This document shows, one piece after another, positions 1 through 57,355 of a stretch of 57,355 nt of DNA. The stretch covers positions 1 to 57,355 of the forward strand of contig CABVRZ010000029.1 in assembly GCA_902500775.1 (NCBI GenBank). The letters run 5' to 3'. How positions within the stretch are numbered: the stretch's first letter is position 1; every line of letters begins with the position of its first letter. Both the position numbers and the translations under genes were made by a program. This DNA is from an uncultured Nitrospira sp. Its GTDB lineage: Bacteria > Nitrospirota > Nitrospiria > Nitrospirales > Nitrospiraceae. The notes under the pieces are model-generated. The model saw only the letters and a list, made by a program, of their open reading frames with translations. It made no database searches and was not told where the DNA came from.

Positions 1-2
1 CG

Positions 3-215
3 CTTGAGCAAGCCGTGAGTAAAGTGAAGGAAGCGTTCCAGCAATCGGGCTCACAGTTGCAGATCGAAGTTGATCCTGACCTTGAACGAGTCATCGTCAA
101 AATTCTCAACGGGGATTCCGGGGAAGTGATTCGGCAGATTCCCCCTAAAGAAGTGATCGACTTGGCCAAGAATCTTCCGGGGGCAAAAGGGCTGTTGTTT
201 GAAGAACATGGGTAA
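3..215 (+). CDS. flaG: FlaG-family flagellar protein, 5' truncated by the window edge
   Basis: This is the C-terminal part of a FlaG protein. The reading frame is open to the first bases of the window, so the true start lies upstream; the GTG at position 15 is only the first internal start codon. FlaG is a small protein of flagellar filament operons, linked to filament length, with unknown biochemistry. The visible part has the family's usual ending: an amphipathic beta segment with VDPDLERVIVKIL, then IRQIPPKEVIDLAKNL. It lies 21 bp upstream of fliD in the order flaG-fliD-fliS-fliT seen in many bacteria, which supports the call more than its short length could. Fewer than 75 residues are visible, so nothing can be said about its N-terminus. 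Confidence 0.85.
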   Translation, partial: LEQAVSKVKEAFQQSGSQLQIEVDPDLERVIVKILNGDSGEVIRQIPPKEVIDLAKNLPGAKGLLFEEHG

Positions 216-236
216 TTTGGCACACAAGGATGTGGC

Positions 237-1637
237 ATGCCGACGATAAGTTTCGGTGGACTCGGAAATGGACTCGATTTCGGACCGGTCGTCGATCAAC
301 TGGTCAAGGTTGCGAATCTTCCGGTTGATCGACTGACCAAGAAGAAAGCCAATCTCAACAGCAAGTTCACGGACCTTACCACCGTGAGTACGAAGGTGGC
401 GGCGTTGCAAAGCGCCGCTCAGGCGTTACGGCTTTCAACTTCTTATGATCGCACGACCGCCTCCGTGACCGACACCTCGGTCCTGTCCGTCTCGGCCTCG
501 TCTTCGTCAAGCTCGGGAACGTACAGTGTCCGAGTCCTTCAGCTTGCCCAAGCCCATCAAGTTGTCAGTAAGGCCGCCAAGGCCGTCTCATCAGAAACGT
601 CGGACATCGTGAGTGGGGGGTCGGCCACCTTCACCTTCAAGGTGGGAACCGGTGCGAATCAGACCGTGACGCTCGGCGCGACGGGGACCTTGACCGACCT
701 GCGCGAACAAATCAACAACTTGGGAGCTGGCGTCACTGCTTCTCTTATCAATACGGGTACAGAGGTGGCACCCTCCTATCGATTGGCCTTGTCCTCCAGC
801 AACACCGGCAGTGCGAATGCGATCAGCCTCGTGGCGGATGAGACAGATTTGGATCTCTTGAACGGCACTGGGACTGGCGGCATCGATACTCTTGCGGCAG
901 CGCAAAATGCCCAAGTTCAGATCGGCGATCAAGCATTGAATCCGGTGACGGTTGAACGGAGTTCCAACACCGTGTCGGATGCGATCTCCGGTGTGGCGCT
1001 GACGCTGAAAAAGACCACGGGAACTGGGACCGTCCAAGTCAGCCTCTCGCAAGATGTGGATGCTGTGAAAACAAACATCAAGGCGGTGGCGACTGCCTAC
1101 AATGAAGTCGTGAAGTTCATCAACGAGCGAAACACCTACGACGTGACGACGAAGCAGGGAGGCATCTTCTTTAACGAAGCCGCAGCGAAAGCGACCTTGT
1201 CGCAGCTTCGAACTGCACTCTCGTCATCGGTGAGCGGGGCTACGGTGTTTTCAAACGTTGGGCAAATCGGGTTCAAGACCGAACGTGATGGCACGATTAC
1301 GGTTGACGAGGGACAGCTCTCTACGGCGTTGAGCACGAATTATAGCGGAGTCAAAGCGTTGTTTAGTAACCAGGGTGCGGTAACTGGTCTGGCGCAGACT
1401 ATTGTGACCGCGGTGGATACACTCAACGATGTCACCGGAGGTGCCCTGACGCTCCGCAAGAAGGGTCTTACGAATGAGGTCGATCGAGTTGGGAATGATA
1501 TTACCAGGCAAGAGGATTCGGTGAGTCGGTACGAGGAGCGGCTTCGTCGGCAGTTTGCCGCTCTAGACGGACTGTTACGTCAACTTGATGGACAAAGTGG
1601 ATTCCTCAAGGCTCAGTCGACGCAGAGGCAACAATAA
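237..1637 (+). CDS. fliD: Flagellar hook-associated protein 2 (filament cap) FliD
   Basis: FliD forms the cap at the tip of the growing filament and helps exported flagellin fold and insert. The 466-residue product has the usual N-terminal FliD domain (about residues 1-100, with GLDFGPVVDQLVKVANLPVDR near the start). A Ser/Thr/Gly-rich variable middle follows, then a C-terminal coiled region (about 400-466, with NDITRQEDSVSRYEERLRRQFAALD). It has no signal peptide, as expected for a type III flagellar export substrate. The length is typical of the family. It sits between flaG and fliS, 18 bp upstream of the latter, so the three are probably co-transcribed. The ATG at 237 begins the conserved N-terminus. 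Confidence 0.95.
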   Translation: MPTISFGGLGNGLDFGPVVDQLVKVANLPVDRLTKKKANLNSKFTDLTTVSTKVAALQSAAQALRLSTSYDRTTASVTDTSVLSVSASSSSSSGTYSVRVLQLAQAHQVVSKAAKAVSSETSDIVSGGSATFTFKVGTGANQTVTLGATGTLTDLREQINNLGAGVTASLINTGTEVAPSYRLALSSSNTGSANAISLVADETDLDLLNGTGTGGIDTLAAAQNAQVQIGDQALNPVTVERSSNTVSDAISGVALTLKKTTGTGTVQVSLSQDVDAVKTNIKAVATAYNEVVKFINERNTYDVTTKQGGIFFNEAAAKATLSQLRTALSSSVSGATVFSNVGQIGFKTERDGTITVDEGQLSTALSTNYSGVKALFSNQGAVTGLAQTIVTAVDTLNDVTGGALTLRKKGLTNEVDRVGNDITRQEDSVSRYEERLRRQFAALDGLLRQLDGQSGFLKAQSTQRQQ

Positions 1638-1655
1638 GGACGAGGGACAGATCCC

Positions 1656-2051
1656 ATGATGATGCAGTATGCCCGTCAATACGAACAGACTCAGGTAGTG
1701 ACATCGTCCGGTGTTCAGCTGGTCGTCCTGCTCTACGATGCGGCTATTCAGTCCATGGAGATGGCACGACGGGAAATGCAAGAGAAGAATGTCCGGGAGA
1801 AAGCGCGACACCTGGGGCGTGCCATTGCCATCATCGGCGAACTCAATAGCGTACTCGACCTTGAACAGGGAGGAGAGATTGCGCGGTCACTGCGACGGCT
1901 GTACGATTACATGCTGATCGAGTTGGTCGAGGCCAATGCACGCAATAATGAACGAAAAGTAGAGGGCCCGCTGCGTTGTCTGAGCACGCTCCGGGAAGCA
2001 TGGCGCGAGGTGGCCAGCCAGCAACAGCCTCGTTTGGTCGGTACGCGATGA
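1656..2051 (+). CDS. fliS: Flagellin-specific export chaperone FliS
   Basis: FliS is a small helical cytoplasmic chaperone. It binds the C-terminus of flagellin, prevents premature polymerisation and delivers it to the export gate. The 131-residue product shows the conserved opening YARQYEQTQVVTSSGVQLVVLLYDAAI and the later block LRRLYDYMLIELVEAN, both typical of FliS. The ATG at 1656 and the next ATG at 1659 are both possible starts; a purine-rich GGACGAGGGA stretch lies upstream. Its stop overlaps the start of the next gene in an ATGA arrangement, implying translational coupling with the FliT-like gene. Confidence 0.95.
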   Translation: MMMQYARQYEQTQVVTSSGVQLVVLLYDAAIQSMEMARREMQEKNVREKARHLGRAIAIIGELNSVLDLEQGGEIARSLRRLYDYMLIELVEANARNNERKVEGPLRCLSTLREAWREVASQQQPRLVGTR

Positions 2052-2374
2052 GTACGCCGGAGAACGGACGCCAAGCCGAGATCGTACGATTGACCAAGGC
2101 GGCAGGTGAGGCAGCTCAGCAGGGGCGATGGGATCAGGTCCTTCAGAGCTACAGCGAGCGAGGCCTACTCCTGGCCTCGACCTCTGACTCGGTGCTCCCT
2201 ACCGATGAGCTGTTGAGGATGGATGACGAACTGCGTGACCGAATCCATATCGCTCAAACCCTGTTGGAACATCTACTAGCCGAGGCGCAAACAACAAAGC
2301 GGCAGGTGCAAGAGTTACGTCGGCGTCTCGCTGTCCAGCCATCACAACCCGAAGCTGTGTCCATCGAAGCCTAA
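2048..2374 (+). CDS. FliT-like flagellar chaperone candidate
   Basis: A 108-residue, mostly helical, charged protein. The start is taken at the ATG that overlaps the fliS stop (ATGA); longer versions would run deep into fliS. Position directly behind fliS, length, and a helical hairpin of the kind KAAGEAAQQGRWDQVLQSYSERG followed by LDDELRDRI-like residues suggest a FliT-type chaperone, which in other bacteria binds FliD and the FlhDC or FliI/FliJ proteins. Sequence similarity to FliT is weak in all lineages, so the call rests mainly on context. It lacks signal peptide and membrane segments. No other gene follows for 208 bp, and a short dyad lies just behind the stop. Confidence 0.6.
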   Translation: MSTPENGRQAEIVRLTKAAGEAAQQGRWDQVLQSYSERGLLLASTSDSVLPTDELLRMDDELRDRIHIAQTLLEHLLAEAQTTKRQVQELRRRLAVQPSQPEAVSIEA

Positions 2375-2380
2375 ACCGTA

Positions 2381-2412
2381 TTTCATGACGTGTGAAATGT
2401 GACACGTGATTC
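2381..2412. repeat. Intergenic dyad of the GTGAAA/TTCAC type
   Basis: Directly after the FliT-like stop, ACGTGT (2388-2393) is complementary to ACACGT (2402-2407) around an 8-nt loop, with partial extension outward. There is no T-tract. The wording (gtgaaatgtgacacgtg) resembles the CGTGAAA-type dyads between other genes in this window, so it is grouped with them. It may act as a weak 3'-end stabiliser; this is inference. Confidence 0.45.
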
Positions 2413-2582
2413 ATGGAGCGTTCAAAGGTCCTGAATCGCCGTCTGTGAGTCGTGTCTCGTTTCCGAATACTGGGGGTTTATGCTTCCTGAACCACGAGTA
2501 GTGGGGCATGCCGCATCAACTGTTGTCGGAGAGGTGCTCATAAATAGTACGGCATAGTATGAGGACGAGAGGTATTTGAATC

Positions 2583-3191
2583 ATGGCGTCATCGATGATG
2601 AGTCCGTCGTCTAAGTCTCACAGTGTGGAGACCGACGAACGCCGGGAATGGATCAGGATTGAGGATCGGGTTCTGATGGAATATCGACTGGTGACCGAAG
2701 GGGAAACTAGTGTGCCGGTCGAACTGAGCCGCGCAACGCCAGAATCGATTGCTGCAGCAGTGGGCCAACCAACCTTGGATCTTCTGGCTCGCTCCAGTGA
2801 GATCATGGTTGATTCAGCGGTTCTCCCATGGATCCGGAAGGTCGACTACCTGCTCGAAGTAATTCTGAATGCTCTTGCTACCAGTCAGCCGTCCAGCGTC
2901 ACAATGGCACAGCCTATGGAGGTTAGTTTGAGTGGGGGTGGAATCGGGTTCGTCTCTATGCGGGAATTCGCCGCCGAAGATCAACTGGCGGTCAAGCTCA
3001 TCCTTCCACCGTTCACAATGATTCGGGCGCACGTGAAAGTCATTCGTGCAATACTACAAGCCGATGGCCAAGGGTTCACGATAGCCACGGAGTTTGTCGA
3101 TCTGACGCCTGATGATCAGGAGCACCTGATCCGCCACATTCTGCATGTGCAAGCCCAACGCTTGCGTGCGGGACGAAGTCAACCCAGCTAG
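2583..3191 (+). CDS. PilZ-domain-like protein, possibly c-di-GMP responsive
   Basis: A 202-residue soluble protein. Near the N-terminus it has [11 protein letters not shown] (about residues 20-30), containing an RxxxR motif (Arg21, Arg25) like the c-di-GMP-binding arm of PilZ domains. About 90 residues later comes [10 protein letters not shown], which fits the second PilZ motif (D/N)xSxxG except that Ser replaces the Asp/Asn. The spacing is longer than in simple PilZ domains, which suggests an inserted or YcgR-N-like segment between the two motifs. The C-terminal part ([17 protein letters not shown]) is the usual PilZ ending, the HI(F/L) helix. Neighbouring flagellar genes suggest a role in coupling c-di-GMP to motility, by analogy with YcgR. 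The altered second motif leaves ligand binding uncertain. Confidence 0.65.
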
Positions 3192-3231
3192 ACGTCCTTC
3201 ATGCGGAGACTTGGTTGTTGAGCATTCACTC

Positions 3232-4230
3232 ATGAGTCGATCCAGCATCAAAGAAATCATCACGAAAGTCGAGAAGCGGATCGATGCCTACCGAAATGAA
3301 AACGCGCGAATCAGCAACCAGATCACGATCCTCTCACTGAACGCTACCATCGAGGCAGCGAGAGCAGGTGAGGTAGGCCGCGGCTTTGGCGTTGTCGCAA
3401 ACGAGGTGCGGACGCTGGCATCCCAGGCGGCCACGGCATCGGAAGATCTCGGAAGCTTGCGGAATGAGTTGTTGCAACAGTTCACGGAGCGGGAATGGGA
3501 CCGACTCTCCGATACCGCGCAGACGCTGGTGCAGTTGATCGTTCGTAATCTGTATGAACGGACCGCCGACGTCCGATGGTGGGCCACGGATGAAGCATTG
3601 GTGCATGGGTTAGAATTTCTGGAGAGTGCCTCCCTCAGGCATGCGGAAGAGCGACTTGGTCTTATCAACCGATTCTATTCGGTCTATTTGAATTTAATGT
3701 TGGTGGGGACGAATGGAGAGGTTCTCGCCTGCTCACGTCCGACACAATTCTCCAAAGTCGTGGGCTCAAATGTCTCGCGATCTCTCTGGTTCAAGAAAGC
3801 CATGGCCACGACGGCAGGGGATCAGTATGCCGTCGATGATATTGCGCATGATGTGGCACACGATGGTCGATTGGTCGCAGTTTTTGCGGCAGCCGTACGG
3901 CAGGCCGCGAAGGTGGACGGAAAGTGTATTGGCGTCTTGGGCGTGGTGTTCGATTGGGAAACTCAGGCCAGAACCATCGTCCGAAAAGAAGTGACGATGT
4001 CCGCCGAAACATGGACGCGCAGCAGAGTGATGTTGCTCGACAATAATCTGCGAGTGATTGCATCGTCCGACGAGAAGGGACTGCTTCAACCATTTATGCT
4101 AGAGCATAAGGGACAATCGAAGGGCTATTGCCTGAATACTGATCGGGAGGTCATTGCGTTTGCGAAGACGATCGGATACCAAGAGTATGACGGGTTGGGA
4201 TGGTATGCCGTGATCGTCCAGAAGCCCTAA
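3232..4230 (+). CDS. Soluble receptor: minimal MCP signalling hairpin followed by a Cache-like domain
   Basis: A 332-residue protein whose order of parts is the reverse of ordinary chemoreceptors. Residues about 25-65 contain the MCP hairpin tip ([20 protein letters not shown], then [13 protein letters not shown]), with only about 25 residues before it and few after. The remainder resembles a Cache sensor: [26 protein letters not shown], then [17 protein letters not shown]. There is no transmembrane segment or signal peptide, so it should act in the cytoplasm, perhaps docking on receptor/CheA/CheW arrays. The start is set at the ATG at 3232; a TTG at 3211 in the same frame is an alternative, and longer forms overlap the PilZ gene. 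The gene lies 40 bp behind the PilZ-like gene and converges on the ATPase gene. Confidence 0.7.
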
Positions 4231-4269
4231 CGAGCGTGACCGAGAGAGAGTAGAAACGGCCGGTACAAG

Positions 4270-5169
4270 TTAGGCGGCTGAGGGAGTGGCTGTCGCCAGC
4301 GTTGTCAACAAGACATCACCGATTCGTCCCAGAGCAAGTGCAGCAGCAGAAGATGGGCTATGTTGGATCACCGGGACGTATGCCCGCACGGATTGTTCCA
4401 TCGCAGCATCCTCCGGAATTTCCCCCAGCAAGCTTAAATCCCCTCCGACATATTCCTTGAGGAGCTTCTTGAGCTGCGGCACATTCACGCGCGCACGTCC
4501 TGAGGTGCGGTTAAGGATGAGCGCCGGGTGAAAGGCTTGCAACGTGGCTTCAGCAATCCTGCGACCGGATTCATCCGTCTTGCCTGCGACGTCCAGCACC
4601 TCTTCCACGCTGCTGTAATCCCGGTTCGCGAGACCCTCTGCCGTCACGTCTCGCATCAGGAACATCGAAAGGACGCGGCGAATAGCCGCGAGCTTAATGA
4701 ATCGATAGAGGTCTAAGACCGATGTCGGGTCCGGGGTTGCGACGGCAATGTGGTAGTCAGCCATCAGGAAAAAGTCGAGCGCATGATAGCTCGTTCCGGC
4801 CCCGATATCGACGAGAATAATGTCCGCGTGGATGTCTTGGAAATGGCGGATCAAACGCCTTTTCTGTGAGTAGGGCATATTGGCGGTCGCCAACGTATCA
4901 CCGGTTCCCGGGATGATTCTCAAGTTGGAATGAAGTGGGAGTCGTTGAGCTAGGGCATCCAACTGTTCAACCTGATGGGTGAGAAAGTCGGTCAAGGTCA
5001 TAGGAGGGTTGAGCAGGCCGAGCAGGATATGAGCATCAGCCCCTCCGACGTCCAGGTCCGCAAGCACCACCTGCTTTCCCTTCCTGGCGAGGAGGAGGGC
5101 CAGATTTGTTGCCACCACACTCTTACCAACCCCACCTTTTCCTGACGCCACGGAGATGATCTGTGCCAT
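4270..5169 (-). CDS. MinD/ParA-family ATPase, FlhG (FleN)-like
   Basis: A 299-residue P-loop ATPase of the SIMIBI class. It opens with MAQIISVASGKGGVGKS, which carries the deviant Walker A motif of MinD and FlhG. Further features are LADLDVGGADAHILLGL (Walker A'), ILVDIGAGTSYHALDFFL (Walker B region) and ATPDPTSVLDLYRFIK. FlhG-type proteins control flagellar number; MinD-type ones position division or other structures. The flagellar setting favours an FlhG-like role but no FlhF lies in view. The start is set at 5169, where AGGAA lies about 10 nt upstream; an upstream in-frame extension of 58 residues has no recognisable features and overlaps the likely promoter region. It is divergent from a small HTH gene, which may regulate it. 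Confidence 0.8.
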   Translation of the reverse strand: MAQIISVASGKGGVGKSVVATNLALLLARKGKQVVLADLDVGGADAHILLGLLNPPMTLTDFLTHQVEQLDALAQRLPLHSNLRIIPGTGDTLATANMPYSQKRRLIRHFQDIHADIILVDIGAGTSYHALDFFLMADYHIAVATPDPTSVLDLYRFIKLAAIRRVLSMFLMRDVTAEGLANRDYSSVEEVLDVAGKTDESGRRIAEATLQAFHPALILNRTSGRARVNVPQLKKLLKEYVGGDLSLLGEIPEDAAMEQSVRAYVPVIQHSPSSAAALALGRIGDVLLTTLATATPSAA

Positions 5170-5348
5170 TGAGCTTCGTTCCTGTTGATTTGGGAACACT
5201 GTCACAGTCTTCTTCGGTTGCCACCCATAAAATCTGAATAGATCGGCCTCTATCTGCATAGAGTGAGGAGAAACGATTTCTGATGATGGAGAGCTGGTCT
5301 GAATAGCAGCTAAAGTTTCCCAGCGGATACACCGATAGGTCACTCGTT

Positions 5349-5582
5349 ATGAATAGTGATGTATATGCACAAACGGCGACTCAGTCTGAAACGGATGTCT
5401 CTCGGGACGGAGAGATCCTCACCGTCATAGAGGTGGCTCGGTTTCTTCGCGTGCCCAAGTCCACGGTCTATAAGCTGGCACGAGGCGGTGAACTACCGGC
5501 GTCCAAAATCGGAAAGCATTGGCGCTTTCTCCGACGTGACATTCATGAGTGGATGCACAGCCGGTCCAAGCAGGACGCGTGA
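5349..5582 (+). CDS. Excisionase/MerR-type small helix-turn-helix DNA-binding protein
   Basis: A 77-residue protein with one HTH_17-type winged helix: ILTVIEVARFLRVPKSTVYKLARG, then GELPASKIGKHWRFLRRDIHEWM. This is the standard excisionase-family DNA-binding domain, with the conserved tryptophan-containing wing KHWRF. The N-terminal 25 residues look flexible. It is transcribed divergently from the MinD/FlhG-like ATPase, with the ATPase start (5169) and this start (5349) 180 bp apart. It therefore probably binds DNA close by or works with that ATPase. It could equally be a stand-alone regulator of flagellar genes. There is no mobile-element context, so an excisionase role is unlikely. Confidence 0.8.
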   Translation: MNSDVYAQTATQSETDVSRDGEILTVIEVARFLRVPKSTVYKLARGGELPASKIGKHWRFLRRDIHEWMHSRSKQDA

Positions 5583-5879
5583 ACAGCCGACCATCGCGAG
5601 ATCTGTCGGAGCATGACCATTCGTGATCGCGGTGCATGCCAGATGAGATTGCAGGCATGAGCGGTTGGTGTGCGGCGGCCTGTGGTGGGGTCATGCGAGT
5701 GAACTGTTTTCCACAGGCACCGATGAGCTCCTCTCTGCTTGGTGAGTATCAAGCATGGTCGGCCCTCAAAATCAGGTTGTTCAACAAATATTCCGAGCTA
5801 TGGTGAAGGATTAGGCCACTCTAAACCGAGCATCCACCCCGGTTGGAACGTTGGCCGTGAGCTGAAAACAGGAGGCACT

Positions 5880-6260
5880 ATGCCAGCCGATCCCAGCATG
5901 AAAATTCTCATCGTGGATGACATGGTCACGATGCGAAGAATTGTCAAGAACGTTTTAAAGCAACTCGGCTTCTCAAATATCGACGAAGCCGAGAACGGCC
6001 AGGATGGTCTGCAGAAACTCAAATCCAGCAAGTATGACTTCGTCGTCTCAGATTGGAACATGCCCGTGATGACGGGAATCGACATGCTCCGGGCGATCCG
6101 GGCTGACGAACAATTGAAGACCATACCGGTTCTTATGGTAACAGCTGAGGCGCAACAAAAAAATTTGGTGGAAGCGGTACAGGCGGGAGTCAGTAATTAC
6201 ATCGTGAAGCCGTTCACGGCTGAGACCATGCAAGAAAAACTCGCAAAGATATTCAAATAA
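5880..6260 (+). CDS. cheY: Chemotaxis response regulator CheY
   Basis: A 126-residue single-domain receiver. Key residues are present: acidic pair Asp13-Asp14, phosphoacceptor Asp58 (VVSDWNMPVMTG), Thr in MVTAEA and Lys110 in IVKPF. The DWNMP motif is characteristic of motility CheY proteins that bind the flagellar switch. The start is set at the ATG at 5880, preceded by an excellent AGGAGG; a longer upstream frame lacks a ribosome-binding site and conserved residues. It is followed 48 bp later by cheZ, so the kinase output and its phosphatase are paired. The 297 bp upstream hold no gene or clear promoter that I can recognise. Confidence 0.95.
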   Translation: MPADPSMKILIVDDMVTMRRIVKNVLKQLGFSNIDEAENGQDGLQKLKSSKYDFVVSDWNMPVMTGIDMLRAIRADEQLKTIPVLMVTAEAQQKNLVEAVQAGVSNYIVKPFTAETMQEKLAKIFK

Positions 6261-6308
6261 GGTGGAGTGCACGAGAATTCAGCATGAGGGGACTCAAGGG
6301 AGGCACGC

Positions 6309-6896
6309 GTGAAACAAAACGGACATAAACTCTACACAGAGCTCGGGGACTTGGCACTGTTCGTCGAAAACGCGATGAAGACCATTTCCAGCGCCGGTCC
6401 ACAGCTCATCTCCAGCAGTCAACAGTTGCCGACGGCGTCCTCGCATCTGAGTGACCTCAATAAGATGACGGAGGAAGGGACACTTGAGGTGATGCGATTG
6501 ACAGAGTTGATTCAGGATGAACACGGCCAGATCGGAAAGGAACTGCGAGCGGTCATAGAGGTCTTACAGACAATGGACTGTGCCAAGCTTGCAGAGCGAC
6601 TGGACCGTATCGATGCCATTTTGGGCCAAGAGGGAAAATACTTGACCGAAATCATGACGGCGTTGTCCTTCCAGGACTTGGTGGCACAACGGGTGAAGAA
6701 GCTCGTTTCGATTCTTGACGAAGTACAACATAAGTTAATGGAGCTCGTGGTGGTGTTTGGTTTGCAAGAGAACGGAGAGAAGGTGGTGATCGAAGGCACG
6801 GCGGGGCATCTATTGAAACAACTCGAGGAGTCCAAGACCACCGCCATGAAGCAGAAAGTGGCCGACGATATCCTGGCGCAATTTGGGTTCAAATAG
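6309..6896 (+). CDS. cheZ: CheY-P phosphatase CheZ
   Basis: A 195-residue helical protein. The catalytic motif ALSFQDLVAQRVKKL carries Asp123 and Gln127 in the Asp-x3-Gln spacing of E. coli CheZ (Asp143, Gln147). The last residues, VADDILAQFGFK, match the CheY-binding C-terminal amphipathic helix of CheZ (DLLxxLGF type). The middle (about 60-115) is the long helix that dimerises into a four-helix bundle. A GTG start at 6309 is supported by GGGAGG six bases upstream. Directly behind cheY, it should remove phosphate from CheY-P to terminate signals. Confidence 0.92.
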   Translation: MKQNGHKLYTELGDLALFVENAMKTISSAGPQLISSSQQLPTASSHLSDLNKMTEEGTLEVMRLTELIQDEHGQIGKELRAVIEVLQTMDCAKLAERLDRIDAILGQEGKYLTEIMTALSFQDLVAQRVKKLVSILDEVQHKLMELVVVFGLQENGEKVVIEGTAGHLLKQLEESKTTAMKQKVADDILAQFGFK

Positions 6897-7019
6897 GAAT
6901 CCAGGGGCAAGTTTCCAGTGCTGATTTTGAGGTCCAGGTTGTCCCAAAGCTCGAAACCAAACACGTTCAAGCAGAAACCGGCAACGCCTCATCGGTTGCA
7001 TGCATGAGGGCGATGGCGA

Positions 7020-7790
7020 ATGGATATCGCAACAATCCTTGGGATCGTGATCGCGTTGGGCTCCATTATCGGAGGCCAGGTGCTCGAAGGTGGGCACATA
7101 GGCTCGATCATGCAGCTGACGGCCTTCATCATTGTGATCGGCGGCACGTTTGGTGCCATTTGCATACAGAATCCACTGCCGGTTGTGATCAATGCATTCG
7201 GCGCGCTGACCATCGCAATTTCAGGTCCTCATATCGACAACAAGGGCACGATTAAACTCATCTTAGAGCTTGCCAATATCTCGCGGAAACAAGGGTTGCT
7301 GGCGTTAGAGGGAAAACTCAAAACCATCACGGATCCGTTTATGAAAAAAGGAGTCCAGCTCATTGTCGATGGAACGGAGCCCAAAGCGGTGATTGAGATC
7401 CTTGAAATTGAGGTGGAGCACCACGAGGAGCAAGGCGTGATTGCGGCGAAGGTCTGGGAAGCAGCCGGCGGTTATGCCCCAACCGTCGGCATTATCGGGG
7501 CCGTGCTTGGTCTGATTCACGTGATGGAAAATCTGGCCGATCCGTCGAAGTTGGGCGGAGGAATTGCGGTAGCGTTCGTGGCGACCGTATACGGAGTGGG
7601 AGCGGCGAACCTCTTTTTTTTGCCCTTGGCCAATAAGATCAAATTGAAGCTGAAAGAGGAAGCTGGTTCCAGAAACTTGATGATTATGGGGCTGGCGGGG
7701 CTTGCCCAGGGAGAGAACCCCCGACTCTTGCAGGAGAAGTTGGAAGGGTTCCTCCCTCATCATGAGCGGACAAAAGAGGCCAAGAAGTAA
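7020..7790 (+). CDS. motA: Flagellar motor stator protein MotA
   Basis: A 256-residue membrane protein with four predicted transmembrane segments: about residues 4-18 and 30-50 (IMQLTAFIIVIGGTFGAIC), and about 150-168 and 183-203 (VAFVATVYGVGAANLFFLPLA). The motif GGYAPTVGIIGAVLGLIHVM is the conserved MotA signature before the third membrane segment, and VEHHEEQGVIAAKVWEAAG is the usual cytoplasmic stretch before it. MotA and MotB form the ion-driven stator. The opening MDIATILGIVIALGSIIGG is typical of MotA/PomA proteins. The ATG at 7020 has only a weak ribosome-binding site. motB follows after a 78-bp dyad. Confidence 0.95.
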   Translation: MDIATILGIVIALGSIIGGQVLEGGHIGSIMQLTAFIIVIGGTFGAICIQNPLPVVINAFGALTIAISGPHIDNKGTIKLILELANISRKQGLLALEGKLKTITDPFMKKGVQLIVDGTEPKAVIEILEIEVEHHEEQGVIAAKVWEAAGGYAPTVGIIGAVLGLIHVMENLADPSKLGGGIAVAFVATVYGVGAANLFFLPLANKIKLKLKEEAGSRNLMIMGLAGLAQGENPRLLQEKLEGFLPHHERTKEAKK

Positions 7791-7868
7791 ACCGTGAAAG
7801 GTGAAACGTGAAACGCAAGGCATCACGCACATTTCACGCTTCACGCTTCACGTCTCATGGTTCACGGT
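7791..7868. repeat. Inverted repeat of tandem GTGAAA units between motA and motB
   Basis: The outer arms ACCGTGAA (7791-7798) and TTCACGGT (7861-7868) are perfectly complementary. Inside, the left arm repeats GTGAAAGGTGAAACGTGAAACG and the right arm repeats TTCACGCTTCACGCTTCACG, so the whole segment can fold into a long imperfect hairpin. It starts at the motA stop and ends a few bases before motB. It belongs to the family of dyads found between several other genes here. It could reduce or set motB expression relative to motA. Confidence 0.75.
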
Positions 7869-7873
7869 GACGA

Positions 7874-8671
7874 ATGGCGAAACACAAGCATGAGGAGCAT
7901 GAAAATCATGAGCGATGGCTCGTCTCCTATGCCGACTTTATTACCTTGCTGTTTGCCTTTTTCGTCGTGATGTACTCGATCTCCTCAGTCAATGTCGGAA
8001 AGTACCGAACCGTCAGCGAGTCGATCAAAGCCGCGCTGAATCCCATCGTCAGCCCGCCATCTTCCCCGACCCCGTTGGCATTGAGTGCCAGCAAACAGGC
8101 AGTGACGGCACCCGATGCTCCAGGGAGCAAGGATGTGGCGATCCGCAAATTACGAAATCTCGTGAAAGGAATTAAAGCCTCGCCGCAGCTATCGCTGGTA
8201 CGGATCACGGAACGGGTCAACGGAGATATCGTGATTACGATTCCGGATCAGTTGCTGTTCAATAGCGGCGAAGCAGCTATGCGCAGCGAAGCGCTGCCGT
8301 TTTTGGAAGGCCTGAGCGCGGCCATTGTCGAACTCAACCGGTATACCAGGGTTGAGGGGCATACGGACAACGTTCCCATACGCACGGCGCAATTTCCGTC
8401 AAATTGGGAACTCTCTGCCGCCCGTGCGGTGATGGTCGTCAGAGTCTTGTCAGAGTTGTTTGCCGTGCCGTCGGAGCGGTTGTCGGCGGTGGGACACGCC
8501 GATACGAGGCCTGTGACCCCCAATCTGGACGTGGAACAGCGGGCCAAGAATCGGCGAGTCGAGGTTGTCATTCTCGAACAGGCGCCACCAGCTCCTCAGT
8601 ATGAGGCCGGGAACACAACTGGTTCAGGGGAGCCACCATTGGAGGAGGGGGCATCAAGTCCGTTGCCGTAA
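7874..8671 (+). CDS. motB: Flagellar motor stator protein MotB
   Basis: A 265-residue protein with one N-terminal membrane helix containing the ion-binding aspartate: SYADFITLLFAFFVVMYSIS (about residues 15-36). A linker of about 75 residues rich in Pro/Ser/Ala follows. The OmpA/MotB peptidoglycan-binding domain occupies about residues 120-235, with RVEGHTDNVPI, NWELSAARAVMVVRVL and RVEVVILE, all canonical. The C-terminus is a short Pro/Gly/Glu-rich tail. MotB anchors the stator to the cell wall and conducts ions with MotA. The Tyr after Ser-Tyr-Ala-Asp is common in both proton and sodium types, so coupling ion choice cannot be assigned. Confidence 0.95.
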   Translation: MAKHKHEEHENHERWLVSYADFITLLFAFFVVMYSISSVNVGKYRTVSESIKAALNPIVSPPSSPTPLALSASKQAVTAPDAPGSKDVAIRKLRNLVKGIKASPQLSLVRITERVNGDIVITIPDQLLFNSGEAAMRSEALPFLEGLSAAIVELNRYTRVEGHTDNVPIRTAQFPSNWELSAARAVMVVRVLSELFAVPSERLSAVGHADTRPVTPNLDVEQRAKNRRVEVVILEQAPPAPQYEAGNTTGSGEPPLEEGASSPLP

Positions 8672-8740
8672 GGGTTGCGCGATCTACAGGTGGACATGTC
8701 AGACCTATCAGAAAGAATGACCCAAAGCGACGACAGGCCC

Positions 8741-8768
8741 TCAAGTCTCAAAGGAAAACAGCCGACAC
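8741..8768 (+). promoter_or_regulatory. Candidate weak sigma-28 promoter upstream of the STAS gene
   Basis: TCAAGTCT (8741-8748) and GCCGACAC (8761-8768) resemble the sigma-28 elements TAAAGTTT and GCCGATAA. They match six of eight bases in each half, with a 12-bp spacer instead of 11. It lies 35 bp upstream of the STAS gene start. The match is imperfect and was found by eye. Confidence 0.3.
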
Positions 8769-8803
8769 AACACGTTAGTGCGTCAATCTAAAAGGTCCCA
8801 CAA

Positions 8804-9106
8804 GTGATGATGGAACCGTCTGGAACGAATACGCCTCAGGCACAAGCAGAGAACCCAAGACATCTTGCTCCAACAGGGGACCTCTCCATTTTTGAAGCAG
8901 GAGAATTCAAGGAGGCACTGGTGAAGTTGATGGCCAACGAAGGGTTGGTTTCCTTGGATCTCAGCAACGTCGATCGGGTGGATACAGCCGCAATCCAGCT
9001 GATGCTATCGGCTCGCAAGCAGGCGCGCATGCTGGTGATGGGGATCCCCCAGGATTTGCAGGACAAACTCAAACAACTCGGCTTCACAGACCAGTTGAGT
9101 GAATAA
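8804..9106 (+). CDS. STAS-domain protein with Thr in place of the usual phospho-Ser
   Basis: A 100-residue single STAS domain. The core reads APTGDLSIFEAGEFKEALVKL, LDLSNVDRVDTAAIQLML and then QDLQDKLKQLGF. In anti-sigma factor antagonists the motif is DSSGLG. Here it is VDTAAIQLML, with Thr61 at the equivalent place, as in MlaB-like and chemotaxis-associated STAS proteins. It sits between motB and a CheZ-like gene, so it probably belongs to the chemotaxis cluster and not to a sigma-factor operon. Starts GTG 8804, ATG 8807 and ATG 8810 are all possible. Its partner cannot be read from sequence. Confidence 0.75.
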   Translation: MMMEPSGTNTPQAQAENPRHLAPTGDLSIFEAGEFKEALVKLMANEGLVSLDLSNVDRVDTAAIQLMLSARKQARMLVMGIPQDLQDKLKQLGFTDQLSE

Positions 9107-9215
9107 GGCGTTCTGGCTGTATGACGAACAGAGTGGTGTTTCATCGTGCGGCAAGTCGTCAGCTCAGGATCGACGTCGTCCTCGGACAGTCGACCATAGC
9201 CAACACACTCGAACA

Positions 9216-9758
9216 ATGAGGATCGTGAGCGCTCAAGAAGGAGACTCTCAGAGATCGTCTATTGGGGAGAGGACCTCGATCACGGAGTTGCTCGCCCATC
9301 GCCGAGCGTGGAATACGTTTGCCGACGGGGCCGTCCGCATGATCCCAGCATTAAAGGCACAAATGACTGCGGTAACAGCCGAAACGGAGCGTGCTGCGGT
9401 TGAACTACTGGTGCAGTTGCAAGCGCTCGCGTCTGGTGCCGAGACGATGACGTCCACTGCACGGGCCGAAGTTATCTCCAAGGTCGTCGTGGCGATGCAG
9501 TTTCAGGACATTACCCGGCAAAAGTTGGAGCATGTGGGGCAAGCGTTAGATCAATTCAAACGGCACCTTCAGATTCTGCAGGAAGGCCCGCTCACGGAGG
9601 AGACGGCCCAAGAGTTAGCCGGACTTGAACGGATCGAGCAAAACTACACCATGGAAGCAGAGCGCCGTCTGCATCATGCTGCGCTCCAACCCCAATATCA
9701 AGAGCCTGTGCCGGTGGAAGCCTCCGACAATGGCGAGGATTCGGTGACGCTGTTTTAG
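9216..9758 (+). CDS. CheZ-like protein with conserved Asp-x3-Gln motif
   Basis: A 180-residue, mainly helical soluble protein. Its centre reads VVAMQFQDITRQKLEHVGQAL, with Asp98 and Gln102 in the exact Asp-x3-Gln spacing that CheZ and related CheY-P phosphatases use. Predicted helices flank it (about 30-75 and 100-125). The C-terminus (about 140-180) is variable and ends EDSVTLF. It lacks the obvious C-terminal CheY-binding helix seen in the cheZ product at 6309. The start is placed at the ATG at 9216; a GTG at 9225 with GAGGATC upstream is an alternative, and a GTG at 9099 would overlap the STAS gene but has no ribosome-binding site. It lies directly before a second cheY. A structural MCP-like role cannot be excluded. 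Confidence 0.65.
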   Translation: MRIVSAQEGDSQRSSIGERTSITELLAHRRAWNTFADGAVRMIPALKAQMTAVTAETERAAVELLVQLQALASGAETMTSTARAEVISKVVVAMQFQDITRQKLEHVGQALDQFKRHLQILQEGPLTEETAQELAGLERIEQNYTMEAERRLHHAALQPQYQEPVPVEASDNGEDSVTLF

Positions 9759-9849
9759 TCGCGCGGAAGGGTTCTGCTTAGAAAGGCGGGAAGTCTAGTG
9801 ATGGTCATGAACAACCGACATGTGCAAGGGATTGGCCCTGGAGGGGAAT

Positions 9850-10221
9850 ATGAGTAAGACCGCGCTGATCGTGGATGATTCGCCAACGATGCGCCAGATG
9901 GTCGCCTTCACGCTGACCAACGCCGGCTTCACCGTTGTGGAGGCCGAGCATGGGAAAGACGCCGTGAACAAGGCTGCGGCGGCGGGCAAGATGGATATTG
10001 TGGTGACTGATCTCAATATGCCTGAGATGGACGGGATTACCCTCATCAAGGAATTGCGCAAATTGAGCGCGTTCAAATTTACGCCGATTCTAATGCTCAC
10101 GACCGAATCGGCGCTTGAGAAGAAGCAAGCCGGGAAGGAAGCCGGAGCAACAGGATGGCTCGTCAAGCCGTTCAATCCAGAAACACTTCTGAAGACCATC
10201 GCGAAGGTGCTGCCGGCCTAA
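9850..10221 (+). CDS. cheY: CheY-type response regulator, partner of CheA
   Basis: A 123-residue receiver. Acidic residues Asp9-Asp10, phosphoacceptor Asp54 (VVTDLNMPEMDG), Thr85 in LTTES and Lys106 in LVKPF are all present. Its TDLNMPEMDG differs from the SDWNMP of the other cheY, and in many bacteria this type (CheY next to CheA) serves as a phosphate sink or acts on other targets. The ATG at 9850 has GGAGGGG upstream; a 10-residue upstream extension has no such site. cheA follows after 92 bp. Confidence 0.93.
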   Translation: MSKTALIVDDSPTMRQMVAFTLTNAGFTVVEAEHGKDAVNKAAAAGKMDIVVTDLNMPEMDGITLIKELRKLSAFKFTPILMLTTESALEKKQAGKEAGATGWLVKPFNPETLLKTIAKVLPA

Positions 10222-10313
10222 TCAACAAACGTAAGAAGTGACGCGTGTCGTGTTTTGCATATCGAGTAGCGGGTCGTTGAGGCGAGCAACACGAAACTCC
10301 CATCGAGGATCCC

Positions 10314-12509
10314 ATGAGTGACGAATTCGCACAATTCCAGGAAGCCTTTTTCGAAGAAGCAGCCGAGCATTTAGCGATCGTCGAGGAAGGCTTATTGGCG
10401 CTGGAACAGTATCCGAAGGATCTTGAGTTGCTCGCCAAGATCTTCCGTTCGGCCCATTCGATCAAGGGGGCGAGCGGGATGTTCGGATTCAATGCTGTGA
10501 CGCAATTTACCCATAAGATGGAGACCTTGCTCGATTTGCTCAGAAACGGGGAGAAAGCGGTATCCCCGCCGATCGCCGACTTGCTGCTCAAGTCCACCGA
10601 TTGCTTGAAGGCGTTAATTGAAGCGGTGAAGTCAGGGGGGGCGGTGGACGATGAGGTGGTTCAGCGCCTGACGGCAGAGCTGGCGTCTGCATCGGGTGCG
10701 CAGCCACCTGCCGTGCCACAGAAGCAGTCCGTCGCTGTTTCGCCGCAGTCTGCCAGCCAAGAACGCAGCTATCTTATCAAGTGGACGCCGCCGGAGTGGT
10801 TGTTTCAACGCGGACTTGATCCCTTGCAGGTCTTAAAGGAGTTGAATGGTTTTGGAGATCTAAGTTCGGTGACACTTGACATGTCTCGAGTCCCGGATTT
10901 GGCCGAGATCGACCCGGAAAAGTGCTACCTCTCCTGGGAGTTACAACTCCTCACCGGCAAGGATCAGAAGACCATTGAGTCTGTCTTCGAGTTTGTCCAT
11001 GAGGACAGCACACTCTCAATCGAAGAGATCAGGAGTCAGGAGTCAGGAGTGAGGAGCAACGCAGCATACGATTCTATTCCGTCCATCACCCCTCATCCCT
11101 CATCCCTCAGGCCTCAGGAGGATGGTGGTCCCAAGCCCCTCGGCACGATTTTAGTCGAGAGCGGCGTGGTGTCACCGGCGGTCCTTGAACAGGCATTATC
11201 CCAGCAGAAGCGAGTCGGCGAGATTCTGGTTGAGCAGAAGGCCGTCACTCCACGTCAGTTGGAACAAGCGCTCAATACTCAACGACAACAGGAAGCGGCG
11301 TCCCACACGAAGAAAACCGACACGACCTCCATTCGTGTGGATACAGCGAAGATCGACAAACTGATCAATCTTGTCGGAGAACTCGTGATCACCCAATCCA
11401 TGTTGAGCGATTTGGGGTCGCGCTTCGAGATCAAGCAGTTACCGGTCTTACTCGAGCGAGTCGCGCAGTTGGAGCGCAACACCAGAGAGATTCAAGAACG
11501 GGTGATGGGCATCCGCATGCTTCCGATCGGGACCGCATTCAGCCGGTTTCCGAGATTGGTCCGTGATTTGTCGACGAAAGCGGGAAAGAAGATTCAGCTG
11601 GTGCTCTCCGGAGAAGAAACCGAGTTGGATAAGACGGTCATCGAATCCATCGGTGATCCGCTGACACATCTGGTCAGGAATTCGGCCGATCATGGGCTGG
11701 AACCACCGGAAGAACGGCTCGACAACAATAAGTCGGAAGTGGGAACGATCCGGCTCAATGCATTTCACGAAGGTGGAAGCATTTGCATCACAGTGGAAGA
11801 CGACGGACGGGGCCTGAGCCGAGACAAAATTATCGCAAAGGCCATCAAGCAGGGGTTGATCGGGGAAAACGAAAAACTCTCCGACGACCAGATTTGGCCG
11901 TTGATCTTCCGCCCTGGATTTTCCACGGCCGAAAAGGTGACGGATGTTTCCGGTCGCGGCGTCGGCATGGATGTCGTCAAGCGGAACATTGAAGCCCTCG
12001 GAGGGACAGTCAGTATCAAGACCGTCACAGGAAAGGGAACGACGTTTACGCTGAAGTTGCCGCTCACGCTGGCCATCATCGAAGGGATGACGGTTCGGGT
12101 CGGCAAGGAAACCTACATCGTCCCGTTGCTCTCGATTCTGGAGTCGATCCAACCCAAAGCAGGCACCATCAAAACCGTGGTAGGCAAGGGCGAACTGATC
12201 AATGTCCGAGGTACCTATCTTCCGATGATTCGGATGTACGAGGTGTTTATCCTGGAACCCGAATATACCAACCCCATGAAGTCGATCTTGTTGATTCTCG
12301 AAACCGAAGGGGAGCGGGTGGCGGTCATGGTGGACGAAATTCTCGGGCAGCAGCAGGTCGTGATCAAGAGCATGGAGCAAAACTTCAGGAAGGTGGAAGG
12401 AATCGCCGGGGCCACGATCTTGGGAGACGGCACCGTCGGATTTATTCTCGACGTGCGAGGGTTGCTGGAAATTGCGCGGCAGGGCACGCCGGTATCAGCC
12501 GTGGCGTAA
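10314..12509 (+). CDS. cheA: Chemotaxis histidine kinase CheA with MshEN-like repeats and a repeat-derived insert
   Basis: A 731-residue CheA. Domain order: HPt (about 1-105, phospho-acceptor His48 in FRSAHSIKGASGMFGF); a P2-like region (about 142-236); a low-complexity insert encoded by an inverted repeat (about 240-269); tandem GspE-N/MshEN-like repeats (about 275-325, GTILVESGVVSP and GEILVEQKAVTP units); dimerisation helices (about 340-410); HATPase (about 415-585, N-box LVRNSADHGLEPPE, G-box VEDDGRGLSRDKI, then GRGVGMDVVKRNI); CheW-like regulatory domain (about 590-725). It passes phosphate to CheY and CheB. The two extra inserts between P2 and P3 are not found in E. coli CheA. It follows cheY and precedes ribBA. 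Confidence 0.95.
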   Translation: MSDEFAQFQEAFFEEAAEHLAIVEEGLLALEQYPKDLELLAKIFRSAHSIKGASGMFGFNAVTQFTHKMETLLDLLRNGEKAVSPPIADLLLKSTDCLKALIEAVKSGGAVDDEVVQRLTAELASASGAQPPAVPQKQSVAVSPQSASQERSYLIKWTPPEWLFQRGLDPLQVLKELNGFGDLSSVTLDMSRVPDLAEIDPEKCYLSWELQLLTGKDQKTIESVFEFVHEDSTLSIEEIRSQESGVRSNAAYDSIPSITPHPSSLRPQEDGGPKPLGTILVESGVVSPAVLEQALSQQKRVGEILVEQKAVTPRQLEQALNTQRQQEAASHTKKTDTTSIRVDTAKIDKLINLVGELVITQSMLSDLGSRFEIKQLPVLLERVAQLERNTREIQERVMGIRMLPIGTAFSRFPRLVRDLSTKAGKKIQLVLSGEETELDKTVIESIGDPLTHLVRNSADHGLEPPEERLDNNKSEVGTIRLNAFHEGGSICITVEDDGRGLSRDKIIAKAIKQGLIGENEKLSDDQIWPLIFRPGFSTAEKVTDVSGRGVGMDVVKRNIEALGGTVSIKTVTGKGTTFTLKLPLTLAIIEGMTVRVGKETYIVPLLSILESIQPKAGTIKTVVGKGELINVRGTYLPMIRMYEVFILEPEYTNPMKSILLILETEGERVAVMVDEILGQQQVVIKSMEQNFRKVEGIAGATILGDGTVGFILDVRGLLEIARQGTPVSAVA
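11031..11120. repeat. Inverted repeat inserted in frame within cheA
   Basis: The left arm repeats AGGAGTCAGGAGTCAGGAGT and ends GAGGAG (11031-11056). The right arm repeats CCTCATCCCTCATCCCTCAGG (to 11120). The arms are complementary apart from scattered mismatches, and each is built of tandem 7- to 8-base units. The whole segment stays in the cheA frame and encodes the Ser/Pro-rich linker at residues 240-269. Similar tandem-unit dyads elsewhere in the window are intergenic, so this looks like a mobile or expanding repeat captured in a tolerant linker. Confidence 0.7.
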
Positions 12510-12521
12510 GGGGGCACGTTT

Positions 12522-12602
12522 GTTTCGAGTTGGAAGGTTTCGGGTTTTGGACAGAGCTTGCGCGAGTCGCAGTCAACCCCTCGAAACCTAGCATTAGAAA
12601 CC
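12522..12602. repeat. GTTTCGAG/CTCGAAAC dyad between cheA and ribBA
   Basis: GTTTCGAG and GGTTTCGGG on the left face CCCCTCGAAACC and GAAACC on the right, giving an imperfect inverted repeat that fills the space between cheA and ribBA. Similar GTTTCGGG/CCCGAAAC elements occur at 41597, 44782 and other intergenic points. A terminator role is possible but there is no T-tract. Confidence 0.6.
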
Positions 12603-12626
12603 AGACACTCTTCGTTGTGAGGCGAG

Positions 12627-13838
12627 ATGAGTCCGAAGACGTTTGACAGTATCGAAGGCGCGCTCCGCGACATCAAACAAGGCAAGTTCATCATTTTGAT
12701 CGATGACGAAGATCGGGAGAATGAGGGCGATCTCGTCATTGCCGCTCAATATGCCACCTCGAGAGCCGTCAATTTCATGGCTCAGCATGCGCGCGGGCTG
12801 ATCTGTTTGGCCTTGACGCCTCAGCGGGTTGAAGAGCTGCATCTTCCCCAGCAAGCAGCAGACAATACCGCCACATTCGGGACAGCCTTCACCGTGTCGA
12901 TCGATGCAAAGCAGGGCATCACAACGGGGATTTCATCCGTCGATCGGGCCAAAACGATTCAGGTCGCCATCAATCCCAAGAGCAAGCCAGCCGATCTTGC
13001 CAGACCGGGCCATATCTTTCCGCTCAAGGCGCAGCACGGAGGGGTCTTGAAGCGTGCCGGGCAGACGGAGGGATCTGTCGATCTGGCACGGTTGGCCGGA
13101 CTGTATCCGGCAGGCGTGATCTGCGAGATCATGAATGAGGACGGCACGATGGCCCGAGTCCCAGCCTTGTCGCGCTTTGCGGCCAAGCACAAGCTCAAGA
13201 TGATCACCATTAAATCACTTATTGAATATCGAATGAAACGTGAGCCCTTCGTGACGCGAGCGGCAAGCACGCAGTTGCCCACCAAGTTCGGAGCGTTCGA
13301 GGCGATCGCTTATCAGAATACGGTCGACGGCAGCACCCATCTGGCGTTGGTGAAAGGGACCATTGAGCCAAGCCGACCCATGCTGGTCCGTGTGCACTCC
13401 GGCTGTCTGACGGCCGATGTCCTTGGATCGTTGCGTTGTGATTGCGGCGATCAGTTGCATCGGGCGATGGAATTGATCGAGCGGGAAGGCCGAGGGGTGT
13501 TGCTCTATCTCAATCAAGAGGGGCGGGGGATCGGTCTTCTCAACAAGATCAAAGCCTATGGACTCCAAGACCGAGGCAGCGACACGGTCGAAGCCAATTT
13601 ACAGCTGGGGTTTCAGGCTGATCTGCGGGACTACGGCGTTGGAGCGCAGATTCTGGTCGACCTTGGTCTTCGGTCTATCCGGCTCATGACGAATAACCCG
13701 AGAAAAATCATCGGCATCGAAGGGTATGGCTTGAAAGTCGTGGAGCGGGTGCCGTTGGAGATCCATCCGGGCCGGATGAATTTCAAGTACTTGCGGACCA
13801 AGAAAGAGAAGATGGGGCATCTGCTGTTGGCGGTGTGA
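12627..13838 (+). CDS. ribBA: Bifunctional 3,4-dihydroxy-2-butanone-4-phosphate synthase / GTP cyclohydrolase II
   Basis: A 403-residue fusion catalysing both entry reactions of riboflavin synthesis. The N-terminal half makes the 4-carbon unit from ribulose 5-phosphate. It carries [12 protein letters not shown] (metal and substrate acidic residues), and later [12 protein letters not shown] and [12 protein letters not shown]. The C-terminal half opens GTP: the zinc cysteines lie in [20 protein letters not shown], the catalytic region is [15 protein letters not shown], and [16 protein letters not shown] follows. Both active sites look intact. It is isolated from other rib genes here and lies between cheA and cheW, with a ferredoxin gene directly behind. 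No FMN riboswitch is visible upstream. Confidence 0.95.
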
Positions 13839-13862
13839 ACGTGTCACGTTCACATGTGAACG
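13835..13862. repeat. Overlapping palindromes at the ribBA/ferredoxin junction
   Basis: Two perfect dyads overlap: GTGAACGTG-T-CACGTTCAC (13835-13853) and CGTTCACATGTGAACG (13847-13862). The result is three GTGAACG units in alternating orientation. It begins inside the last codons of ribBA and ends just before the ferredoxin ribosome-binding site. It could be an operator, an RNA hairpin switch, or another member of the GTGAA dyad family. Confidence 0.6.
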
Positions 13863-13877
13863 ATGGGAGGTTGCATC

Positions 13878-14225
13878 ATGGCGTTGCTCATCAATAACAA
13901 TTGCATCTCTTGTGACGCCTGTCTGGCTGCCTGCCCCAATCAGGCGATTTTTGAGAAACGTGCCGAGGCTGAATCCAATGGCTATCGCGTGAGTGAGGGA
14001 CAGGGGCTTGACGGGACCACCTATGTCATTTCTCACGATCGGTGTACGGAATGTGTCGGACATTTTGCCGACCCCCAATGTGTGTCTGCCTGTCCGATCG
14101 GGGACTGCTGCGTACCGGATCCGCAGTTTCCTGAATCCACAGGTGTGTTGCTGGAGCGTGCGCGGCGACTCCATCCCCAAAAGGAAATCCGACATGACAT
14201 GGTGTGGCAGGGAGTACGCGGGTAG
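13878..14225 (+). CDS. YfhL-type 2[4Fe-4S] ferredoxin
   Basis: A 115-residue ferredoxin. Cluster one is bound by CISCDACLAACP. The second set reads CTECVGHFADPQCVSACP, i.e. C-x2-C-x8-C-x3-C; the eight-residue loop identifies the YfhL / Alvin ferredoxin class, which has unusually low-potential clusters. The C-terminus has the helical extension usual for the class (LLERARRLHPQKEIR). It should serve as a soluble electron donor, but no partner enzyme is next to it. The ATG at 13878 follows GGGAGG; a frame five residues longer starts inside that site and is rejected. Confidence 0.9.
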   Translation: MALLINNNCISCDACLAACPNQAIFEKRAEAESNGYRVSEGQGLDGTTYVISHDRCTECVGHFADPQCVSACPIGDCCVPDPQFPESTGVLLERARRLHPQKEIRHDMVWQGVRG

Positions 14226-14239
14226 GAGTCGCGGAGGAG

Positions 14240-14266
14240 TAAAGTTTTTTACTTGAGAGCCGATAG
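14240..14266 (+). promoter_or_regulatory. Sigma-28 (FliA) promoter upstream of cheW
   Basis: TAAAGTTT (14240-14247), an 11-bp spacer, and GCCGATAG (14259-14266). The -35 half matches the flagellar sigma-28 consensus at all eight bases and the -10 half at seven of eight, with the preferred spacing. It lies about 90 bp upstream of cheW and directs transcription to cheW and the following receptor gene. This is the clearest promoter in the window. Confidence 0.85.
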
Positions 14267-14357
14267 AGCCATGTCGAGCCCGAGAGACGGTCGGGGTAAT
14301 GGGTAGTCAGGCAAGACGTATCGTACGAGGGGCGACAGGCCCAATGAAGGAGGAATT

Positions 14358-14879
14358 ATGGCGGCAGCAGCGCTCGAAACCGCGACCAAGGAGCTGAATC
14401 AGCAGATCGGGCTGACCACGGATGGGAGCCAGTTTCTCACGTTTAATTTGGGGGAGGAGCTCTACGGCGTGGATATTCTCCGCGTCCAGGAGATCAAAGG
14501 CTACACCGCCGTCACGAAGATCCCTAATACACCCTCGCATATCAAGGGCGTATTGAATCTGCGCGGCACCATCGTGCCGATCATCGAACTTCGCACCAAA
14601 TTCAATATGCCGACCATCGATTACACGGCCTTTACCGTGATCATTGTCGTCGTCGTGCGTGACAAGGTCATGGGCCTGGTGGTGGATGCCGTCTCGGACG
14701 TGTTGAACATCGATAAAAAGGATATCCAGCCGCCGCCGCAGTTCGGAGCCAAAGTGGACGTGAGCTTCTTGAATGGGATCGGAAAATCGAACGACAAGCT
14801 AGTGGCGCTCCTGGACATGGATCGCCTGTTGCTCGATGACGAGATGCAGGATGGCACGAAAGCAGAGAAAGCGGCGTAA
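14358..14879 (+). CDS. cheW: Chemotaxis coupling protein CheW
   Basis: A 173-residue CheW adaptor linking receptors to CheA. The standard blocks are present: [21 protein letters not shown], then [20 protein letters not shown] and [28 protein letters not shown] and [11 protein letters not shown]. Its N-terminal extension of about 20 residues ([19 protein letters not shown]) is slightly longer than in E. coli. The ATG at 14358 has AGGAGG eight bases upstream. Transcription is probably from the sigma-28 promoter at 14240, and a receptor gene follows directly, forming a receptor/coupler operon. Confidence 0.95.
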
Positions 14880-14904
14880 TCATGAGGAGAGAGGGGAGCG
14901 CAGT

Positions 14905-17247
14905 ATGGACCCTGAGTTGAATCAGAACGAAGACGAGGCGTCTGTCGACGTAGCCGATGATTCTGCGATGCGGATTCGCATCCAGCACACTAATAAGGAG
15001 GGAGGACGATCCATGGACAATGTGAATGTCGAAGAGCTGGTTGCGAAACTGAAGGCGATTGACCAAGTGCAGGCCGTCATTGAATTCAATATGGACGGGA
15101 CGGTCATCACCGCCAACGACAATTTTTTGAAGACGCTGGGGTATACCCTCGATGAGATCAAAGGGCAGCACCATCGGATGTTTTGCGATCCAACCTATAC
15201 GAGTTCACCCGACTATGCGGCGTTTTGGCAGAAACTGAATCGAGGCGAGTATGATGCCGGCACCTATCAGCGGGTCGGTAAGGGAGGCAAGGACATCTGG
15301 ATTCAGGCCGCCTATTACCCGTTGATGGATGCCAAGGGCAAACCCTACAAGGTCGTGAAGTTCGCTTCCGATGTAACCGCCAAGCAAACGGAAATCATAC
15401 ACATGCGGGATGAGCTTGAGGTTCGTGAGGGCATCATGAACACGACCAGCATCGTGTCAGAGGCCAACCTCAAGGGCGACATTATGTCGGTCAACGAGAA
15501 GTTCCTTCAGGTTTCCAAATACCCCAAGAACGAATTGATTGGGTTTGGACACAATACGACGCGCCACCCGGACATGCCCAAAGAGGTGTTCAAGCAGATG
15601 TGGGGCACCATTGGCCGGGGCCAGATCTTCCGGGGCGTGGTCAAAAACCGAGCAAAAGACGGCACGCCGTACTATGTGGATGCAGTGATTGCACCGTTTG
15701 TCGATAAGAAGACCGGGAAGCCCCGCAAATATCTGGGAGTCCGGTACGATATTACGGAACAGGAAATTCAACGCCAGAACATGCAAGGCATCATGGATGC
15801 CATCAACAAGTCCTATGCCACCATCGAGTTCAAACTCGACGGGACCATTATGTCGGCGAATGAGAACTTCTTGAAAACCGTTGGATATAGCCTTGATGAG
15901 GTCAAGGGGCAGCACCACCGCATGTTCTGCGACAGTGCCTGGACGAATTCGTCAGAATATACCGTGTTCTGGCAGAAGTTGAACCGAGGAGAGTTTGATG
16001 CCGGTGTCTATCGGCACATCAGCAAGGGTGGGAAAGAGGTGTGGGTCCAAGCTTCCTACAACCCGATCAAGGATGAGATGGGCAGAGCATTCAAAGTGGT
16101 GAAGTTTGCGATCGACATCACGGCGCAGAAACATGCGCAGGCTCAGTTGGAAGCCTGTATGGCTGAAGCGCAACAGTCGCTCGGAGCCTTGGCACAGGGT
16201 GACTTGACGCTGTCCATGAGCGGAGCCTACGAGGGTCAGCTCGAGAAGATCAAGGCCAGTGTCAACGCGGCATTGACCAATTTGACCAATACCATGTCCA
16301 CGGTGCGTGATGCCGTGGAGTCCGTGACGGCAGGCGCAGAGCAGATCACGAAGGGGAATGAAGACCTGTCGCAACGTACGAGCGAACAGGCTTCGGCGCT
16401 CGAAGAAACCTCTGCGTCGATGGAAGAAATGACCTCGACGGTGAAACAGAATGCCGACAATGCCAAACAGGCCAACCAGTTGGCCATCGCGGCTCGCGAT
16501 ACGGCAGACAAGGGAGGCGCCGTTACGAAGAAAGCCGTCGATGCAATGGGCGAGATCAACAAGAGCAGCAAGAAGATCGCCGACATCATCACCGTGATCG
16601 ACGAGATCGCGTTCCAGACGAATCTCTTGGCCTTGAACGCCGCCGTGGAAGCGGCCAGAGCCGGAGAACATGGACGTGGATTTGCCGTCGTCGCAGCAGA
16701 GGTCCGCAACTTGGCGCAACGGTCGGCCACTGCGGCAAAAGAGATCAAGGGATTGATCAATGAGTCGATTCAACGGGTGACTGACGGCAGCGAGTTGGTG
16801 AACCAGTCCGGCAAGACGCTGGAGGAGATCGTCAGCTCCGTCAAGCGTGTCACCGACATCATCGCGGAGATCACCGCCGCTTCACAGGAACAGGCGAGCG
16901 GCATCGACCAGGTGAACAAGGCCATCATGTCCATGGACGAGACGACACAGCAAAATGCGGCGCTCGTCGAGGAAACGACGTCCGCAGCTCAGTCCATGAA
17001 GGACCAAGCCCAGGAGCTCATGCGGCAAGTGGAGGTCTTCAAGATTGCACAGGCTGAAGGCCATCACGCCGTACGGGCTTCGGTGAGCCATGCGAGCCCC
17101 AAGCCGGTGACCAAGCCCGCGGTCGGCAAGGTTGCGGCGAAAAAGCCGGCTGTCGGCAAGTCGGTGGAACACAAACAACCGGCCGGCGTGGCACCGGGTA
17201 ATGGCAAAGACCGCCATAGCTCGGGGGATGACTTCGAGGAATTCTAG
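14905..17247 (+). CDS. Cytoplasmic methyl-accepting chemotaxis protein with three PAS domains
   Basis: A receptor of 780 residues with no membrane segment. Domains: three Aer-like PAS domains (about 50-160, 172-286 and 292-408; PAS1 and PAS3 are close copies with GQHHRMFCD), a HAMP-like stretch (about 410-470), and the MCP signalling hairpin (about 470-720, tip [20 protein letters not shown]). A Lys/Pro/Ala-rich flexible tail ends DDFEEF, which may dock CheR or CheB like the C-terminal pentapeptide of other receptors. PAS domains suggest sensing of redox state or small molecules through a cofactor. Two in-frame starts have good ribosome-binding sites: ATG 14905 (GGGGAG) and ATG 15013 (GGAGGGAGG). 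I choose the longer form; the difference is a 36-residue acidic leader. Confidence 0.92.
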
Positions 17248-17276
17248 TCCACAGGGTAAGTAACCTCATCAGATGT

Positions 17277-17299
17277 GGCGGCTGGATGATCCAGCCGCC
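17277..17299 (+). terminator. GC-rich hairpin after the receptor gene
   Basis: GGCGGCTGG (17277-17285) pairs perfectly with CCAGCCGCC (17291-17299) around the loop ATGAT. It lies 29 bp after the receptor stop. It lacks a strong T-tract, so it may be a transcript-end stabiliser or a weak terminator. Confidence 0.6.
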
Positions 17300-17675
17300 G
17301 CACGAGTCCCTTCCCTCACCCATTGCAATCTGAGCCGTCAGAACCAGGGCGCTGTGAGGCGCCCCGCCTTTCCTCAGTTATTGTTCTAAGGCCATCCGTA
17401 CTGACAAAAGGCTCTATGGACAACAGTCTCAAAAGAGCGTAGATCCTACCGCCATCGTGCTCATAGCACTGGAGGCTGGGTGGATAAGGCTGTATCATTA
17501 GGCCTGTGTGAAGTTCATCCAACCTCCGCGCCGTTGTCTCTGGCCAGACTCCGTCTATTGATCCTCTCACGAACGCAGCATCCTGTGATTCCCTGGGCGA
17601 TGGGTTTGCCGCGATGCCCAGCCGATGGCGCTCCGCGAGTTGTCCTGATCGGTATGCTTTTGGGGAGACGTTTGA
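17300..17675. other. Intergenic stretch without recognisable gene
   Basis: About 375 bp between the hairpin and the large kinase gene. The open frames here are short and lack coding character, and a minus-strand frame overlaps the kinase start. I see no promoter that I trust. A GGGGAG ribosome-binding site stands before the kinase GTG start at 17676. Confidence 0.6.
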
Positions 17676-20600
17676 GTGGCTGATCACACCAAACAAAGCG
17701 GGCAGATCAAGTCTAGCGCTCAAGACAAGTGTGAACCGGAAAATCCTGCGCGAGCAGAGGGGGCATCCGCCACGAACCCGCTCGAACAACAGTCAGTTGC
17801 TGAATGTCAATCTGTCGTACTCGAGGCGTCTACCGCCGTGGAATTGGCCATGGAGGGGATTTCCAAACTCGATGATGCCGGGTGCTATGTCTTTGTGAAT
17901 CAGCAGTATGCTGCTCTGTTGGACTATCATCCTGACGATCTGATCGGACAATCATGGGAGATCACGGTGCATCCGGATGACCGGCCATCCGTTCTGACGG
18001 CATTCGCCAGGATGCTCGAGATTGGGAAAGCAGAGGTGGAACTGCGCGGGGTAAAAAAAGATGGAGGTATCATCTACAAACGAGTGGTGCTGGTCAAGCA
18101 CGATGGGTCAAGAAGGAGAGTCTCTGGCCATTTTTGCTTTGTGTGGGATGTGACCGAGCGGAAGCGAGAAGAAGCTCTTCACGATGCAGAAAAGCAGGCA
18201 TTGGAACTGGTGGCCAAGGGAGAAACTCTTGAGTGCGTACTTGGGTTTGTCTGCCAGGCCGTCGAGAGCCTTGCGCCTCCCATGCTCTGCTCCGTCATGC
18301 TCGCTGATGAGGACGGAGCGTATCTGTCGCTGGCGACGGCGCCCAACCTTCCTGATGAATACAATCGGGCCATTAAGCGTATTCCTATCGGGCCTATGAG
18401 TGGATCCTGCGGAAGTGCTGCTTATTTTCAAACACCTACCATCGTGAGAGACATTGCGACTGATCCCTTGTGGAAGGACTACGCCTCAGTGGCCCTGACC
18501 TATGGGCTAAAGGCCTGTTGGTCGCTGCCGATCATCAGTTCGAACAATAGGGTGCTCGGAACACTTGCGGTATACCATGATGAGCCGCAGGAGCCTCAGC
18601 CGGCCGATTTAAAGATTCTCGGGCGAGTCTGCCAGATTGCCGCCCTGATCATCCAACATACTAGGGTGACTACGGCCTTGCAAGAAAGTGAAGGGCGGTT
18701 CCAAGCATTTATGCGCCATAGTCCTGCGGTCATCTTCATCAAGGATGGCGTGGGTCGCTATGTCTATGTGAACTCGCAGTTCGAGACGCTATCTCATATA
18801 TCGAGAGAAGAAGCAAAAAGTAAGACAGTGTTTGACTTCTTGCCGATGGATACCGCAACCAGGCTTTCTCAGGACGATGAGGCGGTACTTGCCGCCGGTC
18901 AGATTCTTCAGACTGAAGTACCGTTGCGAGATCCGGACGGCACCGTTCGGGATTGGCTCGTTATCAAGTTTCCCCTCACGGTTGGACAGCGACCATTGCT
19001 CGGCGGTATCGCCGTCGACATCACTGAGAGGAAAAGGCTCGAACAAGCGAATCAGGACGAAGTAGATCGTCTCCGTCTGGCGACGGACATCGCTCAATTG
19101 GCGATCTGGGATTGGAATATTCTCACCAACCAGATCATCTGGTCAGAGAACTGCGAAGAAGTAAAGGGACTGCCTCGCGGCTCGTTCGATGGCACGTTTG
19201 AAGCCTATCAGCGAGTCATACATCCGGAAGACCTTCAGAGGCTGCAGGCGGATATCCAGTGCGCACTCAGCGGTCAACAACCCTACCGCACGGAACACCG
19301 GATCATACTGCCGACGGGCGAGGTGCAGTGGGTTGAGGGGAACGGTGTGGTCTATCGAGACGGGCAGGAAAGCCCCATTCGCATGGTGGGCACGTTAAGA
19401 AACATCACCGAACGGAAACGCATTGAACAGGCCATGCAGCTGAACGAAGACCGGTTTGCCAGGGCCACCGCAGTGGGGAAAGTCGGGGTTTGGGAATTAG
19501 ATGTGCAGGCAGGCACCTACTATGGCGATAAGAATCTCAAAGCGATGTTCGGGTATGAGCCGGATGAGCTCTCAGTCGACCCTCTTGTCTGGCTCAATCT
19601 CGTCCACCCGGAGGATCAAGCCATTGCGATGGCTCACTGGCAGCGGATCCTGAGGCGCGAGGTCGACGACTACAACTATGAATTGCGCATGGTCAGAAAG
19701 GACGGCACGATCATCTGGACCGATATACGAGGTCATGCCGTTAGTGATGGTGATGGCCAGGTGACGCATCTGATTGGGGCAACCCTGGATATTACTGCTC
19801 GCAAACAGACTGACGAAAACCTCCGACGTACGCAGTTTGCAATGGACGAAGCGGTGGATGCGGTCTACTGGATCGATCCTCAGGCCAGGATCCTCTATAC
19901 CAACGATGCAGCCAGCACGATGCTGGGCTATACCAAAGAGGAATTCTTGCGCATGACGGTCCACGACCTGAATCCGGAGTTTCCTGTGGCGGTGTGGCCT
20001 GGGTGGTGGGCGGAGATGAGAGACAAGAAAGTAATGTCCCTGGAGACGGTCCATCTGACGAAAAACGGCCGGCGGATTCCCATCGACATCCGTGTAGCGT
20101 TCCTGGCCCATGACGGTCAGGAATTCCACTGCGCCTTCGTTCGCGATATCGGTGAGCGAAAACGGGACGAGAGTGCTATGAAGGCCCTTGTTCGTGGGAC
20201 CGGAGCGGTGACCGGCAAGGCCTTTTTCCCGGTCTTCGTCAAGGAGATTGTGAGTGCGCTGGGTGTCAAGTATGCCGCGGTCACCGATCTTCATGGCAAC
20301 CCTCCGGTTCGAGCGTCCATACGTGCAATGTGGAGTAGTGAGGACTGGATCTGTCCGGCTGAGTATGCGCTGGCCGGGACACCGTGCGAGGTGGTGGTGC
20401 GTGATGGATTCGCGAGTTATAAGTCTGGACTACAGCAGCTCTTTCCGAATAACGCTGATCTCGCCAAGTTTGGTGCCGAAAGCTATCTCGGCATTCTCCT
20501 ACGGGATGGGTCTGGAGCAGCGTTGGGACACATCTGTGTCATCGATGACAAGCCGCTCTCTGAGCTGGATCGGGTAAAAGCGATTCTTCAGGTGTTTGCT

Positions 20601-23036
20601 GCGCGGGCGGCAGCCGAATTAGAGCGAAGTAGGATCGACGAGGCGTTACGAGCCAGCCAAGAACGGTTTGAATTGGCCGTTCGAGGCACCAGAGATGGCA
20701 TCTGGGACTGGAATATTCTGACCGGAGGCGTGTCTTGGTCCGAGCGTACCGTCGAGTTGTTAGGCGAGAAGCTAGGTGACGTGGTCCCGTCGCATGGCGC
20801 ATGGAGGACACGTATCCATCCTACTGATGTGGATTATTTCGACCAAGCCCTGCGTCGGCATTTAGACCATCACGCGCCCTACGATATCCAGCTGCGCGTG
20901 AAGATGAAGGATGGGACATATCGTTGGTTTCGTGACCAGGGGCAGGCTGTGTGGGAGGCTTCTGGCCGGCCGGTGCGGATGGTCGGCTCCATTTCCGATA
21001 TCACCGATCAGCGAAATGCTGAGGAGGCGCTGTGGAAGGCCCACACCGAGCTTGAGCAGCGGGTCGTGGAGCGGACGATCGCACTGGCGACAGCCAATAG
21101 TACATTACAAGAAGAAGTTGCTGAACGGAAACGAATAGAAGACCGGCTGGAACGGACTCAATATGCTGTCGACCACGCCGGTGACCAAATATTCGTTATC
21201 GGGTCGAACGGACATATTCTCGACGTGAATGAGTCGGCCTGTTGCCGGTTGGGCTATACCAAAACAGAACTTCTGACGATGTCGATGATGGAGATTGATC
21301 AGGATTTTCCCCCCGAAGCATGGGCCGCATGCTGGGCGCAAGTGAGACAAAAGAAACAGCTTCGGTTCGAAACCAGGCATCGCAGTAAGTCGGGTGAGAT
21401 CTATCCGGTGGAAGTGGTGGCGAACTATCTGTGCCACAATGGGCAGGAGCTCGATTGTGCGATCGTGCGTGATGTGACGGAACGGAGGCGGATTGAAGAC
21501 CGACTGAAGCGGACCCAATATGCCGTCGATCACGCTGCCGATCAAATCTTCATCATCGGTTCGAACGGATACTTTCTCGACGCGAATGAATCGGCCTGCT
21601 GCTCTTTGGGGTATAGCAAAGAAGAACTCTTGACGATGTCGGTCATGGACATCGATCCTGATTGTTCCTTGGAGGTGTGGCGGAAAATGTGGGAGGAGTT
21701 TACCCACTCGCAGGGAATGCGACTGGAGAGGCGGCATCGGAGTAAAACTGGAGCGATCTATCCGGTCGAAGTCCTGGCCAAATATCTGCTTCACAACGGA
21801 CAAGAGCTTTCGTACTCCACTGTGCGCGATATCACCGAACGCCAACGGACCGAGGAAGTTATCCGCGAAAGTGAACTGCGCTACAAGCTACTGACAGAGG
21901 CCACGTTCGATGGTATTGCCATCCATGATCAGGGCATTTTGCTTGAGGTAAATACCGGGTTAGAGCGAATGTTCGGCTATGAATCGGGCGAGCTCATCGG
22001 CCGGTCCATGTGGGATCTGATCGCCGAGGAGTCCCACGAGTACGTGGTGCGCAAGTTGCAAGATGGTGCAAGCGGGCCCTATGAGTTCGTCGGGCGTCGC
22101 AAGGACGGCTCGCCCATTCTTGGCGAAGTCGTTGCTCGGCCCTATCGGTATCGGGGACAGGACGTTCGTCTGGTGGCGGGCCGGGACATTACCGGGCGCA
22201 AGCAGCTGGAGTTTCAGATGACCCGCCATACAGAGGAATTAGCACGGCAGGTGGCCGAACGGACGGCCGAAATCGCCACATTAGAGTCACAGCGAGCACA
22301 GGTCGAGAAGCTCGCCGCAGTCGGTCAGTTGGCTGCTGCGGTTGCCCATGAAATCAATAATCCCATTGCGGGTATCAAGAACGCCTTCACGCTGGTCAAA
22401 CAGGCCGTCGACCGGGCTCATCCCCACGCTGAATTTGTCGAGATGATCGATCGGGAAATTGCCCGCGTGGCGGCTATTGTCCGCAATATGTATCAGCTCT
22501 ATCGAAAGGAACCGAGCCGGGTGGAAGCGGTCGATCTGCAGCTTCTTTGCCGTGATTTGGAAGAGTTGTTTGCCAAACGTCTCTCGCAGCAGGGCATTCT
22601 GTTCTCTGTCAGCCTGCCGCCCTCGTCCACAAACCTGGTCGTTCCACAAAGCGACCTGTTGCAAGTCCTAATGAATCTCATTCAGAACGCCATCGATTCA
22701 TCGGCTCATGGAAGAGCGATCAGGGTGAAGGTCCACCAGGACCAGAGCCTGGTGGTGATTAGTGTATCCGACGAGGGGGATGGGATTTCGCCCGACGTGC
22801 TTCCGCATATCTTCGACCCATTCTTTACGACCAAGACAGAGAAGGATCAGAAGGGAATGGGGTTGGGGCTCTCGGTGTCTCAGAGCCTGGTGATGGCGAT
22901 GGGTGGAAGGATCGACGTCCAGACGGAACCGGGGAGCGGCTCAACATTTTCAGTGGTCTTGCCACAGTCCATCGCTGAGAACCATTCTACGGCTCAACGG
23001 AACATCATCAAGGAGGTGCTGACACATGAGACATGA
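17676..23036 (+). CDS. Giant multi-PAS/GAF sensor histidine kinase (NtrB-type core)
   Basis: A 1786-residue soluble kinase. Approximate domains: PAS1 48-161, GAF1 168-328, PAS2 338-452, PAS3 463-578, PAS4 588-705, PAS5 718-828, GAF2 835-988, PAS6 996-1112, coiled coil 1118-1155, PAS7 1158-1268, PAS8 1276-1388, PAS9 1398-1508, HisKA 1541-1605 (phospho-acceptor His1558 in AAVAHEINNPIAG), HATPase 1655-1767 (LMNLIQNAID, SDEGDGISPD, GMGLGLSVSQSL). PAS7 and PAS8 are recent copies of each other. There are no membrane segments, so it integrates cytoplasmic signals. A GTG start is supported by GGGGAG. Its last codons overlap the response regulator gene by 11 bp, so the two are translationally coupled partners. 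The signals are unknown. Confidence 0.93.
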   Translation: MADHTKQSGQIKSSAQDKCEPENPARAEGASATNPLEQQSVAECQSVVLEASTAVELAMEGISKLDDAGCYVFVNQQYAALLDYHPDDLIGQSWEITVHPDDRPSVLTAFARMLEIGKAEVELRGVKKDGGIIYKRVVLVKHDGSRRRVSGHFCFVWDVTERKREEALHDAEKQALELVAKGETLECVLGFVCQAVESLAPPMLCSVMLADEDGAYLSLATAPNLPDEYNRAIKRIPIGPMSGSCGSAAYFQTPTIVRDIATDPLWKDYASVALTYGLKACWSLPIISSNNRVLGTLAVYHDEPQEPQPADLKILGRVCQIAALIIQHTRVTTALQESEGRFQAFMRHSPAVIFIKDGVGRYVYVNSQFETLSHISREEAKSKTVFDFLPMDTATRLSQDDEAVLAAGQILQTEVPLRDPDGTVRDWLVIKFPLTVGQRPLLGGIAVDITERKRLEQANQDEVDRLRLATDIAQLAIWDWNILTNQIIWSENCEEVKGLPRGSFDGTFEAYQRVIHPEDLQRLQADIQCALSGQQPYRTEHRIILPTGEVQWVEGNGVVYRDGQESPIRMVGTLRNITERKRIEQAMQLNEDRFARATAVGKVGVWELDVQAGTYYGDKNLKAMFGYEPDELSVDPLVWLNLVHPEDQAIAMAHWQRILRREVDDYNYELRMVRKDGTIIWTDIRGHAVSDGDGQVTHLIGATLDITARKQTDENLRRTQFAMDEAVDAVYWIDPQARILYTNDAASTMLGYTKEEFLRMTVHDLNPEFPVAVWPGWWAEMRDKKVMSLETVHLTKNGRRIPIDIRVAFLAHDGQEFHCAFVRDIGERKRDESAMKALVRGTGAVTGKAFFPVFVKEIVSALGVKYAAVTDLHGNPPVRASIRAMWSSEDWICPAEYALAGTPCEVVVRDGFASYKSGLQQLFPNNADLAKFGAESYLGILLRDGSGAALGHICVIDDKPLSELDRVKAILQVFAARAAAELERSRIDEALRASQERFELAVRGTRDGIWDWNILTGGVSWSERTVELLGEKLGDVVPSHGAWRTRIHPTDVDYFDQALRRHLDHHAPYDIQLRVKMKDGTYRWFRDQGQAVWEASGRPVRMVGSISDITDQRNAEEALWKAHTELEQRVVERTIALATANSTLQEEVAERKRIEDRLERTQYAVDHAGDQIFVIGSNGHILDVNESACCRLGYTKTELLTMSMMEIDQDFPPEAWAACWAQVRQKKQLRFETRHRSKSGEIYPVEVVANYLCHNGQELDCAIVRDVTERRRIEDRLKRTQYAVDHAADQIFIIGSNGYFLDANESACCSLGYSKEELLTMSVMDIDPDCSLEVWRKMWEEFTHSQGMRLERRHRSKTGAIYPVEVLAKYLLHNGQELSYSTVRDITERQRTEEVIRESELRYKLLTEATFDGIAIHDQGILLEVNTGLERMFGYESGELIGRSMWDLIAEESHEYVVRKLQDGASGPYEFVGRRKDGSPILGEVVARPYRYRGQDVRLVAGRDITGRKQLEFQMTRHTEELARQVAERTAEIATLESQRAQVEKLAAVGQLAAAVAHEINNPIAGIKNAFTLVKQAVDRAHPHAEFVEMIDREIARVAAIVRNMYQLYRKEPSRVEAVDLQLLCRDLEELFAKRLSQQGILFSVSLPPSSTNLVVPQSDLLQVLMNLIQNAIDSSAHGRAIRVKVHQDQSLVVISVSDEGDGISPDVLPHIFDPFFTTKTEKDQKGMGLGLSVSQSLVMAMGGRIDVQTEPGSGSTFSVVLPQSIAENHSTAQRNIIKEVLTHET

Positions 23037-23829
23037 GTCTCCAAGAATTCTACTGGCCGACGACGAAGATACGTTTCGTCTGTCTACGGCCAAGCTTCTT
23101 GAGCAGGAGGGGTATCGCTGTGATTGCGCACAGGACTCGGAGGAAGCCAGTCGATTATTGACGAGTCAACACGATGTGCTTCTCTCCGATATTCGAATGC
23201 CGGGTAATATGCAGTTCGAATTTCTCCATGATATCCGGAGGCGGTTCCCTTCGCTTCCCATCGTGTTAGTGACCGGCTATCCCTCCGTACAAACAGCTGT
23301 GGAAGCGCTCCGTCTATCATTCACAGACTACTTACTTAAACCGGTTGACTGGCTGGATTTGCTTCGAGCTGTCAAACAGGCTTCGGAAAAGTCGCGCATT
23401 CTGCGCATGACGGATGTCGCGCAGGATGAAACGGATCGAGTCGGGACCGCACTGGATCATGTGCGGGAGCTCCTGTCGAGGCCAGGAACGATGGCCAACG
23501 AGCGGGAGCTGACATGGTCGATCGAGGCATTTCTGAGTCAAAGTGTGGGACAGATGGCTACCCTGGCGACGGGGATTCGTGCGGTCATGGCGAATCCATC
23601 GACAGCCCCAACCAAGGCGACGGCGGATGTGTGTCGTGTGTTGGACTGTCCAAGACGCGTGGCCTACCGGGAAGCATTGGAAGGCACAGTGGAGGTGCTG
23701 GAGAAGACAAAGTTCGCCTTTCGATCCAAGGAGCTGGGGCTCTTACGAAGAAAGATCGAAGACTTGCTTAAGGCAGATGGACTGGGCGAATCTGGGTCGC
23801 TTCGAATGGAAGACGGGACAGAAGACTGA
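23026..23829 (+). CDS. Response regulator with receiver and an uncharacterised helical C-terminal domain
   Basis: A 267-residue protein. The N-terminal receiver (about 5-125) has acidic residues in LLADDEDTF, phosphoacceptor Asp in LLSDIRMPG and Lys in YLLKPVDW, all as required. The remaining 140 residues are helical, with no HTH, GGDEF, EAL or HD-GYP motif that I can see; SQSVGQMATLATGIRAVM and later CPRRVAYREALEGTVEVLEK are the most regular parts. The coupled kinase gene upstream is its likely phosphodonor. The output may therefore be protein-protein binding. What the C-terminal domain does I cannot say. Confidence 0.85.
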   Translation: MRHESPRILLADDEDTFRLSTAKLLEQEGYRCDCAQDSEEASRLLTSQHDVLLSDIRMPGNMQFEFLHDIRRRFPSLPIVLVTGYPSVQTAVEALRLSFTDYLLKPVDWLDLLRAVKQASEKSRILRMTDVAQDETDRVGTALDHVRELLSRPGTMANERELTWSIEAFLSQSVGQMATLATGIRAVMANPSTAPTKATADVCRVLDCPRRVAYREALEGTVEVLEKTKFAFRSKELGLLRRKIEDLLKADGLGESGSLRMEDGTED

Positions 23830-23956
23830 GGCTGGCTCAGGGGCTGTCGCAAGCTGATGCTGGTGCCACCAGTTGAGCCGGTGTCCGAGTCCGATTGTCC
23901 TTTGCGTTTTTTGTTTCTGATCCGATAACGGTTTGATACAGTCGAGGTAGATTGGT

Positions 23957-24053
23957 CGAGCGGAAGGCTCGAACCGCCTAGCGGGCAGGAGCAAGACCTG
24001 TCAGTTGATGGCGCATTCCAAGGCTCTGGTGCAAGAGCGGAGGGGTGCGCCAT
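23957..24053 (+). ncRNA. Candidate structured leader RNA upstream of the first HD-GYP-like gene
   Basis: Three consecutive hairpins can be drawn. CGAGC (23957-23961) pairs with GCTCG (23967-23971). CAGG (23986-23989) pairs with CCTG (23997-24000). ATGGCGCA (24008-24015) pairs perfectly with TGCGCCAT (24046-24053), with GCTCT/AGAGC nested inside. The block ends 89 bp before the HD-GYP-like start in an otherwise empty 313-bp gap. It does not match any riboswitch consensus that I remember. It may be a leader structure or a decayed RNA element. Confidence 0.3.
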
Positions 24054-24142
24054 TTGTGCTTTGTGGAGGTTGCAGAATTGCGCGTGTCAGACCGGACTCG
24101 ACGTTTGTGCGATCCTCACAGCGCGGAAAAGGAGAGTAGTTG

Positions 24143-25426
24143 ATGCCCTGGTTGCCGCTTGATCCGGTTCTGCTTCGCCTTGGGCTCTATATCAAAATCG
24201 ATCACGCCTGGATGGACCATCCCTTCGTCCGCAATATCTTCACGGTTTCCTCGCCGACTGAAATCGCCATTATTCGGAAACACCAGCTCACGAAGCTGCT
24301 CTACGACCCCGAACGCTCGCATGCCGATGTCGTCGCCGCCATTACCGATCCATCAATTCCAGTGAAAGAATTCGAAATTGATGCTGAGACGGCACAGGAT
24401 GCCGAGGCCGATGAAGCCTCGATTCTGAAGGAAAAGCATCTTCAGCTTCAGACTGTCGTCGAGCATCGGAAAGCCATCGAAGAGAATGTTCGTGTCTATG
24501 GTGAGTCGACGAATGAGGTTGCGGTCATGATGGCCATGGCGAATGCGGGACAAGCGGATATGTTGCGTTCCGCCTCAAAAATCCTGTCGAATATGGGTAA
24601 TGTTGTCAGTCAGGGGGAGGTGGCACTCAGCCTGGTCTGTGCGGAGAGCCGACCTGAACCGGGACAGGAATTGGCGATGCAGGGTATCAATGTCAGCGCA
24701 CTGGCCACATTGACTGCAAAAACACTCGGCCTCAGTCAGGAGGAAACGGAGTTTGTCGGAATGGGTGCCTTGTTTCACAACATCGGGATGAGTCGAGTCC
24801 CGCTGGCGGTTCGCGTGAAAAATGAGGAGGATTTGTCTCCGACGGAAGTCAAGCTGCTTCGGATGTATCCGCAGCTCGGCAAGGAGATTCTTGAAGCGAT
24901 TTCTGGTGTGCCTGAGGCAGTCATCGAGATTGTCTATCAACACCGGGAATATCTTGATGGCACTGGGTTTCCCAAGCGGCTTATTAACGGCGACATCTCC
25001 AAGCTGGCACGATTGGTTGGAGCGATCGTCGAGTACAATCTGCTTACCAACGATCAGCGGTCTTCACGCTATCTCGGATCAGGACAGGCGCTCGCGTATC
25101 TTTATACAAAGCTGAAGAACAAGTATGGGCCGGACGTAATCGAGCCGTTTATTGCGACCGTCACAGTGTTTCCGCCTGGGTCATTTGTGGAATTGGACGA
25201 CAGCAGTTTTGGATTGGTACTCAAGAGTAATACACAGGAGCGGTTACGGCCCGTCATTATGCTCTATGAGCGGCAAGCATCACACGATCAGCCGGCCATC
25301 ATCGATTTGGCACGGGAACGCTCGCTCTCGATCATACGAGCATTAGATCCCAAAGGACTCCCGGATCGGGTGAAGGAGGCACTCCTCACGACGAAACTGA
25401 AAGGGTATGTGATCACAGGGAAGTAG
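24143..25426 (+). CDS. DUF3391 / HD-GYP-like protein with degenerate metal site (paralog 1)
   Basis: A 427-residue protein. The N-terminus (about 1-65, LGLYIKIDHAWMDHPFVRN) is a DUF3391 domain, the usual partner of HD-GYP. The C-terminal HD-GYP fold (about 180-350) keeps the motif layout but not the key residues. HD is His212-Asn213 (FHNIGMSRVP), the HP of the next motif is MYPQLG, and HHExxDGxGYP is QHREYLDGTGFP. Most of the metal-binding ligands of active c-di-GMP phosphodiesterases are therefore replaced. I infer loss of catalysis and perhaps a ligand-binding or structural role. A helical linker with AEADEASILKEK joins the domains. The ATG at 24143 is preferred over a TTG one codon upstream; GGAGAG lies upstream. 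Confidence 0.85.
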   Translation: MPWLPLDPVLLRLGLYIKIDHAWMDHPFVRNIFTVSSPTEIAIIRKHQLTKLLYDPERSHADVVAAITDPSIPVKEFEIDAETAQDAEADEASILKEKHLQLQTVVEHRKAIEENVRVYGESTNEVAVMMAMANAGQADMLRSASKILSNMGNVVSQGEVALSLVCAESRPEPGQELAMQGINVSALATLTAKTLGLSQEETEFVGMGALFHNIGMSRVPLAVRVKNEEDLSPTEVKLLRMYPQLGKEILEAISGVPEAVIEIVYQHREYLDGTGFPKRLINGDISKLARLVGAIVEYNLLTNDQRSSRYLGSGQALAYLYTKLKNKYGPDVIEPFIATVTVFPPGSFVELDDSSFGLVLKSNTQERLRPVIMLYERQASHDQPAIIDLARERSLSIIRALDPKGLPDRVKEALLTTKLKGYVITGK

Positions 25427-25776
25427 TCCTCTTGGCCCGTTGCAATGTGACATTCTCGACAGAATTCCCTGTGTTGATGTGTACCGTGGTGCATATGTGA
25501 ACCAGCCTTCTCAGCCGCATCTGACTCCGTTCAATCCATTACTCGAGAGTCTTATCTCCTCCGAAGCAAGGAACATGAATTGCTTTCGCATCCGTGGGCA
25601 CCTCTTTCTGGTCAGTCCACTTGCTCGCAATTGAGTCGGCTGAGATGTGCCACTGTGATTGGTGTGACGGCAGTCCTCCGGTGGCAGTTGTCGTGTTGGG
25701 TATCAGATCGACGCTCAATAGTGGGGTGGTCCGCTCTTGCCGAAGCGAACCGCACGTATGACCATCATCGATAGGA
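25427..25776. other. Intergenic stretch, no recognisable gene
   Basis: This is the 350-bp interval between paralog 1 and the response-regulator pseudogene. Frames on both strands are short and contain no motif that I know. It may be further decayed sequence, but nothing supports a call. Confidence 0.5.
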
Positions 25777-26439
25777 ACCCGGGACCACGCGCGCCTGTTG
25801 CTGGTTGATGCATCACCGTTCGTGTTGGAGGAGATACGGGAGACTCTGGCCAAGGGTTCTCATCTTCGTGTCGTTGGAACCGCATAGTCCACAGCCGACG
25901 CGTTGTCTGCCGTACAGATCTGTCGTCCAACCATCGTGGTCTAGGAGGTGCAAATGGGACAGGTGAGTGGGATCGACCTATAACGTACGATCCAAGAATC
26001 TTATTCCGAGACCAGTGTTTTGTTCTTCACAAACCGAGATGATCAGCACCTCTTGCGGTCTGCCATTCCTGTGGGCGCGCAGGGGTATCTGTCGAAGAAG
26101 ACCTCAGCTGAAGCCGTCGTCAGAGGGATTGAAATCGTCTCCGAAGGGATGGCCATCATGGATCCTCACTTGGTTCTCCACATCATCTCATGGGGAGAGA
26201 GGGGGGTGCCATTCCAACGGTTGAACGAGAGTTCAGAAGACGAGATTCGAGTGCTGGCACTCATGAGGGCCGGGAAGATCAATAAAGAGATTGCGCACTA
26301 ACTCAGGGTTTCGCTGGTAACGCTGAGGATTCGTCTTCGGGCCCTCTATAAGCGGCTGAACATTTCGAGGCGACCAGAGGTCGCAAAGTATTATACGGGG
26401 CGGCGAAAGGCAAAATACCCAACTAGTGACAAGTTCTAA
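25777..26439 (+). pseudogene. NarL/FixJ-type response regulator with four in-frame stops
   Basis: One continuous frame of about 220 codons reads through a whole receiver plus LuxR-type HTH protein. The receiver begins LLLVDASPFVLEEIRETL, continues CRPTIVV and SGIDL, then GAQGYLSKKTSAEAVVRGI. The HTH part reads ESSEDEIRVLALMRAGKINKEIAH and, after a stop, LRVSLVTLRIRLRALYKRLNI. It is broken by TAG at 25885 and 25942 and TAA at 25981 and 26299, all in frame, with no frameshift. The phospho-acceptor Asp appears as Glu after the second stop. The natural end is the TAA at 26437. The gene is dead unless the stops are read through. It lies between the two HD-GYP-like paralogs. Confidence 0.85.
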
Positions 26440-26648
26440 GAATCGGAGCATCAGGAGCCTGTGCGATGCTCCGCACGCGTCTCTCGACTCCAACACAGCT
26501 GAAATACCGAGATGGGGTTGTTCAGGCATGAGTGTAATGGCCCTAGGTAGGGCCTAAGGTCTCTGGTGGAGAGATGCATGATATGGTAGGAGAGACTCTG
26601 TAACAGATTGGAATCCAAAGTAAGTAGTAGCAAAGGACGACCTGTACT

Positions 26649-27932
26649 GTGGCGTGGCTCCCGCTTGACCCAGCTCTGCTCCGAGTCGGACTCTATATCA
26701 AGATCGATCATTCCTGGATGGAGCATCCGTTTGTCCGCAATGTCTTTACGGTCTCCTCGCCGACGGAAATCGCCATTATTCTGAAGCATCGGCTCACCAA
26801 GATCTTTTATGATCCCACGCTCTCTCATGCCGATGTCGTCGAGTCCCTGAGCCAGCCTTCGGCTCTCGTCCGCCCATTCGAAGTCGATGCGGAAACCGAG
26901 AAGGATGCCGAGGCCGATGAGCAGTCGATTCTCAAGGAGAAACAGCGGCAGCTTCAGACGGCGATCGAGCATCGTCAGGCGATCGAAGACAATTCGCGCA
27001 CCTATGCCAAGGCGATCACTGAGGTGTCGGTCATCATGGCCATGGCCAATGCCGGACAGCCCAGTACCATGCAGGCGGCGATGAAGATCTCGGAGACAAT
27101 GGGCAAGGTCACGGCACAAGAGCCTGTCCTGCTGAGTCTCGTCTGTGCAGAAAGTCGAGCGGAACCTGGCCAGGAGTTGGCTATGCAGGCGATGAATGTC
27201 AGCGCTCTTGCCAAGCTCACGGCTAAGACCCTAGGCCTCAGCCCTGAAGAAACCGAACATGTCGGGATGGGTGGCCTCTTTCACAACATCGGAATGAATC
27301 GGGTTCCGTTGGCAGTCCGCCTCAAGAGCGAGGAAGACCTCTCGCCCACGGAAGCTAAGCTGGTTCGGATGTATCCTCAGTTGGGCAAGGAAATTCTGGA
27401 TGCTATGCCTGATGTGGCTCCTGAGATCGTCGAGATCGTCCACCAACATCGGGAATATCTCGACGGCACGGGATACCCCAAGAAGCTCATCAACGGGGAT
27501 ATCACCAAGACGGCACGATTGGTCGGGACGATTGTCGAGTATAATCTGCGGGTCAGTGATCGACGGTCACCGCGCTACCTTAGTCCAAGCCAAGCGTTGA
27601 CGTATCTCTACACGAAGATGCGGAATAAATATGGCCCGGACGTAATTGACCCCTTCATTGCCACGGTCACCGTCTTTCCGCCCGGTTCATTTGTGGAATT
27701 AAGTGACGGGAGCTTTGGGTTGGTGATCAAGACCAATAGCCAGGAGCGTTTGCGTCCGGTCATCATGCTCTATGAACGGAATGCATCGCACGATCAAGCG
27801 GCGATTATTGATTTGGCGCGGGAACGATCGCTCTCGATCGAGAAGAGCCTAGATCCGAAGACATTGCCTGAGCGGGTCAAGAATGCATTGCTGCCGACGC
27901 AACTCAATGGCTATTTGATGACGGAAAAATGA
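26649..27932 (+). CDS. DUF3391 / HD-GYP-like protein with degenerate metal site (paralog 2)
   Basis: A 427-residue paralog of the protein at 24143, co-linear with no gaps in the stretches that I aligned by eye; about 80% of the first 64 residues are identical. It has the same domain plan: DUF3391 (LPLDPALLRVGLYIKIDHSW), an acidic helical linker, and the HD-GYP-like fold. It has the same replacements: His212-Asn213 (FHNIGMNRVP) instead of HD, MYPQLG instead of HP, and QHREYLDGTGYP instead of HHE. Shared loss of the same ligands in both copies means that the change predates duplication and the fold is still under selection. The start is a GTG at 26649 with only a weak ribosome-binding site. It converges on the HPt gene. 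Confidence 0.85.
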   Translation: MAWLPLDPALLRVGLYIKIDHSWMEHPFVRNVFTVSSPTEIAIILKHRLTKIFYDPTLSHADVVESLSQPSALVRPFEVDAETEKDAEADEQSILKEKQRQLQTAIEHRQAIEDNSRTYAKAITEVSVIMAMANAGQPSTMQAAMKISETMGKVTAQEPVLLSLVCAESRAEPGQELAMQAMNVSALAKLTAKTLGLSPEETEHVGMGGLFHNIGMNRVPLAVRLKSEEDLSPTEAKLVRMYPQLGKEILDAMPDVAPEIVEIVHQHREYLDGTGYPKKLINGDITKTARLVGTIVEYNLRVSDRRSPRYLSPSQALTYLYTKMRNKYGPDVIDPFIATVTVFPPGSFVELSDGSFGLVIKTNSQERLRPVIMLYERNASHDQAAIIDLARERSLSIEKSLDPKTLPERVKNALLPTQLNGYLMTEK

Positions 27933-27989
27933 TGGCCGTAAGGATTCCACCGGCGAGATGATGACCTGGTTGCAGCAGCCGAACGCAAG

Positions 27990-28325
27990 TCAGTCGTAGG
28001 CGATCTGGATGGTATTCACATAGGCTTCCAGGGTATGCAACTGTCGGGTGATGCTCGTGGCATCTGCCGATTTGGCTGCCTGCTCAATGGCGGCGGCGAG
28101 TTCCGTAACCCGGTCGAATCCGTAGCTCCCACCGACTCCTTTCATCCCATGTGCGACGCTCCGCACCGTCTCAAAGTCCTGCCCACTCAAGGCCTGCCGC
28201 ATCGTGACGATTTCTTTTTTCCGATTCGCCATAAAGCGCGGTATCAGGGGTTCGAATGAGGAATCAATATGAACGATCTCCGGAGGCGGAGTTATCGACG
28301 GTGTGTTCAGTGGAGCGTCTGACAT
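27990..28325 (-). CDS. Histidine phosphotransfer (HPt) protein
   Basis: A 111-residue single HPt domain with phospho-accepting His59 in RSVAHGMKGVGGSYGF. The N-terminal 20 residues are Pro-rich and flexible. It is the last gene of a minus-strand operon with a receiver protein and two hybrid kinases, and so supplies the missing carrier for a multi-step His-Asp-His-Asp relay. Its target receiver may be the REC protein encoded 13 bp upstream or one elsewhere. The 57 bp to the convergent paralog 2 gene hold no obvious terminator. Confidence 0.9.
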   Translation of the reverse strand: MSDAPLNTPSITPPPEIVHIDSSFEPLIPRFMANRKKEIVTMRQALSGQDFETVRSVAHGMKGVGGSYGFDRVTELAAAIEQAAKSADATSITRQLHTLEAYVNTIQIAYD

Positions 28326-28338
28326 AACGGTATTCCTT

Positions 28339-28734
28339 TCAGGCGCTACGACGTTTCAAGCCAGGTACTCGAAAACGAGCGAGCCTGGCCAGCAAGGGCT
28401 CTCGCTTAAACGGTTTCAAAACATAATCAGATGCGCCGGCCATGATCGCTTTGCAGATGTGTGTTTGATCGCCATCAGCGGTCAACATCACGACCGAGAC
28501 GCCGTTCCATGTCGACTTTTTTCGAATATGGGCGAGGAGTTCAAGCCCATGCATGTGCGGCAGCTCCATATCCAGGAGAACCAGAGCCGGCGGTGGTAGC
28601 GCATCAATCTTGACCTGCGCCTGCTTGCCGTCATTCGCATGGACCACGTCGTAGCCTTCTTCTTCCATAATCATTCGAATGAGGGTGGCGGTATCCTCTT
28701 CGTCCTCGACGAGAAAGAGAGTCGGTTTGTTCAT
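28339..28734 (-). CDS. Single-domain response regulator (REC)
   Basis: A 131-residue receiver without output domain. Acidic residues lie in LFLVEDEEDTA, the phosphoacceptor is Asp55 (LVLLDMELPHMHG), with Thr in VVMLTADG and Lys in YVLKPFKR. The C-terminus has a short basic tail (RVPGLKRRSA). It sits between the hybrid kinase and the HPt gene, so it could be the relay terminus or a phosphate sink. It is not of the CheY switch-binding type (ELPHM instead of DWNMP/DLNMP). Confidence 0.9.
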   Translation of the reverse strand: MNKPTLFLVEDEEDTATLIRMIMEEEGYDVVHANDGKQAQVKIDALPPPALVLLDMELPHMHGLELLAHIRKKSTWNGVSVVMLTADGDQTHICKAIMAGASDYVLKPFKREPLLARLARFRVPGLKRRSA

Positions 28735-28756
28735 TCTCGAAACCCTCCTTTACCGG

Positions 28757-31700
28757 TCAGGCGGCTTGGTCTTGGATCAGTCCGGTATGGCCCTCGATAG
28801 CCTTCAGTAAATCTGGTTTCTTGATCGGTTTCGTCAGATGGGCCGTATAACCAGCCGCCAGACTCTTCTCTCGCTCTTCAGCCAGGGCCTGGGCAGTGAG
28901 GGCGACGATGGGCACTGGTGGACGACCTTGCGCACGTTCCCACTGACGGATCGTCGCCGTGGCTTGGAGACCATCCATGATCGGCATCTGCACGTCCATG
29001 AGGACAATGTCATACGAATTGGTCTGAATTTTTTCAACGGCTTCCACGCCGTTTTCGGCTGTCTCCAAGGCGTACGGCAGATTTTTCAGGAAGAGAATCA
29101 CAAGGTCTCGATTGTCTTCCAGATCGTCCACCACCAGGATGCGAAGTGGACGGAGACTCGCTCGAGTGGGCGGGGGGTCCTGGTCCAGGCTGAGCATGGC
29201 AGGGGCCGATTGTCCCATGATCGCATCTCGAGCCGTCATGAGTAAGCTCAACCGCGAAACTGGTTTGATGATCTGATGTGAGATGCCGAACTCCTGCATA
29301 CGGGCGCGGTCGGACGGCTGTGTATCGGAGATAAGGAAGAGGACGGGAAGGTCTTTTCCGGTCGGCATCCTCCGCACGGTGTTCATGAGTTCAAGACCAT
29401 CCATGTCCGACATGCGGTGATCCACGATCATGAGCTGCACCGGCTGGTTGTTGGCCTGGGCGGTCTGGAGATGGGCGATGGCAAGCGGACCTGACGCTGC
29501 GTCGTTGACGAGCGCGCCAGCTTCCGAGAGGATCTCAGCGATGACGAGACGTGTCAGTTGGTGGTCGTCCACGACCAGAATTCGCGTGCCTTGCAGGGCA
29601 AGGCGATTCGGGTCTGCTGACGTTGTGCTGAGCGGGATGACCGGCAACGGAACCGTGAAGACAAAGTTGGAACCGACATTAGGAGTACTGGTCACAGAGA
29701 TGTCGCCGTCCATAAGCTCCACCAGTCGTTTGCAGATGCTGAGACCGAGCCCAGTGCCGCCGTATTTACGCGTGGTAGACGTATCGGCCTGGGAGAAACT
29801 GTTAAAGATGGACCCGAGCTTCTCGGCTGGGATACCGATGCCGGTGTCCGAGACAGAAAATCTGAACTGACCGGATTCGGCCGGTTCGACCTGAACTAGA
29901 ACCTGACCTGCTTCCGTGAATTTTATTGCGTTGCCCACTAGATTCACGAGGATCTGGCGAAGCCTTGTTGGATCTCCGGAGACCACTTCAGGGAGACCTG
30001 GACATACCCGCACAACAAAGTCGATCGGTTTGGCATGGGCGCGCACGGCCATCATCTCACCGATGTTCTCCATGAGAGAGTGCAGATTGACAGGAACCGT
30101 TTCCAACTCCAAATGTCCCGATTCAATTTTCGAGAGATCCAGAATGTCGTTGATCAGCTCCAGTAAGTGATCGCTGGCTCGCCTGAGACGCCGGGTGTAG
30201 TCCTGTTGTTCGGGGGTAAGCGAGGTTTCGCCGAGTAGCTGTGCCATGCCCACGATCGAGTTCATTGGAGTTCGAATCTCGTGACTCATCGACGCTAAGA
30301 AGTTGCTCTTCGCTTCGGTTGCCTCCCGCACCTCGTCATTCGCCATTTCCAGCTCGAGGTTGATGCATTCCATTTGGATGGCCGCTTGTTCGAGCTTCGT
30401 TTCGGAAGCTCTGCGATCGGTGACATCGCGGAGGATTCCGGCGAAGGCGCGGCGGTTGCTAAACTGAATCTCGCTGACGGCTAAGTCGAGAGGAAAGGTC
30501 GATCCATCTTTCCGTTTGCCGACGACTTCGCGTCCGATCCCGATAATTTTGCGATGACCGGTTCTCTTGTAGTTATCAAGATAGCCGTCATGTTCAGATC
30601 GGTACGGTTCCGGCATGAGCAGTTTGACGTTCTGCCCGATGGCCTCGGCCGAGGTGTAGCCGAACATGCGCTCGGCCGCTATATTGAACGATTCGATGAT
30701 GCCGCGGTCGTTGATGGTGACGATTCCGTCTACCGCATTACTGACGATCGCCTGCAGGTGCGCTTCCTGCTCATATCGCGCAATCTCCGCTTCTTTCTGA
30801 GCTGTGATATCAGTGGCAAACTTGACGATCTTATAGATCTCGCCATTGGCGTTGAGGGTCGGGTTATAGGATGTTTGAAGCCAGATGGACTTTCCACCCT
30901 TGGTGACTCGCTGGTACGTGCCGGTCTCGAAGTGCCCTTGGCCGAGCCGTTGCCAAAAGGCTGCATAGTCGTTGCTCTTCACGTAGGTCGGATCACAGAA
31001 AATCCGGTGATGGGAGCCAATCAATTCATCCTTGTCATACCCGCTCAATCTTAAGAAGTTTTCGTTCGCGTCGATAATCGTCCCCTGCAAGTCGAACTCG
31101 ATGATGGAATAGGTATGATTGATGGCTATCATCGTGTGTTTTGCTTCGAGTACGCCTGCAACATCGGCCTCGATCTTCCCTGCCATCTCATTGAAAGCCA
31201 GTGCCAGCTGTCCGATTTCGTCTTGTGTGGTGAGGTTCGCTCGGGCCTGAAGATCGCCGGCTCTCATCGCAATTGTCGCCGTGACGATGTTTGTCAGATC
31301 AACCGAGATCTTCTGGAAGATCGTCCATCCTAAGAAGAGCCCACAGGCCAATCCTCCGATCGTAATCAGGAGGATGTAGTAGATGATGTCTGACACCAGC
31401 CTCGTGTTGATGGCATGCTCTTCCGCAAGCAGGTTCTTGTTCAGCTCGATAAGCCGTTGAATCGCCACGGTGAATGCCACAAGCTGTACAGTTCCTTCGC
31501 CTCTCTGGAGCTCAGCCGCAGCATCTTTACTATAGAGCGTACTCAGCTGGAGTACCTTCGCCTGCACAGCCTGGATCTCACGCCACCGTGCCTTGATGTC
31601 ATCATAGAGTGCTTGTTCCTCTCGTGACTTGACATGTTTCGCATAGCTTTTTAGCTGCTCGTGGAATGCCTCGTCTAATGCGGTGATTTCACTCTCTTGG

Positions 31701-31951
31701 AGCTTCATCATGGCAGATCCATAGGCCAGAATATGCCAGGCAATCGCCGTTTGCATTTTGAAACTTGCGGCACGCAGGTCGTCGAGTTGAGCGGTCGGGA
31801 GTATGTGGGTTGGGTAGAGGGTATCGATACGCTCATTGAGCTGGATGATACTTCGAACGGAAAGAACACCCATCCCAACCAGCAGCAGCCCCATCAAGGC
31901 AAACGCTATGGCCAGTTTACTCAGAATGCTCAGATCTCGAAATCTCTTCAT
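28757..31951 (-). CDS. Membrane hybrid histidine kinase: 4HB sensor, HAMP, two PAS, HisKA, HATPase, two receivers
   Basis: A 1064-residue protein. Membrane helix 1 (about 13-35), a periplasmic four-helix-bundle sensor (about 36-187), helix 2 (about 189-212) and HAMP (about 213-262) resemble chemoreceptors. PAS1 (about 275-390, with GSHHRIFCDPTYVKSNDYAAF) is close to the PAS of the receptor at 14905. PAS2 spans about 395-515. HisKA has His557 (ASMSHEIRTPMNSI), then HATPase (about 655-770) and two receivers (about 790-910, phosphosite in IVDHRMSDMDG; about 935-1055, phosphosite in LMDVQMPIMDG). Hybrid kinases usually need an HPt carrier, which the operon supplies. The ATG at 31951 begins the membrane-helix segment. 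Confidence 0.93.
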   Translation of the reverse strand: MKRFRDLSILSKLAIAFALMGLLLVGMGVLSVRSIIQLNERIDTLYPTHILPTAQLDDLRAASFKMQTAIAWHILAYGSAMMKLQESEITALDEAFHEQLKSYAKHVKSREEQALYDDIKARWREIQAVQAKVLQLSTLYSKDAAAELQRGEGTVQLVAFTVAIQRLIELNKNLLAEEHAINTRLVSDIIYYILLITIGGLACGLFLGWTIFQKISVDLTNIVTATIAMRAGDLQARANLTTQDEIGQLALAFNEMAGKIEADVAGVLEAKHTMIAINHTYSIIEFDLQGTIIDANENFLRLSGYDKDELIGSHHRIFCDPTYVKSNDYAAFWQRLGQGHFETGTYQRVTKGGKSIWLQTSYNPTLNANGEIYKIVKFATDITAQKEAEIARYEQEAHLQAIVSNAVDGIVTINDRGIIESFNIAAERMFGYTSAEAIGQNVKLLMPEPYRSEHDGYLDNYKRTGHRKIIGIGREVVGKRKDGSTFPLDLAVSEIQFSNRRAFAGILRDVTDRRASETKLEQAAIQMECINLELEMANDEVREATEAKSNFLASMSHEIRTPMNSIVGMAQLLGETSLTPEQQDYTRRLRRASDHLLELINDILDLSKIESGHLELETVPVNLHSLMENIGEMMAVRAHAKPIDFVVRVCPGLPEVVSGDPTRLRQILVNLVGNAIKFTEAGQVLVQVEPAESGQFRFSVSDTGIGIPAEKLGSIFNSFSQADTSTTRKYGGTGLGLSICKRLVELMDGDISVTSTPNVGSNFVFTVPLPVIPLSTTSADPNRLALQGTRILVVDDHQLTRLVIAEILSEAGALVNDAASGPLAIAHLQTAQANNQPVQLMIVDHRMSDMDGLELMNTVRRMPTGKDLPVLFLISDTQPSDRARMQEFGISHQIIKPVSRLSLLMTARDAIMGQSAPAMLSLDQDPPPTRASLRPLRILVVDDLEDNRDLVILFLKNLPYALETAENGVEAVEKIQTNSYDIVLMDVQMPIMDGLQATATIRQWERAQGRPPVPIVALTAQALAEEREKSLAAGYTAHLTKPIKKPDLLKAIEGHTGLIQDQAA

Positions 31952-31964
31952 ACATCCCTCAGTC

Positions 31965-34900
31965 CTATGCTGCTCGCTCGGTGTCCGGCGCGGTATAATC
32001 GAGAATTGCTCTGAGTAGGTCCCGTTTTTTAATCGGCTTGGTTAAATGTGCGGTGCAGCCGGCATCCAGACTTTTCTTCGCCTCCTCCTCAAGCGCATAG
32101 GCGGTGAGCGCAAGAATCGGGGTGGGGGTACGGTGGTGAGCCCGTTCCCATTGACGAATCGCACTGGTGGCCTGAAGCCCGTCCATGAGCGGCATTTGCA
32201 CATCCATGAGTACAAGGTCGTACCTGCCTGTCTGAAATTTCTCGACGGCCATTTGGCCATTTTCAGCCATCTCGACGGCATAGGAGCTGTTCTTCAGATA
32301 ATGCGTCACGATCGCACGATTATCTTCGAGATCGTCGACGACTAAAATATTGAGCGGTCGCGATGACGGTGCGGAGATCGGTTCGGTTTGTCCCTGAACG
32401 TGGCTGTTTGATGGCGGAGTCACTGTGTCGATCACGCTTGGCAAACGGACGGTGAATTCAAACGTCGACCCGACCCCGATGGTGCTCGTTGCTTTGAGTT
32501 GCCCCTGCATCAGGGAGACTAATTGCTGGCAAATGGAGAGTCCTAGGCCCGTGCCGCCGAACTTGCGCGTAGTGGTTGCATCCCCCTGTGTGAAGCTCTC
32601 AAAAATAAACGGGAGCTTGTCCGACGGAATGCCGATGCCGGTATCCGAGACCGTAAATCGCACACGATCGGGAGGTATCGCGTGGACCGTCAGCACGACC
32701 TGTCCTCGCTCGGTGAACTTGATGGCATTACCGACGAGATTGAGGAGTATTTGTCGTAGACGCGTGGGATCACCGATGACAGTTGAAGGGACATCGGGCT
32801 GGATTTGCGTATCCAACACGAGCTGCTTGGTCTCGGCGTTTCTCCCCATTAGATCGCGTACTGTGTTCACCAGCTCACGAGGGTTGAAACAGATCTGTTC
32901 CAACTGAAGCTCGCCGGCTTCGATTTTGGAAAGATCCAGAATGTTATTGACCAACGCCATGAGATGGTCGGCGGCGCGACTAAAGCGTTGGACATAGTCC
33001 GCCTGGTCTTGACTAAGCGAGGTCTCTTGGAGCATGTCGGCCATCCCGACAATGGCGTTCAATGGTGTGCGGATCTCGTGACTCATGGAGGCCAGGAAGA
33101 TACTCTTAGCTTCGGTTGACTTCGTGGCCTGTTCGTGTGCGGCGGCGAGTGCCTGGTTCTGCTCTTCCATGATCCGTGCGGCCTGTTCCAGTTGTCTCTC
33201 GACTGCATAGTGTTCGGTGATATCCACATGGGTGCCGACCATGCGTAAGGGCTTCCCATTCTGATCTCGAACGATCATCGCTCTAGACAGGATGTCGACC
33301 AGGCGGCCGTCTTTGTGACGCATCTGGAATTCGGTCTTAAACCCGTTGCTTTTTCCGCAGAGACAGTCATGGATGAGGGCCATCGTCCATACCCGGTCGT
33401 CTTCGTCCACCAGTCGTTCCCAGGTGGCAAAGCTATTGTCGAGTTCGTGGTCCGCATAGCCCAGCATCGCTTTCCATTGCGGAGACAAGTACGTGCTCTG
33501 AGTTTGAATATTCCAGTCCCAGAGGCCGTCCGTGGCGGCCTGCATGGCCAAGGTGAAGCGTTCTTCCGATTCTCGTAACCGGGTTTCTGTGGTTCGCTGA
33601 GCAGAGACATCTTCATACATCCCAAGCACACCGATAACCTGGTTGTTTCGGTCTTTAAGCGGCACCTTCGAGGTTCGTAACCAGGCGGTGTGACCGGACG
33701 GAGTCGTTTGCGGCTCGTCGAAGGCGATCCTCGGACTCTCAGACTCGATGACTGTCGTATCGTCGGCTTGATAGCGTCCAGCTTCATTGGCCCAGACGAG
33801 ATCGTAATCACTCTTGCCAAGCAATTCACTGGGGTCACTCAGCCCGGCATCCCTCGCGAAGGCAGGGTTGCCGCCGAGGTAGCGTGATGCACGATCCTTC
33901 CAGAACACTCGCACGGGGACGGTGTCGATCACGGCCTGCAAGAGATCGCTTTTCATGGCCAGCTCTTGGGTGCGTTCGTTGACCTGCATTCGCACACGGT
34001 TGGTCGTACCGGTAATCAGCAATAAGGTGGAACCTACGAGACCAGCAGTGATGACGCCTCCCACCAGCAGGCTCCAACTTTGGAAGCTGTCGTAGGAGGC
34101 GACGAAGCGTGCTGAGGGTCTCACCTGTAGCCGGTATTCCCTGCCCCCGAACTGTAATGTGTCCAAAAATTCTATCGCCATAGGTTGAGAGGGATGCGTT
34201 TCATACAGCACCTGCTTCAAGCCCACATCGGTGAGCGTCACGTCCATGTCCTCTCCGTTCGGCAGAAACTGTTTTAGGAAGTCGCCGATGCGCAGCACGG
34301 TCAGGACTAGGCTAGGGGCATGGGGGCCTTCTCGGATACGCTTGAGCAAGAGGACGCTTGTTTGGGACTCCTGTTCCTGTACCAAGGTGACGGGTTCGGT
34401 GGCGATGGGAGTATCGGATTGGAGTGCCTGTAGCACGGCCTTCATGCGAGATGGATGCGAACCCAGATCAAAGCCGAGGGCTTTCTCGTTCCGAGTCAGT
34501 GGTTCGATATAGGTGACAGGGTAGTAGGTGGGCCGGTCTGGTGCAGAGACGAGCGCGCCCTCCTCGTTACGATGGCGAATCATAAATTCAGAAATGGATT
34601 TCTTCTGGAATGCTTCGAATGCGGTGCGCCGGCTCAAGGCAATCTCCGGGACCCACTCGATGGCTTGCAGCATGGGGAAACGGGTCAAGGCAGGCTGTGC
34701 GAGGGCTCGAAAGGATTCACGGTCGATCAACTCGTGTTGAGATATGGAGAAGGCGGTATCCAGTTGATTCAGAATGAACAGCTGCTCGTCGAAATGATCC
34801 TGAATCGTCCTCGCCAGGCGGTTGGCTTGGAAATGAAATGATTGGGTCATTTTCGCGGACTCGATCTGACGGACGCTGACATAGGCCAGTCCTACGAGCA

Positions 34901-35507
34901 GGAGCACCGCGGCCATGACTGACGCGACGACCACCCGGCGGCCTTTCCACACTGAGTCGGGAGTGCCGAAGAGCGCCAGCATGATCGGGAAGACCGACAC
35001 GGTGCCTAAGGTGTCGCCGATGGCCCATGTCATCCATGCCACGAAGGCCTGGTTCGACGGCATGATGCTCAGTATGACCAGGCTGGCCACGGACAATGAC
35101 GCGCCGACGAGGCAGATGAACGGAGTGGCCAGGAGATACCCACCGATATGTCCGATGGTCTCAAGACCTGTCTTCAGCCCAATGGTGCGTTGCAGTACAA
35201 GTCGTCCGATCCACGCCTGTAGGGCAGAGGCTATCGCGATACAGATGGCAGCCATGATGGCTGAAGTCTGTACGGGTGTGGTAGTGACTGAAAGGTTGAG
35301 CGTGAGGGAGCCCAGAACGATCCACGGAAGCGTCTGGCCTCCCCAGAGATAGGCCGCCGCGATTGCCAGGCCGGCAGGCGGAAAGATTCCTGAGGCGTAC
35401 CCCGGCTGGATGGCCAGCATGAGGCCAAGTTTGCCCATGGCGACATAGGTGGCAGCTAACATCAAGCCAGCGCGAATACCGAACAAAGGTGTCAGCTGTT
35501 CGTTCAT
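31965..35507 (-). CDS. MASE1-CHASE hybrid histidine kinase with two PAS and one receiver
   Basis: A protein of about 1180 residues. The N-terminal MASE1 membrane domain (about 3-210) has several hydrophobic helices, e.g. GLMLAIQPGYASGIFPPAGL. A CHASE-type extracytoplasmic sensor (about 225-440) and another membrane helix (about 478-500) follow. PAS1 (about 518-638), PAS2 (about 643-768), HisKA with His810 (ASMSHEIRTPLNAI), HATPase (about 918-1033) and a receiver (about 1055-1172, LMDVQMPLMDG) complete it. CHASE domains often bind small extracellular molecules such as cytokinin-like compounds; the ligand here is unknown. The start is set at 35507, just before the MASE1 helices; a 62-residue upstream extension looks non-conserved. 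It precedes the other hybrid kinase by 13 bp, forming one operon. Confidence 0.9.
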   Translation of the reverse strand: MNEQLTPLFGIRAGLMLAATYVAMGKLGLMLAIQPGYASGIFPPAGLAIAAAYLWGGQTLPWIVLGSLTLNLSVTTTPVQTSAIMAAICIAIASALQAWIGRLVLQRTIGLKTGLETIGHIGGYLLATPFICLVGASLSVASLVILSIMPSNQAFVAWMTWAIGDTLGTVSVFPIMLALFGTPDSVWKGRRVVVASVMAAVLLLVGLAYVSVRQIESAKMTQSFHFQANRLARTIQDHFDEQLFILNQLDTAFSISQHELIDRESFRALAQPALTRFPMLQAIEWVPEIALSRRTAFEAFQKKSISEFMIRHRNEEGALVSAPDRPTYYPVTYIEPLTRNEKALGFDLGSHPSRMKAVLQALQSDTPIATEPVTLVQEQESQTSVLLLKRIREGPHAPSLVLTVLRIGDFLKQFLPNGEDMDVTLTDVGLKQVLYETHPSQPMAIEFLDTLQFGGREYRLQVRPSARFVASYDSFQSWSLLVGGVITAGLVGSTLLLITGTTNRVRMQVNERTQELAMKSDLLQAVIDTVPVRVFWKDRASRYLGGNPAFARDAGLSDPSELLGKSDYDLVWANEAGRYQADDTTVIESESPRIAFDEPQTTPSGHTAWLRTSKVPLKDRNNQVIGVLGMYEDVSAQRTTETRLRESEERFTLAMQAATDGLWDWNIQTQSTYLSPQWKAMLGYADHELDNSFATWERLVDEDDRVWTMALIHDCLCGKSNGFKTEFQMRHKDGRLVDILSRAMIVRDQNGKPLRMVGTHVDITEHYAVERQLEQAARIMEEQNQALAAAHEQATKSTEAKSIFLASMSHEIRTPLNAIVGMADMLQETSLSQDQADYVQRFSRAADHLMALVNNILDLSKIEAGELQLEQICFNPRELVNTVRDLMGRNAETKQLVLDTQIQPDVPSTVIGDPTRLRQILLNLVGNAIKFTERGQVVLTVHAIPPDRVRFTVSDTGIGIPSDKLPFIFESFTQGDATTTRKFGGTGLGLSICQQLVSLMQGQLKATSTIGVGSTFEFTVRLPSVIDTVTPPSNSHVQGQTEPISAPSSRPLNILVVDDLEDNRAIVTHYLKNSSYAVEMAENGQMAVEKFQTGRYDLVLMDVQMPLMDGLQATSAIRQWERAHHRTPTPILALTAYALEEEAKKSLDAGCTAHLTKPIKKRDLLRAILDYTAPDTERAA

Positions 35508-35841
35508 GAAAGGATCGTCCGTCCGGTCCGCGACTCCACCACACGTGACTGGTGCTTCGGGCCTCCGTGAGTGACTGTGCGGAGTCTCGCCAGCCATCTT
35601 GGGAAGGCGTGCTATGGAATACATTCTAAGGGGTTGGGTTCTCGCTGCAATAGGAAAAAGAATTTCTTCTCTTGTCGGACGATTTTTGGCCATTCTTGAG
35701 TCGACACGAGGTCTAACACCCCGAAATTGCTCTGGTCACCTCCTGTCCCTGTCAAGAATCGATAGCAACCGACCGATAAAGCCAAGACTTTACAGGAGTG
35801 GGTAGGAACTTGGCGCGTTGCATTCACCTGGTGGAGTGACT
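35508..35841. other. Divergent intergenic region with candidate sigma-28 promoter for cheR
   Basis: This is a 334-bp gap between the hybrid kinase start (minus) and cheR (plus). TCAAGAAT (35752-35759) and ACCGATAA (35772-35779) resemble the sigma-28 elements TAAAGTTT and GCCGATAA, five and seven of eight bases, with a 12-bp spacer. It lies 63 bp upstream of cheR. The spacing is one base longer than optimal. I found no other gene in the gap; short frames overlap the kinase N-terminus. Confidence 0.4.
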
Positions 35842-36660
35842 ATGGATTATGGGATTACTTCCGACGAGTTTCTCCGTTTCCGCACGCTGATTTATGGTGA
35901 AAGCGGCATCACACTCAGCGATCAAAAACAGACGCTGTTAGCGTCTCGACTGTCGAAACGATTGCGGGACCTCGGACTGAGCACCTTCACGGAATATTAC
36001 GAGCGAGTCACGGGTGATACGACCAAGGAAGAATTCACCCGGATGTTGGACCTAATTTCGACCAACAAGACCGACTTTTTCAGAGAACCCAAGCACTTCG
36101 ATTATCTGCGTGAGCGGATCCTTCCTGAATTGGAAAAAGAGAAGCGCATTCGTATTTGGTCTTCTGCTTGCTCGACCGGTGAAGAACCCTACACGATCGC
36201 CATGACGCTCTATGAAGGTGTCTCTGATCCTCAACGGTGGGATTTCAAAATTCTGGCTTCTGATCTGTCGACCCGCGTGCTGGCAAAAGCGGCAGCGGGT
36301 CAGTATGAGGCGGATCGCGTGCGCGATGTGCCACCGGAGATCGTGAAACGACATTTTCTGCGGGGGCGCGGTGAGAGCGAGGGGCTGTTGAAGGTCAAGC
36401 CGCATCTGGCCTCGATGATCCGGTTCCGACGATTGAATCTCATGGATGAGCGATTTCCCATTAAAAGCCCGTTGGACCTTATTTTCTGTCGGAATGTCAT
36501 GATCTATTTCGACCGTCCCACTCAGGAGCAGCTCGTGAACAAGTTCTATCGGTATCTGAAGCCTGGGGGGCACCTGTTTATCGGTCATTCGGAGAGCCTG
36601 CAATGGGTCGAGCATCCCTTCAAGGTTATGGGGCCGACCATCTACCGGAAGGAGCGCTAG
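35842..36660 (+). CDS. cheR: Chemoreceptor methyltransferase CheR
   Basis: A 272-residue SAM-dependent methyltransferase that methylates glutamates of MCPs. The N-terminal helical domain (about 1-75, DYGITSDEFLRFRTLIY) and the Rossmann domain with IWSSACSTGEEPYTIAM (SAM-binding motif) and LIFCRNVMIYFD (motif near the substrate site) are all intact. The length is typical. The start is set at ATG 35842 with GGTGGAG upstream; a TTG eight codons upstream has no such site. It leads a cheR-cheD-cheB group that provides adaptation for the receptors elsewhere in the window. Confidence 0.95.
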   Translation: MDYGITSDEFLRFRTLIYGESGITLSDQKQTLLASRLSKRLRDLGLSTFTEYYERVTGDTTKEEFTRMLDLISTNKTDFFREPKHFDYLRERILPELEKEKRIRIWSSACSTGEEPYTIAMTLYEGVSDPQRWDFKILASDLSTRVLAKAAAGQYEADRVRDVPPEIVKRHFLRGRGESEGLLKVKPHLASMIRFRRLNLMDERFPIKSPLDLIFCRNVMIYFDRPTQEQLVNKFYRYLKPGGHLFIGHSESLQWVEHPFKVMGPTIYRKER

Positions 36661-36664
36661 TCGC

Positions 36665-37276
36665 ATGGTACCCAGCGCTACGAATACGTTTTCGCACATC
36701 CGCCGGATGCGAGATAGTCGGTTTCCTCACGAGATTGCAGCGATCTTGCCTGGGGAGTTCTTCGTTAGTTCCACTCCCATGATCGTGTACACCGTGCTCG
36801 GGTCCTGTATTTCCGCCTGTATTCGAGATCCAATCACGGGTGTGGGTGGGATGAATCATTTCATGTTGCCCAAGCCAAAGGAGGGTGGAAACGACTCCTG
36901 GGGTGAATCGACTCGATACGGCTCCTATGCGATGGAATCGTTGATCAATGAGATCTTGAAGCTGGGCGGCATAAAAAGTCGGCTGGAGGTGAAGTTATTT
37001 GGAGCGGGGAAAATCTATGAGGGGAATATCGACGTCGGGGCGCGAAACGCCGAATGGGTCATCAACTTTCTTAAAACCGAGGGACTCACGGCGGTGAAAA
37101 CGGATTTGGGAGACGTCTGTCCGCGCAAGGTCTATTATTTTACGGACTCCGGTCGTGTGCTTTTGAAAAAGATCGAGCGGTTGAAGAATAAGACCATTCT
37201 TGAGCGTGAGAATGAATATGCCACCAAGATCCAAACGGTCGACAAACCGGTGGAGGAAGATGTCACGCTCTTTTAG
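36665..37276 (+). CDS. cheD: Chemoreceptor glutamine deamidase CheD
   Basis: A 203-residue deamidase that converts receptor glutamine to glutamate. The catalytic Cys48 lies in VLGSCISACIRD and the catalytic His65 in GGMNHFMLP, as in the family. KLFGAGKI and ARNAEWVINFL are further family blocks. The product ends VEEDVTLF. The acidic C-terminal tail is longer than in E. coli-independent homologs such as Thermotoga CheD. It lies between cheR and cheB, 4 bp behind cheR. Confidence 0.93.
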   Translation: MVPSATNTFSHIRRMRDSRFPHEIAAILPGEFFVSSTPMIVYTVLGSCISACIRDPITGVGGMNHFMLPKPKEGGNDSWGESTRYGSYAMESLINEILKLGGIKSRLEVKLFGAGKIYEGNIDVGARNAEWVINFLKTEGLTAVKTDLGDVCPRKVYYFTDSGRVLLKKIERLKNKTILERENEYATKIQTVDKPVEEDVTLF

Positions 37277-37287
37277 CTGACTCGGAG

Positions 37288-37333
37288 TTTCTCGTGTGAT
37301 GGTCCTTGTGTGAAGTTGTCCGAGCACGAGAAA
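37288..37333. repeat. TTTCTCGTG/CACGAGAAA dyad between cheD and cheB
   Basis: TTTCTCGTG (37288-37296) is a perfect inverted copy of CACGAGAAA (37325-37333), with a 28-nt loop. Flanking GAAAACACAAAACCCGA continues in the same style. It is one of the GTTTC/GAAAC-type intergenic dyads. No T-tract follows. Confidence 0.55.
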
Positions 37334-37367
37334 CCGAAAACACAAAACCCGACACGTAGGGGTGTTC

Positions 37368-38432
37368 ATGAAGAAGATTCGCGTGCTCAATGTGGATGAT
37401 TCGGCATTGATGCGCCAGGTGCTGGCATCGCTACTCGCGAAGGATTCGGACATCGAAGTCATCGGTTCAGCGCCTGATCCTTATGTTGCGCGGGAGAAGA
37501 TCAAGGCGTTGAATCCCGATGTGATTACCCTGGATGTTGAAATGCCGAGGATGGACGGCATCACGTTTCTCGAAAAGCTCATGCGCGGGCACCCGATGCC
37601 GGTCGTGATGGTGAGCTCCCTCACCGAATCAGGCTGTCAAACGACGCTCCGAGCCCTGGAGCTCGGTGCGGTCGATTTTATTACCAAACCGAAGATCGAC
37701 CTTCGTGAAGGAATGGATGAAGTGGCCCAGGATCTGATTGCAAAGGTCAAGGCAGCCGCCTGTGCCAATCTGAAGCGTACGTCACTTGGGGATCGCTCAA
37801 AGGCCTCTGCGCAGCCGAGCCAGGCGTCAGGTCGCAACGGATCACAGGCCATGATCAAGACGACTGATACGATTATCGCCATCGGTTCTTCTACTGGGGG
37901 GACGGAAGCCGTCAAAGACGTATTGGAGGTTCTTCCTCCCAATACGCCACCGGTTCTGATTACGCAACACATGCCAGAGCGGTTTACGAAGACCTGGGCT
38001 GATAGGATGAACGGGCTTTGTCGGATCTCCGTCAAGGAGGCAGAGGACGGAGACAGCGTGTTGCCGGGACATGCCTTGGTCGCTCCTGGCGGCTATCATA
38101 TGGCGCTGGTACGGAGCGGGGCTCGCTACACGGTGCAGATCAACCAAGATCCACCCGTGAATCGCCACCGGCCGTCGGTTGATGTGTTGTTTGCATCCGT
38201 CGCGCGCTATGCCGGGGCGAACGCTGTGGGTGTTATTCTGACCGGGATGGGGAATGACGGTGCGAAGGAAATGCTGGCCATGAAACAGGCCGGAGCGTAT
38301 ACGATCGCGCAAGATGAAGCCAGTTGCGTTGTGTTTGGGATGCCGAAAGAGGCGATCAAGCTCGGGGGCGTGGACCGTGTGCTGCCACTCAATGACATCG
38401 CTGCAGCCCTATTGGCGCATGTCAGTCGGTGA
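37368..38432 (+). CDS. cheB: Chemoreceptor methylesterase/response regulator CheB
   Basis: A 354-residue protein. The receiver (about 1-125) has Asp10-Asp11, phosphoacceptor Asp56 ([12 protein letters not shown]) and Lys in FITKPKI. The C-terminal methylesterase (about 165-354) has the catalytic triad region: Ser175 in [11 protein letters not shown], His201 in [11 protein letters not shown], and an Asp in [12 protein letters not shown]. It removes methyl groups from receptors when phosphorylated by CheA, and can deamidate. The linker (about 130-165) is Ser/Ala-rich. The ATG at 37368 follows AGGGGTG; a GTG two codons earlier is a minor alternative. Confidence 0.95.
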
Positions 38433-38674
38433 GGGGATTCGTGTGGTGAGGCCGATTCCGTTGCGGGGGGGGGTGATGGCCTAAGCCGATCCGGAAGGTC
38501 TCGTCTACACTTCCTTCAGACGGTGGGTCCGCACCGTTTACGGAATTAGATGGAGAGATTGGAGCTGGCGATCTTTTGAGAGGAGTGGTGCTCGCCGATG
38601 TGACGGCTGTTGCTCGGGCCGCACAATGCATGGACACGAGCCGATTGCGAGGAACGTGAACACTGGAGGTATCT

Positions 38675-39025
38675 ATGTCGCTGCAGATAAAAGAACGCCC
38701 CGTTTCGCAGGGTGTGGTTCTTGAGATGGTTGGTGATCTGACCTATGCCAACCGTGAACAATTTAAGATGTCGGTGGAGGCCATCCGTCAGAAAGGCTGT
38801 CGGCATTTGATCCTACACATGGCCGAGGTTCGATTTGTGGACAGCTCCGGTCTGGGGCTTCTGGCGCTCGTCTCCCAAAACTTCAAATTAAGCCAAGCGA
38901 AGGTCAGTATGCTGAAACCACAAAGCTATGTACGGGAAATCATGAGTCTCGCGAATATTCAAAAACTCATCCCTGTGTACGACAATGAGCAAGACGCCTT
39001 GGCCGGACAGCCGAAAGCCGCCTAG
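38675..39025 (+). CDS. STAS-domain anti-sigma factor antagonist (HsbA/SpoIIAA type)
   Basis: A 116-residue single STAS domain with the canonical phosphorylation motif VDSSGLGLLAL (Ser57/Ser58). Other blocks are VLEMVGDLTYANREQF and HLILHMAEVRF. In SpoIIAA/RsbV-type switches the unphosphorylated form binds a kinase to release its partner; in Pseudomonas HsbA the same fold links to FlgM and a diguanylate cyclase. It is followed by a REC-PP2C phosphatase, an HPt protein and a REC-HATPase, which fit a complete partner-switching module. CTGGAGG lies before the ATG. It is behind cheB, with 242 bp between. Confidence 0.9.
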   Translation: MSLQIKERPVSQGVVLEMVGDLTYANREQFKMSVEAIRQKGCRHLILHMAEVRFVDSSGLGLLALVSQNFKLSQAKVSMLKPQSYVREIMSLANIQKLIPVYDNEQDALAGQPKAA

Positions 39026-39054
39026 GCGATCCACGTGACGCGCACCACATACAA

Positions 39055-39092
39055 CGTGAAGCGCCTGAATCTGGAACGAGATACGCTTCACG
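39055..39092. repeat. CGTGAAGCG/CGCTTCACG dyad upstream of the PP2C gene
   Basis: CGTGAAGCG (39055-39063) is perfectly inverted at CGCTTCACG (39084-39092), with a 20-nt loop. Further partial copies (CACGTGACGCG, GCGTTTCAC) flank it. It resembles the motA/motB element and fills the gap between the STAS and PP2C genes. Confidence 0.6.
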
Positions 39093-39113
39093 AATCGCGT
39101 TTCACAAAGATTA

Positions 39114-40310
39114 ATGATGTCATCACCCTCGGTTGAACACACAGGTGAGGTGGTGCAGCAAACCGTATTGATCATCGATGATGAGCCAACGGCACGCGTG
39201 GCGTTAGCGTCTCGACTCAAGCGGCTTGGCTATCGAGTCCTTCAGGCGGATGATGGCAAGGTCGGACTGGATGTGCTCCGCCGCGAGCGCCCGGATTTGA
39301 CGATCTTGGATTGGATGATGCCTGAGATGGACGGCCCGTCGTTCTGTGAAGTGGTTCGTCAGGACCCTGACCTTCTGTCGAGCCAAATCCTGATGATGAC
39401 GAGCAATGATCAGCCAGAGCAGATTGCCGAAGGGTTAGCCCGCGGGGCCGATGACTTTCTCAGTAAAGCCGCTAGCAAGTATGAAATCACGGCCCGTGTG
39501 CAAGCTGGGGTGCGCGCAGCAGGACTGATCAAGCGTCTCGAAGATGTGACGACGGAGATTCGACAGAAACAGGAGGCCCTCGAACGCGAACTGCAGTCGG
39601 CTGCCCGGTATGTCGAGTCGCTGCTCCCCGCTTCTGGGACCATTGGTCCAGGGGTGCAGATGGTTCGTCTGTATCGACCGTCACTCGCCTTAGGCGGGGA
39701 TCTGTTTAACGTGGTTCCCTGGAGCGACGACTTGTTGGGACTGTATTTACTCGATGCGTCAGGTCATGGTGTCTCCCCAGCATTGCGATCTGCCTCTTTT
39801 GCGACATTTCTTCGCCGAGAGAGCTTGCTCCGTCATGTCGGGTCGAGTGATCCTGGGGCGATCCTGACTGAGGCCAACAAGCATTTCCCCCTCACGGAGA
39901 ATGGACATTATTTCACGATCGTGTTCGCGACGCTCGATGTTCGCTGTCATACATTGTCCTATGCGACGGCTGGGCATAGTGGGGCGTTTCTTCACCGTAA
40001 ATCCGGCGAGGTTTGTTGGATGGCGAGGCCAAACCTCCCGTTGGGATTTGATCCGTCGACGGTGTATGGGACCGAAGTGCTCTCGATTGAACCAGGTGAT
40101 CGGCTCTATGTGCTGAGCGACGGTCTTTACGAAGTGCCTGACTCAACCGGCAATCTCTGGGGGCAGGATCGGCTCGAACAGCTCGTTCGGATGCATGGCC
40201 AGCGGCCTCTGCAGGAGGTATTATCCTGCGCGCTCGATGAGGCCGTTCGATGGCTGGGGCATGAGCAATTTCCAGACGATGTGGCGGTCATGGCGGTAGA
40301 AATCGACTGA
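39114..40310 (+). CDS. Receiver-PP2C phosphatase (HsbR/RsbU-like)
   Basis: A 398-residue protein. The receiver (about 15-140) has an acidic pair in LIIDDEPTA and phosphoacceptor Asp in ILDWMMPEMDG. A coiled linker (about 145-180, QKQEALERELQSAARYVESLLP) leads into a SpoIIE/PP2C Ser/Thr phosphatase domain (about 190-398) with metal-ligand blocks GGDLFNVV, LDASGHGVSPAL, LSDGLYE and PDDVAVMAVEI. It should dephosphorylate a STAS protein, most likely the one upstream, when its receiver is phosphorylated. In Pseudomonas HsbR, receiver, PP2C and a kinase domain are in one protein. Here the chain ends after PP2C and the kinase is in a separate gene at 40690. Confidence 0.9.
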   Translation: MMSSPSVEHTGEVVQQTVLIIDDEPTARVALASRLKRLGYRVLQADDGKVGLDVLRRERPDLTILDWMMPEMDGPSFCEVVRQDPDLLSSQILMMTSNDQPEQIAEGLARGADDFLSKAASKYEITARVQAGVRAAGLIKRLEDVTTEIRQKQEALERELQSAARYVESLLPASGTIGPGVQMVRLYRPSLALGGDLFNVVPWSDDLLGLYLLDASGHGVSPALRSASFATFLRRESLLRHVGSSDPGAILTEANKHFPLTENGHYFTIVFATLDVRCHTLSYATAGHSGAFLHRKSGEVCWMARPNLPLGFDPSTVYGTEVLSIEPGDRLYVLSDGLYEVPDSTGNLWGQDRLEQLVRMHGQRPLQEVLSCALDEAVRWLGHEQFPDDVAVMAVEID

Positions 40311-40321
40311 AGGCCATACTC

Positions 40322-40693
40322 ATGAGTGACGGCCACTACCAGGAGTCAGTCTTCAACCTCGATGAGACGCTGGCCCGCGTCGATGATGATCGAGAGACGT
40401 TACTCATGATGATTGAGTTGTTTTTGGAACATGGGCCAAAAGACTTGGCCCAGACCCAGGCGGCGCTGACGGCCGGGGACGCTGGTGGCGTGGCGCGAGC
40501 TAGTCATCGGCTGAAGGGAGCGATCTTACAGTTTTGTGCTCCGGCTGCCCTTCAAGCTTGCAAAGATTTGGAAGAGTCTGCAAAGGCTGGAAACTTGACA
40601 CATGGTATGAATCTCTATGCCAAGTTGGAGCAGGAAGTTCGTCGCCTGTTGGCTGGCCTTCGTCCCATCCTTGACCAAGGAATGGCCGCATGA
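40322..40693 (+). CDS. HPt protein (HptB-like)
   Basis: A 123-residue HPt domain with His62 in ARASHRLKGAILQFC. It starts 11 bp after the PP2C gene and overlaps the following gene by four bases (ATGA), so all are co-translated. By analogy with Pseudomonas HptB it may transfer phosphate from hybrid kinases to the receiver of the PP2C protein. The membrane hybrid kinases at 28757 and 31965 are candidate donors. Confidence 0.88.
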   Translation: MSDGHYQESVFNLDETLARVDDDRETLLMMIELFLEHGPKDLAQTQAALTAGDAGGVARASHRLKGAILQFCAPAALQACKDLEESAKAGNLTHGMNLYAKLEQEVRRLLAGLRPILDQGMAA

Positions 40694-41592
40694 ACTTATC
40701 GCTACCTGCTGATCGTCTCCTCATCGTCGATCCCTGCCCGGACACCCGATTCCTTATTGCCGACTACGTGCACGGAAGAGGATTTTCTGTGATGGCCGTC
40801 TCTGATCCCGTGGCTGCCATGGCCAGGATTCAGGAAACGGCTCCGGATATTGTCATCACCGACCTGTTTCTTCCCGAGGGTGCCGGCTTGGGGTTGGTCA
40901 AAGAGCTCAAGGCTCGACATGAGCCATGCCCGGTGGTTGTGATGGGGGCCGATGTGCCGGAATCGTTTATTATCGAGGCCCTGCGTGGCGGGGTTGTCGA
41001 CTACCTCCATAAGCCTGTGGCTGAGGATGAACTTGCCAGGGTGTTGCAGCGTGCACGGGAGTTCCTGCCGTGCAACCCTCTGTATGTGCCCGGTGCGCGA
41101 CATTTTGAGTATGAGTTGACCATTGATTCGGATCCCGCGTACATCCCAGGCGTCATTTCGTGGTTGCTCAAGATGACGGCTTCCAGTTTGCCGCCAGTAC
41201 AACGCATCCATATCCAAGGTGCACTGCAAGAACTCCTCTTCAATGCCATTGAACATGGGAACCTGGAGATTCAGGATCAGGAAAAGCGTGAAGCGCTGGC
41301 CAATGGTTGCTATGATCAGTTATTAGCGCAACGATTGGCGCAGCTCCGCCTCCGGGAGCGCCGGGTGACGATTCGCGTGCGTCATGAGCGAAGTGATACC
41401 CATCTGGAGTATCGGATCCTTGATGAGGGAAAGGGCTTCCCATGGCAGAGGGTGTTGTCGCACTCCCATGAAACGCGCGAATCCGAGAGCATGAGTGGCC
41501 GAGGGGTATTTTTGACGCGAGCCTTCTTTCCTAGTTTGACTTACAATGAGCGTGGGAATGAGGTGACGATCACGGTACCGCTGGGCGGATGA
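40690..41592 (+). CDS. Receiver-HATPase serine kinase (RsbW-like, split HsbR kinase half)
   Basis: A 300-residue protein. The receiver (about 5-125) has one of the two usual acidic residues (LLIVDPCPDT), phosphoacceptor Asp in VITDLFLPEG and Lys in YLHKPVAED. The C-terminal half is a HATPase of anti-sigma-factor kinase type (about 165-298): N-box ELLFNAIEHGN, G-box ILDEGKGFPW, lid SMSGRGVFLTRAFFP. It should phosphorylate a STAS partner. It stands behind STAS, PP2C and HPt genes; a separate receiver on the kinase half is unusual. There is no transmembrane segment. Confidence 0.85.
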   Translation: MNLSLPADRLLIVDPCPDTRFLIADYVHGRGFSVMAVSDPVAAMARIQETAPDIVITDLFLPEGAGLGLVKELKARHEPCPVVVMGADVPESFIIEALRGGVVDYLHKPVAEDELARVLQRAREFLPCNPLYVPGARHFEYELTIDSDPAYIPGVISWLLKMTASSLPPVQRIHIQGALQELLFNAIEHGNLEIQDQEKREALANGCYDQLLAQRLAQLRLRERRVTIRVRHERSDTHLEYRILDEGKGFPWQRVLSHSHETRESESMSGRGVFLTRAFFPSLTYNERGNEVTITVPLGG

Positions 41593-41596
41593 GATG

Positions 41597-41675
41597 CACG
41601 GTTTCTTATTTCGGGTTGCGGGTTTCTGATTTCCGACGAGAAACTCGAAACCCGAACCGCAAAACTTGTACCGTG
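41597..41675. repeat. Long GTTTCGGGTT dyad between convergent operons
   Basis: CACGGT (41597-41602) and ACCGTG (41670-41675) mark the outer arms. Inside, TTCGGGTTGCGGGTTTC faces GAAACTCGAAACCCGAACCGC. It sits between the stops of the convergent REC-HATPase and gspK genes and could serve both transcripts as a bidirectional end structure. Confidence 0.65.
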
Positions 41676-41699
41676 GAACAAGAAACCTCTCATGTTCCG

Positions 41700-42644
41700 C
41701 TAGAGAATCCGCAGGTATTCCACCGTACTATCTCCTTTGCTAGCATCTCGTTTCAAAATCACCAGCGAGCTCTTGGTAGTTTCATTGACGGTGATGGCCA
41801 GGTGAGCCGAGAAATAGTCTGATTTAATGTCGTAGTCGTTGCGCAGGGTTCGGCCGATTTCTTGAAAGCTACTGACCCGGTCGAGTTCCACTTTCGTCTT
41901 GAAGGGCCGTCCTTGGACGATCTCCATTGCAATGGATTGGGTCACGGTCGGGTCCAGGGTCTGCAGCACGATCGGATCGGCGGTGTTGACATTCATGGGA
42001 GCACTTCCTTCCTGGGGGAAGACGGTGACGTAGGGTGTGATCCGCTCAATAATCTCTGGCGTAAATCCTTTGATGAGCCTCAGATCTCCCAAACCCGGGA
42101 GGGGACCGTTGGCAGCGCGATAGGGGGGCTTCAGGGATTGGTAGTAGAGGCTCTCGGCACCAGCCGGCTGAAGCGCTTCGTCCTGGTCCACCCAATCGAT
42201 TAGTGCATCAACCAGATCGGGCCTGACCCTCAGCAGCTCAAAGAGTCGTTTGACACGAGCGATCTTCTTTTTTTGCTCCAGCTCACCGCCTGAGGTTGAT
42301 GCCAGATCGTTCAAGTTGACTTTTCCCGTCTCGTCCCGGATTTGGGCCGTGAGGAATCCATCGCCGATCTGGTACTTCGTGATCGGCATGGCCCAGATAT
42401 CCATCGGACCGTCGTATTTCTGGCCGGTCATCTTTTCCCGCATGAGATCTTGCAGCAGCACGGCTCGAGTGGCCTGGACAGCGGCCCTTGTCAGCATGGT
42501 GGCCTTGTAGTCATCGCGAAAGGTGGCGGCGGCTCGGTATTCCCGCCGGGCTTCGGCATCAAATTCTAGAATGAGCGCAGTGAGGAGGGTTAGGACCAGG
42601 AGTGCGACTAATAAGGCAATACCGCGTTCATCAACTCTTGGCAT
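41700..42644 (-). CDS. gspK: Type II secretion minor pseudopilin GspK
   Basis: A 314-residue GspK, the largest minor pseudopilin, which with GspI and GspJ forms the pseudopilus tip. The N-terminus has a short leader with cleavage after DERG, then IALLVALLVLTLLTALILEF, the pseudopilin helix; GspK lacks the Glu5 of other pseudopilins, as seen here. The long periplasmic part contains DETGKVNLNDL and helix-hairpin-helix-like LKPPYRAANGPLPGLGDLRL. It is the last gene of the operon and overlaps gspM by 14 bp. It is usually placed before gspL; here it follows gspM. Confidence 0.9.
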   Translation of the reverse strand: MPRVDERGIALLVALLVLTLLTALILEFDAEARREYRAAATFRDDYKATMLTRAAVQATRAVLLQDLMREKMTGQKYDGPMDIWAMPITKYQIGDGFLTAQIRDETGKVNLNDLASTSGGELEQKKKIARVKRLFELLRVRPDLVDALIDWVDQDEALQPAGAESLYYQSLKPPYRAANGPLPGLGDLRLIKGFTPEIIERITPYVTVFPQEGSAPMNVNTADPIVLQTLDPTVTQSIAMEIVQGRPFKTKVELDRVSSFQEIGRTLRNDYDIKSDYFSAHLAITVNETTKSSLVILKRDASKGDSTVEYLRIL

Positions 42645-43179
42645 AACTCAAGACCCGAACGGTGGCATCGAGGCTGACCGGATTATCAAATTTTGGACGG
42701 ATCTGCAAATGGTGGACGTGGAGATCGTAGGGAGCCTGATCAACGGCAGCCAGGAAGGCCAAGAGTTCTGGGAGTTGGACGCCTTCTAATCTGAGATCGA
42801 CGGCTGTTTCTTGGTAGCCCTGCGTCAGCGACTGGACGTGCGGTTGCATGCTCGTGATGCGTTCTCGTACTTGTGCGGTCGTCGCAGCCTCTTCCATGAA
42901 CGTCAGAAGCGAAAAATGACTCTCGGCTTGAGGCATGCGGCCTTCGATCTTACTGAGATGATCTCGTTTGGTGAGATAGGATTGGCCGAGCAAGGCCAGC
43001 TCGGACAGGTCCTTCTGCTTGCGCATCGCTTGGCGTTCAAGGCGCTCAAGGTGATCCAATAACGGGTCGACGATCAGCACGAAGATCACGCTGAGTCCGA
43101 GAACGACTCCGCCCACGAGTACGAGCATCCGTTCTCGCTGTGACATGTGATACCAACGTTCTCGAAAGCTCTGCATCAT
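42631..43179 (-). CDS. gspM: Type II secretion inner-membrane protein GspM
   Basis: A 182-residue protein. A short cytoplasmic N-terminus (MMQSFRERWYHMSQRERM) precedes one membrane helix (about 20-40, VLVGGVVLGLSVIFVLIV). A coiled coil (about 42-90) and a ferredoxin-like periplasmic domain follow. GspM binds GspL in the assembly platform. Position directly behind gspL with an ATGA overlap supports the call more than sequence, which is weakly conserved in the family. Confidence 0.85.
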   Translation of the reverse strand: MMQSFRERWYHMSQRERMLVLVGGVVLGLSVIFVLIVDPLLDHLERLERQAMRKQKDLSELALLGQSYLTKRDHLSKIEGRMPQAESHFSLLTFMEEAATTAQVRERITSMQPHVQSLTQGYQETAVDLRLEGVQLPELLAFLAAVDQAPYDLHVHHLQIRPKFDNPVSLDATVRVLSYAKS

Positions 43180-44765
43180 GGTTTCTGCACCGTGACGGTC
43201 ATGCGAAAGACGACTTGATTGGAAGCGGCGCCTACACGGGTTTCTGTGACGGCGACCTCTGCCAAGCGCGGGCTTGAGGCAAAGGTCTGTTTGATCCGCT
43301 CCACCGCGTCGAATGAGGTGGTTTCTCCCTCCATGAGAATGACGGCTCCATCGACGGTCAGCTCGCGGACCTTGATCATCGTTCCCGGTGGCAATTGCTT
43401 TACGAAGGTTGACAGGGTGAAGAGGACTTTCCCGTCCGTGGCATCGACCAGCCCGAGTGCCTTATCAATTACGCTAATGCGGTACTTGGCTTGATCGACT
43501 TCTTCGCCTGGAGCAGCACCCGTCCCTGTACCAAACAGCTGCTCGTACTGACTGTGGAGTGCTGTTTTCAATCGTGTGACTCGCTGATCGTAGAGGGTGT
43601 AGTGAACTGAGAAATCCACGAGCGCCAGCACCGCGATCACCACGCCGGCAATGATCGCCAATCGGCGATTCTGCTTCATGGTGGCCACGTCCGGTGATGC
43701 GGCATCGGTGACGCTCTTGAGATCCAGCGCGAGTCCCAGTGGGGAGGATTTAAATCGCCACCGTGGGCGGACCATCTTGGGGTGGATCGCCAACCCGAAT
43801 GCGATGGAAAATGCTCGCGGGGTGTTCGCGTCAAACCCCTGTCGTGGCCCGACTGCGTAGAGCCCCAATTGTTGGGAAAGGTGCCCGCCGATTTCCTGCA
43901 TCTTCGACCCACCTCCGGAGATCCAGCAGTGGGTCAACCGACTCCGCTCGTTTCCTTGATAGGCCTGCAAGGTAATGCGAAGCTCTTTCACGATCGGCTC
44001 CAGCAAGCTGTTCACCTGATCGGCGCCGATGGATCGTTTGTAGCGCTCGGCATCGGCAAAGCTGTAGGTATGTCGGAGTGCCAACGCCTGCGTTAGCTGG
44101 TTACCACCCCAGAGAATCGTGCGGAGCATGACTGGGCGTCCACCCTCGACCAGGCAAAGCGTGGTTTTTGAAGCCCCGATATCGATAATGGCCAAGTCTT
44201 GCGGGACGGCAGCCCCTTCCTCCTGAAGGTATTGCGTCACAGAAAACAGTGCCATGGCATCGACGTTGATTGCCGATGGTTCGATGTCGGCTTGGGCTAA
44301 GAATCGGAGGTGTTCCGCCACTTTGTCCCTGGGCGCTGCCGTGACCAGTACCTCGGAGCCTTTGATCTCCCGAGCTGGTCCTTCAGATGGTTGGCCAGGA
44401 GGCAAGACGAGGCTGTCGACTGTGAGGTCCTCAAGCGGCATCGGAACGAGGTTCTCGACTTCAAACGGGACCACCTGCGCGAGCTTGGCCGCGTCCTTGA
44501 AAGGGAACGAGAGGGTACGAACGAAGAGATCCTGACAGGGAATCGCCGTGACCAATCGATCGGTCGCGTAGAGTCCGTGACGCCAGATGAAACCGCGCAG
44601 GGATTGGATGCGACGAGCCGGCTCGAGATCTTCCGGGCGGGAAAACGGCAGGGGATGTTGAAAGTAATCGACGGTTTCGCGCCCGCTCAGTCGGCGACGA
44701 AAACGGACGGCCTTCAGCCCCGTTTGTCCGATATCCAATCCAACACATTCGTTGACGATGGACAT
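43176..44765 (-). CDS. gspL: Type II secretion platform protein GspL (PilM/PilN-like)
   Basis: A 529-residue protein. The cytoplasmic actin-like part (about 1-330) opens CVGLDIGQTGLKAVRFRR, as in PilM/GspL ATPase-binding proteins, and has AIIDIGASKTTLCLV and SGGGSKMQEIGG phosphate-binding-type loops. A membrane helix (about 370-392, LAIIAGVVIAVLALVDFSVHY) precedes a periplasmic PilN-like domain (about 395-529). It recruits GspE and pairs with GspM. It resembles a natural PilM-PilN fusion, longer than the classical GspL of Enterobacteria. Confidence 0.88.
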   Translation of the reverse strand: MSIVNECVGLDIGQTGLKAVRFRRRLSGRETVDYFQHPLPFSRPEDLEPARRIQSLRGFIWRHGLYATDRLVTAIPCQDLFVRTLSFPFKDAAKLAQVVPFEVENLVPMPLEDLTVDSLVLPPGQPSEGPAREIKGSEVLVTAAPRDKVAEHLRFLAQADIEPSAINVDAMALFSVTQYLQEEGAAVPQDLAIIDIGASKTTLCLVEGGRPVMLRTILWGGNQLTQALALRHTYSFADAERYKRSIGADQVNSLLEPIVKELRITLQAYQGNERSRLTHCWISGGGSKMQEIGGHLSQQLGLYAVGPRQGFDANTPRAFSIAFGLAIHPKMVRPRWRFKSSPLGLALDLKSVTDAASPDVATMKQNRRLAIIAGVVIAVLALVDFSVHYTLYDQRVTRLKTALHSQYEQLFGTGTGAAPGEEVDQAKYRISVIDKALGLVDATDGKVLFTLSTFVKQLPPGTMIKVRELTVDGAVILMEGETTSFDAVERIKQTFASSPRLAEVAVTETRVGAASNQVVFRMTVTVQKP

Positions 44766-44781
44766 GAATTGAGCCTCTACC

Positions 44782-44863
44782 CTCGTTTCGGGTTTCTCGT
44801 TTTGTGTGTCACCTGTACCAACAATACGACGCTCGAAACCCGTAACCTGAAACTCGAAACGTG
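44782..44863. repeat. GTTTCGGGTTTCTCG/CTCGAAACCCG dyad between gspN and gspL
   Basis: CTCGTTTCGGGTTTCTCG on the left pairs with GCTCGAAACCCGTAACC and CTCGAAACG on the right. It lies in the one real gap of the otherwise overlapping gspJ-N-L-M-K series, upstream of gspL. It belongs to the same family as the element at 41597. Confidence 0.65.
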
Positions 44864-44872
44864 CCGACTACT

Positions 44873-45757
44873 TTACAATGCGATCCGTGCCTGTGCCAAG
44901 GTGCCCACAATCTTGACGGTGATGGGTGTTCCAGGAGGCAACGGAGGGAGGCCCAAGGCTGCCGCTTTCGGGGCAAACCCAAGACCGGGGATGACGGTCA
45001 CCGTCAGCGCCAGTTGACTATTCAGGATCTGGGGCTGAAGCGTGACCTGTCCCTGGCCCTCTATGGACCCATCCAATCCTTCACCTTTCAATTGCGTGAC
45101 GTCGCACACGAGGTTCCGACAGGAGAGCCCGACTGCAGCTCTGCTGAATGCCAGCGACAACAGTTTGCCATTGCCAAGCGGAATCTGGCCAATCTCCAAC
45201 TCTGTGGCCTCCGCAATCCAGGTTCCCTCAGTCTTCATGACGGTTGGAGAGGACGGGTCGACATCAACCCGATGGGAAAACTCTCCATTGAGAGTGCCGC
45301 GATTCACGTATCGACGGACGAATTTGTGTAGGTCCACCTGGCGGAGCTGTCCTTTGAGTGTCAGTGGACCGGTCAGTGAGAAGGATGATGCAGTGAGCAT
45401 GCCCTTGAGGAAGCCCGTGCGCGCGGTATGTTCGTCCTGTTGGACAAGGATATCAAGCCCCAACGTTCCACTGAGCGCCTGTAGGACACCAAGTTTGGTC
45501 TGCAGAACCGCCAGCTCAATGGGATCAAGGGGTGGTTTTGAAAGACTGACGTTTCGCCATTCCAGACTGAGTGGGAGTCCAAGCACCCAATCCGAGACGT
45601 GGATGTCTAGGCCTGTAGCTCGTTTGAGCTCGGCCACTGCCCGCTGCTGTAGCAACTGATAGGGAAAGGTGGCAATCAGGCAGAGGGTCAGGACGCAGAT
45701 GCCGCCAATTGTCCATGCCAGAATCTCTCTCCATGCTTCAGGCCATTTGATGGTCAT
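44873..45757 (-). CDS. gspN: Type II secretion protein GspN
   Basis: A 294-residue protein. One N-terminal membrane helix (about 10-32, ILAWTIGGICVLTLCLIATF) anchors a periplasmic domain with AsmA/GspN-like repeated beta segments (LTLKGQLRQVDLHKF, GSIEGQGQVTLQPQIL). GspN is optional in type II systems and its function is unclear. The start is set at the ATG at 45757, which overlaps the gspJ stop by four bases; longer versions have no ribosome-binding site. Its place before gspL is characteristic of delta-proteobacterial and related operons. Confidence 0.8.
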   Translation of the reverse strand: MTIKWPEAWREILAWTIGGICVLTLCLIATFPYQLLQQRAVAELKRATGLDIHVSDWVLGLPLSLEWRNVSLSKPPLDPIELAVLQTKLGVLQALSGTLGLDILVQQDEHTARTGFLKGMLTASSFSLTGPLTLKGQLRQVDLHKFVRRYVNRGTLNGEFSHRVDVDPSSPTVMKTEGTWIAEATELEIGQIPLGNGKLLSLAFSRAAVGLSCRNLVCDVTQLKGEGLDGSIEGQGQVTLQPQILNSQLALTVTVIPGLGFAPKAAALGLPPLPPGTPITVKIVGTLAQARIAL

Positions 45758-46389
45758 GATGTTCCAATGGTGACCCATTCCCGCACAGTCCAGGGCGCGG
45801 CATCGGGGTATTGAAAGGTAATTTCCAATAGCACGGCTTTCGGTAGCTTGCTGGCGTTCGGCCATTCGTCGAGCCAGACCCGATTCGGTTCATCGTAGTA
45901 ACGAACATTGAAGGCGTGAACTCGCTCCGCCAGTTCCATCTGATCGAGCGATTCATTGGTATCCGTCAGGGTGTAGAGATTTTTTCGAACGAACCGAATC
46001 AATCGATCGCGTTCGCGGGTATACACGACCCGGACCGTGTCGCTCTCTCTGGCCGTGGTCGTGACCGTGAGCAGCTCCTGACTCATGGCGAGGAACGCCA
46101 GTGTATCGGCTGGTTGCCCGTCTTGGGTCCCGTTCATCCCGACCCAGGGGTATGTGATTGTCCGTTTACTGAGTGCAATTTCTTCAGCCATCAGACGAAG
46201 AATCTTTCTCACGGTTTGCTCTCGTGTCGTGTGTTCTCTCCCTGCTTCGACGGTCTGTGTCGTCGACAGGAGTGAGGCAAAGACCATGGCGGCGATGGTG
46301 CCGAGCAGCGTGACAGCGACCAGGACTTCGACCAGGGTGAAGCCTCCATGTGCCGTGGCGTTACGAGGGGAGGCGGATCGAGAGCACAT
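45754..46389 (-). CDS. gspJ: Type II secretion minor pseudopilin GspJ
   Basis: A 211-residue pseudopilin. A 16-residue leader ends HGG and is followed by FTLVEVLVAVTLLGTIAAMV, the standard cleavage and helix motif with Glu5. The globular C-terminus has the usual EIALSKRTITYPW and VRYYDEPNRVW segments. The ATG at 46389 lies inside the end of gspI, overlapping it by 29 bp; the far upstream ATG would give a 97-residue unrelated leader and is rejected. With GspI and GspK it forms the pseudopilus tip. Confidence 0.85.
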   Translation of the reverse strand: MCSRSASPRNATAHGGFTLVEVLVAVTLLGTIAAMVFASLLSTTQTVEAGREHTTREQTVRKILRLMAEEIALSKRTITYPWVGMNGTQDGQPADTLAFLAMSQELLTVTTTARESDTVRVVYTRERDRLIRFVRKNLYTLTDTNESLDQMELAERVHAFNVRYYDEPNRVWLDEWPNASKLPKAVLLEITFQYPDAAPWTVREWVTIGTS

Positions 46390-46798
46390 AGGTGCTGACC
46401 TCCACAGATTCTTCTCGCTCACCGCGCGGCCACGATATTTTAATACGAATCTCCCGCACGAACTCGAGCGGAGTCGGTGAGATGGTGCGTTTCCATCGAT
46501 AGCCGACTGCTCGTGGAACCGCTTGGAGCGCGGTTTGGGAGCCAAGCGGGATCGGTGAGAACTCCCCCAGAGTTTCTCCGACGGGATACTGGCCGGCAAG
46601 TTCGACCTCCAGGAGTTTTTCTTGTGCCAATAGAGTGGCAGCGGTGAGTTCAGCGGCTCGACCTTGGAGATCGAGGTCAAAGTTTCTCAGCCCGAGGAGG
46701 ACGGGAAGCGCGATCGCGAGCAACGCAATAGCCAAGAGAACTTCGAGGAGCGTGAACCCATGTTCACTCGCCCTGGGATGGTGTGTTGGGGAACTCAT
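46361..46798 (-). CDS. gspI: Type II secretion minor pseudopilin GspI
   Basis: A 145-residue pseudopilin with a 14-residue leader ending EHG, then FTLLEVLLAIALLAIALPVL with Glu5. The C-terminal region (WKRTISPTPLEFVREIRIKI, then WPRGEREESVEVSTYV) matches the minor pseudopilin I fold. The start overlaps the gspH stop by four bases and the end overlaps gspJ by 29. The length is typical. The leader is short and ordinary, unlike that of GspH. Confidence 0.88.
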   Translation of the reverse strand: MSSPTHHPRASEHGFTLLEVLLAIALLAIALPVLLGLRNFDLDLQGRAAELTAATLLAQEKLLEVELAGQYPVGETLGEFSPIPLGSQTALQAVPRAVGYRWKRTISPTPLEFVREIRIKISWPRGEREESVEVSTYVLSIRLPS

Positions 46799-47547
46799 TG
46801 TGCCCCACGGGGCGCTAGCGGCCCTCCTCGTGCTGGTCCGCCGGGGCCTGCTTGGGCACTCGGCTTCAAGAGGACTTTGACGCGGTCAGGGATAAAGCGG
46901 TTTGGCGGAGGGTCAAAGCGTTCGTCCCCGACGCGAATGGCTCCGGTTAATGAATCGACGGCTATCCCCAAGAGATTATTCTTATTGTCCATGAGATATA
47001 TCGTGACGGGCTCGATCCGTCCGTTGGGGAAGAATGTCACCCCAACCCGACCTGACATGCGTTTGTCTTGTCCGATAGAGATTTCGGTTACGCGGACCCC
47101 CTCGGGAAGCGCTCGTGGGACCTTCCATGTGGGGTCCAGCGGGAGGCGCTCCTCCTTCCCTTCAATCACCATCATCCAGTAGAGACCCTGATCCACCTCG
47201 AAATAAAGTCTGATCGGTGTTTGATCGATGGCCGCTTGAGCTTGAAACGTTCGAAGCAGACCGACGAGTTTTCTCCCCGTTGAGCGTAAGTCTTCTTCAA
47301 GACTGATACGAGGCAAGACCACGGCTAAGACTCCGCCCAGCAGAAACAAAGCGAACAGCATTTCCAGGAGCGTGAAGCCTGAGGAGGAGTGTAAGGCGTG
47401 ACGCGTGACGCGTGAAAGGTGAGGGGTGGAAGGTGGCACATGAAAGGTGAGACGTGAGACGTGAAGGGCGGAGGACTGACCCTGAGGGGCCGACCACTGA
47501 TGGCCGATCGCTGATCGCATAATGTCGAGCCAATGACGAATCACCAT
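46795..47547 (-). CDS. gspH: Type II secretion pseudopilin GspH with repeat-derived long leader
   Basis: A pseudopilin of about 250 residues. The cleavage site is SSSG before FTLLEMLFALFLLGGVLAVV (Glu5 present). The leader is about 57 residues, far longer than the usual 5-15. Its middle (HVSRLTFHVPPSTPHLSRV) is encoded by a tandem CGTGAAAGGTGAG-type repeat like those between genes. The ATG at 47547, eight bp after the gspG stop, is the first reasonable start; an ATG at 47520 is an alternative. No start codon exists between the repeat and the cleavage site, so the repeat must be translated. The C-terminus ends in a Gly/Pro/Ala-rich tail. Confidence 0.8.
   Translation of the reverse strand: MVIRHWLDIMRSAIGHQWSAPQGQSSALHVSRLTFHVPPSTPHLSRVTRHALHSSSGFTLLEMLFALFLLGGVLAVVLPRISLEEDLRSTGRKLVGLLRTFQAQAAIDQTPIRLYFEVDQGLYWMMVIEGKEERLPLDPTWKVPRALPEGVRVTEISIGQDKRMSGRVGVTFFPNGRIEPVTIYLMDNKNNLLGIAVDSLTGAIRVGDERFDPPPNRFIPDRVKVLLKPSAQAGPGGPARGGPLAPRGAQ
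47389..47466. repeat. Tandem GTGAAAGGTGAG-type repeat inside the gspH leader
   Basis: On the plus strand the segment reads as imperfect tandem units GCGTGACGCGTGACGCGTGAAAG, then GGTGAGGGGTGGAAGGTGGCAC, GAAAGGTGAGACGTGAGACGTG. It is read in frame on the minus strand as part of the GspH leader (residues about 28-53). The units resemble the motA/motB dyad. Confidence 0.75.
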
Positions 47548-47554
47548 TGGTGTC

Positions 47555-48091
47555 TTACTCTTTGTCGAGATTCCAATTAGCAATGTCGGCATTGACGCCC
47601 TCACCCCCGACCTCACCATCGGTAGCGAGCGAGGTCACTTCGTAATCGATTTTCAGATCTCCGCGTTGGACCGGGCTCAGATACTTATACGGATTGCCCC
47701 AAGGATCGTCCGGCAGTTTAGGGAGGTATCCGCCGAGTTTCCATTTCTTGGGAATGACTCCGACCGACGGTTTTTCAACCAAAGCTTTGAGGCCCTGTTC
47801 GGTGGTGGGGTAGACACCGTTATCCAGTTTGTAGAGTTGGAGCGCTCCCTCGATATTGCGAATCTGTACTTTGGCCGCGGTGCGTTTGGCATCGTCGGTC
47901 CGTCCCATGATGCGAGGGACGACGAGTGCCGCAAGAATGGCTAAAATGGCCACGACAACCATAATTTCAATGAACGTAAAACCGGCTGAGTTTACCGACA
48001 CCCGCAGCGCTAGGTTGGTGGCCAGTGGGTGAGATGGGTGTGGCTCCCGAATGTGTGTGTTAGACCGGCCTGGTGTTTCAGAATCTGTCAT
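47555..48091 (-). CDS. gspG: Type II secretion major pseudopilin GspG
   Basis: A 178-residue major pseudopilin. The leader ends NSAG and is followed by FTFIEIMVVVAILAILAALV with Glu5. The C-terminal signature LYKLDNGVYPTTEQGLKALVEKP, DDPWGNPYKYLSP and DGEVGGEGVNADI is diagnostic for GspG, including calcium-site residues. The leader of 37 residues is long for the family. The ATG at 48091 follows GGGGG-rich sequence; an ATG 36 codons upstream gives an unlikely extension that overlaps gspF. Confidence 0.92.
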   Translation of the reverse strand: MTDSETPGRSNTHIREPHPSHPLATNLALRVSVNSAGFTFIEIMVVVAILAILAALVVPRIMGRTDDAKRTAAKVQIRNIEGALQLYKLDNGVYPTTEQGLKALVEKPSVGVIPKKWKLGGYLPKLPDDPWGNPYKYLSPVQRGDLKIDYEVTSLATDGEVGGEGVNADIANWNLDKE

Positions 48092-48149
48092 GGTGTATCC
48101 CCCTTTATCTCGTTCACAGTTGTCAGGTCTGCTGTGTGGGATCGGGTGC

Positions 48150-49388
48150 TCAATGGACCATCTGGCCCATCTCAAAGATGGGGAGTAGAATCGCGACAAC
48201 GATGAAAAACACGATCACGCCCATCACCAGAATCATGATCGGTTCCATCAGTGAGGTCAATCGCGTAATGACGCGTTCAACCTCGCCATCATAGATGTGG
48301 CTTACCCGGCGCAACATCTCCTCCATCTCACCGCTTTTTTCCCCAACGGCGATCATGTGTGTGACGAGGGCGGGGAATTCCCCGCTTCGCTTCAAGGGAT
48401 CCGCAATGGTCTCGCCCTCGCGAATATTCTGCCTACCACTTTCGACGGTTTCCTCGAGTACGCGATTGTTCATGACGCGCTTGGAGACATCCAAAGCATC
48501 GAGTAATTGCACGCCGCTCGCCAACATCGTGGACAAGGTGCTCGTCAGTCTCGAGATCGAGACCATCCGTGCCACCTCTCCGATCAGTGGGAGTTTCAAT
48601 GTTAGGCGGTCCGTCACCATGCGGCCTCGTTCCGTCCAAATAAATCGTCGAGTCCCGTAGAGACCACCGAGTACCAGCCCGATCAACACCATCCAATAGT
48701 CCGAGAAAAACTGGCTCACCGACATGAGCGCGACGGTCGGCCATGGCAGCGCCTGTTTCTGTTGGGCAAAGACCTGTGTGATCTTGGGCACGACGAAGGT
48801 AATGAGGAAAAACAGGATCACGGTTCCGATGGCCAACATGATGACCGGATAGAGCATGGCGTTGGTGACCTTGGTCCTGAGCGCCTGCTGCTTTTCCAGA
48901 AACTCCGCCAGTCGGAATAAAATCTGGTCAAGGGCTCCACTGGCTTCACCGGCTCGCACCATATGGACATAGATGGAGGAAAAATCCTTGTCGTACGTTT
49001 CCAAGACGGCGCTCAATGCTTTCCCGCCACGAATCTGCTCTCGGATGTCGGCGAGCAGGGACTTGATGGGTTTCTTTTCGGCTTGATCAACGAGCACACC
49101 GAGCGCGTCGACCAGCGGTAAGCCCGCGACTAGGAGCGTGGCAAACTGCCTCGTGAGCAGGGCCAAATCGTTGGCTGTGAGCACCGATGTTCGGCCAATG
49201 ATCCGAGTGGGTGCGGAGCGACTGGTGGCTGGTGCTCGACCGGACGTTTGTCCTTGCTCGATGACATCGGTCGGATAGACGCCTTCTTTGCGCAGCTTCA
49301 AGCGCGCGACCTTGACGTTTTCGGCGTCGATGATTCCCGTCGCTGTTCCACCGTCGCTCCGGTACCCTTGATATTGATAGACGGGCAT
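48150..49388 (-). CDS. gspF: Type II secretion inner-membrane platform protein GspF
   Basis: A 412-residue polytopic protein. Two homologous cytoplasmic domains (GGKALSAVLETYDKDFSSIY in the first; GETIADPLKRSGEFPALV in the second) are separated by membrane helices (about 170-195 LYPVIMLAIGTVILFFLITF, 220-240 and 380-405). GspF forms the core of the assembly platform and contacts GspE. The motifs PALVTHMIAVGEKSGEMEEM and YDGEVERVITRLTSLMEPIM are standard. The start at 49388 begins MPVYQYQGYRSDG, the usual GspF opening; a longer frame overlaps gspE and is rejected. Confidence 0.92.
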   Translation of the reverse strand: MPVYQYQGYRSDGGTATGIIDAENVKVARLKLRKEGVYPTDVIEQGQTSGRAPATSRSAPTRIIGRTSVLTANDLALLTRQFATLLVAGLPLVDALGVLVDQAEKKPIKSLLADIREQIRGGKALSAVLETYDKDFSSIYVHMVRAGEASGALDQILFRLAEFLEKQQALRTKVTNAMLYPVIMLAIGTVILFFLITFVVPKITQVFAQQKQALPWPTVALMSVSQFFSDYWMVLIGLVLGGLYGTRRFIWTERGRMVTDRLTLKLPLIGEVARMVSISRLTSTLSTMLASGVQLLDALDVSKRVMNNRVLEETVESGRQNIREGETIADPLKRSGEFPALVTHMIAVGEKSGEMEEMLRRVSHIYDGEVERVITRLTSLMEPIMILVMGVIVFFIVVAILLPIFEMGQMVH

Positions 49389-49479
49389 GGTTACTTGATC
49401 CCGGGAGTGGCCCAAGAGGGACAGGCGGCCTGATGATGAGGAGACTGCACATGTTGGAGAATCGAAACGTGGATTCGCA

Positions 49480-51360
49480 TCAGTCCACGTCGATTTCTTG
49501 TTGGGTGATCCGCATGACTTCTTCCAACGTGGTCTGGCCATGCAGGACTCGTTCCGCACCCTCTTGCTTTAATGTGACCATGCCTTTCGTGATCGCCGAT
49601 TGTTTGATGGCTGTTGAGTCCGCCTTGCTGCCGATGAGTCGTCGAATGTCATCGTCCAGAACCATCAGCTCAAAGATGCCGGTACGTCCACGATAACCGG
49701 TCTGTGAACAGGCGGCGCACCCAGCGCCTCGATACAATGTCACCGCGGAACCAGGCAGGAGGTCCAGTCGGCTCAGTTCGTCTTCGCTGGCACGGTAGGG
49801 GCGTTTGCAGTCGGGGCAAATCCGTCTGAGTAATCGTTGTGCCAGCACGGCGACGACTGACGAGGCGACCAGGAAGGGCTCAATCCCCATATCAATGAGG
49901 CGTGTGGCGGCGCTTGCGGCGTCATTGGTATGGAGGGTGGAGAATACCAAATGTCCGGTGAGTGACGCATGAATGGCGATCTCCGCGGTCTCACGATCGC
50001 GGATTTCCCCGATCATGATTACATCGGGATCCTGTCGAAGAATCGACCGCAGTCCTGCCGCGAATGTCAGGTTGATCTTCGGATTGACCTGCATTTGCCC
50101 GACGCCGAGCAACTGGTATTCGACTGGATCCTCGACGGTGATGATGTTCTTGTCCGGCGAGTTGATGTGAGTCAGGGCCGCATACAGGGTGGTCGTTTTT
50201 CCGCTTCCTGTGGGGCCGGTCACAAGGATGATTCCGTGCGACAGTTGGATGAGTTGGTGAATAATCGCCAGGCGTTCTTTCTTAAATCCCATCTCAGAGA
50301 GATTGAGGAGGCGATTTTCTTTTTCCAGCAATCGCAGCACGACCCGCTCACCATGCGAGGTGGGGAGGACGGACACTCGGAGATCGACGTCTTTCCCGGC
50401 CGTTCGAATCGCGAACCGACCGTCCTGCGGGAGGCGCTTCTCAGCAATGTTCAGGCCGGCCATGATCTTGAGGCGCGCGATGATACTGGATTGCAAATGC
50501 TTGGGCGGCGTGAGGACCGGGTAGAGGACGCCGTCGATACGATAGCGAACCACCAACCCTCGTTCGAAGGATTCAAAATGGATGTCGCTGGCGCGCTGTC
50601 GAACTGCCTGAAACAGGACCGAGTTGACGAGCCGAATGATCGGGGCCTCGTCGGTGGCATCGAGCAGGTCTTGCGGCTCGTCGAGCTCATGTGCCAAATC
50701 ATCCAGGCTTTTGTTCGCCGCGATATCCTCCATCACTGCTTCGGCACCGGCAGGATTTGCAATTTCGTCGTAGGCCCGATTAAGCCTGGCGAGGAGCGCG
50801 ACGCTGCTGGTTAAGACTGGCGCGATAGGTTTCCCCAAGAGCAAGCGAAGATCATCCAGGGCGACGGTTTCCAAGGGATCGGTCGAGGCGGTAAGGACCG
50901 CTCCGTTTTCGTCACGAAGCGGCAGCACTCGGTATCGTCGGCAAAAGGCGATTGGAACCTTTTTGATCACCTCGTGATCGACCGCGGTGGTGTCGAGATG
51001 GGGGATCCAGGTCATGTCAAATTGCTGAGCGAGCCCTTCCGACACCTGGTCTTCCCGCAGCATGCGCAGGTGTACTAAGACTTCTCCTAACCGGCCGCCT
51101 TTCTCCTGCTGGTAGGCCAGCGCTTCTTCAAGCTTCAGTTCAGAGAGCTGAAACTTCTCACGGAGAATATCTCCCAGGCGTGGCCGAGTGGCTCCCACAT
51201 TGGGTTGCTGTTGCTCGTCTAGTTCAGGCACAGCTTCTTGACCTCTTAGCCGTGCCCCCGATGCGGGCGCAGGCCTCTTTCTTGAGACTCTCGAGCTTCT
51301 TCCTAGCGTAAAGATACTCTTCTGCGTGATGGCCTGGCAAGGATTGAGCAAGATTATCAT
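49480..51360 (-). CDS. gspE: Type II secretion ATPase GspE with MshEN-like N-terminus
   Basis: A 626-residue AAA+ secretion ATPase. Walker A is VTGPTGSGKTTTLYA, with DPDVIMIGEIRDRETAEIAI, the His-box TGHLVFSTLHTNDAA, and a zinc-binding CPDC...CAAC tetracysteine near residues 520-560. The N-terminus (about 58-112) contains RLGDILREKF and RLGEVLVHLR repeats separated by five residues, like MshEN c-di-GMP-binding modules, although the conserved Gly at position 10 is missing in both. It powers pseudopilus assembly. The ATG at 51360 gives an unconserved basic N-terminus of 50 residues, so a later start is possible. Confidence 0.92.
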   Translation of the reverse strand: MIILLNPCQAITQKSIFTLGRSSRVSRKRPAPASGARLRGQEAVPELDEQQQPNVGATRPRLGDILREKFQLSELKLEEALAYQQEKGGRLGEVLVHLRMLREDQVSEGLAQQFDMTWIPHLDTTAVDHEVIKKVPIAFCRRYRVLPLRDENGAVLTASTDPLETVALDDLRLLLGKPIAPVLTSSVALLARLNRAYDEIANPAGAEAVMEDIAANKSLDDLAHELDEPQDLLDATDEAPIIRLVNSVLFQAVRQRASDIHFESFERGLVVRYRIDGVLYPVLTPPKHLQSSIIARLKIMAGLNIAEKRLPQDGRFAIRTAGKDVDLRVSVLPTSHGERVVLRLLEKENRLLNLSEMGFKKERLAIIHQLIQLSHGIILVTGPTGSGKTTTLYAALTHINSPDKNIITVEDPVEYQLLGVGQMQVNPKINLTFAAGLRSILRQDPDVIMIGEIRDRETAEIAIHASLTGHLVFSTLHTNDAASAATRLIDMGIEPFLVASSVVAVLAQRLLRRICPDCKRPYRASEDELSRLDLLPGSAVTLYRGAGCAACSQTGYRGRTGIFELMVLDDDIRRLIGSKADSTAIKQSAITKGMVTLKQEGAERVLHGQTTLEEVMRITQQEIDVD

Positions 51361-51432
51361 GGGAAATCATAATCTTATGTCTTTATCCTTGTGATCTATC
51401 GGATGAAATATTGTATGTGAATCGTCGAGTCT

Positions 51433-51509
51433 CAGGTTGCATGTCTCAAGTGTGAGAGTTCTGGTGTTGAGTGGGATCGGGAAAGTCGCAATTCCAACCA
51501 TGCAACCTG
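51433..51509. repeat. CAGGTTGCATG/CATGCAACCTG dyad between gspC and gspE
   Basis: CAGGTTGCATG (51433-51443) is a perfect 11-base inverted copy of CATGCAACCTG (51499-51509). It lies where gspD would be expected, in a 212-bp gap. CTCAAGTGTGAG and CTTGAAACGG in and beside it continue the GAAAC-type pattern of the other dyads. Confidence 0.6.
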
Positions 51510-51572
51510 AAGCAACAAACTTGAAACGGCTGGGCTGGAGGGTTCTCTGATATTGCCACGCCAACGGTGGGG

Positions 51573-52493
51573 TCAGCGAAGCTCGTAGGTGATGGTTGAG
51601 CGTTGGTTGTTGCGGACCAGGTCAAGCTTTACAGTCTGTTCGTTTTTGAGTTGCTGAAGCAGGTTTAACATGGTGCTTGGATCTCGAATATCGACTCCGT
51701 TGACGCGCTGCAGCACATCTCCGGTCTGGACTCCAATTCTCTCATAAAAACTGGCGGGTGCGATATAGTCCAGACGAAACCCATTGATGGCTCCGTTGAC
51801 TGTATTCGGTACAGCCCGCGCCTGTGATAGGAGTTTTGGCAGGTCGTTCATGGCCTGTTCGACTTCGCGACGATCCACCACTTTGCGCAGTGGCCCGGTC
51901 GCTGCGGCGGCTGCCTGTGGACTGGGCGCTGAACCCGGAGAGCCGGTCTGGGCCGCCTGACCTTCTAAGATTCCCAATTCCAATAATTCTTCGACATTGC
52001 CCTGACGGATGACAATCCCGTTCCGTCGGATCTCAGTGACTTCGCCAAGATCGAGCACGGAATCATGGAGGTGATACAGCGACTGCTGTTTGGATGACAG
52101 TTCCTCGACAATGGCAAAGACGCCACGTTGATCACCAAGTACAGTGCCGATCAAGCGAAGCCTCGTCGCCAGCCCAAGGGAGGCTCGAACGACTGGGCCG
52201 CTGGAGCCACGCCGACCCGAAGATGTGACACCGGTCGATCCATTCTCATTCATCGGTGGAAGCTGGAAGAGGCCACTGGAACGAATCTGCTCCATGGCCT
52301 GCGTTGGGGAATAGGATGCGAGTAACGGCGTTCCTCCCGAGGATGCACTCCCTGATTCTCTCGTCGGTTCTGGAATCACGTAGAGGGCATCGGCCACAAA
52401 CGCATTGATGGTGTGTGCGATGAATAATCCAGCGGTCATCATGCACAGCAACAAACCGATCCGGCGAACATTTTGAGGAGCCACGGTTCCCAA
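51573..52493 (-). CDS. gspC: Type II secretion protein GspC
   Basis: A 306-residue inner-membrane protein. A membrane helix (about 10-32, GLLLCMMTAGLFIAHTINAF) precedes a periplasmic HR domain (about 90-160, LRLIGTVLGDQRGVFAIVEE) and a C-terminal PDZ domain (about 215-305, FRLDYIAPASFYERIGVQTG, RVNGVDIRDPSTMLNLLQQL). GspC links the inner-membrane platform to GspD. The start is a TTG at 52493 or a GTG at 52484; neither has a strong ribosome-binding site. It leads the operon and is divergent from gmd. Confidence 0.88.
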   Translation of the reverse strand: MGTVAPQNVRRIGLLLCMMTAGLFIAHTINAFVADALYVIPEPTRESGSASSGGTPLLASYSPTQAMEQIRSSGLFQLPPMNENGSTGVTSSGRRGSSGPVVRASLGLATRLRLIGTVLGDQRGVFAIVEELSSKQQSLYHLHDSVLDLGEVTEIRRNGIVIRQGNVEELLELGILEGQAAQTGSPGSAPSPQAAAAATGPLRKVVDRREVEQAMNDLPKLLSQARAVPNTVNGAINGFRLDYIAPASFYERIGVQTGDVLQRVNGVDIRDPSTMLNLLQQLKNEQTVKLDLVRNNQRSTITYELR

Positions 52494-52651
52494 GGTAGGC
52501 CTCGCCTCTTCTGAATTGGGACATGCTACATGGTCTATCCTCGTTGTCGCAAGATTCTTTTATTAACGATTTTTTACACGTTTGTGAGTAGACTGGCTGA
52601 TCGAAACAGACAAGAATCCATTTACTTAAAAATGAGAGGAGGCGTTCCGTT

Positions 52652-53659
52652 GTGAAAAAAGCACTGATTACGGGGATTACAGGCCAAGATGGGTCCTATC
52701 TGTCGGAGTTTCTCCTTGGCCGAGGATACGAAGTCTACGGCATCATCCGTCGGTCCAGCTCGTTCAATACGGGGCGTATCGATCCAATCTATGAGGATCC
52801 GCATGTGCCTCATCGGCGGCTTCATTTGGTGTACGGCGATTTGAACGATGCCAGTTCCCTGAATCGAATCCTGCGCACCGTCCAACCCGACGAAATCTAT
52901 AATCTGGGCGCCCAGAGTCACGTCCGTGTCAGTTTTGATATTCCCGAATATACGGGGGAGATTACAGGGCTGGGCACCATTCGGCTGCTTGAGGCGATCC
53001 GAGAATCGGGGTTAAAGCCCAAGTTTTACCAGGCCTCATCCAGCGAGATGTTCGGCAAGGTCCTGGAGGTGCCGCAGAGGGAAACGACGCCGTTCTATCC
53101 ACGAAGTCCGTACGGAGCCGCGAAGGTCTATTCCTACTGGATTACCGTCAACTACCGGGAGGCCTACAATATCTTCGCGTGTAACGGCATTTTGTTTAAT
53201 CATGAATCCCCGCGGCGTGGAGAAACCTTTGTGACGAGGAAAATCACCCAGGCTGCTGCTCGGATCAAGCTCGGTGTCCAACAGGATTTGTTTCTGGGCA
53301 ATCTGGATGCCAAGCGAGACTGGGGCTATGCCGGTGATTACGTTGAAGCGATGTGGATGATGTTGCAGGCACCGACTCCGGATGACTATGTCATTGCCAC
53401 GGGGGAGACCCATACGGTGAAGGAAATGCTGGAACTGGCCTTCGATCGTTTGCAATTGGACTGGAAGAAACATGTGAAGATCGATGCGAAATATTATCGC
53501 CCGACGGAGGTTGATTTACTGATTGGAGATGCAAGCAAGGCCAAGGCTCAATTGGGGTGGCAGCCAAAAGTTGGATTTGAAGCCTTGATTGCCATGATGG
53601 TGGATGCGGATTTGGCTGCGGAAAAAGAGAAGTTAGACGGGACGAGGGTGCGACGTTAA
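52652..53659 (+). CDS. gmd: GDP-mannose 4,6-dehydratase
   Basis: A 335-residue SDR-type nucleotide-sugar dehydratase converting GDP-mannose to GDP-4-keto-6-deoxymannose. It shows [19 protein letters not shown] (dinucleotide-binding), [13 protein letters not shown] (family-specific), [22 protein letters not shown] and the catalytic [10 protein letters not shown] (Tyr-x3-Lys). The [16 protein letters not shown] block is diagnostic for Gmd. A GTG start has AGGAGG about 10 bp upstream. fcl follows after 21 bp, completing GDP-fucose synthesis. Confidence 0.95.
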
Positions 53660-54640
<981 letters not shown>

Positions 54641-54780
54641 TAGCCCTCGTCCTGGGTTGAATCGTTTACCCGGCGATCACGTCTTCTGATCCGGAAATAC
54701 TATAAGGTTGCTCTGAGCGTTCAGAGTGACTACCATCACGCGAGTAGTATGACTGGATCACTGCACAAATGAGGTGTTGA

Positions 54781-55881
54781 GTGAAGCGCATTGATATCAT
54801 TGCGGGGGCACGTCCCAATTTCATGAAAATCGCGCCGATCATCGAGGCGCTCAAGGCCGCTGAATATCGTGGAGGGCAGCTCCGGTACCGATTAATTCAT
54901 ACTGGTCAGCATTATGACCGTGCGATGTCGGGTAGTTTCTTTGAAGAACTCGGGATTCCCGATCCGGACATCAATCTCGAGGTGGGATCGGGGACGCAAG
55001 CCGAGCAAACCGCCGGGATTATGGTCGGGTATGAGAAAGTCTTATTGAAAGAGAAGAGCGACCTCTGTCTGGTCGTCGGCGATGTGACGTCAACCATGGC
55101 CTGTTCCATCGTCGCGCGTAAACTCGGTGTCCCGGTGGCGCACGTCGAAGGTGGGATTCGATCCGGTGATTGGACGATGCCGGAAGAGATCAATCGAGTG
55201 GTGACCGACTCGATTACCAATTGGTTTTTTACGACCAGCGAGACAGCCAATGAAAATCTGCGACGTGCGGGGGTGAACGATGATCGGATTGTTTTTGTCG
55301 GCAATACCATGATCGATACGTTGCTCAAGAATGTGCCACGATTAAAACCTCCGGCTTGTTGGCAGTCGCTCAAGCTGGAGCCGCAACGCTACTTTGTGAT
55401 TACGTTGCATCGTCCCGCAAACGTTGATGGAGAACAGCAACTGCTCAAACTACTGCGCGCGATTGCAGAGGGGACGCAAGGCTTGCCGGTGATCTTCCCT
55501 GTCCATCCCAGAACAGCCAAGAATCTGCGAGAGGGGGGCCATAAACTTCCGTCCATGCACTATATTGATCCATTGGGTTATCTGGAGTTCAATTATCTCG
55601 TCAAGCATGCCAGGGGAGTGATTACCGATTCAGGCGGGATTACCGAGGAGACCACTGTACTGGGTGTGCCCTGTCTGACGCTTCGTGACAACACAGAGCG
55701 GCCTGAGACTATCACGATCGGCACAAACGAATTGATAGGGACCGATCCGAACAAGCTTCCTCCCGCACTCGCGCGCTTGATGGCCGGACAGTGGAAGAAA
55801 GGAGCTATCCCGCCGCTCTGGGATGGGAAGGCCGCAGAAAGAATCGTGGAGTATCTGGAAAAACTACTGCTCGTATCGTGA
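54781..55881 (+). CDS. wecB: UDP-N-acetylglucosamine 2-epimerase (non-hydrolysing)
   Basis: A 366-residue enzyme interconverting UDP-GlcNAc and UDP-ManNAc. Family blocks are present: AGARPNFMKIAPIIEAL, LIHTGQHYDRAMSG, VVGDVTSTMACSIVAR, HVEGGIRSGDWTMPEEINR, TLHRPANVD, FPVHPRTAKNL and ITDSGGITEETTVLGVPCL. The length is typical. GTG start with a GAGGTG stretch upstream. It lies 140 bp behind fcl. The last 68 codons have a second, diverged copy at 56691. Confidence 0.93.
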   Translation: MKRIDIIAGARPNFMKIAPIIEALKAAEYRGGQLRYRLIHTGQHYDRAMSGSFFEELGIPDPDINLEVGSGTQAEQTAGIMVGYEKVLLKEKSDLCLVVGDVTSTMACSIVARKLGVPVAHVEGGIRSGDWTMPEEINRVVTDSITNWFFTTSETANENLRRAGVNDDRIVFVGNTMIDTLLKNVPRLKPPACWQSLKLEPQRYFVITLHRPANVDGEQQLLKLLRAIAEGTQGLPVIFPVHPRTAKNLREGGHKLPSMHYIDPLGYLEFNYLVKHARGVITDSGGITEETTVLGVPCLTLRDNTERPETITIGTNELIGTDPNKLPPALARLMAGQWKKGAIPPLWDGKAAERIVEYLEKLLLVS

Positions 55882-56086
55882 GTTTATTCTGAGGTGGTGG
55901 CCGGCAGAGGCCTTGCGATATTCGGATCAATACCATTTACGTTTCTTGTCAGAAAGCGTGATGTCCACGTGCGCGGTTGTTGACAGGGTGGGGGGAGCAA
56001 GCCGAAGGTACGGGTAACGTAGCTGAGCCTCGGGTTGCCCGGCATTGCTGGTAACGCATGGGACAGTGTGACAGAATAAGGCATTC

Positions 56087-56305
56087 ATGCCGACGGCAAA
56101 GAATATTGATGGCCCCTACCGGCTATTCTTTTATAGCTTTGATTGTAGTGAGCCAAAGCATGTTCATGTTCAACGAGAAAAGTCGATGTGCCAGTTTTGA
56201 CTGGAACCGATTGCGTTAGATATGAATAGAGGGTTTTCTCCAAAAGAACTGAATGCTATTCGACGACTGATTGAGGCGAAAGTCACACAAATCCTGGAGG
56301 CATGA
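56087..56305 (+). pseudogene. DUF4160 protein interrupted by TGA at an expected Trp
   Basis: One frame reads a small DUF4160 protein: MPTAKNIDGPYRLFFYSFD, KHVHVQREKSMCQF, then TGA at 56198, then LEPIALDMNRGFSPKELNAI and RRLIEAKVTQILEA. In homologs that I remember the place after (K/Q)F is Trp (FWL), which is TGG one base away from TGA. No frameshift is present, and the C-terminal half is intact. DUF4160 genes often form a pair with DUF2442, as here, and are suspected toxin-antitoxin-like modules. Read through TGA, the product would be 72 residues. Confidence 0.8.
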
Positions 56306-56306
56306 C

Positions 56307-56588
56307 ATGCGCATTGCGGCGAAGATCGTTGACCCTCGCATCTTGACCATTGAGGTCACCGACGATGAGATCGTTGCGCATTTGGTGGATGGCCGGACGA
56401 TCAGCGTACCGTTAGTCTGGTCATGACGTTTATCGGAAACAACCCAGGAGCAGCGACAACATTGGGAAATTCTTGGCGACGGTCAGGGGGTTCATTGGCC
56501 TGATATCGACGAGGATATCAGTGTGGAGGGTATGCTGAACGGAGCTCCGGCCCACCGTCCTAGGACATCTGCAGGACACGCGGCTTAG
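56307..56588 (+). pseudogene. DUF2442 protein interrupted by TGA at an expected Trp
   Basis: The frame starts at ATG 56307, one base after the DUF4160 stop. It reads MRIAAKIVDPRILTIEVTDD, GRTISVPLVWS, TGA at 56424, then RLSETTQEQRQHWEILGDGQ, GVHWPDIDEDISVEGML and ends in TAG at 56586. Homologs commonly have WSWRL or WYPRL at this place, so the TGA again replaces Trp. Other Trp codons in the gene are normal TGG. The remainder is well conserved. It would be 93 residues if read through. Confidence 0.8.
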
Positions 56589-56690
56589 CCTGCCTGAGCT
56601 CCTGCACAAGAACTGAGAGACTATCCTGTACGAGGAGGTAGAGAAACAACACTCCAGAGGAAAACCGGCAATTCTTTGAATGTCGCAATC

Positions 56691-56885
56691 CTTCGCGACA
56701 ACACGGAGCGGCTTGAAACCATCACGATTGGGACGAACGAACTCATCGAGACTGATCCGAGCAAGCTTCCACCCGCACGCCTGATGGCCGGACAGTGGAA
56801 GAAAGGGGCTATCCCGCCGCTCTGGGATGGGAAAGCCGCAGAGCGGATTGTGGGACAGTTGGAACGGCTTCTGCTCTCATCCTAA
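56691..56885 (+). pseudogene. Second copy of the wecB 3' end
   Basis: This fragment encodes LRDNTERLETITIGTNELIE through RIVGQLERLLLSS, matching the last 68 residues of the wecB product, with a two-codon deletion in PPALARLMAG and many silent changes. The preceding 5' part of wecB is absent. It lies about 800 bp downstream of wecB in the same orientation, with the DUF4160/DUF2442 pair between. A TTG at 56676 could start a 69-residue peptide, but no function is likely. Confidence 0.85.
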
Positions 56886-57355
56886 GTTCATTGTATCGAT
56901 TTGCTGAACCAGAGCCGCAGCCTTGACCTTCATGATGTCGAAGCACTAAAGCACCGAAGCATCTCTACTAGTCCCAGACAGACTCGAACCTGAAACGTTG
57001 TACTCGAAATCCGGTATCCCTGAGTTTGGGACGCCAGAATGGGTCACATGATGGATACGGACCATGCACATGATCAGCATGTAGATGGCAAGGGAGATCC
57101 AGCCCTTCGTTTGTACAATGGCACAGCAGTTTCCTGCCGTGCTGACCACCATTTGAGATACCTCGTCGGATCCGTTCAACAGGCTGTCGGGCGTTCGGCA
57201 ATCACGTTATGGAGTTCAGTCAAAAGCTGCTCCTGCGTTGTGCCCTGTTCTAATTGGTACGCCTCTGTACGATCTGGCCTCCATTCACCGAGGGACCTAA
57301 CCCGGATAATTCACGACTGGTGACAGAAAAGAGCCATCGGGTCTCCAATCTGTGC
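56886..57355. other. Non-coding or decayed end of the window
   Basis: Short frames on both strands here have no motif that I recognise. A CTCGAACCTGAAACG-type stretch (around 56984) recalls the intergenic repeat family. A minus-strand stretch near 57185-57300 (with DRTEAYQLEQGTTQEQLLTE) looks coding-like but ends in a stop and has no family that I know. It may be a remnant of a gene running from outside the window. Confidence 0.4.

What the first reader, a model, noticed from the sequence alone, without database searches (positions are those of the whole stretch)
24143..27932. Tandem HD-GYP-like paralogs share the same loss of metal ligands
Both 427-residue proteins keep the DUF3391 plus HD-GYP layout but show HN for HD (His212-Asn213), MYP for HP and QHR for HHE. 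Key residues were lost before the duplication, yet both copies remain intact and similar along the stretches aligned by eye. This suggests a conserved non-catalytic subfamily, perhaps a c-di-GMP sensor or partner protein, tandem-duplicated in this genome.
Basis: partly seen in the sequence, partly recalled or inferred. Interest (0 to 1): 0.6.

Follow-up and report, generated by a model that had tools for sequence, protein, structure and literature searches.

The report
Metal-ligand-free HD-GYP paralogues in Nitrospira
Two neighbouring genes in a Nitrospira genome encode HD-GYP proteins, relatives of the enzymes that break down the bacterial messenger c-di-GMP, that have lost the metal-binding residues needed for that chemistry but are still strongly conserved in related species, so they most likely work as signalling proteins rather than enzymes.

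Summary
Both genes (24143-25426 and 26649-27932, +) are intact DUF3391 + HD-GYP proteins of 427 aa, 73% identical. Against structurally studied PmGH they lack ligands H189 (Q180), D222 (N213), H250 (Y242), H277 (R268) and D305 (V296). 'QHR for HHE' should read HRE for HHE: the first His and the Glu are kept. The GYP loop is intact.

The losses are ancestral to a whole subfamily: 20 sequences form one 100/100-supported clade, found in 9 of 79 searched genomes of the genus, with up to four copies per genome. Copy 1 and copy 2 each have orthologues in at least five other species, so the tandem duplication is not specific to this genome. Orthologue dN/dS is 0.04-0.11, 0.059 in the HD-GYP domain and 0.006 in the GYP loop. 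A response-regulator gene between the copies is a pseudogene here but intact in four relatives.

Most likely a metal-free, non-catalytic HD-GYP signalling module. The kind is known: Bd1817, PA2572, VC1087 and especially DvhD, which binds c-di-GMP without metals. DvhD's nucleotide contacts are mostly not conserved here, so c-di-GMP binding is possible but unsupported. Interest modest.

The parts
24143..25426 (+). Copy 1: DUF3391 + ligand-free HD-GYP + C-terminal beta region, 427 aa
   Evidence: intact ORF; Pfam DUF3391 and HD_5; AlphaFold model pLDDT 87; orthologues at the same locus in five other species
26649..27932 (+). Copy 2: paralogue of copy 1, 427 aa, GTG start
   Evidence: intact ORF; Pfam; 73% identical to copy 1; orthologues 87-95% identical in other species, some partial
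25705..26439 (+). Pseudogene of a NarL/LuxR-type response regulator between the copies, in one frame with stops at 25759, 25885, 25942, 25981 and 26299
   Evidence: tblastn to intact relatives, 56-66% identity; stop list and codon alignment
17676..23036 (+). Multi-PAS/GAF histidine kinase, 1786 aa, upstream in the conserved cluster
   Evidence: Pfam; synteny in relatives
23026..23829 (+). Response regulator with receiver domain, 267 aa
   Evidence: Pfam Response_reg; 70-90% identical in relatives
27990..28325 (-). Hpt phosphotransfer protein, 111 aa
   Evidence: Pfam Hpt; synteny
28339..28734 (-). Single-domain receiver protein, 131 aa
   Evidence: Pfam Response_reg; synteny
28757..31951 (-). 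Hybrid histidine kinase, 1064 aa
   Evidence: ORF with FLASMSHEIRTPMN His-box and receiver motifs read from the sequence; synteny
31965..35693 (-). Hybrid histidine kinase with an N-terminal membrane sensor region, 1242 aa
   Evidence: ORF read from the sequence; synteny

Best explanation
The two genes are old, conserved paralogues in a clade of Nitrospira HD-GYP proteins that lost the active-site metal ligands before they diversified. They fold like HD-GYP proteins but cannot build the di- or tri-nuclear metal centre and so do not hydrolyse c-di-GMP. Shown: sequence, losses, single origin, purifying selection, retained GYP loop and conserved position inside a multi-kinase phosphorelay cluster. 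Inferred: they act as non-catalytic signalling modules whose output is protein contact, probably as dimers through the stalk helix and the GYP-loop face, in or next to the neighbouring two-component circuit. A small ligand may still occupy the old pocket, but that step is open. Copies 1 and 2 have diverged (22 fixed differences) and are both maintained, so they probably have separate partners or inputs.
For: Five of eight PmGH metal ligands replaced in essentially all members while 39 outgroup proteins keep nearly all of the same positions; in PmGH, alanine at H189, H221, D222, H250, H276 or H277 each essentially abolishes hydrolysis (PMC4159591). One origin of the state, 100/100, stem length 1.05. 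Replacements are themselves invariant or nearly so: N213, Y242, R268 in 20/20, Q180 and M216 in 19/20. Orthologue dN/dS 0.04-0.11, copy 1 versus copy 2 0.147; HD-GYP domain 0.059 and GYP loop 0.006 against 0.15 in the linker. Model pLDDT 87; best solved match is the inactive HD-GYP Bd1817, Z 24.3, 2.9 A over 222 residues, with DvhD and PmGH next. The kinase-RR-copy1-RR-copy2-Hpt-RR-hybrid kinase order recurs in five other species, in full or in part where contigs end.
Against: No biochemical data. His212, His267 and Glu176 remain, so weak binding of a single metal is not excluded. Absence of c-di-GMP hydrolysis is inferred from homologues. No partner protein was identified; the GYP loop is also well conserved in outgroup proteins (0.74 against 0.93 mean major-residue frequency), so its conservation alone does not prove an interaction surface.
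Confidence: 0.7

Rival explanations
1. Metal-free c-di-GMP (or other cyclic dinucleotide) receptors: the degenerate HD-GYP pocket binds the nucleotide without metals, as in DvhD, and changes dimer geometry.
For: Direct precedent: DvhD has SQ for HD and MN for HH, no metal, binds c-di-GMP with Kd about 99 nM and does not hydrolyse it (PMC13090378). DvhD is among the closest folds (Z 18.8). Gly and Pro of GYP, Leu/Met231 (DvhD L577) and Pro220 (DvhD P567) are kept; Arg at position 305 (DvhD R650) is present in copy 2 and some paralogues.
Against: DvhD K582, Y652 and E668 equivalents are not conserved; position 305 is Gln in copy 1 and its orthologues and varies in the family; the GYP Tyr is Phe in copy 1. 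The sequence alignment to DvhD is weak (E 1e-4). But the outgroup proteins that keep the metal ligands also lack R314/K317, so these residues are a poor test.
Confidence: 0.3
2. Dominant-negative or regulatory partner of an active HD-GYP paralogue: the inactive protein heterodimerises with a catalytic HD-GYP from the same genome and tunes it.
For: The genome encodes further HD-GYP proteins with intact HD, HH and Asp motifs, and HD-GYP proteins dimerise (PMC4159591, PMC13090378).
Against: No active paralogue lies beside any copy; other genomic HD-GYPs are only 24-29% identical, and the stalk region, the likely dimer interface, is the fastest-evolving part.
Confidence: 0.15
3. Still an enzyme, using the residual His212/His267/Glu176 set, possibly with one metal and another substrate.
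For: Two His and one Glu of the PmGH ligand set are invariant; the pocket region is strongly conserved.
Against: The HD-superfamily mononuclear site normally uses the H189, H221, D222 and D305 equivalents (general knowledge of the superfamily), three of which are lost; the catalytic Lys and D183 equivalents are Met and Gly.
Confidence: 0.06
4. Decaying genes on the way to pseudogenes.
For: A remnant without an intact frame exists in one relative (G027); the adjacent response regulator is already a pseudogene in this genome.
Against: dN/dS 0.04-0.11 between orthologues, and invariant replacement residues.
Confidence: 0.03

Closest known systems
DvhD HD-GYP domain, Desulfovibrio vulgaris (PDB 9rbz, 9rc0)
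   Same: HD-GYP fold with GYP loop, metal ligands lost, no hydrolysis in vitro
   Different: DvhD is a membrane dCache-PAS-HD-GYP receptor with SQ/MN substitutions; these are DUF3391 proteins with HN/YP/HRE/V, and most of its nucleotide contacts are absent here
Bd1817, Bdellovibrio bacteriovorus (PDB 3tm8, 3tmb-d)
   Same: Best structural match (Z 24.3) and top profile hit; N-terminal DUF3391 (PMC12943098) plus HD-GYP; no c-di-GMP hydrolysis
   Different: Bd1817 keeps HD and a binuclear iron centre and lacks the GYP Tyr; here the GYP motif is kept and the ligands are lost
PA2572 (YN-GYP), Pseudomonas aeruginosa; VC1087 and VCA0895, Vibrio cholerae
   Same: HD-GYP proteins without an intact HD motif, without detectable activity, in signalling contexts
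   Different: PA2572 and VC1087 carry their own receiver domain and VCA0895 a HAMP domain; none is reported as a multi-paralogue clade with a DUF3391 domain
DUF3391-HD-GYP proteins of Nitrospirales (HDIGE/LDIGE single-copy group and order-level relatives)
   Same: Same architecture including the conserved C-terminal region; closest sequence outgroups
   Different: They keep H189, D222, H250, H276 and H277; most have Glu for the catalytic Lys

Membership tests
HD-GYP domain family (by descent) | Sequence and fold similarity to HD-GYP domains | tested here: met
   HD_5 above cut-off; PDB profile hits Bd1817, PA4781, V-cGAP3, PmGH; fold Z 24.3 to 14.4
HD-GYP domain family (by descent) | GYP loop, HHExxDGxGYP | tested here: inconclusive
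   HRExxDGTG[YF]P: loop kept, one His lost, Tyr or Phe
Active c-di-GMP phosphodiesterase of HD-GYP type | Metal ligands H189, H221, D222, H250, H276, H277, D305 and Lys225 | tested here: not met
   Q, H, N, Y, H, R, V, M
Active c-di-GMP phosphodiesterase of HD-GYP type | Hydrolysis of c-di-GMP | not testable with these tools
   needs purified protein
DUF3391-HD-GYP proteins | N-terminal DUF3391 (PF11871) | tested here: met
   62.8 and 66.0 bits against 27.8
Metal-free c-di-GMP receptor of DvhD type | Loss of metal ligands with retained HD-GYP fold | tested here: met
Metal-free c-di-GMP receptor of DvhD type | Nucleotide-contact residues L577, K582, Y621, M646, R650, Y652, E668 | tested here: inconclusive
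   L/M231 and Y/F276 similar, R305 only in copy 2 and some paralogues, others not conserved; alignment weak
Metal-free c-di-GMP receptor of DvhD type | c-di-GMP binding | not testable with these tools
   needs ITC or similar
Bd1817-type inactive HD-GYP | Binuclear iron centre with HD kept and GYP Tyr missing | tested here: not met
   here HD is HN and the Tyr/Phe position is occupied

The most novel reading that the evidence does not exclude
A Nitrospira-specific set of metal-free HD-GYP receptors, multiplied into paralogues with different ligand or partner specificity (for example Phe276/Gln305 in copy 1 against Tyr276/Arg305 in most copy 2 sequences), coupled to phosphorelay clusters and to response regulators that are losing their own phosphorylation site.
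Probability: 0.22. Interest if true: 0.55.

Novelty: new member of a known kind. Interest (0 to 1): 0.33.

Why it matters
It gives a sequence-defined, multi-species HD-GYP subfamily in which catalytic loss is ancestral, near-complete and followed by strong conservation and paralogue expansion. That makes it a clean test of what an HD-GYP domain does without metals, in organisms (nitrifying and probably complete-ammonia-oxidising Nitrospira) where c-di-GMP signalling is little studied. Annotation by domain name would call these proteins c-di-GMP phosphodiesterases, which is most likely wrong.

Tried and rejected
First AlphaFold job on the 18 close relatives alone gave pLDDT 55.7 and was discarded; adding 59 outgroup sequences gave 87.2. 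NCBIfam gave only a sub-threshold hit to a NosR-family HD-GYP model (85-93 bits against cut-off 400). A link to complete ammonia oxidation was checked with PF02461: 7 of the 9 carriers have it, but so do 49 of 79 genus genomes, so it is not specific. A hidden extra copy in the gap before copy 2 in G037 and G076 was looked for and not found; the gap holds a toxin-antitoxin-like pair. No paper on HD-GYP pseudoenzymes by that word, nor on Nitrospira HD-GYP proteins as a subject, was found in the held library.

Full report
Observation. Two ORFs of 427 aa lie at 24143-25426 and 26649-27932 on the + strand. Both carry DUF3391 and an HD_5 (HD-GYP) domain above Pfam cut-offs and are 73% identical. A third paralogue, 74% identical, lies on another contig of the same genome (G000:C2:108475-109755). 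The remaining HD-GYP-like genes of the genome are only 24-29% identical.

Ligands. Pairwise and profile alignments to PmGH, Bd1817, PA4781 and V-cGAP3 and a joint alignment with 39 outgroup proteins fix the register. PmGH E185, H189, H221, D222, K225, H250, H276, H277, D305, D308 correspond to E176, Q180, H212, N213, M216, Y242, H267, R268, V296, N299. Its 'QHR for HHE' is shifted by one residue: the aligned triplet is HRE, so the first His and the Glu are retained. The outgroup has H189, D222, H250, H276 and H277 in 39/39; the subfamily has them in 1/20, 0/20, 0/20, 20/20 and 0/20. Alanine at H189, H221, D222, H250, H276 or H277 of PmGH essentially abolishes hydrolysis (PMC4159591). The absence of catalysis here is therefore a strong inference, not a measurement.

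Origin and age. P0001 and then a profile from 18 family members were run over the genus, family and phylum. Family members occur in 9 of 79 searched genomes of the genus, one of them only as a remnant (G027). A maximum-likelihood tree of 70 sequences puts all 20 ligand-less proteins in one clade (100/100) on a stem of 1.05, next to a protein from another family of the phylum (L100) that keeps HDIGK, HP and HHE; the tree program warns that this particular join unites long branches. Copy 1 of the window groups with copies from five other species (100/97), copy 2 with copies from six (100/100). So the ligands were lost before diversification and the tandem duplication is older than these species. 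G005 and G010 have an additional copy between the two.

Selection. Nei-Gojobori dN/dS is 0.147 between the window copies and 0.04-0.11 between orthologues; synonymous distance between the window copies is high (pS 0.61), so that value is rough. By region, pooled over orthologue pairs, the HD-GYP domain has 0.059, DUF3391 0.080, the C-terminal region 0.070, the linker helix 0.150 and the GYP loop 0.006. The replacement residues N213, Y242 and R268 are invariant. The domain is kept for something other than the canonical chemistry. There are 22 fixed differences between copy-1 and copy-2 orthologues, among them Gln/Arg at 305; position 276 is Phe in copy 1 and Tyr in all but one copy 2.

Structure. 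An AlphaFold model on 77 sequences reached pLDDT 87.2 and pTM 0.78. The closest solved structure is the inactive HD-GYP protein Bd1817 (Z 24.3, 2.9 A, 222 residues), followed by c-di-GMP-bound DvhD (18.8), PmGH (18.3) and PA4781 (17.4).

Context. The same gene order surrounds the copies in G005, G009, G010, G037 and G076, in full or in part where contigs end: PAS kinase, receiver protein, copy 1, NarL-type response regulator, copy 2, then Hpt, CheY-like receiver and hybrid kinases on the other strand. In the window the NarL-type regulator is a pseudogene with five in-frame stops and no frameshift (25705-26439), while it is intact in G005, G009, G010 and G037. Other copies (G000:C2, G009:C8, G035:C13) also have a LuxR-type regulator immediately upstream. 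The receiver phosphorylation site of these neighbours is Asp in G009 and G027, Glu in G005, G010 and G037, and Ala or Gly at the second locus, where nearby regulators keep Asp. The regulators drift and die while the HD-GYP-like proteins stay.

Mechanism. The best-supported reading is a metal-free, non-catalytic HD-GYP signalling module. The published protein that works most similarly is DvhD, whose degenerate HD-GYP domain binds c-di-GMP without metal and changes dimer geometry (PMC13090378). Of its nucleotide contacts, the Leu577 and Tyr621 positions are similar here and Arg650 is matched only in copy 2 and some paralogues; Lys582, Tyr652 and Glu668 are not conserved (the numbering offset of 490 between chain index and DvhD residue was set by matching Tyr621 to the GYP Tyr and checking Met646, Arg650, Tyr652 and Arg653). 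Because outgroup proteins with full metal ligands also lack the PmGH base-contact residues R314 and K317, these positions cannot decide. Protein interaction, possibly ligand-gated, is therefore preferred and nucleotide sensing is left as the main rival.

Novelty. Degenerate HD-GYP proteins are known (Bd1817; PA2572 YN-GYP, PMC3411652; VC1087 and VCA0895, PMC4212101; DvhD). This is a new, well-defined member of that kind: a Nitrospira clade with its own substitution pattern and paralogue expansion. I found no description of it in the held library.

Noticed in passing
25705-26439: NarL-type response regulator pseudogene with five in-frame stops and no frameshift; orthologues in G005, G010 and G037 are intact but carry Glu at the phosphorylation site.
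   Followed up: yes
L048:7814-8623, L039:6899-7669, L044:5867-6352: LuxR-type regulators upstream of other family copies have lost the receiver Asp (Ala or Gly) and conserved Lys; the L044 one is truncated to 161 aa.
   Followed up: partly
L073-L091 (single-copy group in Nitrospiraceae): A widespread single-copy DUF3391-HD-GYP group has Glu in place of the catalytic Lys (HDIGE), and in one genus mostly also LD for HD: a second, partly degenerate lineage.
   Followed up: partly
L041:7548-8243, L043:8570-9265: A small toxin-antitoxin-like pair (PIN-like plus DUF433-like by eye) sits between the response regulator and the next copy, flanked by a repeat of the regulator's 3' end.
   Followed up: partly
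L047:6742-7652: Remnant family gene in G027 without an intact full-length frame, next to an intact response regulator.
   Followed up: partly
G000:C30:93-800: Ammonia monooxygenase family gene (PF02461) in the window's own genome, suggesting a comammox-type Nitrospira.
   Followed up: no
L048:4249-5448: A FIST-domain sensor protein lies beside the third paralogue in the window's genome.
   Followed up: no
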